This document shows, in pieces, positions 1-64,000 of a DNA stretch of 64,000 nucleotides. The stretch's first letter is position 1. Each line of letters begins with the position of its first letter. The notes below the pieces were generated by a model. That model searched no databases. It had not been told where the DNA came from and was given only the letters and a program-made list of their open reading frames with translations. Source of the stretch: Beroe forskalii (Eukaryota > Ctenophora > Nuda > Beroida > Beroidae); contig WFMF01000237.1 of the NCBI GenBank assembly GCA_011033025.1, forward strand, positions 186,001-250,000, in the 5' to 3' direction. The position numbers and the translations under genes are program-made.

Positions 1-989
1 GTTGATTATATGCGCGCGCGCGGGGCAGGGAGCGTAGTCAGGTGCTCGATCACGTGACCGGAATGCGCTGTTCCTATTGGTCGGTGAGCGGTCAGTCCTT
101 AGCCATTATATTGTGACCTATAATAGCAGTAGCGGTACAATATATAATCCATTGTAAGATTGTATATAGAATAGACTCGTGACATTTGCAGCAGTATAGT
201 ACACAATGTGATTATTATATAGGTACTGAAAGGATGAAAGTCCGTTTAAAAACGCGCACACTTAAATGTTTTATCAGGTTTATGTGAAAATTCCAGTAAA
301 CGCGTTCCAAAACAACAAATCATCGTGTTATAACCTACAATATAAAAACATAACAATAATCCTTTGTAAGCTCTGCCTTGCCTGAATAAAATTAAGAGGA
401 AAGTCTTTAGTTTAGCAGCCGGACAATACAAAAACTGAAAACAGAACTTTTTATTACTTCATTAATTCACCGGCACTATTATGTTAAAGATTAAAATTAA
501 ATCAATTATTTTAGAGTTTCATTGTTCCTCGCTGCAGGTAAATTGTGGAATTGCGCAACAATATAGTAAGGGAGTAGCTGCTTTTTGTGGTTTATTTTGT
601 TAAGCCAAACAATGCGTTCCACAGTATTTTAGCAAGAAAAATATGTGACATTTAAAATCAATTCCGCGGAAGAGAGTCGGCTGAGCAGCTGCTCGTATTA
701 CAATTTAGGTTAATATATTGAAATCTTGAGAAATCTCGAACACATGCGTATTCTGGTCCCTCAGTAATATTAATTTATCAATGGATTTTCACAAGTCATT
801 TTCTACAACTCCAAGTGAAACAAAAACACGCATTCCATTATCAAACCCCGCCCTTCTCCGTCATTCCGATGATATCACTTCCAGAAAACCTTCCTCTGGT
901 ACAATCTTTTTTTCTTTTCTTTTTTATTATCTTTTTCTTATTTTCCGGTACAATCTCCTAATGGAATGCTCACTAAAGTTTACTTTCAG

Positions 990-3338
990 TGTACCCGCAT
1001 TTAAAGTTGGTGATGAGAGGGACAGCACGACCTCGCCCAAGAGCTCGCCCTCCACTGTGCCCGTCATCAAGACCGAGCAGGGCAGCTCGCCCATGGACAC
1101 CGCCTCACCCATCAAACTAACCTGCACCCGACCTGATACTCCCAAGGTGGGTACACTCATCAAACTATCCACTTCCCCACCCCTAAGTCTAGTCTCCCCA
1201 TCCCCTCCTCCCTCACCCATCAAACTAACCTGCACCCGACCTGACACTCCCAAGGTGGGTACACTTATCCACTCCCCCACTCCTAATCCTGAACTTTGCC
1301 CTCAATGCCTCTCATCAAACTATCCACTACCCCTTCAAACTACCCACTGTTCAACCTATCCACTCCCCCCACTCCTGACCCAAGTCTTTGCCCTCAAGGC
1401 CTTTTTCTCTAACCATTGAACACTCTATTTCCCCCTCAATGCCCATTGCCCAACTCCACCACTCCTAACCCAAGTCCCTTCTCACACTCCCCTCCTCCCT
1501 CTAGTCTTCCTCCCTCACTCCCCTCCTCCCTCAGTCGGCGGACGAGTCTGACTCGGGCTCGGTGTCGTTCCCGGCGTACACGGACCAGACCCGGAGCATC
1601 GGGTCGCAGAAGTGGCCCAGACAGGAGTGCTGCCACGAGGCGTTCCACATCATGCTCCAACATGTGCGAGAAACCAGCTCCAAGAACATCATGCTCTGCA
1701 ACCGTGAGTTAATTTTCTTCTTTTTTTCTTTTTACTTGTTTTGGTATCTTGTTTGGGTGCCAAATTTTTTCATCGTTTTCGAAAATTCGCTTTTAAATGC
1801 TGCGAATTGCAATTCTATTTCTAGAACCTGAATTCCGAAATTTTTTTTGGCAAACTAGTAAATCAATAGCCAATACCGCGGTTCATTAAGCAACTTTTTA
1901 ACTTGGTTTCGCAATATTGTCCGCTAACACGTTAAAATGTTCGAACGGATTGTGTCTCAACTTGCGAATGTGATTTATCATTCAGCTATTCAATAGTTTC
2001 GTCATATTGAATTCCAGGAAATGTCCTTGTTTTGTTTTGTTTTTTGGCAATCTTGCACTCAATTTCAGAGTGAATATTAAAATCACGAGAAATTTTGTGC
2101 TTTGTTTATCACCTATATATGCTGTCTGTGTCTTTGTTATTTTGTTGTTTTGTTTATTCATAAGCATGTGATAGTTATTTTCTCATTTGCCATAAAGAAA
2201 ATTCGGAATTCCAGACTTGATGGTTTCTGTAAATTTGCTATCTCAAAGGAAAATGTTCAATTAAATAATTGAGGAACAATGCTTTTTGTTTTGCCCCGAT
2301 CGAACAATGATCATAATATTATCGCTTTCATAAATAAAACTATAATAATGATACATATATATTGCGAAAATATAATGTTTCGATAAGATGAACAGCATAG
2401 TACTGAGCACGTCGTTTACTAAACCGTTGGAATTCCTGCATGACAACTGTAAACAAATCTCCGTTTTTCCGAACTGTATCAAGTATTTAGCACTCGCTGC
2501 TCTTGGACACGAGCCATGTTCCTGAACGTTATCACGTGATGCAGTGTCACGTGATCTGCAATCCGTCACGTGACACGCACTTTTGTAGGTCGTACTGAAA
2601 AATTGGCGAACACGGATGCGAGCGTTATAATAGTGATTATGATAGTGAATTAGTGACGTTGCGGTGTTGTATTGAGTTGTTGCGCGCAGCACAACCAAGG
2701 CTTACAAGCAGTGAGTCGTCGCGTGATCCATCACTCTTCACTGATAATAGCGATTCATAATCATATCATATGTGCTGCGGATTATGTTCGATTGACGGAA
2801 AATATACAACTTAACAAATTATAAATCATTTACCATGGTGATCTTTTAAATCAAAGCAATTTCAAAATAAACATCGCACTAAATGTACGATGGCATTAGA
2901 TAATAAATATCGGAAAGATTATTGTTAAGATAAGACTATTGATTTTTCTTATCGCTGGGTATCAAAATGTGACTGAATTACCTATGTTTTTCAGATTTGG
3001 AGCAGATGTACAAGCACCTAACTCCAGTCAAGCGTGATCGCACCTGGACATCCCCGACTCCCGGTAAGAATTTAAATTGCAAATGTGTGAAGTTTATTTC
3101 CTGTATGAAAGTATGAAGTTTGCTTTATGTCGGAAAAGTCTGACTCTGATGATAATTCGAATAATTTGCGCCCCCTGATGAGCCAACAAGTTACAAATTT
3201 CCCCGATAACTTTAGTCTTTAAATAGTTTCTCCTTTATCAACCTTATCAGCGAATGCAGCTTTTAACCATCACGTTTTTCAGAAACGGATCTGGACAACC
3301 CCATGAAACGTATCAGGATGTCCTCCCCCAATAGTTGA
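990..3338 (+). CDS. 3' part of an unrecognised, probably nuclear, protein gene (4 exons seen)
   Basis: Four exons join in frame: 990-1146, 1535-1703, 2995-3063 and 3283-3338, with a TGA stop at 3336-3338. All acceptors are pyrimidine-rich and end in CAG. The donors read GTGGGT, GTGAGT and GTAAGA. The first exon encodes a Ser/Pro/Thr-rich stretch with a sumoylation-type motif (VIKTEQ) and several SP/TP sites. The second is rich in acidic residues and Ser, then gives a His/Cys-containing stretch (WPRQECCHEAFHIMLQHV). The last two give LEQMYKHLTPVKRDR and a short basic C-terminus (PMKRIRM). The SUMO motif and the basic segments suggest a nuclear regulator; this is inference, and I do not recognise the family. 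The 5' end is missing; it lies upstream of 990 or outside the window. The first donor region is tandemly duplicated (see the repeat at 1106-1270), so use of the second donor is possible. Confidence 0.6.
1106..1270 (+). repeat. Tandem duplication of an exon end with its splice donor
   Basis: The segment at 1106-1162 (end of the exon, donor AAG|GTGGGT and start of the intron) is repeated at about 1215-1270 with two substitutions seen. Both copies keep the codons for SPIKLTCTRPDTPK and the GTGGGT donor. Confidence 0.85.
2531..2575. promoter_or_regulatory. Cluster of three CACGTG E-boxes
   Basis: Three TCACGTGA/C sites lie within 45 bases, inside the intron at 1704-2994. CACGTG is the consensus of bHLH-ZIP factors (MYC/MAX, USF, MITF). 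The tight spacing suggests an intronic enhancer or alternative promoter. Single CACGTG sites also occur elsewhere in the window (near 50, 6973, 8407, 8442, 42052 and 42150), so chance or a repeat origin is possible. Confidence 0.35.
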
Positions 3339-3984
3339 ACTGATAGCAGTACAATACACCTTATGTTAAAGTTCTAGTGCAGTGACAAGCAGTGACCGTG
3401 GTCGACAGTGACCGTGGCTGGCAGTGGCCGGCAGTGGCTCACGGCAGTGCCGGCAGTGAGCTCTGCGAGGCGTTAGGAAATTGAAAGGGCCAAGAAACAT
3501 TCATGATATGTTATGTTAGGAACTCCGAAACTATATTTGACATCACACACACAGGGATTGACACAGGGTGTAAATTAGATTTTTTCGTAGAGGGTCTTGA
3601 AAAATAACTATGAAAATTAGCGATGAAAGTCTATAGAGCGATAAAAATAGTTTTATGGGACTACAAAATAACAGTGACGAAATAATCATGGCATCATGGT
3701 TTAGAAATTTCTAGATTTCAGAGTTACCTTTGTTCAAACCGCTTATATTTTTCGCGCATGTGCGACCATATTATCTTTGAAGAGGATCTTTAAACAGGAG
3801 TGTTATGTCCCTGTTATTGTTGTGTATTGTATATGATTACTATTGATATATTATATTATTTTGAATTTAATGATATGTAACATCTGAATATGATGAAAGT
3901 TGCTTTGCTCAGTGAGCACGCTTCGGAAAAGCATGACCTATAATTATATTATTTAACTATCTATATTATCTGCTGTGTTCCAAA

Positions 3985-4080
3985 AAATACCATTGCAGTT
4001 CTTGAAAAAATACCATTGCTGTTCTTGAAAAATACCAAGATACCAAAGTAGTTCTTGAAAAAATACCAATGCAGTTCAAT
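3985..4080. repeat. Degenerate tandem repeat, ~24-base unit
   Basis: Four imperfect copies of a unit with the core AAAAAATACCATTGCAGTTC follow one another. The later copies are degraded. Confidence 0.7.
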
Positions 4081-4549
4081 AATTGCACAATTTTTTGGAA
4101 CATTCTTAATTTTATAAAGTTAAGATTTAACTATCACACCGATGTATTATGAGCTAATTTTCGTCTTAAGACCCGTTTTATTTATCATTATAACCATCAA
4201 GTTTTGAAACCAATTATCACAATTGTTCTTCGACTTGATTTAAGTCAATTACACAATCAATTTATCATTATTCACTGCATGTTTAAACTTAAAAGGCATT
4301 ACTTATTGTTATGCGTTTAAAATTAGAATATTTCAGCATTTGTTGATTAAACATATTAAGATGACACATAACTTGACACATTTAAGTAGCGATAATATGT
4401 CACCGGTATATATCAAGTCCTTCCGTGAATAAGAATTAACGTTATCATTATTCTATATATTTGACACCATGATATGAATTTGTCATTAAATGCCATTATT
4501 TATTTATTTATATTCTCATTCGAATTTAAACTAGGTTACTATTGGTGGC

Positions 4550-4670
4550 GTATTAGCTTGCCCACAGGTCATTGATCAATCAGCGTGCGTATTGACTGTT
4601 AACATGCGCGCTGATTGGTCAATGTTATGACGATTTTGAAGTCCTAAGGGTAAGCCACGCCACCGATATT
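4550..4670. repeat. Small inverted repeat, MITE-like
   Basis: The ends read TTGGTGGCGTATTAGCTT and AAGCCACGCCACCGATA, which are imperfect inverted copies. A second inner inverted pair surrounds ATTGACTGTTAACATG (sequence around CAGCGTGCG and CGCGCTGATTG). About 120 bases with no coding capacity suggests a small non-autonomous DNA element. No clear target duplication was identified. Confidence 0.45.
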
Positions 4671-7600
4671 TATGCATATGATAATATGGACTCCACATGA
4701 ACATAACGTGCAGTTTTATGAAGCTGATTTTGACTTGGTTCAGTTTGAATTAAATTTAACAATAATTAACACAGACGTTTAATGATGAGAAGTTAATTAG
4801 GTTAGCACCATTGATAAGGTTAAACACTAACAGAATTGATATGGTGATATTTCAGATATATATCAAACTTATTCGAGTTGTTTTGTGAATCGTAGATCTA
4901 ACTCTTTAATCATGCTTTTGAACTTTCGAGTATTTGGGTAACCGGACTTTTTAAAACTTTGCAAAATTAAACAAAATTTTCACTTTCCATTTTTAGAATT
5001 CTATCAACGAAGCTCCAAACTTAGATGGATATCTTCGGTGACAAATAAATTGCAGAGTTGCTGCAAATTTCAAAAAAAATATATGAGCCAGCAAGCCAAC
5101 TCTTCTGCATTAGAATAGGTCCTTGGTCAGTATCCCGTTCCTACCAAATTATTGCCAAGCCTCTTAATATTGCCTGCGAACAATAAAATTCTAATCATTA
5201 CTAATGCAACTCTCAGACAACATTTCCGGAAATTTCCATGTCCCCTGGTAAATTAGCAACCCAATTAATGCGGACATCCAGTACACTTGCATTGACATAA
5301 TTACAAGAAACCTGGCTAACCCAATCCAAGCGCTCAACCTAATTCTCTGACCCTGAGTCACGCAGCTGGAATTAGGTACAACCGTACCTAATTCCTCCTT
5401 TCTAGACCTGCTGTATCAGTAATAAAAGCATAAGTCCAGGAAGTAATTCAGGGAAAGTTATGTGCGACCTTCCTGACTCAATAAATACTTTGGTACAGGC
5501 TTCTGACCAGGGAAATAGAAAAATAGCTTTCGTAATCCAGTTCAGTTTCAGCATCATCCGACAGTCCGACATCTTAGGTATCTCCAAAGATGATTAGAAT
5601 TCAAGTAGAACCGGTCCAGTTTCTATCACCCCTAAGTCAAGCCAATTAACATAATATTTTTGAAAAATTTACAGTTACAAAATTTTATCGTCCAACACCC
5701 AGGCTCGATTGTTCAATATTTTCTGAAACTTTTATCCATTAATTTTTAGCTATGTTCTCTTTTAAGTTAAATTCAAATTTCAAGATAAACCTACTATATT
5801 TTAAGAATAACAAATAAATAGCTGTTCCTATTTTAGATTGATTTATCTTAAGACTAAGATCAGGGATATCATATTCTATGGTTAAACGATGGCGTCATTA
5901 TCATAGTCCACAATGGTGAATTGAGGGCGTTGAAAAGCGTCCTCTTTCAGTGTATCGCAATGGTATGTCTCCCATATTAACAGCTCTGAATGATGTCACA
6001 AATTAAAACCTAACTTTTTTGTACCTTACACCTTTCGGTAACCATAACGGCAATCTCAACCTACTAACCCTAAAGGATAAGGTTGCTAAACCTTCATCCA
6101 CCCATATCCTAGCCATTGACACCCCAACTGTATCCCTGACATCCCTGCTGATGTACTGAAACATATTTTTCTCAGTGACAATATTATCATTGATACTAAA
6201 AGCTTAAAGGTTAAACAATATGGGAGAACAACCGCGGTATCGACCCTGTTTAACGGCACTTATTGTTATTAAATGTACTACCCAATCATTACTGAATTAA
6301 AAGATGATATGATAATGTATGGTTGACTTTTGCTGTTTTAAATATATTAAATATTATTGCGTGTTGACACGCTTTGCCGTTGATTTCCAGTAACGTTCTT
6401 GTTTTAATTTTCCTTCAAACTATGAACTTGAAAACAATACGAATTCTTCCTGTGGTGGGGAACAATGCACATCAAATTCCTTTTGATAAAATCTTTCTAC
6501 TGAGCTGGTGGGAAGTGGCTGCGTTATCAGGGATCAAAGTAGTGAGTTGATGACGTTGACCTGTCAACTTGTGCAAGGGATGGAATGAAATGCTTTCCAA
6601 AATTTTCGGGAATTGGTCGGCTTAAACGAGAACATCCAAAAGAGCTTTATACTTTCTGTAAACGTGGTAAAACACAAACTTTGGTGGTTGTTAAATATTT
6701 CCAAGACCTGCTATTATATATGCTTGGCGATAACATTAATAACAAAATAAAGCTATTCACTGTTCGGGGAGGAAAACATCTAGATTTTGGTAAGTAGCAT
6801 TAGCAACTCCACTACTGTTGCTGTAAATTTAACATTGTTCACGCAGGGGGGAGGATTCCCTTCGAACTAGCTCCCCAAGTATACTACATATATTGAGAGG
6901 TGCTAAATGTCAAATAGTGCTTGTTAATCCAAATTTTACCGCATATCTACTCCGAAACAGTGATTGGCTTTCCTGGGTCACGTGAGGACAAGCTGGCCAA
7001 TGGGAATAACAAACTCAATAGAGCATAAAAACGATAATTCTTCTAAATAGTCTTTAAGCAGGAATCCCCAATGCATGCTATGGAGCTTGGTTAGGTGCTC
7101 CTTCATTGGCCGAGGACTCTTTGTTTGCTTGACCGAGCTGCAAACTACGACAACAATTAATCGTGCACCAAAGTCACAGCCTCTGTAATTCCTTGCCAAC
7201 TGGTATGGTCGAAAATTATTAAAAATATTAAACGTCAAAGGATGACGCTTTCTACGCAGGAATTTCCCACGGCTTGCTAACAAATGCTTTGTTTCAGTGG
7301 TGTATTACTTTATTGGTCAATGTCGGTTCTCTTCAGGAAAGAAATTGGCCGAATGAATTGTTGAAAACGTAAGAGCTGCTTTGTTCTTATGTCCTTTGAT
7401 TCCACGGTCAAATTTTGGCCCCTGAAATAGGAATAAGGACTTTTAAGTCTCCTGCCATAGACCCGTTACCTTGGTTTCACCATGTTCCTTCCTTGCACCA
7501 ATAAAATTTACAATTTTTCTAAAATTCATTCCAGGTTTACTGTTTACAGTACATTCTTGGTTCTTGAAGTCTGCGCTATGTGCCTATGGACTACAGGCAA

Positions 7601-8742
7601 CGTACTTTTCCAAAGCCTTCTCTTTAAGAAAAAAATCTTGGGGGGGGGGGCTCGCCCCCTGCTAGCTCTAAAGTCTGTGTAAAGGCTTGTATACTGTATG
7701 TATCCTGCTATCGGATTAAGTCACTAACTTTTGAAACATTCCTAGGTTCACAACGCTTCTACCGTTAGAGCAGAGCTATGTAAGGAAACCTTTCTTGTTT
7801 CTCTTTGATTTTTAAACTTTGAGAAATATTTCCTGGGTCAACATTTCAAATCAGGCTTTCTGGTTCATGACTTCAACCTAAATATATAAACCTCCTAACT
7901 TAGTGAACCTAATTATGCTATTCTTCTGTTTTACTTTTACGAGTACATACTTCGCTTCATTCCATATAATATCTGAAAAATGCAAACATTCACTTTACCG
8001 AGATCCTCATGGACCCTGACACCGGTAGGTTCCAGATATTGACAGAGCTCTGTACTGCTGTTTCTTACAATGGCTCTAATGATGGACACATGCGTAAAGA
8101 CCTCCATTGTTCGTCTCAGACCACAGTACATCCCCTCTGCATGACCATGAAACAGTCCCCTGAACATAAGGTTGGAGTATATAACCCCCAAGGACTTTGC
8201 TTTCCGAAGTGCATGGGTACCTATTTAAGGATGTGTGTGTACTGAAAAAAAAGAGAATGGATCAAGCATGATGTGAGGGGCAGCACACGCAGTACCCTAG
8301 CAATATAACATGATGAACGACCGAAGTCATGATACCCCGCACAAATACCAATTGGCAACTTTAATTGAGTAACAGTTAGAGAACATGGCAGGAATCAACT
8401 GGTAGGTCACGTGAGCCGAGTTAACAGAGCCTACAGAGGACTCACGTGATACCAACTGAAACAACAACGAGTATTATACTCTCTCGATCTATTACTACAT
8501 CCTAAATTCGGGGGGTCTCAGGCACCACGAACATAAACGTATTGAGTGGTTCCTCACCAATTCACCATTCTGACACCTGATGATGACATCACTTTTAGCC
8601 CCGTGTTTTTAGAGCTCGCTAAAATGTGGGATCATGCGAACAGCTCGATAATGCACCACCCAGGGGTACAGAGCGAGGCTAACAGATTGGTACCATAGAG
8701 CTCGCCACACAGTATATCACACGTATTATGGTCCCCCAGTGA

Positions 8743-8844
8743 CATCATCGGAAGAGGACCTCCTATAGCCGTAGGACACTTTAATGCCCTCCCGGGAGGG
8801 CATTAAAGTGTCCTACGACTATAGGAGGTCCTCTTCCGATGATG
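8743..8844. repeat. 102-base palindrome
   Basis: Two 51-base arms meet at CCCGGG (8791-8796) with no spacer. Only one mismatched pair was seen when reading outwards. The arms contain GAGGACCTCC and ACACTTTAATGCC. There is no coding content. Confidence 0.9.
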
Positions 8845-11682
8845 GAATGGTTGACTTTTTTCTTTGAAATTGCGATAGTGAAACACAATCGCGAGAGGGT
8901 TATAGTTACCTCTTGAATCGTAATGAATTTGAAGGTTAATAAAGGAGTTTCAATAACGACCAGTAGTGATTTCATAATTAGGAGGGGGGAAAGCTGAAGA
9001 GCCATCAGAAAGTTTGCATTGTTCTCGCAATGCCAGTGATGATTGCCCGGTCTATTCAGGGGTTCTTCTGAGCACGTAGCAGCCTGTCGTGATACCGTCC
9101 ATTATTCTGAATTAATCACTGGTCCCATTTAATGAGCAGTAAATCCTATTAATTAGCCGCATTAATTGCGTAATGTACTTCAAGGTCAGCTCCTCCACCA
9201 ATAGTTCATTGTGATTTGACAGCGACTAGGAAACGGATTGACGGATCCCTTGACGTTAATCAATGGAATGAAAAATTGACTGAATAATTATATAAACGGA
9301 GCGTTTAGCTGCATTTGAGTATAATAGTGATAGTCAGACCGGTAAAAGGTCAGGCTTTGTGCTGGATATAACTCACGGATTTAACTCAGACCCACCCCCG
9401 TAATTTGAGTGCAGCATACGGATCTGAGGAGGAAGTTGAGAGTGACGTCATTATCATGGTTTAGAGTAAAGAATTGTCGACGTATTTAAGCCTCCTATTT
9501 TCTCAGGAAACTTCCCCAATGAATTAAACATACTGCGGGAGCTGGAAAATTATGAAGGACGTCTTGACACGCTGGATGGTTAGGTGGAATGGTAGATCTA
9601 CAATCCAGACAATCAATATTTCAGCTATCCATTACGTATTTCCAGGGGGCTAGCTGCAGTCAAAATTTTGAGTGGGATGGAGATTTAATAACTTAAGTAC
9701 AAGAAAATTTCGTTTTCAATTTTGCCAATGTTATAACTGCTGATTGGGCTACCCATCATGGTTAAATTCAGCTGCTATCTATGTCTGGACACATTGAGAC
9801 CCTTGCCCTGTCCAGCGTCCTGAGTCCTCTCCGTTTGGCGCATTGGCGAAATAGACACATTGACCCACTGAGGTCATCCACTATTACTTCTCTCACTACA
9901 TGGGCTACACCCCCTAGATTTCAAATCATCGCAAAAAAAATCTTCGAAGGATTTTTTAGACCCCAGAAAGGATTTTTTCCAAAAAAATCATCACCAAAAT
10001 GAAGTGCAAAATTAAGCTGACTTAAGGTTAAACAGGAATTACCTTAACATTCACCTTCTTAGAACTTAGAAAAAAACATGATTTTAGTAGAATTTTTATG
10101 CTGATTAGTGAAAATTAGGGACATGAAAAATGAAAATCTGCTTATGGAAATTTAGACCCCCGTTAGTTTTCGACAACCCCCCCTTGGGGGCTTCGAGTTC
10201 TTAGTACTTTAGTAGCTCAAAAATCTGTGTAACGGCATGTCTCAGTGCACACTGTTATTGTAGCATTGCGTCTCAATGGAATAACAATGGCATGTCTCTG
10301 TGTTGTGCAAAGGATTGTCGGGCATTGGACCAACGGGAGGTTTGTTAGTATACACCCCATAACAATATGCTGATTTCTCTTGACTAAATAATAATAATTA
10401 TTATAATGAAGTAATAATCAGGTCATGTGTCTGTGTTCTCTTCATTATACGGGTCAAGGACCTTCTTCCTCTTCTTCTTCCAAACAGATACCTGTCTTTA
10501 CAGGGATACCTGTCTAAGGTCTCCCAGCCAAATGACAGGCGATTGGTATGTCATTATCAGGGCCTATCATGGGGAGTTAATGACGTCTCGAGGCCTATAA
10601 TTGGTGGGGGTTTCAGTGTTGGTTCATTAGGAAAAGGATATAGAGAACACATTACTGCTGACTCATTACCATTAACATACATAGCCCTGGGACAGTATTA
10701 ATATTCATGAGGGTTCTGCTAATAAATCTTTATCATGCTTTTTGTTATGGGCCACCCTTCAAATCAATTAGATAGCTCCAATGACTACCTATTAATAATC
10801 GGATTGATTTGCAGAGTCTTACATAGCTGAGTGATGGCTCACATAGACAAGTTTGGGGACTTGGGTGGAGCTTTCCTCAATCATTGGATGATCAAATGAG
10901 GTTGGATGATATCACTGATGGTAGTGTGAGAAAACAATTAGACCATAAGATATGGAGGACCCGGGCATCTTTCAAAATAAATCAGATTTCAGAGTTGTTT
11001 GGGTCCAATTAGTGATTAAGTCCTATATAATTTGTAATACCAATGAATCACGAATTTTTTGATGAGTCAGGAAAATTAGAATTAGAAAAAGAAATGTTGG
11101 AAGGAAGTATTGCAAAATGTAAAGGCTGTGGTAAGGTGTAAGACTTAGGTTCAGAGGACCTTGACATTTTACCATGATTGAACTTACTATCCAAAATATG
11201 TAAACTTAATTGATCTTCCTTTGAGGTGCACCAAAGTTTCAATAATGGATCTCCGAACACCTTAAACCTATTTTGAATTATGCAAACCATTTATTCCATA
11301 TTGGTGGCTCTCGATCAATTTTCATTCAAATTACGATACACCAGGTACCGTACACCATTAAAACATTTGGGCCGAGCAGCCAGATTTCCGGAACACATTA
11401 GAACTTTAATAGCTCCTCCGATAGGGTGCTGCAGAAACCTGAGGTTTTTACCTCACAAACTTCCATTACCACTATAGCTAAATATTATCAAGGTTATCAG
11501 GGCTGAACAATCAGTTAATAGCGATACAGGGCAAAGCAGCACTGCAGAAACCTTACATTTGTACCACTCAAACTTCCATTACCAGCTACCCTGCTACCAT
11601 TATAGTCATTACCCAAGCTGAAGAAATAGCAAGAACCACTTTCTATAGGATTCGAAGCAACTTCAGCACTCATGTTGCTACA

Positions 11683-11826
11683 GGGTTGCTTAAAGGGTTG
11701 CTAGGGTTGCTAAAGGGTTGCTACAGGGTTGCTTAAAGGGTTGCTTAAGGGTTGCTACAGGGTTGCTTAAAGGGTTGCTAAAGGGTTGCTAAAGGGTTGC
11801 TAAAGGGTTGCTAAAGGGTTGCTTAA
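11683..11826. repeat. Minisatellite, 11-base unit
   Basis: A run of GGGTTGC units joined by TAAA, TACA or TTAA gives alternating 11- and 12-base periods. It lies about 420 bases upstream of the receptor start codon. Confidence 0.9.
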
Positions 11827-12248
11827 GTATGAACAGTGATAAACAGCACTGCTGATATGATTTTCAGAAAACATCTTTAGAAGATTATCGGGCATTGAAT
11901 ATAATCAGTTTGGGAACTGGGAAGGCCGGAAATCTCGCTGGGTATAACTGAATGACAGTTTTTAGTGGACCTTTAAGAGGAATTTGGAATTTTCTTGATT
12001 CCTGTAACTATCATATATCCTTTATTCCGTCAAGGCAATTTATGTACAAAATCTTAACGCAGCAAGGCGAATCGATAATATCAGTAATTGTTAAAATCCC
12101 TACTCAAACGCAAGTTTTCCCCCGCTATCGGCATATTAAAAATCAATAGCTTCAATTGCCACTTCCCTGTCACACTCTCACACTTTCTCTGCTAATCTCT
12201 CACTTCCATTCGACACTCCCAAGCTTTATTTGCTAATACATCCCACAT

Positions 12249-14586
12249 TTGCTGTCCCATATGCTCGCTAACACGTCCACCTTTGCTCTGTCCTACGTGG
12301 ATGCGCTCCACCTCTCATCTGAGGAGGAGGTGGTCCTGAAGACCTACCACCTCGTCCTCCTTGCCCTGGCTCTGGTTGGGAACATCCTAGTCATCATAGG
12401 ATCCACCAAGTACCACGCCATCGATATCGACAGGATCTCACTCGTTCTGATTGGTGGGTAATATGCAAGGGGGCGGAGGGCAACTTAGCTGGAAATCCCG
12501 AAATCATGGCCTATAATTATGAGTTAAAATTTGATTTTTATTTTGACGAAATATGGTTAATGTTTATGGAATAGTTCATTTTTAGAAATAAATCTCTCCC
12601 ATGCTAGGAATAATGCTCAAACTGACGATGTATTCCACACAGAGGCGTTAGCAGTCACTGATACAATCATCACGTTAGTGTTCGTTATTCCGACAGCAGT
12701 GGTGCTGTTTGAAAAACGATGGATTCTTGGAAGCCTTAGTTGCTACATTCAAGGTGAGAATTGCTTTTAAACTATTGCCAATTGTACCGATATGAACCTA
12801 TTCATATCGATATATCTAACTTTTGATGAATCAACATATCATAATAAGATTTAACGTTACTAACAAAGAAGGAACGACTTCTGAAGTTCTGGAAGGTGAG
12901 TTACTGTTTGTCACGCAAATAAAATTTCAGGTGTTCTCGGCTATGTTCCAATATTTGCGGAAGTTTTGACCATAACCGCTACATCTGCCTACCGATTGTG
13001 GGTCCTATTCCATCCTCTACAGGCCCTCAAGATGCACAGGCGTACCATGTACCTGATCATTGCCATGTTGTGGTTCTTGCCTCTAACTTATGTGCTGGTG
13101 AAGATTGGGATGGGGCAGTACGCTTTCTTTGATCCTTCCATGCTGATCTGCAACTCTATAAGTAAGAAAAAGATGAAATTCTAAACAAGAATTTTATTTT
13201 GCAACTGGCCACATGCAAAGTTACTATCGAATCCAACTCTAATAACAAAAGCCTTATCATTGCATTCACTGTATTTAAGCAATGTTAACACTAGTGCTAT
13301 TATCAATTAATTTAACCGTTTATATTTGTGTCACAAATATCCTTTTTCATATTTTGCAGCTCACCCGTAAGACTTTGAATTCAATGAAATTTATTGTTAG
13401 GTACTAGAGACAGCAAGTACCTCGTCCTGGTCGCAGTTGTGCTCTTTTTGGCCCTTCCCCTGGTGGCAATTCTCGGCTGCAACACAGCTATCTTCATACA
13501 AGCTCTCAGGGTGAAATACCTCAACAACCAAGTTCACGAGGGATTCAGGGGTCAACGCAACCGAGAAGGAGTGGATCAACAGCCAAGCAACCAACGATCA
13601 ATAGATCAACTGGAAAGAGGCCAAAGATCCATAGATCGACTGCAAGGCAACCGAAGATCCATTGATCAACTGCAGAGCAAGCAAAGATCCATTGATCAAC
13701 TGAAAAGCAGCCAAAGAGCTCCATTGATCAACTGCAAAGCAACCAAAGATCCATTGATCAACTGCAAAGCAGCCAGAGCTCCATTGATCAACTGCGAGGA
13801 AACCAAGGATCCAGTGATCAACTGCAAAGGAACCAAGGATCAAAGGATTATCTGCAGAGTCTGACCTGGTCTTTGTCGCCAGGGATAGGCAATAGCTTGC
13901 AGAGGAGGAGGAGGAGGTCGAATTCGAATGCAGTGATTATGGTGCTGGCTATTTCATGGATCTTTGTGCTTTCCACCCTTCCTATGATGGCACGAGGAAT
14001 TGTTCAGGTATCATACCTTACATATTATAGTGGCTGGAATGCGTGTTTGTTGTTCATTCCTTACATTTCATATCAGTTTTCAGGGTCGAAACGTAAAAGT
14101 GAAATTTTTCCCTCTCCAATTGCGTTTTTGTTTTACAAAAAGGCAAATGAGAGGGTTAGCAGAAATCGTGTTTTGGAAGATTTTAGGAGAATTTGTGTAT
14201 ACTACCTTTATCAGTACTGAAATATCAGAAAATTCTAATTTATGATTACGGAAAATTTCAATTTTTGATATCGGAAATTTTCAATTTTTGACATCAGAAA
14301 ATTTTAATTTTTGATTAATAAAACACTTTCTCACTTAGCAATTCAGTGAAAAAACCACGCCCTCTCTCAGATCCTAGAACCGGAAAACATCCCGCCTGGC
14401 TTCTACCTCTTCCAGGCGGAAGTGTTCCTCGTTTCCCTGGCATGTAACCCGATAATCTACACGTGCACGTCACGTCGTTTCCGGCACTTCCTGCGCCACT
14501 TCCTCAGTACACGTGCCATGTCTCTGACATCCGCACTTTCTGTCACGGTGATGTGCGGCGCTTGTGGGAAGGAGAATTTCCGCTAA
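12249..14586 (+). CDS. Rhodopsin-family (class A) G protein-coupled receptor, frame broken in loop 3
   Basis: Five exons join in frame: 12249-12453, 12643-12753, 12931-13161, 13401-14007 and 14371-14586. Exon 1 gives TM1 with the GN motif (GNILVIIGS). Exon 2 gives TM2 (LAVTDTIITLVF) and, with exon 3, the W-LG---C start of TM3. Exon 3 carries YRLWVLFHPL where DRY-x-HPL is usual, so the acidic residue of DRY is missing. Exon 4 holds TM5, a very long third intracellular loop and TM6 (VLAISWIFVLSTLP). Exon 5 gives TM7 with NPIIY and a short tail. The loop is made of 10-residue repeats (SIDQLQSNQR-like). One repeat unit is 32 bases instead of 30 (near 13710-13741). Reading on in the first frame stops at about 13862, whereas TM6 and TM7 lie in the frame shifted by +2. 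So the copy shown cannot make a complete receptor unless this is a sequencing error or a polymorphism. The ligand is unknown. Confidence 0.75.
13575..13860 (+). repeat. Coding minisatellite, 30-base unit
   Basis: About ten copies of a unit with the core AGATCCATTGATCAACTG encode the repeated SIDQLQSNQR decapeptide in the receptor's third intracellular loop. One copy is 2 bases too long and breaks the frame. Tandem repeats of this kind change length easily. Confidence 0.9.
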
Positions 14587-17500
14587 TGTCAGTGCGGCGC
14601 AGACGCCATGGTGAGGACTACGTGTGACTCGCATGTTTATTATAGTCCTCGTAGGTCGAGAACAACACGTCAAAAAGTAGGTTGAGATTAACTAAGGCGA
14701 TTTCGTTATACTGCATAACATGTCATTCCCAATCTTCAAAAGATATGGACGATGATTAATGTAAAAAGTAATGTGCAGGTATGTCAGTAGTCAGATGGCA
14801 GATTCATATCACTGAACTTATCTGCTATCTGCCAGCTCTATAACAATTCCAATTTTTTCTTCTTGATTGATACGAAAATTTACAATTGGGTTCAATTTTG
14901 CAATATATTTAAAAATTATTTCAGATTGTTTTTCCCCATAGTCTGCAAAATGAAAACTCCAAAGTCCATGTCGTTACTTTGATTGTTGGAGGGGGGGTTG
15001 ACAACAACATTAGTTCAAGAGGCAGGCAGCTTACCAGATTTAATTGGGGGCGGGTGCATTGTTCAGTTTATATGTGATAAGCCGGTGTATATGTGAAGGC
15101 TGCAACCTGTAGAATATATGTTATAGTTGCTCCTGTACACCCCTCAGTTAACGGCGCTTGTACCCCCAGAACCATACACCCCTGGCTGTCAGCTCTTGCT
15201 CACAACACGGTATGATCCTGACATCACTGAGGGATAGGCTAGTGTCCGAGACATCCTCCAGTACAGGCAGTTTTATCCACACCGACCCTGCTAAAGATAC
15301 AATGCAGCAGCTAGTAATGGATAGATAATGGTTGCTCCTCATTAATTTATTCATGGACCGAGATTAATCAAGTCAAGATTCCTTAGGCAGGTTATCGTAA
15401 AAAGCTTGTTGTGCTACGCTACTATTGGTCGGCCTTATCGCAATGCTCCCCTCCCATTGGCCCGCTCCGGCTCTCCCTTTTCTGACAATACCCTTAATTA
15501 CAATAACCAATCATTGGGCATGTTTTAAAAATCATATGCAAATTCGGTCGGGTGCTTGTTTCGAGCGCTCATCGGTCTATTATCATCCTTTGAGTGAGAT
15601 TTGGGAAACAATCCAGACTGTCATGGTAATTACGGAGCTAAGAGCCCAATATGCTCGTCCTCCCCCAGCCATTAGACTTTGTTTCATACGACGCCCCATT
15701 GATTTTCATTGTAAGCATCCCCCTTGTTATGCTAATCCGCACTTTTAGTGGCAGTCTTTCCTGATACCTTACTTCAGAGCTACCACTACAAAACCTCCCG
15801 ACGCTTGTTAAACCTAAATGCCGATTAAATTTAACTATTCAAACGAGTGTTGGAGTTTCTCCCAGCTTTGTTGTATGCATAATAAGGACCTAAGAGAGCT
15901 GAGAGCTGGTCTCAGCTAAGCCGAAATTAGCCGATTAGGTACTACAAAAGACGATCTAAGGATGATGAGTCCTGTGTGCTCATGGGAATGACAAGAATTT
16001 TAGCAGAGCAATCACACAAGAAGTGCGGCTGGAGGCTCGCATTGTGTGATGTGTTCTAGTCCGGCTCCTTGCTGACTAACTGGCTAATGGACGGCGGATG
16101 AGGCCTGTATCTTCCAATGCCAGCACGTCTGTCAAGTTAATTCACAGAAGTAAAGTCGTGGCTGGTGCCATTAATAGTAATTCAAGTCGGCAATACAACT
16201 GTAGCCTCCCTTGCTCTGTATTGTGATATAGAGAGATCCCAGGATAAGCAGACCAGTTAGTGGAGGTCCTGCACTATGAGGAATAATGATGAACCGACCT
16301 CAGCTGGATTCACCATCAAAACAATACATGGGAGTAGAAATTAAGCACTGTTAGAGTAGGACATTATTATAATAAAGAGATAATTCAGATTCTACCGGCC
16401 GAGGAATTATGGAATTTAACAAATTAACTTCGACTGCTCAAGTGCTCTCATCTGGCCGACGGGGACCACCACTTAGTGACTAACATTAGGTTAATTAAAC
16501 AGGTAAATTGTAGGGCAAGCGATTACCATGGTATTTAGTTTATACTAAATCATGATATATATATATACGTACATATATACTTATAAATATATATATTTAG
16601 ATTAATGTCCTCTCTTTTCGTAATTCGGTACTGGTCAATGGTCAATACAGATTAAGTGGGGGAGTAGTGACTGACTGGCTGCTGCCCGGCTCTTTATGCA
16701 AAGCTTGACATGGGTATGACGGCACCCATATATAGCATACATATTATTATAATCCGGGAGGGATATCCTTTATTCGGACGTTTCCTTCTCTTATAAGCGG
16801 AGGAGGAGGAGGAGGATATAATAATAATAAACAGCAATCTTATACTGGGGGAGGGAAGAGGATGCCGCACGAACTGTAATCACCGGCCTCCTCTCCTGCT
16901 TTATATCATCGGAATGGCGTTTCACTCCGCATTACTTTAAGTGGAAGATTTATATTGTTCTGCCCAGATTTACGGCCGGATTAGGGTCTGGTGTGTGGGT
17001 TATCTTCGAGCGAAGAAGGTGGTGGTACCAAGTGGCATTTAAAAAATTGCCTGCCACAAAATAATAAACTGCCTTGCGGAGAAAGTTTCCTAGCCGTGAT
17101 TATAAGGATATATCACATGATGATTACTACTTGTGTGCAGCTAAGACTTATTAAGCAGGGGAGGAACGAACTTTTATTAATTTTCCCCATTCCAAGAACC
17201 ACGCTCAGATAATCGTTGACTCAAATAAACAGCATGGCATCCACGATCTATAGTTATATGGGATATCTCGATATATTATATTGGCGATCTTTGACATTTA
17301 ACGGTCCAAATGATCTTTCCCTGGCCCTGAACTTCAATGATCATAATAATAATAAAACGCGCAGCATCTTTCTCCCAGAAAGTTACGCAAATACAGCTCG
17401 TTTTAACCATGTCTTGATGGTGCTCACTCGGTTTATTTATGATTCTATTTAACAAAAACTGTCTCGTACCATAACTCTATCTAACATAATGCGATCAGTA

Positions 17501-20500
17501 GGTGCACATGCGCATTTATTGGTTTGTCAGATCCAATAAACGGACCGTTTAAATGTGAGCCGAATATCTACTCTCTCAGCTGTGCGCGCTGCTCCTACGA
17601 TATATTGTTTGTGACAGCCCGGCTCCTACATGTCTATAAAATGCTTACTCGTGACACTTGCCTCTGTAGGTAGGAAATGAGGGGTAGTCGAGTGATAGCA
17701 GTGTCATTGTTAGAGCTTAGAATGGTGAATTCATGACATCAGTTGTCATTTATACATTCGCACGAACATCAAGTATTAGACACAGGTTACAGACCTTATG
17801 GCAGTTATAGCGATTAAATTCATATGCGAAACGTCAAACAAGCCACGATTTGAAATGAAAACTATAGCATATTTGACACATTGAATTCGTCTCCCCTTCG
17901 CTGCTTTCCCCATGTGGTTATTATTTTAAATGGTTATCTGGTTAAATTGGGGAGTCATATTAGTTCTAAATAAATCCCAAGTGGACAACATGTAGCTGTT
18001 AGCATAGGAAGGAACACGTATGCGGTAATGCTTCGGCATATTATGTGTGATAAGATGGGGTTTATTGGAATCATTTTGGGGTGAAATTAAAGAATAACCC
18101 ACGCTCTTATTCATATTTCATCTGATTTAAACACCAGAAATTGGCTGAATTTCCAATAAGATTGATGTAATAACTGCAGCTCTAGACTTTCAGAGTGTCA
18201 CGGCAGCTTTGTTCGCAATATTTTAGTTTTAATGATGCTCCTAACTATCAAATTCTAGCCTGAGTCTTGACACGTGCAACAATACCCACATGCGCCAAAT
18301 TGATTAATTCTCAGAATTCTTTTTACTTCATACGATTATATTCTGAAAAGATTTAAAACATAAATTAACTAAAAACACAGCTCGTGATCGTACGACACAG
18401 ACACTTTTCATCTAGAAAATTAAAAAGTTTCATCGATTAAATTGAACGTATGATCCACCGTCCGAAGGGCTATTCAGGCGACCTGTCACAGGATTTATTT
18501 GAACTTTTTAATAGTATATGTAGCCTTTTATTAACGATTGAAAAGCAGCCTCAAGATTACGGATGATTAATTAGAATTTATTTCAACATGCGTCAGCCTG
18601 CTTGACCGCAACCATATAAATTTATAGTTATACTAAAGTGAGTTGGACTTCTCACAATACGCCAATTCAACGTACAGCCTATAGCATGTCTCATGGCTTT
18701 ATTGAATATTGATTGGTCCAGCATCAAGATTATGCTACTGAGCTACGAAAGATTATACCAGCTACAACTAGTTAGTTTACCCAGTGACACGATCAAGCTA
18801 TAAGAAAGTAAGAACATAATATAAGTTAAAAACTTTGAAACATAATGAAGTAATGAATGATACGAAAATTCTTCAACTTTCATTCCAAGTTATGAGAGCT
18901 GGCGGGTGCAAATTTGCTATTGTATAAAGTACCTATACTGATCTTATTGAGAAACTCAAAAACAGACGAATAACGGGCTAAATCTTAAAAGCTTGATCAA
19001 TGTTAATGACTTATAACTTTATAAGTAATACTCAGTAATTAAGGCCTTCTGACAGGCGGTACCCTTCCACTTTTTGTTGAAAGGCTCTGAACAGGTTCTG
19101 ATTGGGTTCTTACAATTCAAAGACAGGTTTCGGGCGGGTTTGGAAAATATTTTGAACAGAATTTGCATCTTTTTGGCCAACACTGTGACAGGTTTAAGGT
19201 TTTCGAAGGGTTTGGCAGTTTGCCACATTTTAAAAAGTTAAAACTAACTTTGCAGCAGGTTGCTGGTAATTGGGGACACGTTTTGGACAGGTTTGTGACA
19301 GTTTTTGGACTGATTTCACAGATTCTTAGCTCTTTAGGAATTTGGACATGATTTGACAGGGTACCGCCTGTGATAACAGATTGAATAATCAATCACAGTT
19401 GTCCCTAAACGAGTAAAAGGGATGATTAAAAACTGGTGATCACTGATCCTAGCTTGCAACTGGTTAGTGGTGATTGGTGAAGACGCATGCTTTATGGTAT
19501 GAACTTTATGGAATCAACTAATAATTAATGGCAATTGACTATAATTATTGGAGTGAGGGAGTAGGTAGTAGGTACTATTTGTAACCACAAACACTAACAA
19601 ACCTCGATAAACACTGCCAAAGTCCAAGTAATCAGCTGAAAGTATCGACTAAGTCTTTAAAGCTTTAATGTCGATGATCATTATACCAAACCATAACTCA
19701 GCAAGCTCGATATTGTATCAGGCATCACCTTGTTGAGTTAACGTTCACAATTTTGCAGTAATCTGTATCGCTACACTTATTGCCTAAACGCAGGAACAGG
19801 GCGATAAAATCGACGCGTAACACAACTCAATGAAAAGTAGAAATGACTTAAAATTTGTCAACACTTTTGCCATCGGTCACAAAATACGGTAGCGATGAAT
19901 ATTGCGTACGGCGCGATGACATACAATATGTAAAAAAGACCCCCAAACTCATTCACATCGACTTAAATGCGCGCGCGCTGCAGCATTACCCTGCAAAATG
20001 CAATTGTTTTACGACCGACCGGCGAATTTTTGCTGAACTTTTGAGTTTTGCTAAGGATGCCAGAAGTGAATCATGGATTTCCGCAGTCCTGGAACTATTG
20101 GACCCATCTTGATCAATAAAGTGAGCATTATTATTAATCACCGCCAAATCAAATTGTCATTTGACTCATGAACATCGGGTCAGGAGTTAAATTAGTTGGG
20201 TAAAAACTGAAACTCGCGTATTGGTAAACAAATCTTGGTTGTAAAACACTTGCATGTGCACATTTCATTGAAATCTAATAAGGGCAACATACTTCATACA
20301 TTGCATTCATTTACACATATTCTTTAAAATTGACAAGTTTTGAGAAAGATTAAAAATCTGACTAAAGACTTATTGCTGATACGAATTATAGATCATGATA
20401 ATATATCACCTTTTTGTGAACATAACATCTCAATCCACAAAACGGCTGGCAAGTTAGGGGAGCCCCAATTGATGCTTTGAAAGTATGAACAACGCAAATA

Positions 20501-21076
20501 TGAGACCTTCCATACCCAGGATCCTTCAAATATTGGGTCTTCACTAGGTGTGGCCTCCATCATTCTAGTACGCTGGGGCCTTGATTAAAGGCAAATCAAT
20601 GTCTAGAAGGCTTATACAGAAGCTATGTAAGCATCTTCACTTCTCAATATCGAGTTTTAGTCCGTGTACCCAAAACAAATGGGCTCCCTCAACTTGCCAG
20701 TCCAATGATACCAAATTCTTCTCAACTAGTCGAAACTTCAAAAGAAAAAACCTTTTGATTTGGAAGTTATTTGATAGAAGATAGTTCGAGTTTCGAAATC
20801 CAAAATCGAAAGTACTACTAAGTATAAAGTTTGATAACTCTGTGAGCCCATTAAGACTTTGCAATTAATTATGAAGTATCTGATTCTGTAAAAAGAATTA
20901 AAAATGATATTTACATATTATTTGATAGTTCCATCTATTTCACTGTACAATTCTAAGCTTTGTATAATAAAATGTCCCATATATCCATGAAATCGACAGC
21001 TTCAGGGGTAACCGTAAATCCGAAAAGTACATGATGGTTGCCGGACCCCTTTGAAAGTTCATCTGAGTCTGTGCTT
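14587..21076. other. Gene-poor stretch, 6.5 kb
   Basis: No exon with good splice sites and a recognisable product was found. Open frames at 15425-15748, 16991-17452 and 19855-20112 have no visible motif. An AT dinucleotide run lies near 16555-16600. A fragment bounded by inverted 12-mers lies at 19052-19372. The rest looks like plain AT-rich intergenic DNA. Confidence 0.6.
19052..19372. repeat. Inverted-repeat-bounded fragment
   Basis: The ends read CAGGCGGTACCC and GGGTACCGCCTG, exact reverse complements about 300 bases apart. Inside are several copies of a GACAGGTTT-like motif. It could be a small transposon remnant. Confidence 0.4.
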
Positions 21077-24000
21077 TCAACTAGCAGCCGGCGTTTCCCA
21101 GAGATGCCCCACCTTTTCATCGCTACTGATGGGTTTAATAGCAAGCTTGGAGAGGGCAGCGTGGGGGGAGAAGTACAGAGAAAACTCCCCGTGGGAAGCT
21201 CGCTCCTTAGCCAGGGGGATGGCATTGTGTTCCCGAGCCCACGACAGATCAGAGTGGGGTCCTGGAGCGAACACCTTGAGCTCCTTCGCCTCAGACTTGG
21301 GGTAGTTCACCACACTGACAGTAGGGATGGGGGCTAGTCTCAGTCCCGGAGCGGAAAGGGACAGTTTGGCGGGTTTATCCTTGAGGATGCTGCCCGCTTT
21401 GTCCTGCTGAGTGGCTGCCCCTACTCCCTTACTCTTCAGCTCCACAGCCGGGGCCGTCCTGTGGACCCCGAACCGCTCGTTCTCCACCACCAGCTTGCTC
21501 CTCCACTTGGCCTCCTCCAGCGAGGTGTACTGCTGGAGTTCCTCAGCCCGTCTCTTGCCCGCCAGGTGGATGGTTACCGGGTGACTGGGCACCGGCACCT
21601 TCCTGGGCGCCATGAAGTCGCTGCTCCGCTCGTTCCAGGAGAAGGTCTTCCAGTCTACGGTGGGTTTCAGCTTGCCGGTGTGCAGGACGTTCTCCTCCCA
21701 GGGCTCCCTCAGCTGCTCCACCCGCGTGTAGTGCGGCAGGGAGCCGTGCTGGTTGCTCTGCAGCGCCGACCTGCGCCCGGGGAACACGAACCCAGCGCTG
21801 GTGCGCCACTTGGCGGTCTTCTCCCTCGCCTCCTTGTCCGCCTCCTCCGCCAGGGCCCGGGGACTGACTGTCTGCGAGGCGTACTCCTGGGAGTACGTGA
21901 ACCGCTCGCCAGGCTCCTCCGCGATTATCTCCCGGATCTTCCGCTTAGCTGCCTCGGTGGAGTTCATGGTACAGGTGGAGTAGTTGTGGCCCACCTCTCC
22001 CTCGCACGCTACCTTCTTCGTCTTCACGTTCTTCTTGCTGTTCACCACTGACTGGGCCCGAACCTGCTCAATGTTCTGAGACACGAAGTCCACGGCATCC
22101 CGAGGAGAGCGGCCCAGGTAGTCCGTGTTGAGGTTGTCGATGGGAGTCCACACGCCGCCGTGACGCTTCTTAGGCTCGGCGTGGGAGGGAACGAAGGTGT
22201 CGGTTTGTTGGACCTCCTTGAAGTGGTGTGCTGTTTTCTTGCCGCTTACAAGGGAGTGAGGAACCCCAAACTCCATGGCAACCAGTTTTACCTGAGAAAA
22301 GAGAAACAGAGTTAGGCGGGGTCGAAGCGCATTTGACATACTGCCTAACTGCTAAAAAACTGCTATGGGCAATATGGCAATCATTTGGTAATAAACATAT
22401 AATTATTCCATCCCATCACAACTTTTTGTTTTACAGGTTTGTCATAATATCAGATGACCCGTACCATCTTGCCGGTGGGGAAGCACTCGTTTCTGCAGCA
22501 GGAGAGGAGCAGGGTGGCTGACTTGAGGTTGCACAGGCAGATCAGCCCCTCGTAGGCGTCCCGAGACACTGCCCCTCGCACGTAGAGCGAGGGGTGCTTG
22601 ACGAGGGTGTCCAGACCCTCGAACAGGTGCACCTTCATGAGGAATTTCAAGGGATTGCAAGGGATTTAGAGGAATTTCAAGGAATTTAGAGGAATTTCAA
22701 GGGATTTTGAGGAATTTCAAGTAATTACAAGTAATTACAAGTAATTACAAATATAATTTATGACCAAGGCACAAATGTTTTATGTACAAAGAGCGGCCTA
22801 GTGAGGAAGTGAGAAGAGATGACAAGTTTCTTAGTTTCTACCTTCATGATATCCGGAGGTAGAAGGGAGTAGAGGCGCGAGGAGAACTTCAGCTCAGAGT
22901 TATACAGCACCTGATTGATGGAGTAATGAGGGGGAAACAATAAGTTTCAGTTATTTTGATGAGAATCTTCATGGGAAGGTTGGGATGAGGTTTGAGGTTG
23001 AATATAGGTTTGGAGTCATAGCGAAAGTTTTAAAGCCTTAATACATATCTTACGTATGACTGCAGAAGCTCCCTACAGCTGCTATACCTTGAAATCCTCG
23101 TGAGACTTGGGTGTTTCCTCCCAGATGGAGGATATGGCCCCGTTAGTGATGCCCTCCAGAACCAGAAGGTGCTGGGAACCATCCAGAACATGGAACCCGG
23201 TGATGTAATCCAGATCCTGGCTTTGCAGCTGAGAGGATGGAAGTGGTTAAAATAATAAGATGTTGTGGAACAGAGGGCAGGTATTTATCTCCAAGAATAA
23301 GATGTTGTTCTGTCCGTCTTACAAATCATAAGATTACAGTCGACAGTAACCTATAACTTGTTGGGATTGGGGTAAAATTCACCCCCACAGCAAAAATTTT
23401 TCCACGACTTCAAAGTTATTTCCACCTATCATGCACCTCTGAAACCTGTTCTCTACCTGTTGTTTAGTGAGCTTGTAAGTGGAGAGCGCAGACCCAAACA
23501 CTTCCTTGGGGAGGTTGTCCAACTTGAAGACCTTGGCGTTGGTTTCCAGGACCTTGTCCAGAATGGAGTGGAGGATGTTCCCCTTCTCCCGGGACATTGA
23601 GTACACGATCCGTACAAAGGGGCACACTTCCTCGTCTGAGGATGGGGAGAGGGGTTAAAGGGATGGGAAAGGGATGGGGAAAGGGAAGGAGGTCAGGGAA
23701 TGGGAGAGAGCGTCAAGGGATGGGGGCTCAAGGGATTGGGAAATCAGGGAAAGAGGTAGGTATTGGGAAGTCAGGGTTGGAGAATGGAGTAGAGGGGTAA
23801 AAGGATTGGGAAAGGAGAGAGGGGGCAAGGGCTGGAGAAGGGAGCAAAAGTGGAGGCTGTTAGGGAAATATGAGGTTCAGGGGCCGATATGGCAAAAAGT
23901 GCGTAAAAAGCTGATTGTAGGAGTTTGGTGAGCTGTAAGCAGGCTCGACGATTTGATGGTTGGTGAAATTGACAAAGAGTGGGTTCTAGGCTCTTTTGAA

Positions 24001-27000
24001 GGAGTTTTGGGTGGACAAGACTTTTGAAAACCGGGGTAAAGTTAATTCTTAACTGGTCGGTGCTTCATGCAATGATTTGTAAGCACTACTAAAGCTCATT
24101 CCAATGAAATAATTCCAATTTCCAATTAACAAATAAGTTCATATCATATCAGTTTGGTTAATTGGATACAATTTTCGGATCATTTTCGATCATTTGCGAG
24201 TAATGAGAATAAAAGAGGAGAATAAGAGGTAATATTAGATAAGAATCAGTTTAATTAGAAAGTTCGAAAGGTTTGTAATTCAAGTATGCTTGATCCAGAA
24301 GGAAAAGAATTACCAGTCGTTTCATTATTGAGCTGATTTAAAGCAAATGCAGTGATCAGTATGTCGAGAGAATAAAAGTTATAGATTTTAGACAAAACTG
24401 ATTGGTTTGATTGATTAAAGCAATTCAAAGAACAACCGATTTGAGAAGAGCCTTATATTCATTTTCTGTGCAAAAGGAACTAAAGTACAGCAAGTAATTG
24501 ACACCAGATTAACAAGATTTTTGAAGTATAAAAAGAGCGAAAGACAGGACAATAAGCTGGCTGATTCCCCAGAAGAAGAAGAGTGAACCACTCTGCTAGC
24601 TTACGCTGGTACACAATCGAGCTATCCGAGGCAGCAGCACTGTCGAGCAATGCTCGGTCCAGCTCCTGGGACGAAGTGAGCGACACCAGGCTCTTTTCTC
24701 GGCTCCCCGTCCGGGACGGGGCCGAGGCTTCTTCATTATCTATGCAAATACAACGATAATTCCTTGTGTTTCAATGATAGAGAGAGATCGGAAAGCAGAA
24801 TGATCAACGTTAACCGATGATCATTACAATCTACGTCATAATGAAAGTTATGAAAGTTACTGCATACCTTCAACGGTTGATATGGGTTGCGAGAGTTTTA
24901 GATAGTTGGTTTGTTGTACCAAGGGGTGCGCCAGCTTTAGTTCTATCGTCATTACAGTCCCACATTCGATGTACCTGATGAGATATTTTAATGTCATTTG
25001 AAGTGTAAACGTTAAAAGTTTTCATACTATTTTTATCACTTTTTCAATAACAAAATAACTGGATATACCATTAAAAACCCATGTTAGCAGCAGATACACC
25101 AACCAATGACATTCCCACCAGAATAACAATATTACTCTATACCTGCCGCAAGGCAAACTAGCAGAGAAGTCTAGTCGTGGTTCTGTGTCCAGGACAGTGT
25201 TCCGGGACGAGTTTACCGGTCTAGCACACGGTAAAACGGGGGATTTCAGCCGGAGTTTCTGTTCCCCGAGGAGCAGGGAAGACAGGTCGAACTTAGCGAC
25301 TCCGTAGGGGTCCCAAGCAACGCCCGGCGGACCCAGGGCCTTGGATTTACCTGAAAAGGTGTGCTAGTTTAGGACTTGTACGCCGTATTCAGCGCTTTTT
25401 ATTGTACTTAGCAGTTGGTTATCAAATTGACGTGTTTAAATCGCAAAACAATTGATATCAAGACAAATATCCGACACATTCCACTCACCACTGACGTCAA
25501 ACAATGCTTCCTCGTTGCCATGGATGTCGAATATCTTGGGCAGTGGTTTGATAACGTCTTCTCTCCTATCTCGGTCATGCAGCTGCACCTCAAACGGAGG
25601 CCCCGTCAGAAACTCTTCCAACTTAGTGCGGGACAGGACCCCTGAAACATGGAATTTTAACTCATTTTACTGTGTTGGTATCCTGGGATAAGGTATTTGA
25701 GGGGAACAAGACCCCTGGGACAGGACATTTTACTGTATTTCGGAGGAATGGGGCCCTGAACATTGTTTTAGAACAATACTTTAGGAATTAATTTCAGGAA
25801 TGTCACAGGAATGTCACAGGAATTTCAGAGGAATCAAAATCATTGAACTAATAGCTCCAGAATTTTATCTTGATACATCGCACTGAAAAACTAAATTAAT
25901 ATTTGCGCGCGCGACGATGTTACTTAGCAACAACGCAAAGACCTTTACAACTCAAATTTAGCGCGTTACAAATACGCAAATTTATTGCGGTACCGACAGT
26001 ACATGCCGCGCGCACATACGGAAAATATTTGTTCAAAAATGCCAGAAATTTCAACAATTAATAAGATTGTTTGTAACCAAAATAAGAATACTTGGTTTCA
26101 TCAAGTGTAGCAGGTGTGTCACCATTTCTTTAGCCATGAGACCGTTTCCAACTCAGCAGGAATGCTCATTGTCAGCCAAAAATTATTGGAATTTGTCAAA
26201 AATTTCAAGAATGAAAAAGTTTCATTGCCAACGGCAGTGGTGATAGAATTTGGGTGACGAAAAGAAATATAACAAACATTATGGAATGCCAAACACGCAG
26301 TCTAACCAATGTGGTGTCAACGTCACGATAACTGACGTATTGGAATGCCAGATACGCAGAATTTCCAAAGTGGTGTCAACGTCACTATAGATGACGTACT
26401 GGAATGCTAGACACGCAGTCTAACGAAAGTGGTGTCAACGTCACAATACGTGGCGCGCAGTCTGACGTAAAGGAATGTGGGGCACGACGAAGTGTGACGT
26501 AAAGTGGTGTCAGTTGCTGCCTTATAAAGGGCTGCACATGTTGAAGTCATCAGTTCCACCCACCAGTTCCAGAAGACTCCACCCCTCCAGATGATGACCC
26601 CGCCTACCAACCAGAAGACTCCACCCTTCTCCAGATGACACGAACCAGAAGACTCCACCCTTCCTCCAGATGACACGAACCAGAAGACCCCACCCTTCCT
26701 CCAGATGTCACGAACCAGATGACTCCACCCCTCCTCCAGATGACACGATCCAGAAGACTCCACCCTTCCTTCAGATGACACGAACCAGAAGACCCCACCC
26801 TTCTTCCAGATGAAACGAACCGGAAGACTCCACCCTTCCTCCAGATGACACGAACCAGAAGTCTCCACCCTTCCTCCAGATGCCACGCTCCAGAAGACTC
26901 CACCCTTCCTCCAGATGACACGAACCAGAAGACTCCACCCTTCTTCCAGATGACACAAACCAGGAGACTCCACCCTTCCTCTAGATGACACAAACCAGAA

Positions 27001-30000
27001 GACTCCACCTTTCCTCTGGGAAGTCCCTACTCTCGAATATGGTCGGGGTCTTCAGACTATCAAGTTGAAACATGTGTGATGCTGTATATCTGACGGGTCT
27101 GTAAGAAGGACCCCGCCAAACCCTCTGTCCCATGAGTCAGATATACTTGCTCACAGCGTTGGCAACGGTATGAATCAACTTGGTAGTCTGAAGACCCCGC
27201 CCATATTCGAGTGTAGGTACTTCCTAAAGAAAGGGTGGAATTTTCTGGTTCGTATCATTGTTCCTAGAGGGTGGAGGGAGGACATTATTCCGGGAAATGA
27301 TAATGAAGTGACGATAATGGCCCGTGTGCAGAAATGAGGGATTCCCTTGAAGTGATAATGAAGTTGTGATAATGCTTAAAAATGATAGAAATGCTCGAAA
27401 AGTTAGAGGTCGCTTGAAGAGCCAGGGGTATTGTACGGTTGTTCAGGTGTGTGTTATGAGTGGAGAGGGGTGGGTTATGTGTAGAGAGGGGTGTGTTATG
27501 AGTGGAGAGGGGTGTGTTATGAGTGGAGAGGGGTGGGTTATGATTGGAGAGGGGTGTGTTATGAGTGGGTTATGAGGGGAGTGCTAGGGGTGGATTGGGG
27601 TGGGTTATGAGTGGAAAGGGGTTTGTTATGAGGGGATAGGGGTGGGTTATGAATGGATAGGGGAGTGTGATTAGTGGGTTATGAGCGGAAAGATATATAA
27701 TGAGTGGGTGACGAGTGGGGATTGGTGTGTTATGAGTGGAGACGAGTGTGTTATGAGTGGAGAGGGGTGTGTAATGAGTGGATTGGGGTGGGTTATGAGT
27801 GAATAGGGGTGTGTGGAGAGGGTGTGTTATGAGTTGAGAGGGTTGTGTTATGAGTGGATTGGAGTTGGGGTGGGTTATGAATGGAGAGGGGTTGGTTATG
27901 AGTGGATGGGAGGTGTTATGACGACCGGGAAATCCATGACAAAAACGAAGAGGAACTCCGTGACATTTTCTTGACAATAATGCTAGAACACATTCTCGCT
28001 CTTTCTCCAAACCATACCACGCAAAGAGAATCATACGGCTCATGACCTAGTGTTTGCAAACCAGTATTGAATGGTTGTTTGATCCGAAAACTCAAAACAA
28101 GATCTCAGATTAACAGATTTAACAAAATGGCTACTTTGAGCTCTTACTTCTAGGCACACGTGCATAACCCGGTATGATAATCCTAGCAAACAAAATTTAT
28201 GCAAAACTTGTAGGACATGTAATAAGACCACCCTTCCTCGAGGCGCCACAAACCAGACTCTACCAGAGGACTCCACACTTCCTCCAGATGAAACGAACCA
28301 GAAGACCCCACCCTCCCTCCAGATGACATGAACCAGACGACCCCACCTTTCCTCCAGATGACATGAACCAGAGGACTCCACACTTCCTCCAGATGAAACG
28401 AACCAGAAGACCCCACCCTTCCTCCAGATGAAACGAACCAGAAGACTCCACCCTTCCAGATGACACGAACCAGAAGACTCCACCCCATGCCATTACACAC
28501 CCTTCCTCGAACAAAACCCCACCCTTCCTTTTTTGAAACGAACCAGAAGAAACCATCCTTCAAAATTTATGAAACAGAAAATTTTCATTTTCCATAGCCC
28601 TACTTTTCATAATTTCGCATGAAAATACGACTAAAATCATATTTTATTCCTTGATTCAACTCAAAAAAAAAGATGAATTTCAGGAAAATTTCGGTCTAAA
28701 TGAACTAAATTTTCACTTCCTTACTATGTTCAAATCTTTGAGAAAATCTTAGGTAGGGCCAAGGCCCCCCCTAAGATTTTTCTAGAAGACCTTTCGAAAA
28801 CTAGGGGCCTGGCCCCCTAAAATGTAGTCCCATGCTCCACCCTTCCTCCAGATGACATGAACCAGAAGACTCCACCCTTCCTCCAGTTGACACGAACAAG
28901 AAGACCCCGCCCTTCCTCCAGATGAAACGAACCAGAAGACCCCACCCTTCCTCCAGATGACACGAACCAGAAGACTCCACCCTTCCTCCAGATGACACGA
29001 ACCAGAAGACTCCACCCTTCCTCCAGATGATACAAACCAGAAGACTCCCGGATGACATGAACCAGAAAACCCCACCAACATTCGAATCTAATCGGGGTCT
29101 TCAATTTGAAACATTTGTGATATTGTCGAAGTTCAAGGAACCTCTAAACTCTTCAACCTCAAGCCGGGGCCATACCCTCAATACAGCTCCCAGAAAGACG
29201 AAACCCCAACAGAAAACCTCTGATGAGTCATGACTTCATGAGACCGAGGCTGCAGTATCTCTAGAAATAGATTGCAGAGTCGGGCAATCAACCCAGTGTC
29301 CCAGCGGCCCTGCTAGGTGTACTGGTGTTCCGAACATAAGAAAATATTGTGTGGCAATTCCCCTCGAACACGTACAATTGTACTGATTCGCTAAAGACAG
29401 AGAATACTCATACCTAAGAGAATAACGTGCTGATGGTTCCACACAACATCTCTAGCTTGAGTAATGCCTGCCGTTGCCACTGTATCTTGTCCCAAGAAGC
29501 GATACTTAGCGAACACAGGGTTACACTGGTCTTTCAGCTCGTCGTAAGAAACTGAAACATGTTTTGAGATGTTATTGTAAGATTGTAAGATTCAAACGTG
29601 ATAAGTTCAAGATTTAATTCATCGATAATGAATATTTGATTGTTCTTCATGTCTTAAGAAATCATTATCCTACATGTTGGATCATTAGCCCTACATTTTC
29701 ATACCATTATTAATGAAACCTAATTATCGAAGCTAATTTTAGTACAACCCTGCAGCAACCTTGAGTTTAATATCATTTTCAAAATAAAATGTGGTATTAT
29801 GCATATTAAATTCTGTAGCATCTTTATTATGCGGCCACTGCAATTGAGGCACATTAGAATAAAATGGATAAAGATCTGAGTAGGTACTTGAGTAGTGACT
29901 TGTGACAAATAAAAATCGGGTAATTGTTGGTACTTCACAACTTCGCCTCTTTGGTAGTCGAGACGATTAGGTTCATTGTGATAGAGTGATATTGAATAAC

Positions 30001-33000
30001 AGTGTTATCAGTGAATTATCAAATTGTTTATATAAACATACCGGGGGTTGAAGGGTTGTTCTTTGACTTGACAATGTTAAGTTTCATGGGACACAGCTCC
30101 CTTGACAGGGACTCAGACATGAGAGGCTTATTCAGGGATATCTTTACTATAACCTGTGAGGGGTTTAGTTTTAGTAACCTCAGGGATATCTTTACTGTAA
30201 CCTGCAGAGGTTTAGTTTTATTAACTTCAGGGATATCTTTACTATAACCTGTGAGGGGTTTAGTCTTATTAACTTCAAGGATATCTTTACTATGACCTGT
30301 GAAGGGTTTAGTTTTAGTAACCTCAGGGATATCTTTATTAACTGGTGTAAGCGTTTGCTAGCTCGTAGAGCTATTGCTTCCCCCAGTCAGCTAATTTCGC
30401 TCCTTCTTCGTCTTCTTACAAAGTGCCTCTAACTCATCTTTTAATCTTTAAGTCCTTAACTTTGTAAGAACATTTTTAAATTGGTCTCTATTTTTATTTT
30501 TTAGAGGAAGAGCGATATGAAACTTTGATTGTAATCTATAATAAAATGATTATTTATTATTTATTTATTTATTTATTTATCTATTATATAAAGGAAAGAG
30601 GCACTTCTACGTTTGTATGTGAATAACTGACACAAATGGAGCTAAACAGCCGCGATTTTTTGCAAGGCGGTAAAAAATGCCTAAACTTAAAAGATAGCAT
30701 GGCTAGAATTTTAATTTAGGCTTTAGAATTTTCGGAAATAACGTCGAAAGTTCGAAAAATCGACCCTAAAAAGAAGATCGCGTTATATACGGTAAATACA
30801 CACTTGGGTGTGTAATTACCACATTAATTCCACGAGCTTGCGAGTGGAATTCATGCAATAAATGCACGAGCTTGCGAGTGCATTTATTGGAGTAATTGCA
30901 CGAGCTTGCGAGTGCAATTACGATGGTAATTTACACACCCAAGTGTGTATTTACTGTATTATTACCCTGCCAAATACGCATCAATCAAAGTAGACGGTTT
31001 GAAACTTAAGTATTCGAACTCAATGTTTTATGAATAATGGGTAGGTACACTATTTCATAATTGAAACAGGCGAGAATTTTGGACAAATTTGCCAGTGATT
31101 TGTAAAAGTCAGAATCACATCATCATCGTATCGGGGTCAATTCAGCGAATATGTTCAAAAGTCCAAATGATACATTATACAACCAGCGCCCAGCATTGAT
31201 ACATACTGTTAGTGTATGACGTAGTGTATGCATATGTACTTAACAAAAATTTTGTTTTGATCTTTCATTGCCATAAAAATGAACCATTAAAGTTAAGTAC
31301 TCAATCGAAAACAAAACAATTCACACAAACAAACAATAACAACTGACTCGAGAGCTACAATCTTATGCGGATCTCGTATAGAATCTGCCCTTAAAGAAAA
31401 ACACGATCACATGTGAATGTAGTCAGCTAAATCTTTAGAGTGCATCAAAATGTATGTATGTACTACTCAGTTGAACAATAAGTTTTGCGCTATAATCATT
31501 ATCTTCATCCCGATCTAAAATAAGTAACGAACACTGACAGATAGAAATGACGGCACACAGAAATAACGTGAATGAAATTGATAAAACGAAGCAATACACC
31601 CCATATATGGCGCCACAAGTCTGCGTTATATATTCTCTAACACTAGATAAATAAACATTGAAACACGGATGGAGTTATCAAGCCCGTCTGGGTGGCGCCA
31701 TTTAGGTGTATACGATAGTGTTCCTTCTATCTATTTTATCTTTATCTTGTGTTGCCCTATAATACGGTTTAGATATATCGTATTTTATACATTGTGCTCT
31801 ATCTTCTTATCTTGTGCTACCGAATGTGCCATTAAGAATATATAACATATCGTATCGAACATTTTGTGCTCCTTATCGCTATTTTATCTTGTTTTACAGT
31901 ATATTTACGGTTCAGAATAGATTATATCGAATCGTTTTTAATATGAAAAGTGCGATAACAGATATCATGGGAGCTTATTATTCTCCTATTTACATCCGCA
32001 CAGAGATAGCAAATAGGCGAGAATCGTGCGAATAGCCGTTTCAGAAAATTGGTAGTAATTCAACAGTAGTAATTCAACAGCTGGGAATAGTAATTCAACA
32101 CTTGAATAGTAATTCAACAGTTGAGGTATAGTAATTACACACTTGACAGTAATTCAACTGCTGGGTACGGTGATATTACATGATTAATATTGCTCAAAAA
32201 TTCGAAAAGAAATTACACTGCAGGGTAATAATAGGTTAAATTCACCAGTTGCGCGCGTCGCTATGGTGATTGGTGATTGCGCGCGCTAAACTGCACGTGC
32301 ATTTTAACGAAGCATCTGCCATTTCGTTACTGAGTACTTTGAAAACGTTTTAACTGCTTACAGTCATAATTTACGTTCTCAATGGAAGTTTCGTAAAAAG
32401 TTTATGACATAACACCATCAACTCTAATCACTATTCTAGGACTAGGAGCAAAGGTAAGACTTGAACATTTTGTTCCATTGTGAAAATCAGCAATAATTGT
32501 TTCGTAAGATATTTGTAGTTTCGATGGTTTGCTGCGAGAATTCGACAAAAGAAGAAGGAATCTATTATTACTCAAGTTAGAAGTGGGTTCTAAACAGATG
32601 AAAATGCGCGCAATATTGATTCCAATGAGCTTGGATTCAAATTTGTTGCCCATCTTTTCTCCGAATCTAAACTTTGGATTAGAAAACGGTCATTGTTCTT
32701 GAGTTCTTCTTATTTACTGTTATGTGTCCTTGACACTAATTTGCAATGGCGAAATCTGCAATATATTTTGATTCATATTAAAATCCTATGTAAATATTTC
32801 GTAATTTCCCTACGTTGCACCTCTACCCCCAGTAACAAAAAATTTTATCAATGATTTCGTTCAATTTATTTTACGTCCAACTAAATATATACGTCCAATT
32901 TAAGAGAAAACCCAACGGGTTTTCTCGTTTATTATAACCTGTGGGGGGTTAAGTTTTAGTAACTTCAGGGATATCTTTACTATAACCTGTGAGGGGTTTA

Positions 33001-36000
33001 GTTCTAGTTACCTCAGGGATATCTTTACTATAACCTGTGGGGGGTTTAAGTTTTAGTAACCTCAGGGATATCTTTACTATAACCTGTGAGGGGTTTAGTT
33101 TTAGTAACCTCAGGGATATCTTTACTATAACCTGTGCGGGGTTTAGTTTTAGGGATATCTTTACTATAACCTGTGAAGGGTTTAGTTTTGACAACCTCAG
33201 GGATATATTCACTATATCTTTACAAAAGCAGAAGACGCTGGTTTATAGCGATAAAATTGATGAAAAAATGCTGTACAGTAACATTAATTTCAGCACTTTT
33301 GAAGCACAAACAGCTAAATTTAAGAAATACTCAGTAGCATAGCATGAATACTTTGTAATGTCACATTTCCATTACTTCAACAGAACTATGAAACTTTGCC
33401 TAGCACAGGACCTCCTTTAGCGCGGTGAAATGCTTGAAAGGCTCGCTTTGAACCAGAAGGAGGGTATTGCCAGCGAATAGCGAGGATAGTGACACTGACA
33501 GCACGCATTTACCCCTCTCTGACACAACCTCCCTCTCCGCCCTCCGGCGTCGCACCTCAGTGGGGGTTTGCCCCACGGCCTCTGAGCTCGTCGTCTTCTC
33601 AGTCTGCGAAATGAGGGTGGAAGTTAAATGCTTTATACTACTGTTATTCGGACGATATAATTCCTGATAATACCTCAGAAGCTTGGAGCTATCAACCAAA
33701 TTCCTCGGTCCCTTAGGTCCGATGGTGCAACTATCAAACCATCGAGTATTAATGCCATCCCTATTTTCGAGCTTTGCAACCACCTCGGCTTCACCTCGTC
33801 GGTTAAGTGGGTAGCTTTCAAAGTGAGAAGGTTTTAATGTTGATCATCTTTCCAATCAAAAAAGGTACATTTATGCTTATTCATTATTGCTTAGTTACTT
33901 TTTCACTTAGGCAATGGAGACAGCATATCTTACCCGTATGTCACTTGAAGATGGTTTGATTTTGGTGGGACTTGTCGATTTCTCGATGTGCAGCTGTCGT
34001 CTGGCGTTGCTTTGCGCTGTACCGCCTGAGATACAATATAAAACACGATTTAGCTGTGTTAATAATTTATGTACGGATCTAACTCTCACACTTCCCTCAA
34101 AAAATTTCTTCAAATATTCGATTGTAATTTTATTGTATCGTGTAGTGTTGTAAAGATGAATAAACTTTTAGTGGGAACGGGCGAATTGGTGCACTGTTGA
34201 TTCAATCAGACTGCGCAGGCACAATTGGGACAATTCTATCGTATCGAATGGTATCTTAAAATAAGACTGGTGAGAGTAAATGATAATGAGAGCTTTGAGA
34301 TGAGTGAGGAGCGATTGAACAATTCATTGAAGTACTGAACACGTAGCACCATTACATTGCAAGATTGTAGCATTGTGTTAGCATTGTGTTAGCATTGTGT
34401 TAGCATTGTGACCAAGCAAAGTGCTAGCTTGTCAGCTCATGTTTTTCTGAAGTACCAATCGATAACGTCATATCATTGAATAGTTTAATGAACAATGGTG
34501 ATGGAATCTGTAATAACGACCTCACAAGGAGCAATAAACTCAACATATATGAGCATTATTATCAGAGTATGTTAGATATCCCAATGATATTGCAAGACAT
34601 TGGCATGTAACAGATGCACACATACACACTCTACTGTGGACTGATGGCTGATTGATGCATGATAATGTAGTGAGAAACGCACACAACAACACATATGCAG
34701 CTATATCGAGGTTTTATTAACATCCCATAGATTAAAGTCTGTACTATAGTTTGCAGTTTTCATTAACTCAAGTACTAATCGCATGACTAACATGGGTTGA
34801 TCAGATTGCAGCACTTCTGTACTGTGAAATATACTTATGTAGATGAAAATACGTCACAAGTTTGGAAAAAGTTGGATCCAAACACAATATCACTTTACGG
34901 TTGAACATTTCAACCAACTAACATGTAAACCTATCTAAATACTAACATAGAAGCCTCTAAAGCAACTGACCTCCATCGAAGCGAGCATCTACTGGTTTAG
35001 GTCCCGGTGGCGGGGGCAGTCTGAAAACCTTGGGACGGTCAAACTTAGCCCTGACACTCACTTTGTCCTTGGTGTCCCAAAACCTTACGTTGACCGTGTG
35101 ATTGAACATGTCAAGAAGCAGCTTCTTTGTAACTGAGGAATAAGGCGTTGATAAAGTAATAAGTTATTATCGTAAGAAGAATAGATAATTCTTAAAAGCA
35201 TTAATATCAATCGGATTATCATGAACCTAGCTTCTCTTATTGGCTAGGTCCTCCCTTCCATCCCTTGTAACTGTAATTGGGTGTTTGTGACTCCACATAA
35301 CGAACTGCCTGTCCCCATCATTTCGTGTTTTCAGCAGTCTGGTGTCGTAGTCACTGTACATCTTAGCTACCATGCCAGACATCACCACGTCAGCTTTAGA
35401 AGGGCTCTTGTTGGGCAGCAAGTTGTACTCGATGTGGTAGTATTGCCAGGATTTCATGGCTTCAGCAGGTAGCTTACCATCCTCGTCTACCTGAAGTGGA
35501 GTGTGTTTTTTGTGTGTGTGTGTGTGTTTGTTGCTGTGATACCCACGGTGGGGCCGGTACTTGGCAGTGTGCCACAATGATATATTCGCAACTATACTTG
35601 ATAGAATATCAAAATAAGCGAATTAAAGGCAGGCTGAAAGATAGTGGAAGAGAAACATCGGTTAAATTGAGATAACGTGATAACCAACAACAGCTTAGCA
35701 GCCTCCAATGTCATCCACAACGGGTCATAATCAAGTAACAGTATATGAAAAAAATTAAGGGGGCCGGGGGGTGTCGATTTTCGGTTTTTGTTGTTTCTGA
35801 TAGCCGAACGCCAGCTACCAGTAGGTTTTTACCTGTGAAAAATATTGTTCCTAGCCGAAGTTATGAATTTTTCAAATCGCGAGTTGGCCTGTAATTACAG
35901 TGCGCGCGCAAACTTACGACGCGATTTGCCGAAAATAAACTTTAAAATCTATCTCCTCCTACGATTTTTGATTTAGGCCTCATAAGTGAAAATATGGCTT

Positions 36001-36688
36001 TTTGAAATTTGAAAATCGTCCTTTTTGACTATTTTTGGGACAGGAGCCAACTTTGAGAGGTCATATCTTCACTTCTGAGGCCTAAATCAAAAATCGGCTC
36101 GATTCAAAGTTTTGTTTTATGCCCTAGAACATAATTACCAAGTTTCAAGGGTTTTCCTCAAAAACTGTAGGAGGAGATAGATTTTAAAGTTTATTTTCGG
36201 CAAATCGCGTCGTAAGTTTGGGCGCACACTGTTTACAGCCAACTCGCGATTTGAAAAATTCATAACTTCGCTAGAACAATATTTTTCATGGGGTAAAACT
36301 GGTGTTGAAGTTCAGAAACAAAAAAAAACGAAAATCCCCCGGCAAATGTCGTGTTGATAATATCTAATTGACAGTTGAACAATTACAAAACTTCCTTACG
36401 TTGAAAACATGCTCCACACTGATGTTGAAGTTCACCAAATGCTCCTCCGGCAAATCTGTAAGACATTTGAAGGTTGAAATAGCATGCTTTGAAAAAGGCA
36501 ACAAATGTTGGCTTAAGCAACAGATGGTGTGATGATAACATCACTTTGAGCCACATATTATTGACATATCATTGACACATGATTGACTGCATGTGTTCCA
36601 TATTACCTGTGTCTATACCTTCCCTTTTCACTGATGGGCAGTTACCTGGCTGAGGAGGGGGTTCAGCAGCCGCTTCATTCTCAGACAT
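21077..36688 (-). CDS. CFAP92: CFAP92-like ciliary protein (DUF4550 family)
   Basis: Minus-strand exons, 5' to 3': 36646-36688 (ATG), 36400-36455, 35271-35490, 34971-35132, 33934-34025, 33412-33603, 29414-29551, 25489-25641, 25143-25350, 24868-24974, 24605-24739, 23457-23635, 23088-23228, 22842-22910, 22465-22632 and 21077-22291. Together they give about 1,090 residues. The N-terminal part matches what I know of DUF4550: EYNLLPNKSPSKADVVMSG, then TKDKVSVRAKFDRPK. The middle holds FLTGPPFEVQLHDRDRR and YGVAKFDLSSLLLGEQKL. The later part has TGFHVLDGSQHLLVLEG and HPSLYVRGAVSRDAYEGL. The large last exon encodes a basic, Ser/Pro-rich tail. CFAP92 is a cilia and flagella associated protein of unclear biochemical role. 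Phases agree at most junctions. There are two problems: the 35271/35132 junction has no GT-AG solution, and 33412/29551 disagree in phase, so an exon between them was missed or lost. Confidence 0.75.
22640..22750. repeat. Intronic repeat, GAGGAATTTCAAG type
   Basis: Short tandem units (GGAATTTCAAGGGATTTAGA, then GTAATTACAA) lie directly before the acceptor of the CFAP92 exon at 22465-22632, read on the minus strand. The acceptor there is ATGAAG|GTG, without a strong pyrimidine tract. Confidence 0.7.
23640..23860. repeat. Purine-rich degenerate repeat
   Basis: A run of GGGATGGGAAAGG-type motifs sits in the CFAP92 intron. The open frames across it are low-complexity artefacts. Confidence 0.6.
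26280..26480. repeat. ~60-base tandem repeat, 3-4 copies
   Basis: Each copy contains GTGGTGTCAACGTCAC, a TGACGTA site and ACACGCAGTCTAAC. It lies in the 3.8 kb CFAP92 intron (25642-29413). Confidence 0.8.
26580..27010. repeat. Minisatellite A, 35-base unit
   Basis: About a dozen copies of a unit with the core GATGACACGAACCAGAAGAC lie in a CFAP92 intron. The same unit returns at 28220-28560 and 28840-29070, so one array has been split or has spread within the intron. Open minus-strand frames across it (repeating HLEEGWSLLVRV) are by-products. Confidence 0.9.
27440..27920. repeat. Minisatellite B, ~22-base G-rich unit
   Basis: Units of GTGTGTTATGAGTGGAGAGG with many variants, strongly strand-biased (G-rich on plus). 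It lies in the same CFAP92 intron between blocks of minisatellite A. Confidence 0.9.
28220..28560. repeat. Minisatellite A, second block
   Basis: Same 35-base family as 26580-27010, with shorter and more degenerate copies. Confidence 0.85.
28840..29070. repeat. Minisatellite A, third block
   Basis: Six or seven copies of the unit, ending about 340 bases from the CFAP92 exon at 29414-29551. Confidence 0.85.
30110..30340. repeat. Minisatellite C, 48-base unit, left part
   Basis: Copies of a 48-base unit containing AGGGATATCTTTACTATAAC, interrupted at TTTATTA (30334-30340). The array resumes at 32928, so the intervening DNA looks inserted. Confidence 0.85.
30341..32927. mobile_element. Putative 2.6 kb insertion with 7-base target duplication
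   Basis: The segment splits minisatellite C. TTTATTA occurs on both sides (30334-30340 and 32928-32934), and the uninterrupted unit has TTTACTA at this place. The left end starts ACTGGTGTAAGCG. The right end is a hairpin, GAGAAAACCC-AACGGGTTTTCTC. No terminal inverted repeat and no transposase frame was seen, so the class is unknown and non-autonomous. It carries the trefoil fold-back at 30789-30956 and an AATTCAAC-type repeat at 32050-32160. Confidence 0.5.
30789..30956. repeat. Trefoil fold-back: outer stem with three hairpins
   Basis: An outer stem (30791-30821 with 30924-30954; TACACACTTGGGTGTGTA-like, itself palindromic) encloses three consecutive hairpins at about 30824-30853, 30857-30888 and 30892-30921. 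All three have the same apex, CACGAGCTTGCGAGTG, but each has its own stem (AATTC, AATAAATG, GTAATTG). The stem pairings are exact or nearly so. Confidence 0.85.
32928..33215. repeat. Minisatellite C, right part
   Basis: Six copies of the 48-base unit seen at 30110-30340, ending about 200 bases from the CFAP92 exon at 33412-33603. Confidence 0.85.
34368..34412. repeat. 13-base tandem repeat
   Basis: Four copies of GCATTGTGTTA-type units in a CFAP92 intron. Confidence 0.85.
35764..36341. repeat. Fold-back element, ~580 bases
   Basis: Long imperfect inverted repeat. The outer arms include TTATGAATTTTTCAAATCGC (left, near 35862) and its reverse complement (right, near 36250), and the inner arms include AAACTTTAAAATCTATCTCC with its mate near 36170. 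No frame is open across it. It lies in a CFAP92 intron. Confidence 0.8.
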
Positions 36689-37613
36689 AGTTCAGTAAAA
36701 TCCCCTGGTGGTGAGAGCACTCCTTCACCTTCCTACATCCTACAATGTACTGCAAATACACACAGGGATTAAAAGGGTATGATAGGTATACGATGTATGA
36801 CATTCAGACAAAGTCATGGATCTCAGATTAAAAGGAGCATTCAAAATATTACATAGCTTGGATGTAGTTTTTACTGATGTATTTCATAAAAACTCAATGA
36901 AATACGGTAATTTTGATTTGAAATTTTATCAAATACTCAAATAACGTAACATAATTCAATATTAAGTAAAACAGGCTAATTTTACCTTGTCAAAAGTTTA
37001 GCAAGCTTAGAAATATTGACCAGAGCATCAAATAAGAGGAGAAAATTGCCAGTATGTAATGGTCAAGCATGACGAATCAATGTTAATGAAAATGGGGATA
37101 CAATAGTGACAATGGTAATAACATTCAGCAAATCACCAATGCCGATTGTGAATAATTAAATGGCAAGAGTAGCAGTACTTTACATTGGCAGTGATTGATG
37201 AATCCGAGATCAGTAGTGGAAGACTGTGAAGGTCCTTTTTGTTGACATTGGCATCACTAAAGCACTAGATCTACTGTTGAATGACCACAGTGATGACAAT
37301 TCCATTGTAGCACTATTTCAATTCCAGTCAAAATTTTACTTTTCTTCTGAAATAAGTATATAACATATTCTACATAAAAACTCTTATCTCATCAGAAAGC
37401 TGTTACCTTGGGATTATCATTGAAAGCACATAAAACAATTACATAATATAATGCTTTCATATATAAACGAAATATTCTCTAGGTCAATTAGTCAAAATGC
37501 AATCATAATGCTCCTTTCACACAATATAAAATGACATAATATTATGCCTGAGATCAAATAAAGAATAAAAATGATTGGCTGCAGGGAGAATAATTTGATA
37601 GAGTTGATGGGCA
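36689..37613. other. Intergenic, TTLL1 to CFAP92
   Basis: AT-rich sequence without any exon I can support. It should hold the TTLL1 3' region and the CFAP92 promoter, as both genes run on the minus strand. No clear TATA box or X-box was recognised. Confidence 0.5.
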
Positions 37614-40118
<2,505 letters not shown>

Positions 40119-43100
40119 ATGGAAATTTCTATTCTGATTGATACAGATGATTTACAAATTGAAAACTACACTCTACCACCAAAAGTAATGAATCAGAAAA
40201 TTTACAGTTGTACAGCTCACAGCAGTGGCTCCGTATAATCATATCGATAGAAACTAAAAGCTTCATGATTTGAGACGATAATAGAAATTTAATTTGCAGG
40301 TTCTAGCTGTCTCTTTATACTCAATAAGAAGCTAGAACAGGCTCTGAGATTCAAAACAAATGAAATACAGAACATAACGCCCGTTATATTATATGGATGT
40401 ATTTCAAATTACCCAGAGACTGAAGCTGAACAGCTAAAGCAATCATTTGAGATACAAGAGGTAACAATTTACAAAAAGTCATCAGGACACAGAACATTTT
40501 GTCATCGCATATATAAAGTCAACCATTCTTGATAATCCCTGATCATGGCCCATCAGTTTCCAATTGATTAGTAGTAACGGTGATTCATTGCCAATATTTT
40601 ACTGCATAATCACTTGATGAGAAGATTTGCCATTAAATGCAAAATTCTTAGCGGTTGTTCTGAATGGCATTAATGCCATGAGATTACCTATGGAATATGA
40701 TAAGAAGTGGATGGTGTCGTGGAGTTTCGGTGGGATGAAGAGGTTTTTAAGCTCCCAATGGGAAGTGGCGATGAGACGCTATATTATGGAGGACAGGCAT
40801 TACCAACGAGATATTGAACAAGGCAAGTGTGTGGAGGTTCCACAGAGGATGGGGTGCCTGCTTGCCCGATTGGACTGGCGTCATCAATGAAGCACCGAGG
40901 GTGGGCCTGGTTTCGATCCTGCGTCTCTGAGTACTGCCAGACGGATGCAACATGGTTGTGGAATTAGTCCAACATAAGCTGCTCGGCGCCCTCCATTCCA
41001 GTAAAATTTTGTGTGACCAGTGGGGCAAACCACGGGAGTCACAAAATGCTGCTTGTTACCCATGGAACAGAGCACCGTTGTTCAATGAATTGATCAATTC
41101 ACAGCTGAATCTAAAATGTTTTCAATTACTAAACCATTGTGTGCTTTTACTTAAGTGAATCGCAAAGCGCCATCCTCAAATAAGATCATCGAAAGGAAAT
41201 GGATCAAATTCTGAACCTGCCGTCTGTCCGAACCTGACTAAAACAGGATCACTCTTCTTCCAATACGATCAACACAATCATCTGAGAGGAATTTATATCA
41301 ATATTATTCATGCAGCTTAACAGAGCAACAGTTAATAACAATCATAATTAAGTAATTATAATTTCAGTATTCAACTGATTTTTAGAACAAAGCAGTTTGA
41401 GCATGACATATATACTACCTTTATGACTTTGTGTCCACATCTACATAGCACAATTTTAGGAAAAGCAAATACCCAGATTGATTTCAAATTCAAATTGATT
41501 CTGTGTTTCATAGACGTTATAGGTATTGACGTTCCGAAAATTGAATTGGGATATAATCAAGATTTGGCAGTATGTTTTACTTTATTCTCTTGAGAAAATT
41601 TGCCATTGCTGATTTCATTGAATCAAGTTTAAGATTTATCACTTCCTGCCTGCACTTTATATTCGGACGCTCATTTCTTATAGTGGGATTTAGGTTGAAA
41701 AGTTTTAGACATAATGATACCCCTCAACACTAGAAGGGACAGTAGGCATGCCAGCTCTAAAAGTCTAAAATCAGATCTCAGGGAATAGCCGCACTATCCT
41801 GAGCAACAGGGGAGCCTCAGCCCTCATCTACCTGAGAATCACAAGTACTATGAATGGGAACGACATTTCATTCAATGACACTTCATCTCATGACACTAGA
41901 TCTGTTTCAGAGGGAGCTCAGGGCCTGAGCTATAGCTCGGGTCAGAGTTACTTTTATACAGGGGTGACCCCTTTACGCTGACCCGGATCTTCCGATACAA
42001 AATTTTCTACAGGGCTGTCGAGCGATAGCTCCCAGTCATTTAAATTTCTAGTCACGTGTTCAAAAGGTGTAATGTTGTTAATAACAAATGATATGATGCG
42101 TAACTACGATCTGCTTCCCTATTTTCATGTTGTTTTCATGACGCGCACCACGTGACAGGGTCACGTGTATCAGAGAGCTATAGTTGGGGTCAGAGTGCTT
42201 TCAGACAGGAATGATGACCCGAACTATAGCCGGGGTAATATAGCCGGGGCATTACCTCCTATAGCCGGTACTTGGCAATGTCATCGAAAAATCCCATCTA
42301 GAATAGGCTTGCTCTGAGCTATAGCTCGAACTATAGCCCCCAAAAATCCCTGTCTAGAACGGGCCCATGCAATATGTCAGCTCTCACGCAAAGGTTAGGT
42401 CTGGGTTAGGCTAGGTTTGAAGTTATGGGTTGAGTAAGTGTTCTGTTGCGGTCAGGGTTATGGTTAGGGTCAGGACAGGAGATGAAGTGTCCTGGATATG
42501 TGGGATGAAATGTCGTTCACCCCTTTACCCCCTTTAACTACTGCATTGACGACGGGTGGCAGTGTGGTAAAAAAGGAATTTAAAAGAGAATTAACGGGGA
42601 ACGGACATTTCATATCTCAGACTTCATCTCAGGACACTATCTCGCAATATATCAGCTCTATGCAAAGGTAAGGGTCTGGGTTAGGTCAGTTAGGTTTGGG
42701 TGGTCAGGTTAGGTTTGGGGTAAGGGTTACGGTTAGGGTTTAGACAGGGAGATGAAGGTCCCGGAGATGAAATGTCTGAGATGAGATGTCGCCCACCCGA
42801 ATTTATGATTTGCAGTTATTATTAGATTTGCAGTAGTGTAAACACTGAATGACAAACAGATTTCCTGATGTAAAAAACTGTCTTAGGTTTGCACTCACAA
42901 CCCTTTTACTACCCTATCGACGAGGTTCTATTGACTGATATGGCATTGAAAAACTTGAAAGGCTCTTTTTACCAGGTTTTATTGTTGTTCCCACACAGAT
43001 CGAGGTAGCGAATTTTTTATTTATTATCTTTACTTTAAATGCTTATAACCTTCGATGATTTATTTAATGAAATTTTTTCATTTCACTTAATTTATTAGAT

Positions 43101-43456
43101 TGCCTATGCGCCCATTTGATTAACCAACAGACCATCAATAGGTTTTGAATACTAATATGGTTGGATGTGCCCTTCTGTAGAGATTTGATAAATGAATTAT
43201 CTAAAAGATAATATTCATAGAAACTTACTAGTCAAAACAAGAACACATAATTCTTCGCTAGGAAGTGGAAGTATATGGAGTTGGTATGGTAGCTCGTTTG
43301 TATTTGAAGCTTCATTTTCCGTTAAAAAGACAGGAATGTCCGTTTGTAGCTATGCTGGCAGGGTATTTTGCTGACTTAGCTGGCTTCCTGCATAGTGTGC
43401 ACTTTGCGGTATACCTATACTTGGCGCTTGAAATGATATTCAAAAAAGTCTGTTAA
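40119..43456 (+). CDS. Unrecognised multi-exon protein gene
   Basis: Exons I can support: 40300-40460 (LNKKLEQALRFKTNEIQ, then ISNYPETEAEQLKQSFEIQE), about 41385-41569 (FEHDIYTTFMTLCPHLHSTI, then FIDVIGIDVPKIELGYNQ), 42887-42975 (PFYYPIDEVLLTDMALKNL) and 43262-43456 (VEVYGVGMVARLYLKLHF, ending FKKVC and a TAA). A first exon may start with the ATG at 40119 (MEISILIDTDDLQIENYTLP). Each has an AG acceptor and, except the last, a GT donor. The last two join in phase. Junctions 40460/41385 and 41569/42887 do not, so at least one or two exons are missing; part of 40650-40840 is a candidate. The product is helical-looking, with no motif I recognise. It ends 212 bases before the end of the left RdRP copy, which runs toward it. 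Confidence 0.4.
41900..42800. repeat. Complex repeat block inside an intron
   Basis: 41920-42370 contains several GAGCTATAGCTC and TATAGCCGG motifs. 42370-42490 and 42600-42790 are two diverged copies of one segment, each with GGTTAGGTTTGGG-like and GGTTAGGGT stretches and a tail reading GAGATGAA and GATGAAATGTC. No coding frame was found. Confidence 0.6.
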
Positions 43457-43667
43457 ATTAGTTGATTCGGCACACCAACCCACATGACATTTCTGAAAAC
43501 GTGAAATGTAATCTTGTGAAACAAATTTACACTGAAGGGTAGCTCATATCATTATTTATAAATATATTTGATATGATTTGATTGTAAAGTGCCGGGAAAA
43601 TTTTTTAAACGTTTTTATATGAAAGTTAACGCAATTAGTAAAGAAAACTGTTCATAGATTATCAAAC

Positions 43668-46600
43668 CTTAGATAGTCGAGTGTAGGGCGACCCAGTGAG
43701 CGCGTATTGTTTAACTATCTCAGTTTCAACTAACTCATACGCCTTCTCAGCTGCAGCCTTGTCTAAACGTTCACTTGTAACTCGAGCTTTCCCAGCGATC
43801 CGCATACCATGGCCTAACGGAACATTTTAAGAAAATTACCAATTCGAATGGAATCAAACTTCCTTTGTAAACATACGAAAATTCAAGGGCGGATAAAAAC
43901 ATCTTTCTTCGACAGCTGGTAGATAAGATTTTGAACAAAGAAGTAGTTACATGACTAACTCTCGTGTGATGGGATCCATTGAATAATGCTTTCCAAATTA
44001 CTCTCCAGATTCTTCCAAGTTTTAGTTTTTTTCAACTCCTCACCAGTTAAACTAGCGCACCTGCAATATTAATTTATTCATCAATAAATTACATAACTAC
44101 ATGGTTGTTAAAATTGACTTGGTTATTAATATTTTATTCAAACTTTCTCACGATCGAAATAACAGCGTACAATGCGACACTACACGTACGATGTGACACT
44201 ACACGTAATCACGTACGATGTGACACTACACGTACGATGTGACACTACACGTAATCAAGTACGATGTGACACACGTAATCACGTACGATGTGACACTACA
44301 CTACACGTACGATGTGACACTACACGTACGATGTGACACTACACGTACGATGTGACACTACACGTACGATGTGACACTACACGTACGATGTGACACTACA
44401 CGTACGATGTGACACTACACGTACGATGTGACACTACACGTACGATGTGACACTACACGTACGATGTGACACTACACGTACGATGTGACACTACACGTAC
44501 GATGTGACACTACACGTACGATGTGACACTACACGTACGATGTGACACTACACGTACGATGTGACACTACACGTACGATGTGACACTACACTTAATCACG
44601 TACGATGTGATGCTGAAGATGAGGTCTCTGTGTCTTGCTGCTTTGCTGTTCCGCATTGTGTTAAGGTGCATCTCACACCACGTCATGTCTGCCCAGGTTA
44701 GGTTGTCCAGGGTTAGTTTGTTGTCAGTCCCCACGCTTAGGTGCAACGTAACTGCTACCTTATCTTCGCTTTGGAAGGTGTACCTGATAAAGGCGAGGGT
44801 GGAGATTCTGGAGGCACTGTTCACTCATATATGCTAAAATTCTGGTGTCACTTTTCACATATTTGCAACTATTCCACTGTCACTTTTGACTTATAATGCT
44901 AAAATTTATCGGTAACAAATTTTTTATCTAGATAAACCGATAATTATTTCGGTTTTATCTAGATAAAATTTTTATCTAGATAAAATCTATCAGTTTTTAA
45001 AAACTTTTTTGCCACTGTCAATCTGGTTACTTTCGCTAAATATACGTCAGTCTGATATCATGGTGATTGTTGATACACCCGACTGGCGTTAGTGAAGAGT
45101 GAGACTGTTGTTATTGATAACACTATGTCCAAAAATTGTCGATGATACGTAATAGTGGTACTTCCGATTGGTATCAGAGTTCATTCAGGTTGATATCATT
45201 GATTTGTCAGTGTTAGACTGATGCAATTTATCCGTCAGAACGGTATTAGGAATACTATACAGCAGAATAGGTCAGAGATGCGCACGAAAGGTATCAATCA
45301 TGCATCAGATTGGTGTCAGTGATACGGCAGACTGGTGTCAGTGATAAGTCACACTGCCAGACTGGTGTCATTGATACGGCAGACTAGTGTCAGTGATAAG
45401 TCAGACTGGTGTCAGTGATACGGCAGACTGGTGTCAGTGATACGGCAGACTGGTGTCCGTGATACGGCAGACTGGTGTCATTGATAAGTCACACTGCCAG
45501 ACTGGTGTCATTGATACGGCAGACTGGTGTCAGTGATAAGTCAGACTGGTGTCGGTGATACGGCAGACAGGTGTCAGTGATACGGCAGACTGGTGTCAGT
45601 GATACGCCGATACGGCAGACTGGTGTCAGTGATACGGCAGACTGGTGTCCGTGATACGGCAGACTGGTGTCAGTGATAAGTCACACTGCCAGACTGGTGT
45701 CATTGATACGGCAGACTGGTGTCAGTGATGAGTCAGACTGGTGTCGGTGATACGGCAGACCGGTGTCAGTGATACGGCAGACTGGTGACAGTGATACGGC
45801 AGACTGGTGACAGTGATACGGCAGACTGGTGACAGTGATACAGAAGACTGGTGTCAGTGATACGGCAGACTTGTGTCAGTTATACTGCAGACTGGTGTCA
45901 GCAGTCAGTGATAAGTCAGACTGGTGACAGTGATACGACAGACTGCTGTCAGTGATAAGTCACACTGCGAGACTAGTGTCATTGATACGGCAGACTGGTG
46001 TCAGTGATAAGTCAGACTGGTGTCAGTGATACGGCAGACTGGTGTCAGTGATAAGGCAGACTGGTGTCAGTGATACGGCAGACTGGTGTCAGTGATAAGT
46101 CAGACTGGTGTCAGTGATACGGCAGACTGGTGTCAGTGATAAGGCAGACTGGTGTCAGTGATACGGCAGACTAGTGTCAGTGATAAGTCAGGCTGATGTC
46201 AGTGATACGGCACACTGGTGTCAGTGATACGGCAGACTGATGTCAGTGATACGGCAGACTGGTTTCAGTGATACGGCAGACTGGTGTCAGTGAAACGGCA
46301 GACCGGTGTCAGTGATACGGCAGACTGGTGTCAGTGATACTGCAGACTGGTTTTAGTCATCTATAGCAGATTGTTAGTGTCTGTAATACGTCTGGCCAAT
46401 GTTAAATATCTGATGTGTGTCTGTGACACGACAGAATAGTGTCACTGGTGCCAGATTTGTGTCGGTATCAGTTATCCATTAAACAAGTGTCAGTGATTCA
46501 TCAGGATAGTTTCAACTATACATCAAATATGTGTCTGTGGTATGTCAGACTGGTGTTGGTGATTGGTAAGAAAGGTACCAATGACATGCTTGACTGGTGG

Positions 46601-49600
46601 CAGTGATCCTTCGGACTGGTGAAATTTAAACCAGTCCAATTTTACAAGCACTTTTCAACGCCAGCTATTTTGCTATTTTATCTAGATAAAAATAATTTTA
46701 TCTAGATAAACCGATAATTTATTTTGACGAATTATCGGAGATAATTATCGGTTTCGATTATCGGACTCCTCACTCGGGAGAACTCTGCCTTCTTCACAAA
46801 CCCCAGCTTCTTCAGCGTATCTAACAACATCTCCTGGTCTGTGCTGGCTGTCTGTAGTGTGTCTACGTACACACACTTGTTACCGATCATATCGAAACTG
46901 TTCCGGAAGTCTCCGAAGCGACCGAACTCGCACGAAGCCGAGAGAACGCCGTGCGCGTACACGTTGTGTTTTTCTCTGATAACCTAGCGTCACAGTGGTG
47001 ATGAGATAACCTAGCGTCATCACAGTGGTGATCTTATTTTAAATATTTGGAAAATATAAAAGTTGAAGCTTGACATGATCTGGAACAGTATGAACACCAA
47101 TTATATATAGCTATCAAATATCAAATTATGTCGTAGCTAAATTAGTAGTGTTCGGGTGAACTGTTCGAAAAGTTCCATGTTTAATAATAACCTTTATGCG
47201 ATCCATGAGAAAGAGACCAGCAGAGTTCGCTAGATTTGACCAATTGGAGAGATCTAAGATTTGGAAGTTCTGAAGGATCTTGTAGCCATCTTTAGTCTTG
47301 TACGCGCACGGAACTTGCTTATCTTTGTTATCAACTATATCTCCGAGGTAAATACGATGACTGCCTTCTACTTGTATATCATTAGCTGAAAACCGTTGAA
47401 CTCAGTTTGTTAATTTGGCAATTTTAAAGTTTTAAGTTGAATCAAAACTTTCACTTTAAAAAATACGCAAAATTATAACACTTACAAAGTTGTAAGAAAC
47501 AATCTGAATAAGTAGCCATTGTAAGTTGTAACTAACATAATCGGCTGGCACGTTGAAATGTCTCGCTTTTAAGAGGACGTTGCATGGACTCAGTGACATC
47601 TTGGAGAACTTCTGGAGTATTACCCCACACTTCAATTACAATAATCTGAGAAGGAAAGACGCCTTACAAGATGAAATAATATGGGACAATAGTTCTAAAG
47701 ATCGAAATTTTTGGGGTTCGACTGTATGGGGATTTTTTCAAAAATCCCCATATTTCGTACCTTTTAGATATGTCTCGTAAGGTAGTGGTCATTTAGTGAC
47801 TTATTTAAAACGATGATCATGTGACAATGCCAGTCAAAGTGCGTCCTAAAACGCACGGTATTACCTGGGAGCGTTGCATGTTGGTTCGGCGCATGTTGAC
47901 TTCCACATTGGAGTGTTTGTGAAGGTGCTGCGCGCACAGCTCCGTATCGTAACACACGGGATACACAAAACCAGGCTTGTACTTCGCTATCTTGTTACGT
48001 TTACCTAACCACAAACAGTATATGATGAGCGATCAGATAGCGAATGGGATGTGTTATCAGATGATTATTGCACTCAAATTCGAGATACGGGAGCATAATG
48101 ATCAGGGTTTCTTAAACTATTAAAAGAGATGACACATGGACCAATGGACCATCAGTCTCAAAACTTTGAGACCAACAAGGCAACGAAATGAAATTAGGAT
48201 ACCTCTCCGTCTAGCGAGGTCAGATCCATCTTGTTCCTTGCTGAAGAGGAAGTAGCATGTTTCGTGGTACTCCCTCATCGCATAGCTCACAAACTTCGTC
48301 CTGTGAGGGAAAACCACGTAATTAAAATTGTATGGGGTGACAAGCATGATGCAACCACACACAGAGGTTTTAGATCCTTAGGATTTTAGGGTTGTCTTTC
48401 GGTTGTTTTCGTTATCAATTAAATATAAACATTGCCTACCTTATACTCCTCCCTACCCCATATTTTCCTCTAAAATTACCTCAATAAGGATCCTACACTA
48501 CCTTATACCCCATATTTGCTCTAAGATTGACTACTCCTTCCATATCCCCTTAGATATTCCGTGAAAACTTCCCCCAATAAGGATCCTACACTACCACACA
48601 CCGCTCTGCACTGAGGATGGCACACAGCGACATGTTCATCTCCTTGAGGGAGGGCGGTATCCAAGGGAAGGGAGTGAGGTCCTGGACCGCTTTCCCGTAG
48701 ATCACACTTTTGAGGAAGAGGAAGTAGAGTTCGGCGGAGGAGGACTGGAGAGTGGTTACCAAGGGGACGGGGGGAGCCTCACACAGGGGATCCAGGAGGG
48801 ATTGGAGGGATGAGGGAGGGGATGCCTTAGTAGGAGAGGAGGAGGGGTAGTCAATGTTGATGGGTTCTATTTCCTTCTCCTGGAGACAGAAGAATTGTTC
48901 ACAATCGACATTTATAATGAACAAATCACTTTTTTTGAATTGCTCACCATGTGAGATTATCAATGAACAGAGGGACTACATAGAAAAATTTTAAGAGCTG
49001 TAAACCCCTCCCATTTCAATATCTAACCCTTCTTTTAACTTTTTATCAGATATCTGATAGAAGATGATAAGATATTTGATGAAAATCTCAGCAAAGACAA
49101 AAGAGCTGCATACTCGGCTCTAAAAGAACAATACAAGTTCGCGTACCATAAGCAGGATCATGATAAAAAGCAAGATGTAGTCTGTGTTGAGCACGTGCAT
49201 TTCCGCGTCCAGTGAGTTGGAATCCACCCACTTTACTATCACGCCGGCCGGTACTTGGAGTTCCGGGTTATGTTCCAGGTAACGGCGTATCGTGAATAAC
49301 TGAAATAAACCAGTGGTAGTGGGGGGACTGGTCATGTTTGTTATGAAAAGATGGAAAAAACAGTACTCATTAGAGCTTTAGAGTGGCATACATTAGAGTG
49401 GTATACATTAAAGCATTAAGGTCACTGCTTTTCTAAATGCGACCTCTACTGTATTTCCCAGTCATGATAAATAACGATGAATTATCAATAACGGTCAGAT
49501 AGGCTTTTGAAAGAATAAAAACGACAAAAGGGACAAATACCTTCCTAAGACATTCCTTTCCTCTGAGAATGTAGACACTCGGAGAATGTCTGAGAGCTAG

Positions 49601-52600
49601 GTAAACCTCCTTCGTGCCAAGCAGGTGGAGATAGCTCTTATCCCAATCTGGGGAGTGGAGATTCATCTCAAATGAATTGTAATGATCAGCTATATCTCAT
49701 GTTTTAATGACAGTCAAAATTCAGTACATTGTAACACGACAAATTGTCGGCTTGACAATGCTGTCAACTTGCAAAGATCACGGGGATAGGAAATTGAAGA
49801 GAAGATTCATGAATATCACTTAATTGAACTGATTTCTAACAAAATCCACAATATGATGAATATGACATAGCTTCATCCGGAACACCCCAAGATACTAAGA
49901 AAAGATGTGATGATTTTGGCTTTTTGGGTCTGCGAGGGCGGGCAGGAGGTTGCCTGATATTGACAGGTTCATGAGGGGAGTTCAATAAAAGGGGAAGGGA
50001 ACTGGGGACCAAGGATTCTGGAAGGGGAGTTGAATGAGGGGGTAATCAAATTAAGCTGATGCTTTGATGGATGATTACCAGGGTGTGTCTCGAACATATC
50101 CTGCTGTAGTTTAGCAAGAGGTGCTGTAGCAGATGAGTTGCAGAAGTAGGTAATGACGTTCTGATTGAAGGGAAGCCCATACGCCTCACCTTCTGGGATA
50201 ATGTGTTAATGGGGGAGAGCAGTCATCGTGAATCTGAATTCGAAATGATTTGATACGGTACGATCATAAATCATTGATAGATTGATCTTAAAAAGTTAAA
50301 AACTGAGGGATCAGGGCTATAGACTGAATTCTGAAGTGATGAAAGAAATTTGAAGTCTAGATAAGGGCGAAAATGGCGATAGAAATCGGAGGAAGTAACA
50401 TGACATACTAATCTCAATGAGATTAAACTCCGCCACAAAGGTTGCCAATCTTTCTTTAGTTTCAATGTAGGCTTGCGGTGGGTTAGCTTTCTGAAAATAA
50501 GAAATAAAATCACAAGAAAAGTTCAGGTACTTTAGTTGATAGGAGGGCCCACTCTTGGCCAAACAATGAACCGGTTATCATTTTCCACAGTGCCACTTTA
50601 GACAGTGTTAATTATGAAGTACTTGATAAAGGTTATCAGAATTTGTTTTTTCTGATTTGACATCCATATAATAGAATTCCAAATTCCCAAGTCACAGATA
50701 ACGCACCGTTTGCGGGATCTGGTCGGTGAACCACTTGGACATGTTCATGATCAGCTGATCAGTGCAGGACTTCCTGTCTTTTATCAGACCCTGAGCCTTC
50801 CTCTCCTTAGCAATCTCACAAAACACCTGTAGGGGGGGTTACTTGCATCAGAAACGATGTTAAAAGACTATCAATCGAGATTCGAGGTAAAGTGCGTAAG
50901 CGGATCCTAAGATCCTACCGCACGGGTCGCAGTCCAATGTGATTAGCTCTACTCGACTTCTCCTCGTGTTATGATTAATTCATGAATTAATCATAACACA
51001 AGGAGAAGCCGAGTAGAGCTAATCTTAGGTAACAAGTTATGGTCAAATTGGTAACCAGATTGCTTCATGAACTCATGAAGGACAATACTTCAAAGTCACA
51101 AACCTCGCTAACGCACCAAGGGAAGGACAGCAGCTTGACTTTACCCTCGTCAGGCACGTATTTGTACGCTGCCAGGTACCACGCAGAGGCTTTCTTATAG
51201 CACTCCAACTTGCAGGGCTCCTTCCACTCTCCTTTCTGGGTACCGAACTCATCGAAAAACAGTCTCTGATATCTGCGAAATGACGTCATTATAAGAGCTC
51301 AAAGTGGTGAGTTGATGACGCCATTGTCAGAGCTCAAAGTGGTGAGTTGATGACGCCATTGTCAGAGCTCAAAGTGGTGAGTTGATGCCGTTGAACAGAT
51401 TAGTGAACTATTGAGCCATCTCAAAAACAAACTCTGATATGGTCATTGGTCAGTGATAGAGCACATGAGATCAAGAATACCCCTCATGATTGACTGGTTT
51501 CTAAGTATCAAAATAAGGCCGATTCTGGAGTAATCTGGCATTATGTCATGACATTGACCGTTACATGTCTAGATCACACAGATATTTGTGTTATTTACTT
51601 GGCTTGTAAGCTCCGGTAGAATCTGACACACTCCTCAGTTATGTCGTAATTCTTCTTTCTGTCCTTGTCAATGCTCTGCTTCACCTGCCAATGCCCGGGG
51701 GAATCAAAGTATGATTCGCAGCAGGGAGAGGCTGTTTTTACAGACACGTGTATCGCAAAAAATACAACATCTAAATCCATGTTAAGAACCTTCTTGGGTG
51801 GCTGTTTTCAGGTGAAAAATAGTTTTAATTAAAATTTATATTCTTAATAATGAATTTAATGTGTTACTGGTCTTGTCACTTTGCTTGTCTCGTCTCAGAA
51901 AGCCAAGAACTCAAGAAGAAAATCAGAGAACAGAGAAAGTTATTGAAATACTGAAGTAGAAGTTACCGTATTGAGGCACCCGCACGCGATGTCTCCCTCC
52001 TGCTCCAGGCCGTACTGCGACATAAGGGCCGTGAGGGCCTTGTTGTACTCACGACACAGGGTCTGGGCCTCCTTGATATACGCCTGCCACCCCTCCTCGA
52101 TCAACAGGTTGTCAGGTTTCAAGTTAGCCGGGTCACACAGCGTCTCCTGTTCCTCCCCTAATACCTTAGGTGTTGTGTGGTTTCAAGGTAGTACGTGATA
52201 AATTTGGAGGGATTTATTATATTATTATGGGAATTGGGAGGACATTCCTGGAAAAAGTCAGCGTTTCAAAGTAGTTAAAAGGGCAACATATGGGCAGCTG
52301 CTGCTGCATTCAGCAAAAAATGGCTGTTGCCCCAAATTACACAAACTACAAATTCTAACACACTTTCGGACGACTAAAAGGGTGTGATCTAATAATTGCA
52401 GCTTAGTACTTGGCTTGCTATTGTCATCACACTGGTTTGGCAGCTCATTAGTTTGGCAGCAGATTGGTTTGGCGTTTTGCCAGCACATTGATCGCACCAC
52501 AACTTCGATTGCGAGCCCCATTTTTTCCACTCACGTGGTCCAAAGATCGGCAGATCTTGAAACACTCGCCCACCACACTAGTGGATCTGTAGCAGGGTTT

Positions 52601-52950
52601 GTCTGGTTTCTCCATCCAGTCCGGATACTCATATACCCTGAGATCCTTGGAGAAGTTTTCTGGTACACCTGAAAACAAGGTTAAACCGGTTGTACAAAAG
52701 GGTGAACATTGGTACAGAGATGTGGTTGAGAGGGACAGTAATAGCTTAATTAAGAACGACTCTGAATTGAGAACTCAAAACCAACAGTTAGATTCCAATC
52801 AAATGCTATTTAAACCGTACCTGTTTTGGGGTAGTCCACTGCGATGCTGTGTTGCTCCGCGAGTCTGATAGCCTTATCACAATCAACTGATTCCATGTCA
52901 CAGTGTACGGTGTGAGCGTTACTGATCTTACCTGCCGTACATAAGGTACG
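43668..52950 (-). CDS. RNA-dependent RNA polymerase gene, left copy, truncated at both ends
   Basis: Exons: 52821-52950 (e1), 52535-52668, 51967-52152, 51599-51684, 51104-51272, 50707-50826, 50409-50490, 50079-50192, 49541-49647, 49147-49299, 48602-48879, 48203-48300, 47865-48004, 47537-47645, 47192-47385, 46769-46983, 44604-44783, 43960-44060 and 43668-43813 (e19). Phases agree throughout. The start of the chain carries marks of the cellular RdRP family (QDE-1/EGO-1/plant RDR): AEQHSIAVDYPKTG, YEYPDWMEKPDKPCY, ALTALMSQYGLEQEGDIACG, RLFFDEFG, KASAWYLAAYKY and LLSFPWCVSE. Such enzymes copy RNA into dsRNA in silencing. The DxDGD catalytic motif should lie just upstream of e1, but there the sequence is minisatellite followed by the right arm. 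The last exon of the right copy is also absent. e16 (46769-46983) has lost its GT donor to an insertion. Probably a non-functional fragment as an enzyme. Domains after e6 were not recognised. Confidence 0.75.
44160..44600. repeat. 19-base satellite grown from a splice donor
   Basis: More than 20 copies of ACGTACGATGTGACACTAC. On the minus strand each unit reads CACATCGTACGTGTAGTGT. This contains the exon-end and donor sequence CATC|GTACGT of e17 (donor at 44603/44604), which abuts the array. The right arm has only a few degenerate copies at about 58881-58980. Confidence 0.9.
44906..46768. mobile_element. Inserted element with inverted ends and internal satellite, absent from the right arm
   Basis: Both ends carry inverted copies of an AT-rich module (ACCGATAATTAT with TTTATCTAGATAAA): 44906-44995 and about 46675-46765. 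Between them is a 22-base satellite (CGGCAGACTGGTGTCAGTGA) at about 45268-46360. The equivalent place in the right arm (after 58461) has ordinary intron. The insertion begins directly after the last exon base of e16 and replaces its donor. No protein frame was found, so it is non-autonomous. No clear target duplication was found. Confidence 0.65.
45268..46360. repeat. 22-base satellite array
   Basis: Some 45 copies of GACTGGTGTCAGTGATACGG-type units, with AAGTCA variants at regular intervals that suggest a higher-order period. It lies wholly inside the insertion at 44906-46768. Confidence 0.9.
51280..51393. repeat. ~40-base tandem repeat with CRE-like site, left arm
   Basis: Three copies of a unit with AGAGCTCAAAGTGGTGAGTT and TGACGTCA or TGACGCCA. 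The matching repeat in the right arm is at about 53915-54022. Related single copies occur elsewhere in the window (5888, 8558, 17713). Confidence 0.8.
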
Positions 52951-53599
52951 CTGAATTGAAATAATATTATGTAAATTTGAGTGCAAGTGCATTGTTCCAT
53001 TGCTAAGACGATTTAATTCTTAACTAAAACTCTGAAAGGCTTGACGACACTGTGCTAAGGGCTACTCACCTAGGTTGTTAGGTTTGGTGATGTGCTTGAC
53101 AACACTTCCCTACCCACCTAGGTTGTTAGGTTTGGTGATGCTTGCGACAAATGACTCCCTACCCACCTAGGTTGTTAGGTTTGGTGATGAGCTTGACAAC
53201 ACTGCGCTACCCACCAATGTGCTTTACTGTTAGGTTTGTTGATGTGCTTTGACAACACTGCACTGCCCACCTAGGTTGTTAGGTTTAGGTTGGTGATGTG
53301 CTTGACAACACTGCACTACCCACCATTGCAGTCTTCTGTGATCAGTACAAGTGTTTTAGAGTGATTGCAGTCTTCTGTGATCAGTACAAGTTTTAGTTTG
53401 CAGTCTTCTCAGTGATTGTTTCAAGTGATTGCAGTCTGTGATCGGTGCAGGTTGTCAAGTGATTGCAGTCTTCTGTGATCAGTATACGTGTATAGCTCAG
53501 TGATTGCAGTCTTCTGTGATCATACTCCACGGTACGCCCTACCCCAACCGCTCGGTACACGCAGCTGCATTACACCACAGCAGTTTTACACCAACATGA
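51706..53599. other. Spacer at the axis of the inverted duplication
   Basis: Single-copy DNA between the arms. It holds exons e1-e3 of the left RdRP copy (51967-52950) and two minisatellite blocks (53050-53330 and 53325-53525). The last 80 bases before the right arm show no feature. Confidence 0.85.
53050..53525. repeat. Two minisatellites at the duplication axis
   Basis: The first block has about five copies of a 50-60 base unit with CACCTAGGTTGTTAGGTTTG and CTTGACAACACTG. The second block has about six copies of TTGCAGTCTTCTGTGATCAG. Together they separate left-copy exon e1 from the right arm, where upstream RdRP exons would be expected. Confidence 0.9.
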
Positions 53600-56500
53600 T
53601 GATTCCCCGGGCATTGGCAGGTGAAACAGAGCATTGACAAGGACAGAAAGAAGAATTACGACATAACTGAGGAGTGTGTCAGATTCTACCGGAGCTTACA
53701 AGCCAAGTAAATAACACAAATATCTGTATGATCTAGACATTATGTAACGGTCAATATCATGACATAATGCCAGATACGGTAACCCCAGAATCGGTCTCCT
53801 TTTCCTACTTCAAAACCTTTTCCTACTTCTTATGTGCTCTAGCACTGACCACTGACCATATCAGAGTTTGTTTTTGTGATGGTTCAATAGTTCACTGATC
53901 TGTTCAACGGCATCAACTTACCACTTTGAGCTCTGACAATGACGTCATCAACTCACCACTTTGAGCTCTGGCCTCTAATAATGACGTCATCAACTCACCA
54001 CTTTGAGCTCTGATTATGACGTCATATCGCAGGTATCAGAGGCTGTTTTTCGATGAGTTCGGTACCCAGAAGGGAGAGTGGAAGGAGCCCTGCAAGTTGG
54101 AGTGCTATAAGAAAGCCTCTGCGTGGTACCTGGCGGCGTACAAATACGTGCCTGACGAGGGTAAAGTCAAGCTTCTATCCTTCCCTTGGTGCGTCAGCGA
54201 GGTTAGTGACTGAAGTTTTGTCCTTTATGACTTCATGAAGCAATCTGGTTACCACTTTCACTTTAATGTGTTACCTGAGATTTACTCCACTCGGCTTCTC
54301 CTCGTGTTATGATTAATTCATCACATTGGACTCCGACTCGTGCGGTAAGATCCTAGGATCCGCTTAAGCACTCTACCTCGAATCTCGATTGGTAGTATTT
54401 CAACATCGTTTCTGATGCAAGTAACCCCTTCTCTGCAGGTATTTTGTGAGATTGCTAAGGAGAGGAAGGCTCAGGGTCTGGTAAAAGATAGGAAGTCCTG
54501 CACTGATCAGCTGATCATGAACATGTCCAAGTGGTTCACCGACCAGATCCCGCAAACGGTGCGTGAGCAGTGACTTGACAATTTGGAATTCTATTATATG
54601 GATGTCAAATCAGAAACATCGAATTCTGATAACCGTTATCAAGTACTTCATAATAAACACTGTCTAAAGTGGCACTGTGGTAAATGATAACCGGTTCATT
54701 GTTTGGCCAAGAGTGGGCCCTCCTATCAACTAAAGTACCTGAACTTTTCTTCTGATTTTATTTCTTATTTTCAGAAAGCTAACCCACCGCAAGCCTACAT
54801 TGAAACTAAAGAAAGATTGGCAACCTTTGTGGCGGAGTTTAATCTTATTGAGATTAGTACGCAATGTTACTGTACTTCCTCCGAATTCTGTCGCCATTTT
54901 CGTCCATATTTAGACTTCAAATTTCTTTCCTCATTTCAGAATTCAGATCACCCTGATACCTTGACAGTTTTTATTAAGTGAAATGATTTTTGATCGTACC
55001 GTATCAAATTATTTCGAATTCAGATTCACGATGACTGCTCTCCCCCACTAACACATCATCCCAGAAAGTGAGGCGTATGGGCTTCCCTTCAATCAGAACG
55101 TCATTACCTACTTCTGCAACTCATCTGCTACCGCACCTCTTGCTAAACTACAGCAGGATATGTTCGAGACACACCCTGGTAATCAGCCATCAGAGCATCA
55201 GTTTAATTTGATTACCCCCTCCCTTCCATTCAACTCTTCTTCCAGAATCATGGGTTCCCAGTCCAACCCCCTAAAATGTGCTCACTTCCCTTCCCCTTTT
55301 TATTGAACTCCCCTCATGAATCCTTCAATCTCAGGCAACCTCTTGCCCGCCCTCGCAGACCCAAAAAGCCAAAATTATCACCCCTTTTCTTAGAATCTTG
55401 GGGTTTTCCGGATGAAACTATGTCATATTCATCATATTGCGAATTTTGTTACAAATCAGTGCAATTAATTGATGTTCATGTATCTTCTCTTCAATTTCCT
55501 ATCTCCGTGATGTATCTTTGCAATTTGACAGCATTGTCAAGCCGACAATTTGTCGTGTTACAATGTACTGAATTTTGACTGTCATTAAAACATGAGATAT
55601 AGCTGATCATTACAATTCACTTGAGATGAATCAGCTCTCCCCAGATTGGGATAAGAGCTATCTCCACCTAATTGGCACGAAGGAGGTTTATCTAGCTCTC
55701 AGACATTCTCCTAGTGTCTACATTCTCAGAGGAACGGAATGTCTTAGGAAGGTATTTGTCGTGTTTCTTCTTTCAAATAAATATCTGACTGTTATGATAT
55801 TGTTAATCATGGCTGGGAAATACAGAAATTGCGTTTAGAAAACCAGTGAACTTGTATACCACTCTAAAGCTCAAATGAGTACAGGTTTTTCAACATCTTT
55901 ATTGAAAAACCCCCACCAATACCACTGCTGTATTTCAGTTATTCACGATACGCCGTTACCTGGAACATAACCCGGAACTCCAAGTACCGGCCGGCGTGAT
56001 AGTGAAATGGGTGGATTCCAACTCACTGGACGCGGAAATGCACGTACTCAACACAGACTACATCTTGCTTTTTATCATGATACTGGTTATGGTACGCGTA
56101 CTAAGTACTTGTATTGCTCTCTTAGAGCTGAGTATGCAGCTCTTTTGTCTTTGCTGAAATTTTTCCTCAAATATCTTATTATCTTCTATCAGGTATCTGA
56201 TAAAAAGTTTAAAGAAAGGTTAGATGTTGATTGTTGAAATGGGAGGGGTATACAGCTCTTATAAAGTTTTATACGGTAAAGTCCCTCTGTCCATTAATAA
56301 TCTCACAAGGTAACCAATTCAAAAAACTTGATTTGCTCATTATAACTTTATTAATGTCGATTGTAAACAATTCTTCTGTCTCCAGGAGAAGGAAATAGAA
56401 CCCATCAACATAGACTACGACTCCTCTCCTACTAAGGCATCCCTTCCCTCATCCCTCCAATCCGTCCATCCCCTCCTTGATCCCCTGTGTGAGGCTCCCC

Positions 56501-59500
56501 CTGTCCCTCTGGTAACCACTCTCCAGCCCAAGTCCGCCGAACTCTACTTCCTCTTCCTCAAAAGTGTGATCTACGGGAAAGCGGTCCAGGACCTCAATGA
56601 ATTCCCCTGGATCCCGGCCTCCCTCAAGGAGATGAACATGTCACTGTGTGCCATCCTCAGTGCGGAGCGGTGTGTGGTAGTGTATGATCTGTATTAGCTT
56701 ATTGTGGGAATGTCTTGGACCCGAAGTGGGGAATGTTAGAGGAAATATATGGGGTATGGAAGGAGTGCAAGGTACCTAGTCAATATTATACTATTATGGA
56801 TAACGAAATTACGACAACAACTGAAAGACAACCCTAAAATCTTGATGGTCTAAAACCACTATCTTTGTGTAGTTGCATCTTGTGGAGAATAGGAATTTCA
56901 GGCCTGCCACCCCTTAGATTTTTTGAATGTGAAGACATGGTTCCCCACAGGACGAAGTTTGTGAGCTATGCGATGAGGGAGTACCACGAAACATGCTACT
57001 TCCTCTTCAGCAAGGAACAAGATGGATCTGACCTCGCTAGACGGAGAGGTATCCAACTCTCATTTCGTTGCCTTGTTGGTCTCAAAGTTTTGACACTGAT
57101 GGTCCATTGGTCCATGTGCCATCTCTTTTAATAGTTTAAGAAACCCTGATCATTATGCTCCCGTATCTCAAATTTGAGTGCAATAATCATCTGATAACAT
57201 ATCCCATTCGCTATCTGATCGCTCATCATATACTGTTTGTGGTCAGGTAAACGTAACAAGATAGCGAAGTACAAGCCTGGTTTTGTGTATCCTGTGTGTT
57301 ACGATACAGAGTTGTGCGCGCAGCACCTTCACAAACATTCCAATGTGGAAGTCAACATGCGCCGAACCAACATGCAACGCTCCCAGGTAATAAAACTGTG
57401 AGTTTCAGAACGCACTTTGACTGGCATTGTCACATGATCATCGTTTTAAATAAGTCACTAAAAATGACCACTACCTTACGAGACATATCTAAAAGGTACG
57501 AAATATGAGGATTTTTGAAAAAAATCCCCATACAGTCGAACCCCAAAAATTTCGATCCTTAGAACTATTGTCCAATATTATTTTATCTGATAAGGTATCT
57601 CTCCTTCTCAGATTATTGTAATTGAAGTGTGGGGTAATACTCCAGAAATTCTCCAAGATGTCACTGAGTCCATGCAACGACCTCTCAAAAGCGAGACATT
57701 TCAACGTGCCAGCCGATTATGTTAGTTACAACTTACAATGGCTACTTATTCAGATTGTTTCTTACAACTTTGTAAGTGTTATAATTTTGCGTTTTTTGTA
57801 AAGTGAAAGTTTTGATTCAACTTAAAACTTTAAAATTGCCAAATTAACAAACTGAGTTCAACGGTTTTCAGCTAATGATATACAAGTAGAAGGCAGTCAT
57901 CGTATTTACCTCGGAGATATAGTTGATAACAAAAATAAACAAGTCCAGTGCGCGTACCAGACTAAAGATGGCTACAAGATCCTTCAGAACTTCCAAATCT
58001 TAGATCTTTCCAATTGGTCAAATCTAGCGAACTCTGCCAGTCTCTTTCTCATGGATCGCATAAAGGTTATTATTAAGCATGGAACTTTTCGAACAGTTCA
58101 CCCGAACACTACTAATTTAGCAACGACATAATTTGATATTTGATAGCCAAATCTAATTGGTGTTCATACTGTGCCAGATCATGTCAAGCTTCAACTTTTA
58201 TATTTTCCAAACATTTCAAACAAGATCACCACTGTGATGACGCTAGGTTATCAGAGAAAAACACAACGTGTACGCGCACGGCGTTCTCTCGGCTACGTGC
58301 GAGTTCGGTCGCTTCGGAGACTTCCGGAACAGTTTCGAGATGACCGGTAACAAGTGTGTGTACGTAGACACACTACAGACAGCCAGCACAGACCAGGAGA
58401 TGTTGTTAGATACGCTAAAGAAGCTGGGGTTTGTGAAGAAGGCAGAGTTCTCAAGAGTGAGGTGAGACGATGCTTTTACGAATTAAGCATAAATGAGTGA
58501 CAAGTGACAACGTTATTTTTGCATATGATTGAAAAATGACACCGGAATTTTAACATTATAAGTCAAAAGTGACAGTGGAATTTTAGCATTATAAGTAAGA
58601 AGTGACAGTGGAATAGTTGCATATTTGTGAAAAGTGACACCGGAATTTTTGCATATATGATTGAACAGTGACTACAGAATATCCACCCTTGCCTTTATCA
58701 GGTACACCTTCCAAAGCGAAGATAAGGTAGCAGTTACCTTGCACCTAAGTGTGGGGACTGACAACAAACTAACCCTGGACAACCTAACCTGGGCAGACAT
58801 GACCTGGTGTGAGATGCACCTTAACACAAACCGGAACAGTAAGGCTGCAAGACACAGAGACCTCATCTTCAGCATAACATCGTACGTGATTACATGTCAC
58901 ATCGAACGTGTAGTGTCACATTGTATGTGATATTACGTGTAGGTGTCCCATCGTACGGGATATAACGTGTAGTGTCATATCGTACGCTGTTATTTCGATC
59001 GTGAGAAAGTTTGAATAAAATATTAATTACCAAGTGAATTTTAAAAACCGTGTTGATATGTAAATTTATCAATTAATAAGTCATTATTGCAGGTGCGCTA
59101 GTTTAACTGGTGAGGAGTTAAAGAAAACTAAAACGTGGAAGAATCTGGAGAGTAATTTGGATAGCATTATTCAATGGATCCCATCACACGAGAGTAAGTA
59201 ATGAAACTTATAAACTTCTTCTTTGTTCAAAATTTTATCTACCAGCTTTCGAAGAAAGATGTTTTTATCCGCCCTTGAATTGTCTTATGTTTACAACAGG
59301 AAGTTCGATTCCATTCGGATTGGTAATTTTCCTAAAATGTTCCATTAGGCCATGGTATGCGGATCGCTGGGAAAGCTCGAGTTACAAAGGAACGTTTGGA
59401 CAAGGCTGCTGCAGAGAAATCGTATGAGTTAGTTGAAACTGAGATAGTTAAACAATATGCGCTCACTGGGTCGCCCTACACTCGACTATCTAAGGTTTGA

Positions 59501-59560
59501 TAATCTATGAACAGTATTCTTTATTAATTGTGCAAACTTTCATCAACTAAAAGGAATTTC
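53600..59560. repeat. Right arm of a large inverted duplication
   Basis: Mirror of 43615-51705. Exons are nearly identical and of equal length except one 6-base in-frame difference. The introns align but carry many substitutions and small indels. Confidence 0.95.
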
Positions 59561-59855
59561 ATCAAATTTCCAGTTCTGATTCCAAGTGCATAGCCGTAAA
59601 TCTACTTAAAAAGGTGTACTGAATAGTGAATAAGTAGTATGATCATGATGATACAATCAAATGAGCAAATGATGTGAAGAATTCAACCACTTATTTCAGA
59701 TCAAGTTCGAAATCATTGAACGGTGTACTGAGTCGTACAACAAGCTTGTCAAAGGTTCAAAGTACAACTATCTGCTTGCTACACTGCCTCAATTCGATCG
59801 ACAATCAACTGGACTTCTTTCTGAATTCTTTGAAACGTGCCTCAAACTGCATTAG
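53621..59855 (+). CDS. RNA-dependent RNA polymerase gene, right copy, 5'-truncated
   Basis: Exons: 53621-53706 (e4), 54033-54201, 54439-54558, 54775-54856, 55065-55178, 55645-55751, 55939-56091, 56386-56669, 56951-57048, 57247-57386, 57612-57720, 57872-58065, 58247-58461, 58702-58881, about 59093-59193, 59349-59494 and 59700-59855 (e20, TAG stop). All are open and in phase, and all donors are GT, including e16 (GTGAGA at 58462). The encoded chain starts inside the RdRP C-terminal region (RLFFDEFG, KASAWYLAAYKY, LLSFPWCVSE). It then runs through about 700 residues I cannot assign. e20 gives FEIIERCTESYNKL and ends CLKLH. e1-e3 and everything upstream are absent, because the spacer joins at 53600. 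It cannot be an active polymerase by itself. It could be a pseudogene, or a transcribed fragment of the unrecognised C-terminal region. Confidence 0.7.
53915..54022. repeat. ~40-base tandem repeat with CRE-like site, right arm
   Basis: Mirror of 51280-51393, with ACTCACCACTTTGAGCTCTG units and TGACGTCATCA between them. Copy boundaries differ from the left arm. Confidence 0.8.
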
Positions 59856-61382
59856 CATTTGGGTTTAGCATTTGATAATTAAACTTGATTTTATACCCCT
59901 TAATGATTAAACTTGCTTTTGAATATTATTTCTATCGAGCTGTATTTAGTAATGTTGTGTTAAACATGTTTTAGAAATAAGTTAGGCGTGTTTAGGGATT
60001 TGTTTGCAATTTTTATGTGACGATAAGGTCTTAAAGAGTTTATCGAGCATTTTATTGCTCAAGTTTTATATTATAATTACTGAAGATGAACAATATGCAG
60101 AATATTTTTACAGCTGTTAAATTGGTCGATAGATTGTTTATAAATTGATTTGAGTAAATTCTGATATTCCTCTTATATATTGCGAACTCGTTTAGTGAAA
60201 CAAGGAGTTATTAATCAAAATATTTTCAATGATCGACATCATCTTCAGTTCTCAAATTTGATTGTATAAAGTAGTGTTGTAAAGTTGTATAAAGTAGTGT
60301 TGTAAAGTTAAACTTTACAACACTACTTTATACAATCAAAGTTGTATAAAGTAGTGTTGTAAAGTTAAACTTTACAACACTACTTTATACAATCAAATTT
60401 GAGAACTGAAGATGATATCGATCATTGAAAATATTTTTGATTAATAACTCCTTGTTTCTCTTAACGAGTTCGCAATATATAAGAGGAATATCAGAATTTA
60501 CTCAAATCAATTGAAACAATGCGACTCTTGAGTATAACCCCTCTTATCTGAAGCAATAGATTGTTTATAATTGCGCAAATTTGAAACTGGGCATTTCTGT
60601 AATTCTGGACAAATGCATATCGCTGACAGCCAAGCGTTTCTGGGCTAATTTAATCCGTTCGACGCGATCGTCGTATGACTTTTTTGTGCAACAGATGCGC
60701 AGATTTCCAATTTGCGCGCGCGGCGTGGGAATTTTATTTTAGCGGTTCTTCTTAATTAGAATGATTCACGATTGTTATGAAAGTTAAAACAACTAATTAT
60801 TGTTGATAATGATTTATAATTTATTCCTCATCAATTTATGCATTCGAAATTATCAAATGTGTCCCATTCTTTCCTTTCACCATCATGAAATATTTATCAT
60901 TGCCCATGTTTCACTCATATTGAAGAGTAATGAATGAAGTTTAAAGTTCTGTCACCTAATTATCTAGACGCTTAAAAGTTAAGAGCTTCAATATTTTGTT
61001 TACTTTCACCACTGACATGAATTTATTTGCAACCCTAGATTAATCCCTTGATATTTTCATAGCAGATGTTCGGTTACATCTTTGAAAGCCTGCAGCAAGT
61101 CGGATGCCTGACGTTGCATGCACAATTTATGGAAGAATTCATTGAAGTCAGATTCCGGTTACAGAGAATATCATCCAACCGCATGCTTGCCAAATGAGAA
61201 CAAGTGGAGAACAAAATAACAAAATATGAGGAATAGAAATATTCCCGGCTGTTTTGATAAAGGAGCAATGTAAGTCGTTCGATCCCCATTATTTATATTA
61301 TTTCTGTAGCCGCCTAAGATTAATTTTGCCATCATTTCGACATTTCAAATTGTTCAATAATCCGTAAAGTTTGATTTTCGTG
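59856..61382. other. Intergenic, RdRP copy to secreted protein gene
   Basis: AT-rich and without exons that I can support, apart from the fold-back element at 60143-60512. A GC-rich CGCGCGCGG patch lies near 60715. Confidence 0.6.
60143..60512. repeat. Nested fold-back element, 370 bases
   Basis: The outer arms start AATTGATTTGAGTAAATTCT and end with its reverse complement. They enclose alternating direct and inverted copies of TATAAAGTAGTGTTGTAAAG, giving two perfect inner palindromes. No frame is open across it. Confidence 0.9.
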
Positions 61383-62845
61383 ATGATTATCCAAACATAT
61401 GTAAGTATGTTTACATCAAGTCAAGTTTTGTTCTAAATCCAACTCACTTTTCAGGTTCATACATTTTGTTTTCATTGCGTTTGAAGGCTGATTTAAGTCA
61501 CCTAGTGTCACTGAGGCCTGACATGGTATAAATTTCAAATTCTACCCCGTTTCAGGTTGTAGCTTTTCTCATTGTGTTAGCTCTCACTACTCATGGAAAG
61601 ACTCGTCCGCAAGATACAAGTCTCGCAGACTTACTTTTCACCATTGATATCTACTGCAACAGTAATGCAGAGTGCGTAGACAACTGTTTCTTCGATCTGA
61701 TTTCTTTTGTTGGAGGAGCAGATTATTTATCTGGTAAAGCGCGTTTTTGACTTCTTTTAATTGAAAAATAAATGATAATTTATGTTTACCGATTGCCTCA
61801 ACATGATGAATTTATCAAAATCAACATAAATTCTTAAAATAATTTTTGCAGATCAAAACTCATCGAAGAGTCGTGAAACAGTGCTTCTAGAAGCAATGGA
61901 CGATAAATGTGGTCCGGATCATGATTGTCTGTCTCTACTATACTTTACACTTCAACAGCGAGTCGTTGAACCTAATCGAAACGGTAAGAACTGCCATTCA
62001 CTGAACATAAAAATCAACAATTCAATTTAACGATCAGAATAATTATTGATCTTTCAAACCTATCGATCAAACTACGTTTTCAGAATCGCCAGGAAATGAA
62101 GTAGAAGAATCTGATTTGAATGAAAAGATCGTCCCAACAGCGAGCACGACTTCAGATGATGACGACACTGCCGATAAACCCAGCCCGGTAGAAATCACTG
62201 AGGATCAAGTTGTCAGCAGAACAAGAAGTGGCATTTCAATAACTATACGCACAGGAAATTAATATCAACGATTTGAGTGGGATAGAAAATGAAGGGCCCA
62301 GCGATTTGGCATCTGAGCGAAGTGATGATGTTGAAAAGGAAGACAACGTTCCAACTGAAGTGAGAGAATCTGAAGAATTTCCTACCACATATCAAATGAA
62401 ATCTAGCACTGAAAATGTGAACGCTGCTCCCACTGACGAATTTGATTTAGATTGGGTCGGGATTGAATTGGAAGATAGTATTACGACTGATACTCCTGTG
62501 TTAGATGTTACTGACGAATTCACCCCTGATTCTGATCTTTTGACTATTGACTATGAAGGTGTACTGCTTGAAAACTTGGCTAGTGAGAAGACCGTGAATG
62601 AAGATGGAACGGGTATATCACCAGGAAAAGTCTACATTGATTGGGATGGAAATGAATTGAACGAAAAGATTCCTACCGATAGCAAAGCTGAGAAACACAC
62701 AACTGAATCTTATTCCGAGTATGCCAGCTTTCCAGAAGAAAATTCATTCCACGATGATAAAAATTCTGAAGATGAGAATTACGAGCGCATAAAAGCACTG
62801 CTTCGTGAAGACTACGATTTCGGTTACTGGGAACCTGAACATTGA
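61383..62845 (+). CDS. Secreted acidic protein, family not recognised
   Basis: Five exons in phase: 61383-61400, 61556-61733, 61852-61983, 62084-62187 and 62255-62845. The ATG at 61383 opens a short exon. Joined to exon 2 it gives MIIQTYVVAFLIVLALTTHG, a typical cleaved signal peptide. The mature N-terminal part holds five cysteines in two groups (YCNSNAECVDNC and DDKCGPDHDC), perhaps a small disulphide module. The rest is strongly acidic, rich in Asp, Glu, Ser and Thr, with two similar stretches (FDLDWVGIELED and VYIDWDGNELNE) that suggest an internal repeat. The C-terminus is DYDFGYWEPEH. The last intron (62188-62254, 67 bases, GTAGAA...CAG) keeps the frame when removed. If retained, translation stops at 62260. 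Acidic secreted proteins can bind calcium or matrix; that is inference only. Confidence 0.6.
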
Positions 62846-63045
62846 ACCTTCTGATGCAAATAGAGGTAATTTCAACATTTTTCTCATCTCATGGCATAGG
62901 AACATTTTATCATACAAATAATTTTTGTTCCATATGTATTTTTTGCAAAGAACAGATTTAGTTAGCTACAAAATACTAAACGTACTTGTATAAGAGATTA
63001 TTCGATCTGATATGACATTAAACTATCAAAATACTTATAGGTTTT

Positions 63046-63051
63046 AATAAA
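63046..63051 (+). terminator. Polyadenylation signal AATAAA
   Basis: AATAAA about 200 bases after the stop of the secreted acidic protein gene, in an AT-rich 3' region. It is the first good signal downstream. Confidence 0.5.
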
Positions 63052-63375
63052 GTAAAAATCAAATATTTTCAAAACAACATTAAAACTTTTTAACGTACTC
63101 ATCTAAATATCTTCGAAGCAATGTGCTGTGGAATACTTGTATATCAAAATCAAAAACCAATGTTAAACGATCAAAAATCAACTAAATTTTGAATTATCCC
63201 GTTACAGCTAGGCGGTTTTTCGAGAGTTTTTCTCTAAACTTGAATTTCATTCCTTTCATCTTCTCATCAAAAAATCTTCCTTCGATTCTTTCCCAATTTA
63301 ATGCTTTTTTCGGTAAACTCTACCTCTTTCAAGGATTATCAAGAGGCTGCATTTTTCTTGAAAGTTTCACACTTT

Positions 63376-63978
63376 GAAGTTTTTCTTGAGTCTCGATTGG
63401 TTAGCTATGATGTACTCTGAGAAAGTCTGTACGTTAGGGTTGAGAGCCTGCGTGGTCCTGACGTCTCGTAAGGGTGCGTAGTGGCAGTGGAAGTCGAGGA
63501 CTGCGGCAAGTTCTCTGTTGTTCTTCTTGTTCTTCTGATACTCCTTCATCGTCGTCTGGGGAAGGTAGAGCACGTCATGGTTATTAACGCAGTTTATTGT
63601 GGGACCGTAAATTAGAAAAAGTTGTAAATTGTAGCCTTTGAGAGCAAAGTTCGCCAGCAGCATTTTTACTGCTTTCAGTGTTCCGCCTTCACATTTCACC
63701 GGTAGACAAGATATGGATAAAGAACTATATAAGTATGTAACTATTACGAGTTCTCACCTTTCTAAATTTCATAATTTTTCTGACTTTATTAACCACATTT
63801 AACCTTTTCCCTAAGATGAAATTAACCTGTTCGTATGTCCAAGGGTTCTTTTCGTCATCGTTGAGTTTTTCGTTGACTTTCCGCACGTAGTCATTGAGAT
63901 CTATCCTGTCCACTGTAAGTCCGATGCATTTACCAATGAAAACAGTCGGACGTTCGAACGCCAGTTTTACGACCGGTC
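63376..63978 (-). CDS. Argonaute-like L1-PAZ-L2 fragment (tentative), partial
   Basis: Two minus-strand exons, about 63748-63978 and 63376-63687. The first follows a CGCAG acceptor, so more exons lie beyond the window. It reads LAFERPTVFIGKCIGLTVDR, then FILGKRLNVVNKVRKIMKFR, which resembles the Argonaute L1 region (LNVD..., then GLKV...RKYKV). The second reads NLQLFLIYGPTINCVNNHDV followed by LYLPQTTMKEY, like PAZ (YNLKL-YP--P---V----YLP-E). It then reads YAPLRDVRTTQALNPNVQ, like L2 (AP-R---I-----N-DP-V--FG). These similarities are from memory of the family and are weak. A donor at 63747 (GTAATA) with an acceptor near 63688 keeps the frame. The frame ends at 63376. I see no MID or PIWI exons on this strand in the next 3 kb, so it may be truncated, or my family call may be wrong. 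Confidence 0.4.
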
Positions 63979-64000
63979 CTGCGTGAAAATTATAAATTAA

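Follow-up and report, generated by a model that had tools for sequence, protein, structure and literature searches.

A 16 kb palindrome of RdRP gene parts in Beroe forskalii as the probable product of an inversion between copies of a dispersed element

INTRODUCTION

Galileo in Drosophila is said to be among the closest known systems to the locus described here. Inversions that arise by recombination between transposon copies leave behind chimeric elements with exchanged target duplications, according to the accessible part of PMC3355041. The present locus is similar to the inversions described in that part of the source: copies of one dispersed element (referred to below as E) stand in opposite orientation at both breakpoints, one of them apparently chimeric, a target duplication appears to be split across the two breakpoints, and the structure of a gene is altered at a breakpoint. 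It differs from them in that a single exchanged duplication is observable here, the second E being truncated, in that the inversion would span ∼116 kb, and in that the flip would have set paralogues head to head, mimicking a palindrome.

We analysed a stretch of 64 000 nucleotides (the window; positions 186 001 to 250 000, forward strand, of contig WFMF01000237.1, assembly GCA_011033025.1) from the ctenophore B. forskalii. Plain coordinates are those of the window; coordinates with the prefix C289 are those of the contig that carries it. The eukaryotic RNA-dependent RNA polymerase (RdRP) has a PF05183 domain with the catalytic motif DxDGD. In animals, RdRP genes of this type have been lost many times, as reported in the accessible part of Pinzon et al. 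(2019, PMC6396948).

We consider it probable that the apparent palindrome in the window is the product of a ∼116 kb inversion between inverted copies of E. The kind of rearrangement is already known and the case is unusually legible; neither a new kind of palindrome nor a new mechanism is required.

RESULTS

Extent and divergence of the inverted repeat

The first-pass annotation described a 16 kb inverted repeat with a 1.9 kb spacer, and self-BLAST of the window recovered it, with arms at 43619-51705 and 53600-59543. The gene strand is minus in the left arm and plus in the right arm, both reading outward from the spacer. The inverted similarity between the arms far exceeds chance.

Inverted blocks, right arm with left arm (self-BLAST):
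53600-54321 with 51706-50982: 88.9%
54320-56695 with 50943-48576: 87.4%, 162 gap positions
56941-58252 with 48311-47005: 95.9%
58225-58462 with 47002-46768: 96.2%
58579-58929 with 44906-44551: 91.9%
58877-59543 with 44267-43619: 88.8%

The contrast between exons and introns, also claimed at first pass, held up as well: once gap positions and both satellite blocks are set aside, the arms differ at 94 of 2420 aligned coding positions (3.9%) and at 334 of 3148 aligned non-coding positions (10.6%), and the satellites of the left arm differ from the right arm.

Satellites and stop codons:
45311-46351, left arm only: 22-bp satellite, about 45 copies (TRF; gap in the arm alignment)
44166-44591: 19-bp satellite, the longer array being in the left arm (TRF; gap in the arm alignment)
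43664-43662, minus strand: TGA stop codon of the left arm
59498-59500, plus strand: TGA stop codon of the right arm

Collinear open exons were found in both arms, and the sequences at exon edges, judged by eye, are mostly kept between them. The final exon is followed in each arm by an identical TGA, which comes after SKV, and the homology ends 43 bases downstream of the stop codon, left and right alike. The 17 segments compared, which represent 15 putative exons and 808 codons in all, gave dS of 0.13, dN of 0.017 and dN/dS of 0.13 (bootstrap 0.08-0.21), a ratio biased low because the segments were hand-picked from open frames and are thus open by selection. The arms appear to have remained functional coding sequence during most of the time over which they diverged.

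Coding content of arms and spacer

Each arm is the 3′ part of an RdRP gene, running through to the stop codon. The initial description of two head-to-head RdRP gene copies was thus correct in the inverted order and in the RdRP identity of a part of the sequence, but not in taking the genes as whole, as only their 3′ parts are present.

Parts of the repeat:
43619-51705, minus strand: left arm, 3′ part of RdRP copy B, with the end of the polymerase protein and a putative C-terminal extension (self-BLAST, open exons, TGA)
51706-53324, minus strand: left part of the spacer, directly continuing the left arm, with 3′ polymerase exons of copy B (BLAST, RdRP exon matches)
53325-53593, minus strand: left-end fragment of E, truncated at 53325, the TGGTGTA terminus lying towards the right arm (92% to C289:122334-122621)
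53594-53599: junction of the E left terminus with the right arm, with ATGT at 53594-53597 as read on the minus strand
53600-59543, plus strand: right arm, 3′ part of what was very probably the copy A gene, without its polymerase core (self-BLAST, open exons, TGA)

RdRP-matching 3′ exons:
52932-52819, minus strand: spacer
52672-52520, minus strand: spacer
52125-51964, minus strand: spacer
51684-51598, minus strand: left arm
51277-51101, minus strand: left arm
53621-53701, plus strand: right arm
54028-54204, plus strand: right arm

A profile search of the genome with PF05183 produced 10 matches in all; the window holds one of them, in the spacer (profile 494-535), and neither arm holds any. The catalytic motif DLDGD is absent from the open frames listed for arms and spacer. 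Pfam searches with single exons of arms and spacer (10 proteins, then 6) returned nothing near the cut-off, with a best E-value of 0.09 each time. At its 5′ end copy B runs out, within the spacer, in a 48-bp minisatellite.

The sole further RdRP copies from the PF05183 search, apart from copy A described below, are two on another contig, C866, which are 93% alike over 4.7 kb. By Pfam the C866 gene is a eukaryotic-type RdRP, and among solved structures its protein best matches those of RNA-dependent RNA polymerase 2 (E-value 6e-99), which we take to be plant proteins. The stretch behind the intronless C866 RdRP is collinear with the remaining arm exons (local score 79 versus a maximum of 67 in 300 shuffles); tblastn of this stretch against the arms gave no match at E-value 1. 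Judging by the collinear similarity to C866, the remaining arm exons look like a C-terminal extension of RdRP. The same stretch has a match to DUF7752 of 20 bits, under the cut-off of 29; a genome profile search with DUF7752 listed C866 (E-value 0.05), C427 and C345, none above the cut-off, and the arms were not among them.

Copy A, a second RdRP locus on the same contig

The genome profile search located a multi-exon RdRP, copy A, at C289:124789-132191 on the minus strand. Copy A reaches C289:123532-132191 and lies to the left of the left arm, ∼97 kb from its outer edge; the broken 3′ end of copy A at C289:123532 sits 116 kb from the end of the spacer. Seven of its exons match PF05183 (profile 1-212 and 363-536), and the C866 protein aligns by tblastn to much of the region between profile positions 212 and 363. 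The catalytic motif DLDGDEYFVCW was found at C289:125434-125676, DLDGD being present in C866 too; copy A is a eukaryotic-type RdRP.

The spacer sequence 51706-53324 is homologous to C289:123532-125476 of copy A, in BLAST pieces of 85-97%. Relative to the spacer copy, copy A has a deletion corresponding to window positions 51853-52030, placed from BLAST pieces, the pairwise alignment of A and B being blurred by tandem repeats in copy A. The deleted segment contains the end of one exon together with its donor, and partial tandem repeats of this exon are present in copy A. Given the in-exon deletion, the copy A gene is predicted to be damaged under the assembled as well as the alternative arrangement considered below.

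Element E and the two junctions

A full copy of E, a dispersed element of ∼1.2 kb, occupies C289:122334-123526, and its right end abuts the broken end of copy A. The E fragment in the spacer abuts the right arm with its left end; relatives are also found on other contigs. The two copies have opposite orientation (C289:122334-122621 matches window positions 53593-53325 on the minus strand). Their left ends are identical over the first 144 bases and 92% identical over 288, and have in common a variant absent from eight other aligned E copies. Among nine other inspected E loci the match starts with TGGTGTA in eight and ends with TACACTA or TATACTA in six; as these sequences recur, the ends seen at both junctions are the usual ends of E.

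Homology of the spacer to copy A stops at 123532/51706 and homology of the left arm to the right arm begins at 53600/51706, within one base of each other on the uninterrupted copy. On copy B with the left arm both junctions thus correspond, save for an 8-base length difference (by eye), to one intron site, 51705/51706. The ATGT next to the E fragment has its counterpart at C289:123527-123530, beside copy A, and the two are presumably the parted halves of a 4-bp target duplication. Of the pair of exchanged duplications a single one is observable, as the E fragment is truncated at 53325. A 4-bp duplication was seen at one of five other E loci with both usual ends (L019, CGTT) and at none of the remaining four, L013, L016, L022 and L026. 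The match of ATGT could be a 1-in-256 coincidence; the shared intron site is independent of it. Opposite E ends at one intron site, with ATGT at both, point to one former gene carrying an E insertion, of which copy A and the right arm are very probably the two parts.

Loci L013 and L016 have one right flank in common, and L022 and L026 both flanks, indicating that E also spread within larger repeats. The sequence of 131-137 bases that flanks E on the left at C289:122334 adjoins E at L022 and L026 as well, with 94-95% identity. Since this repeat flank recurs, the junction at C289:122334 is probably older than the event, and the E copy found there looks like a chimera of two insertions. When C289:116001-122333 was searched by tblastn for copy B 5′ exons, there was no match at E-value 0.01.

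DISCUSSION

A probable inversion between E copies

The arms are diverged paralogues, and their inverted order appears to be secondary. We propose that RdRP paralogues A and B, with about 11% non-coding divergence, originally had the same orientation on the chromosome. The insertion of E, some 23 bases ahead of exon VKQSIDKDRKKNYD in one of the introns of copy A, would have duplicated the 4-bp target ATGT; next to copy B, truncated at its 5′ end, would have lain another E of opposite orientation, itself adjacent to a different repeat. Recombination between the inverted E copies would then have flipped ∼116 kb, from ∼122.5 to ∼239.5 kb of C289. Such a flip would separate the part of copy A with the polymerase core (C289:123532-132191) from its 3′ end, leaving the right arm as an orphan placed head-to-head with the 3′ part of copy B (spacer and left arm), thus producing the ‘palindrome’. 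The homologies, the E ends and the ATGT at both junctions, and the unrelated outer flanks are seen directly in the sequence; we infer that ATGT is a target duplication, that the flip is a change in the animal and not an artefact of the assembler, that a single event produced it, and when it occurred with respect to the remaining damage.

One comparison counts against the inversion. Non-coding divergence between A and B, 53 of 702 positions (7.5%), is lower than the 10.6% between left and right arms (Fisher p = 0.015), which is not quite the expectation from one duplication event. Gene conversion, or coding sequence that was not recognised as such, could cause this difference. Furthermore, given open exons, largely kept exon edges and a dN/dS of 0.13, either the orphaning was recent, or the flip is polymorphic, or the assembly is in error.

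Alternative explanations

An assembly misjoin inside E is the alternative that survives best; we hold it to be unlikely, though by no means negligible. The true order would then be copy A, E and right arm, with copy B and the left arm about 97 kb away in the same direction, and the segment between the two E copies would have been flipped by the assembler, not in the animal. The 144 identical bases of the E left ends could mislead a short-word assembler, the exons of both arms are open, in keeping with a gene in which copy A and the right arm are still united, and a run of 64 N, either a gap or withheld sequence, lies at the edge of one inspected locus (L020). However, the E copies do diverge past these 144 bases, and copy A, with its in-exon deletion, would be damaged in either arrangement. 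The 1 kb array of 22-bp units was assembled through, which suggests long reads, to which a 1.2 kb repeat would be no obstacle. Also, among the matches listed (39 of 749 and 40 of 400 candidates scored) no contig has the alternative arrangement.

According to another suggestion of the first-pass annotation, the arms are the two haplotypes, or alleles, of a single locus, put together in opposite orientation. Comparable divergence throughout the arms and purifying selection on both would agree with it; nevertheless, the outer flanks lack the homology that joined alleles predict. The 14.5 kb right flank compared with the 43.6 kb left flank gave four scattered blastn matches of 21-39 bases, and tblastx between the flanks gave one match of 24 residues. 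Both outer ends of homology, 43 bases past the stop codon, have the position of a duplication edge, not of a haplotype edge. In the assembly, the TTL exon has a single full-length match, and so has the first large RdRP exon. Because the outer flanks are unrelated and these two other stretches of the contig are single-copy in full-length matches, we regard joined alleles as very improbable. For a repeat-poor piece of the arm the two arms were the only full-length matches among 69 listed (40 of 400 candidates scored), the other matches listed being a 100-130-base intron repeat; the matches listed for query 46768-53700 (39 of 749 candidates scored) include neither the window nor the right arm, and that search was not used alone on copy number. 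As a side observation, the TTL gene has a further partial relative, 66-79% alike, on C170.

If the RdRP 3′ region had been duplicated in inverted order from the outset, with the palindrome forming in one step, the present arrangement taken alone would be accounted for, but the opposite E ends at one intron site and the ATGT at both would be left unexplained, and such a primary inverted duplication has very little probability in our view; of the earlier notion of an old inverted duplication that has since diverged, the age is retained and the primary inverted origin is not.

Consequences for the RdRP genes

If the apparent palindrome is due to the inversion between E copies, a palindrome in a dot-plot can arise as a side effect of an inversion that transposons mediate between paralogues, and such an origin is revealed only when the remainder of the contig is searched for the missing half of the E insertion.

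As assembled, the contig looks to be without any complete RdRP copy: copy A lacks its 3′ exons and a part of another exon, copy B lacks the catalytic part, and the right arm lacks the polymerase. Should the flip be real, an animal RdRP gene was dismantled by rearrangement, in a family often lost in animals as far as the accessible part of PMC6396948 describes it; the animal may be losing an RdRP gene, in line with the losses reported there. In comparison with the animal RdRP genes (PF05183), copy A and the two C866 genes are likewise of eukaryotic type, and the damage to the copies would suit the labile family that the same part of PMC6396948 depicts. The differences are that the arms have no polymerase domain and that the damage would come about by rearrangement, not by absence. 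Among the literature entries listed on RdRP with inversion, pseudogene or inverted duplication we found no matching case.

One could speculate, with hardly any confidence, that the head-to-head arrangement is expressed and that a transcript crossing the spacer forms a kilobase-long hairpin of RdRP C-terminal sequence, giving rise to small RNAs against the remaining RdRP transcripts; the inversion would then have turned an RNA-silencing gene to silencing itself. As to the C866 genes, we saw by eye an apparent break of the reading frame near the C-terminus in each of the two copies.

RdRP genes on another contig

Two RdRP genes, both intronless, were found on C866, another contig of the same assembly:

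L001, C866:30172-34860, intronless RdRP gene
L002, C866:41398-46086, intronless RdRP gene

The distance between them is 11 kb, and both are rich in GC, with 57.7% measured for the coding part of L001. This pair may represent retrocopies, an older type of RdRP or sequence of another organism. In both genes we observed an apparent break of the reading frame close to the C-terminus; a coding-like minisatellite adjoins them.

Repeats and the neighbouring gene

The following features were identified in the window and, for element E, elsewhere in the assembly:

8743-8844, near-perfect (98%) palindrome of 102 bases (self-BLAST)
26606-27016, 28262-28485 and 28835-29048, three separate arrays of a 35-bp minisatellite (self-BLAST and TRF)
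30131-30337 and 32928-33216, two arrays of a 48-bp minisatellite unit (self-BLAST and TRF)
37614-38849, gene of the tubulin-tyrosine ligase family on the minus strand (PF03133, E 3e-101)
40000-41903 and 42369-42939, dispersed repeat a short way outside the left arm
60133-60520, fold-back element, ~390 bases long (self-BLAST)
C289:122334-123526 (on the contig that includes the window) and loci L012-L026, dispersed element E, ~1.2 kb

Element E has short inverted ends (TGGTGTA/TACACTA) and contains a minisatellite of about 39 bases. The two halves of the fold-back element are inverted repeats (86%, self-BLAST), and matches to it are carried by many contigs; the repeat outside the left arm matches dozens of other places, with 92-93% identity in the best of the long matches. 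For the ligase gene, the DNA search of the assembly produced one full-length match, with a partial relative (66-79%) on contig C170. All three arrays of the 35-bp minisatellite lie within 2.5 kb (26606-29048).
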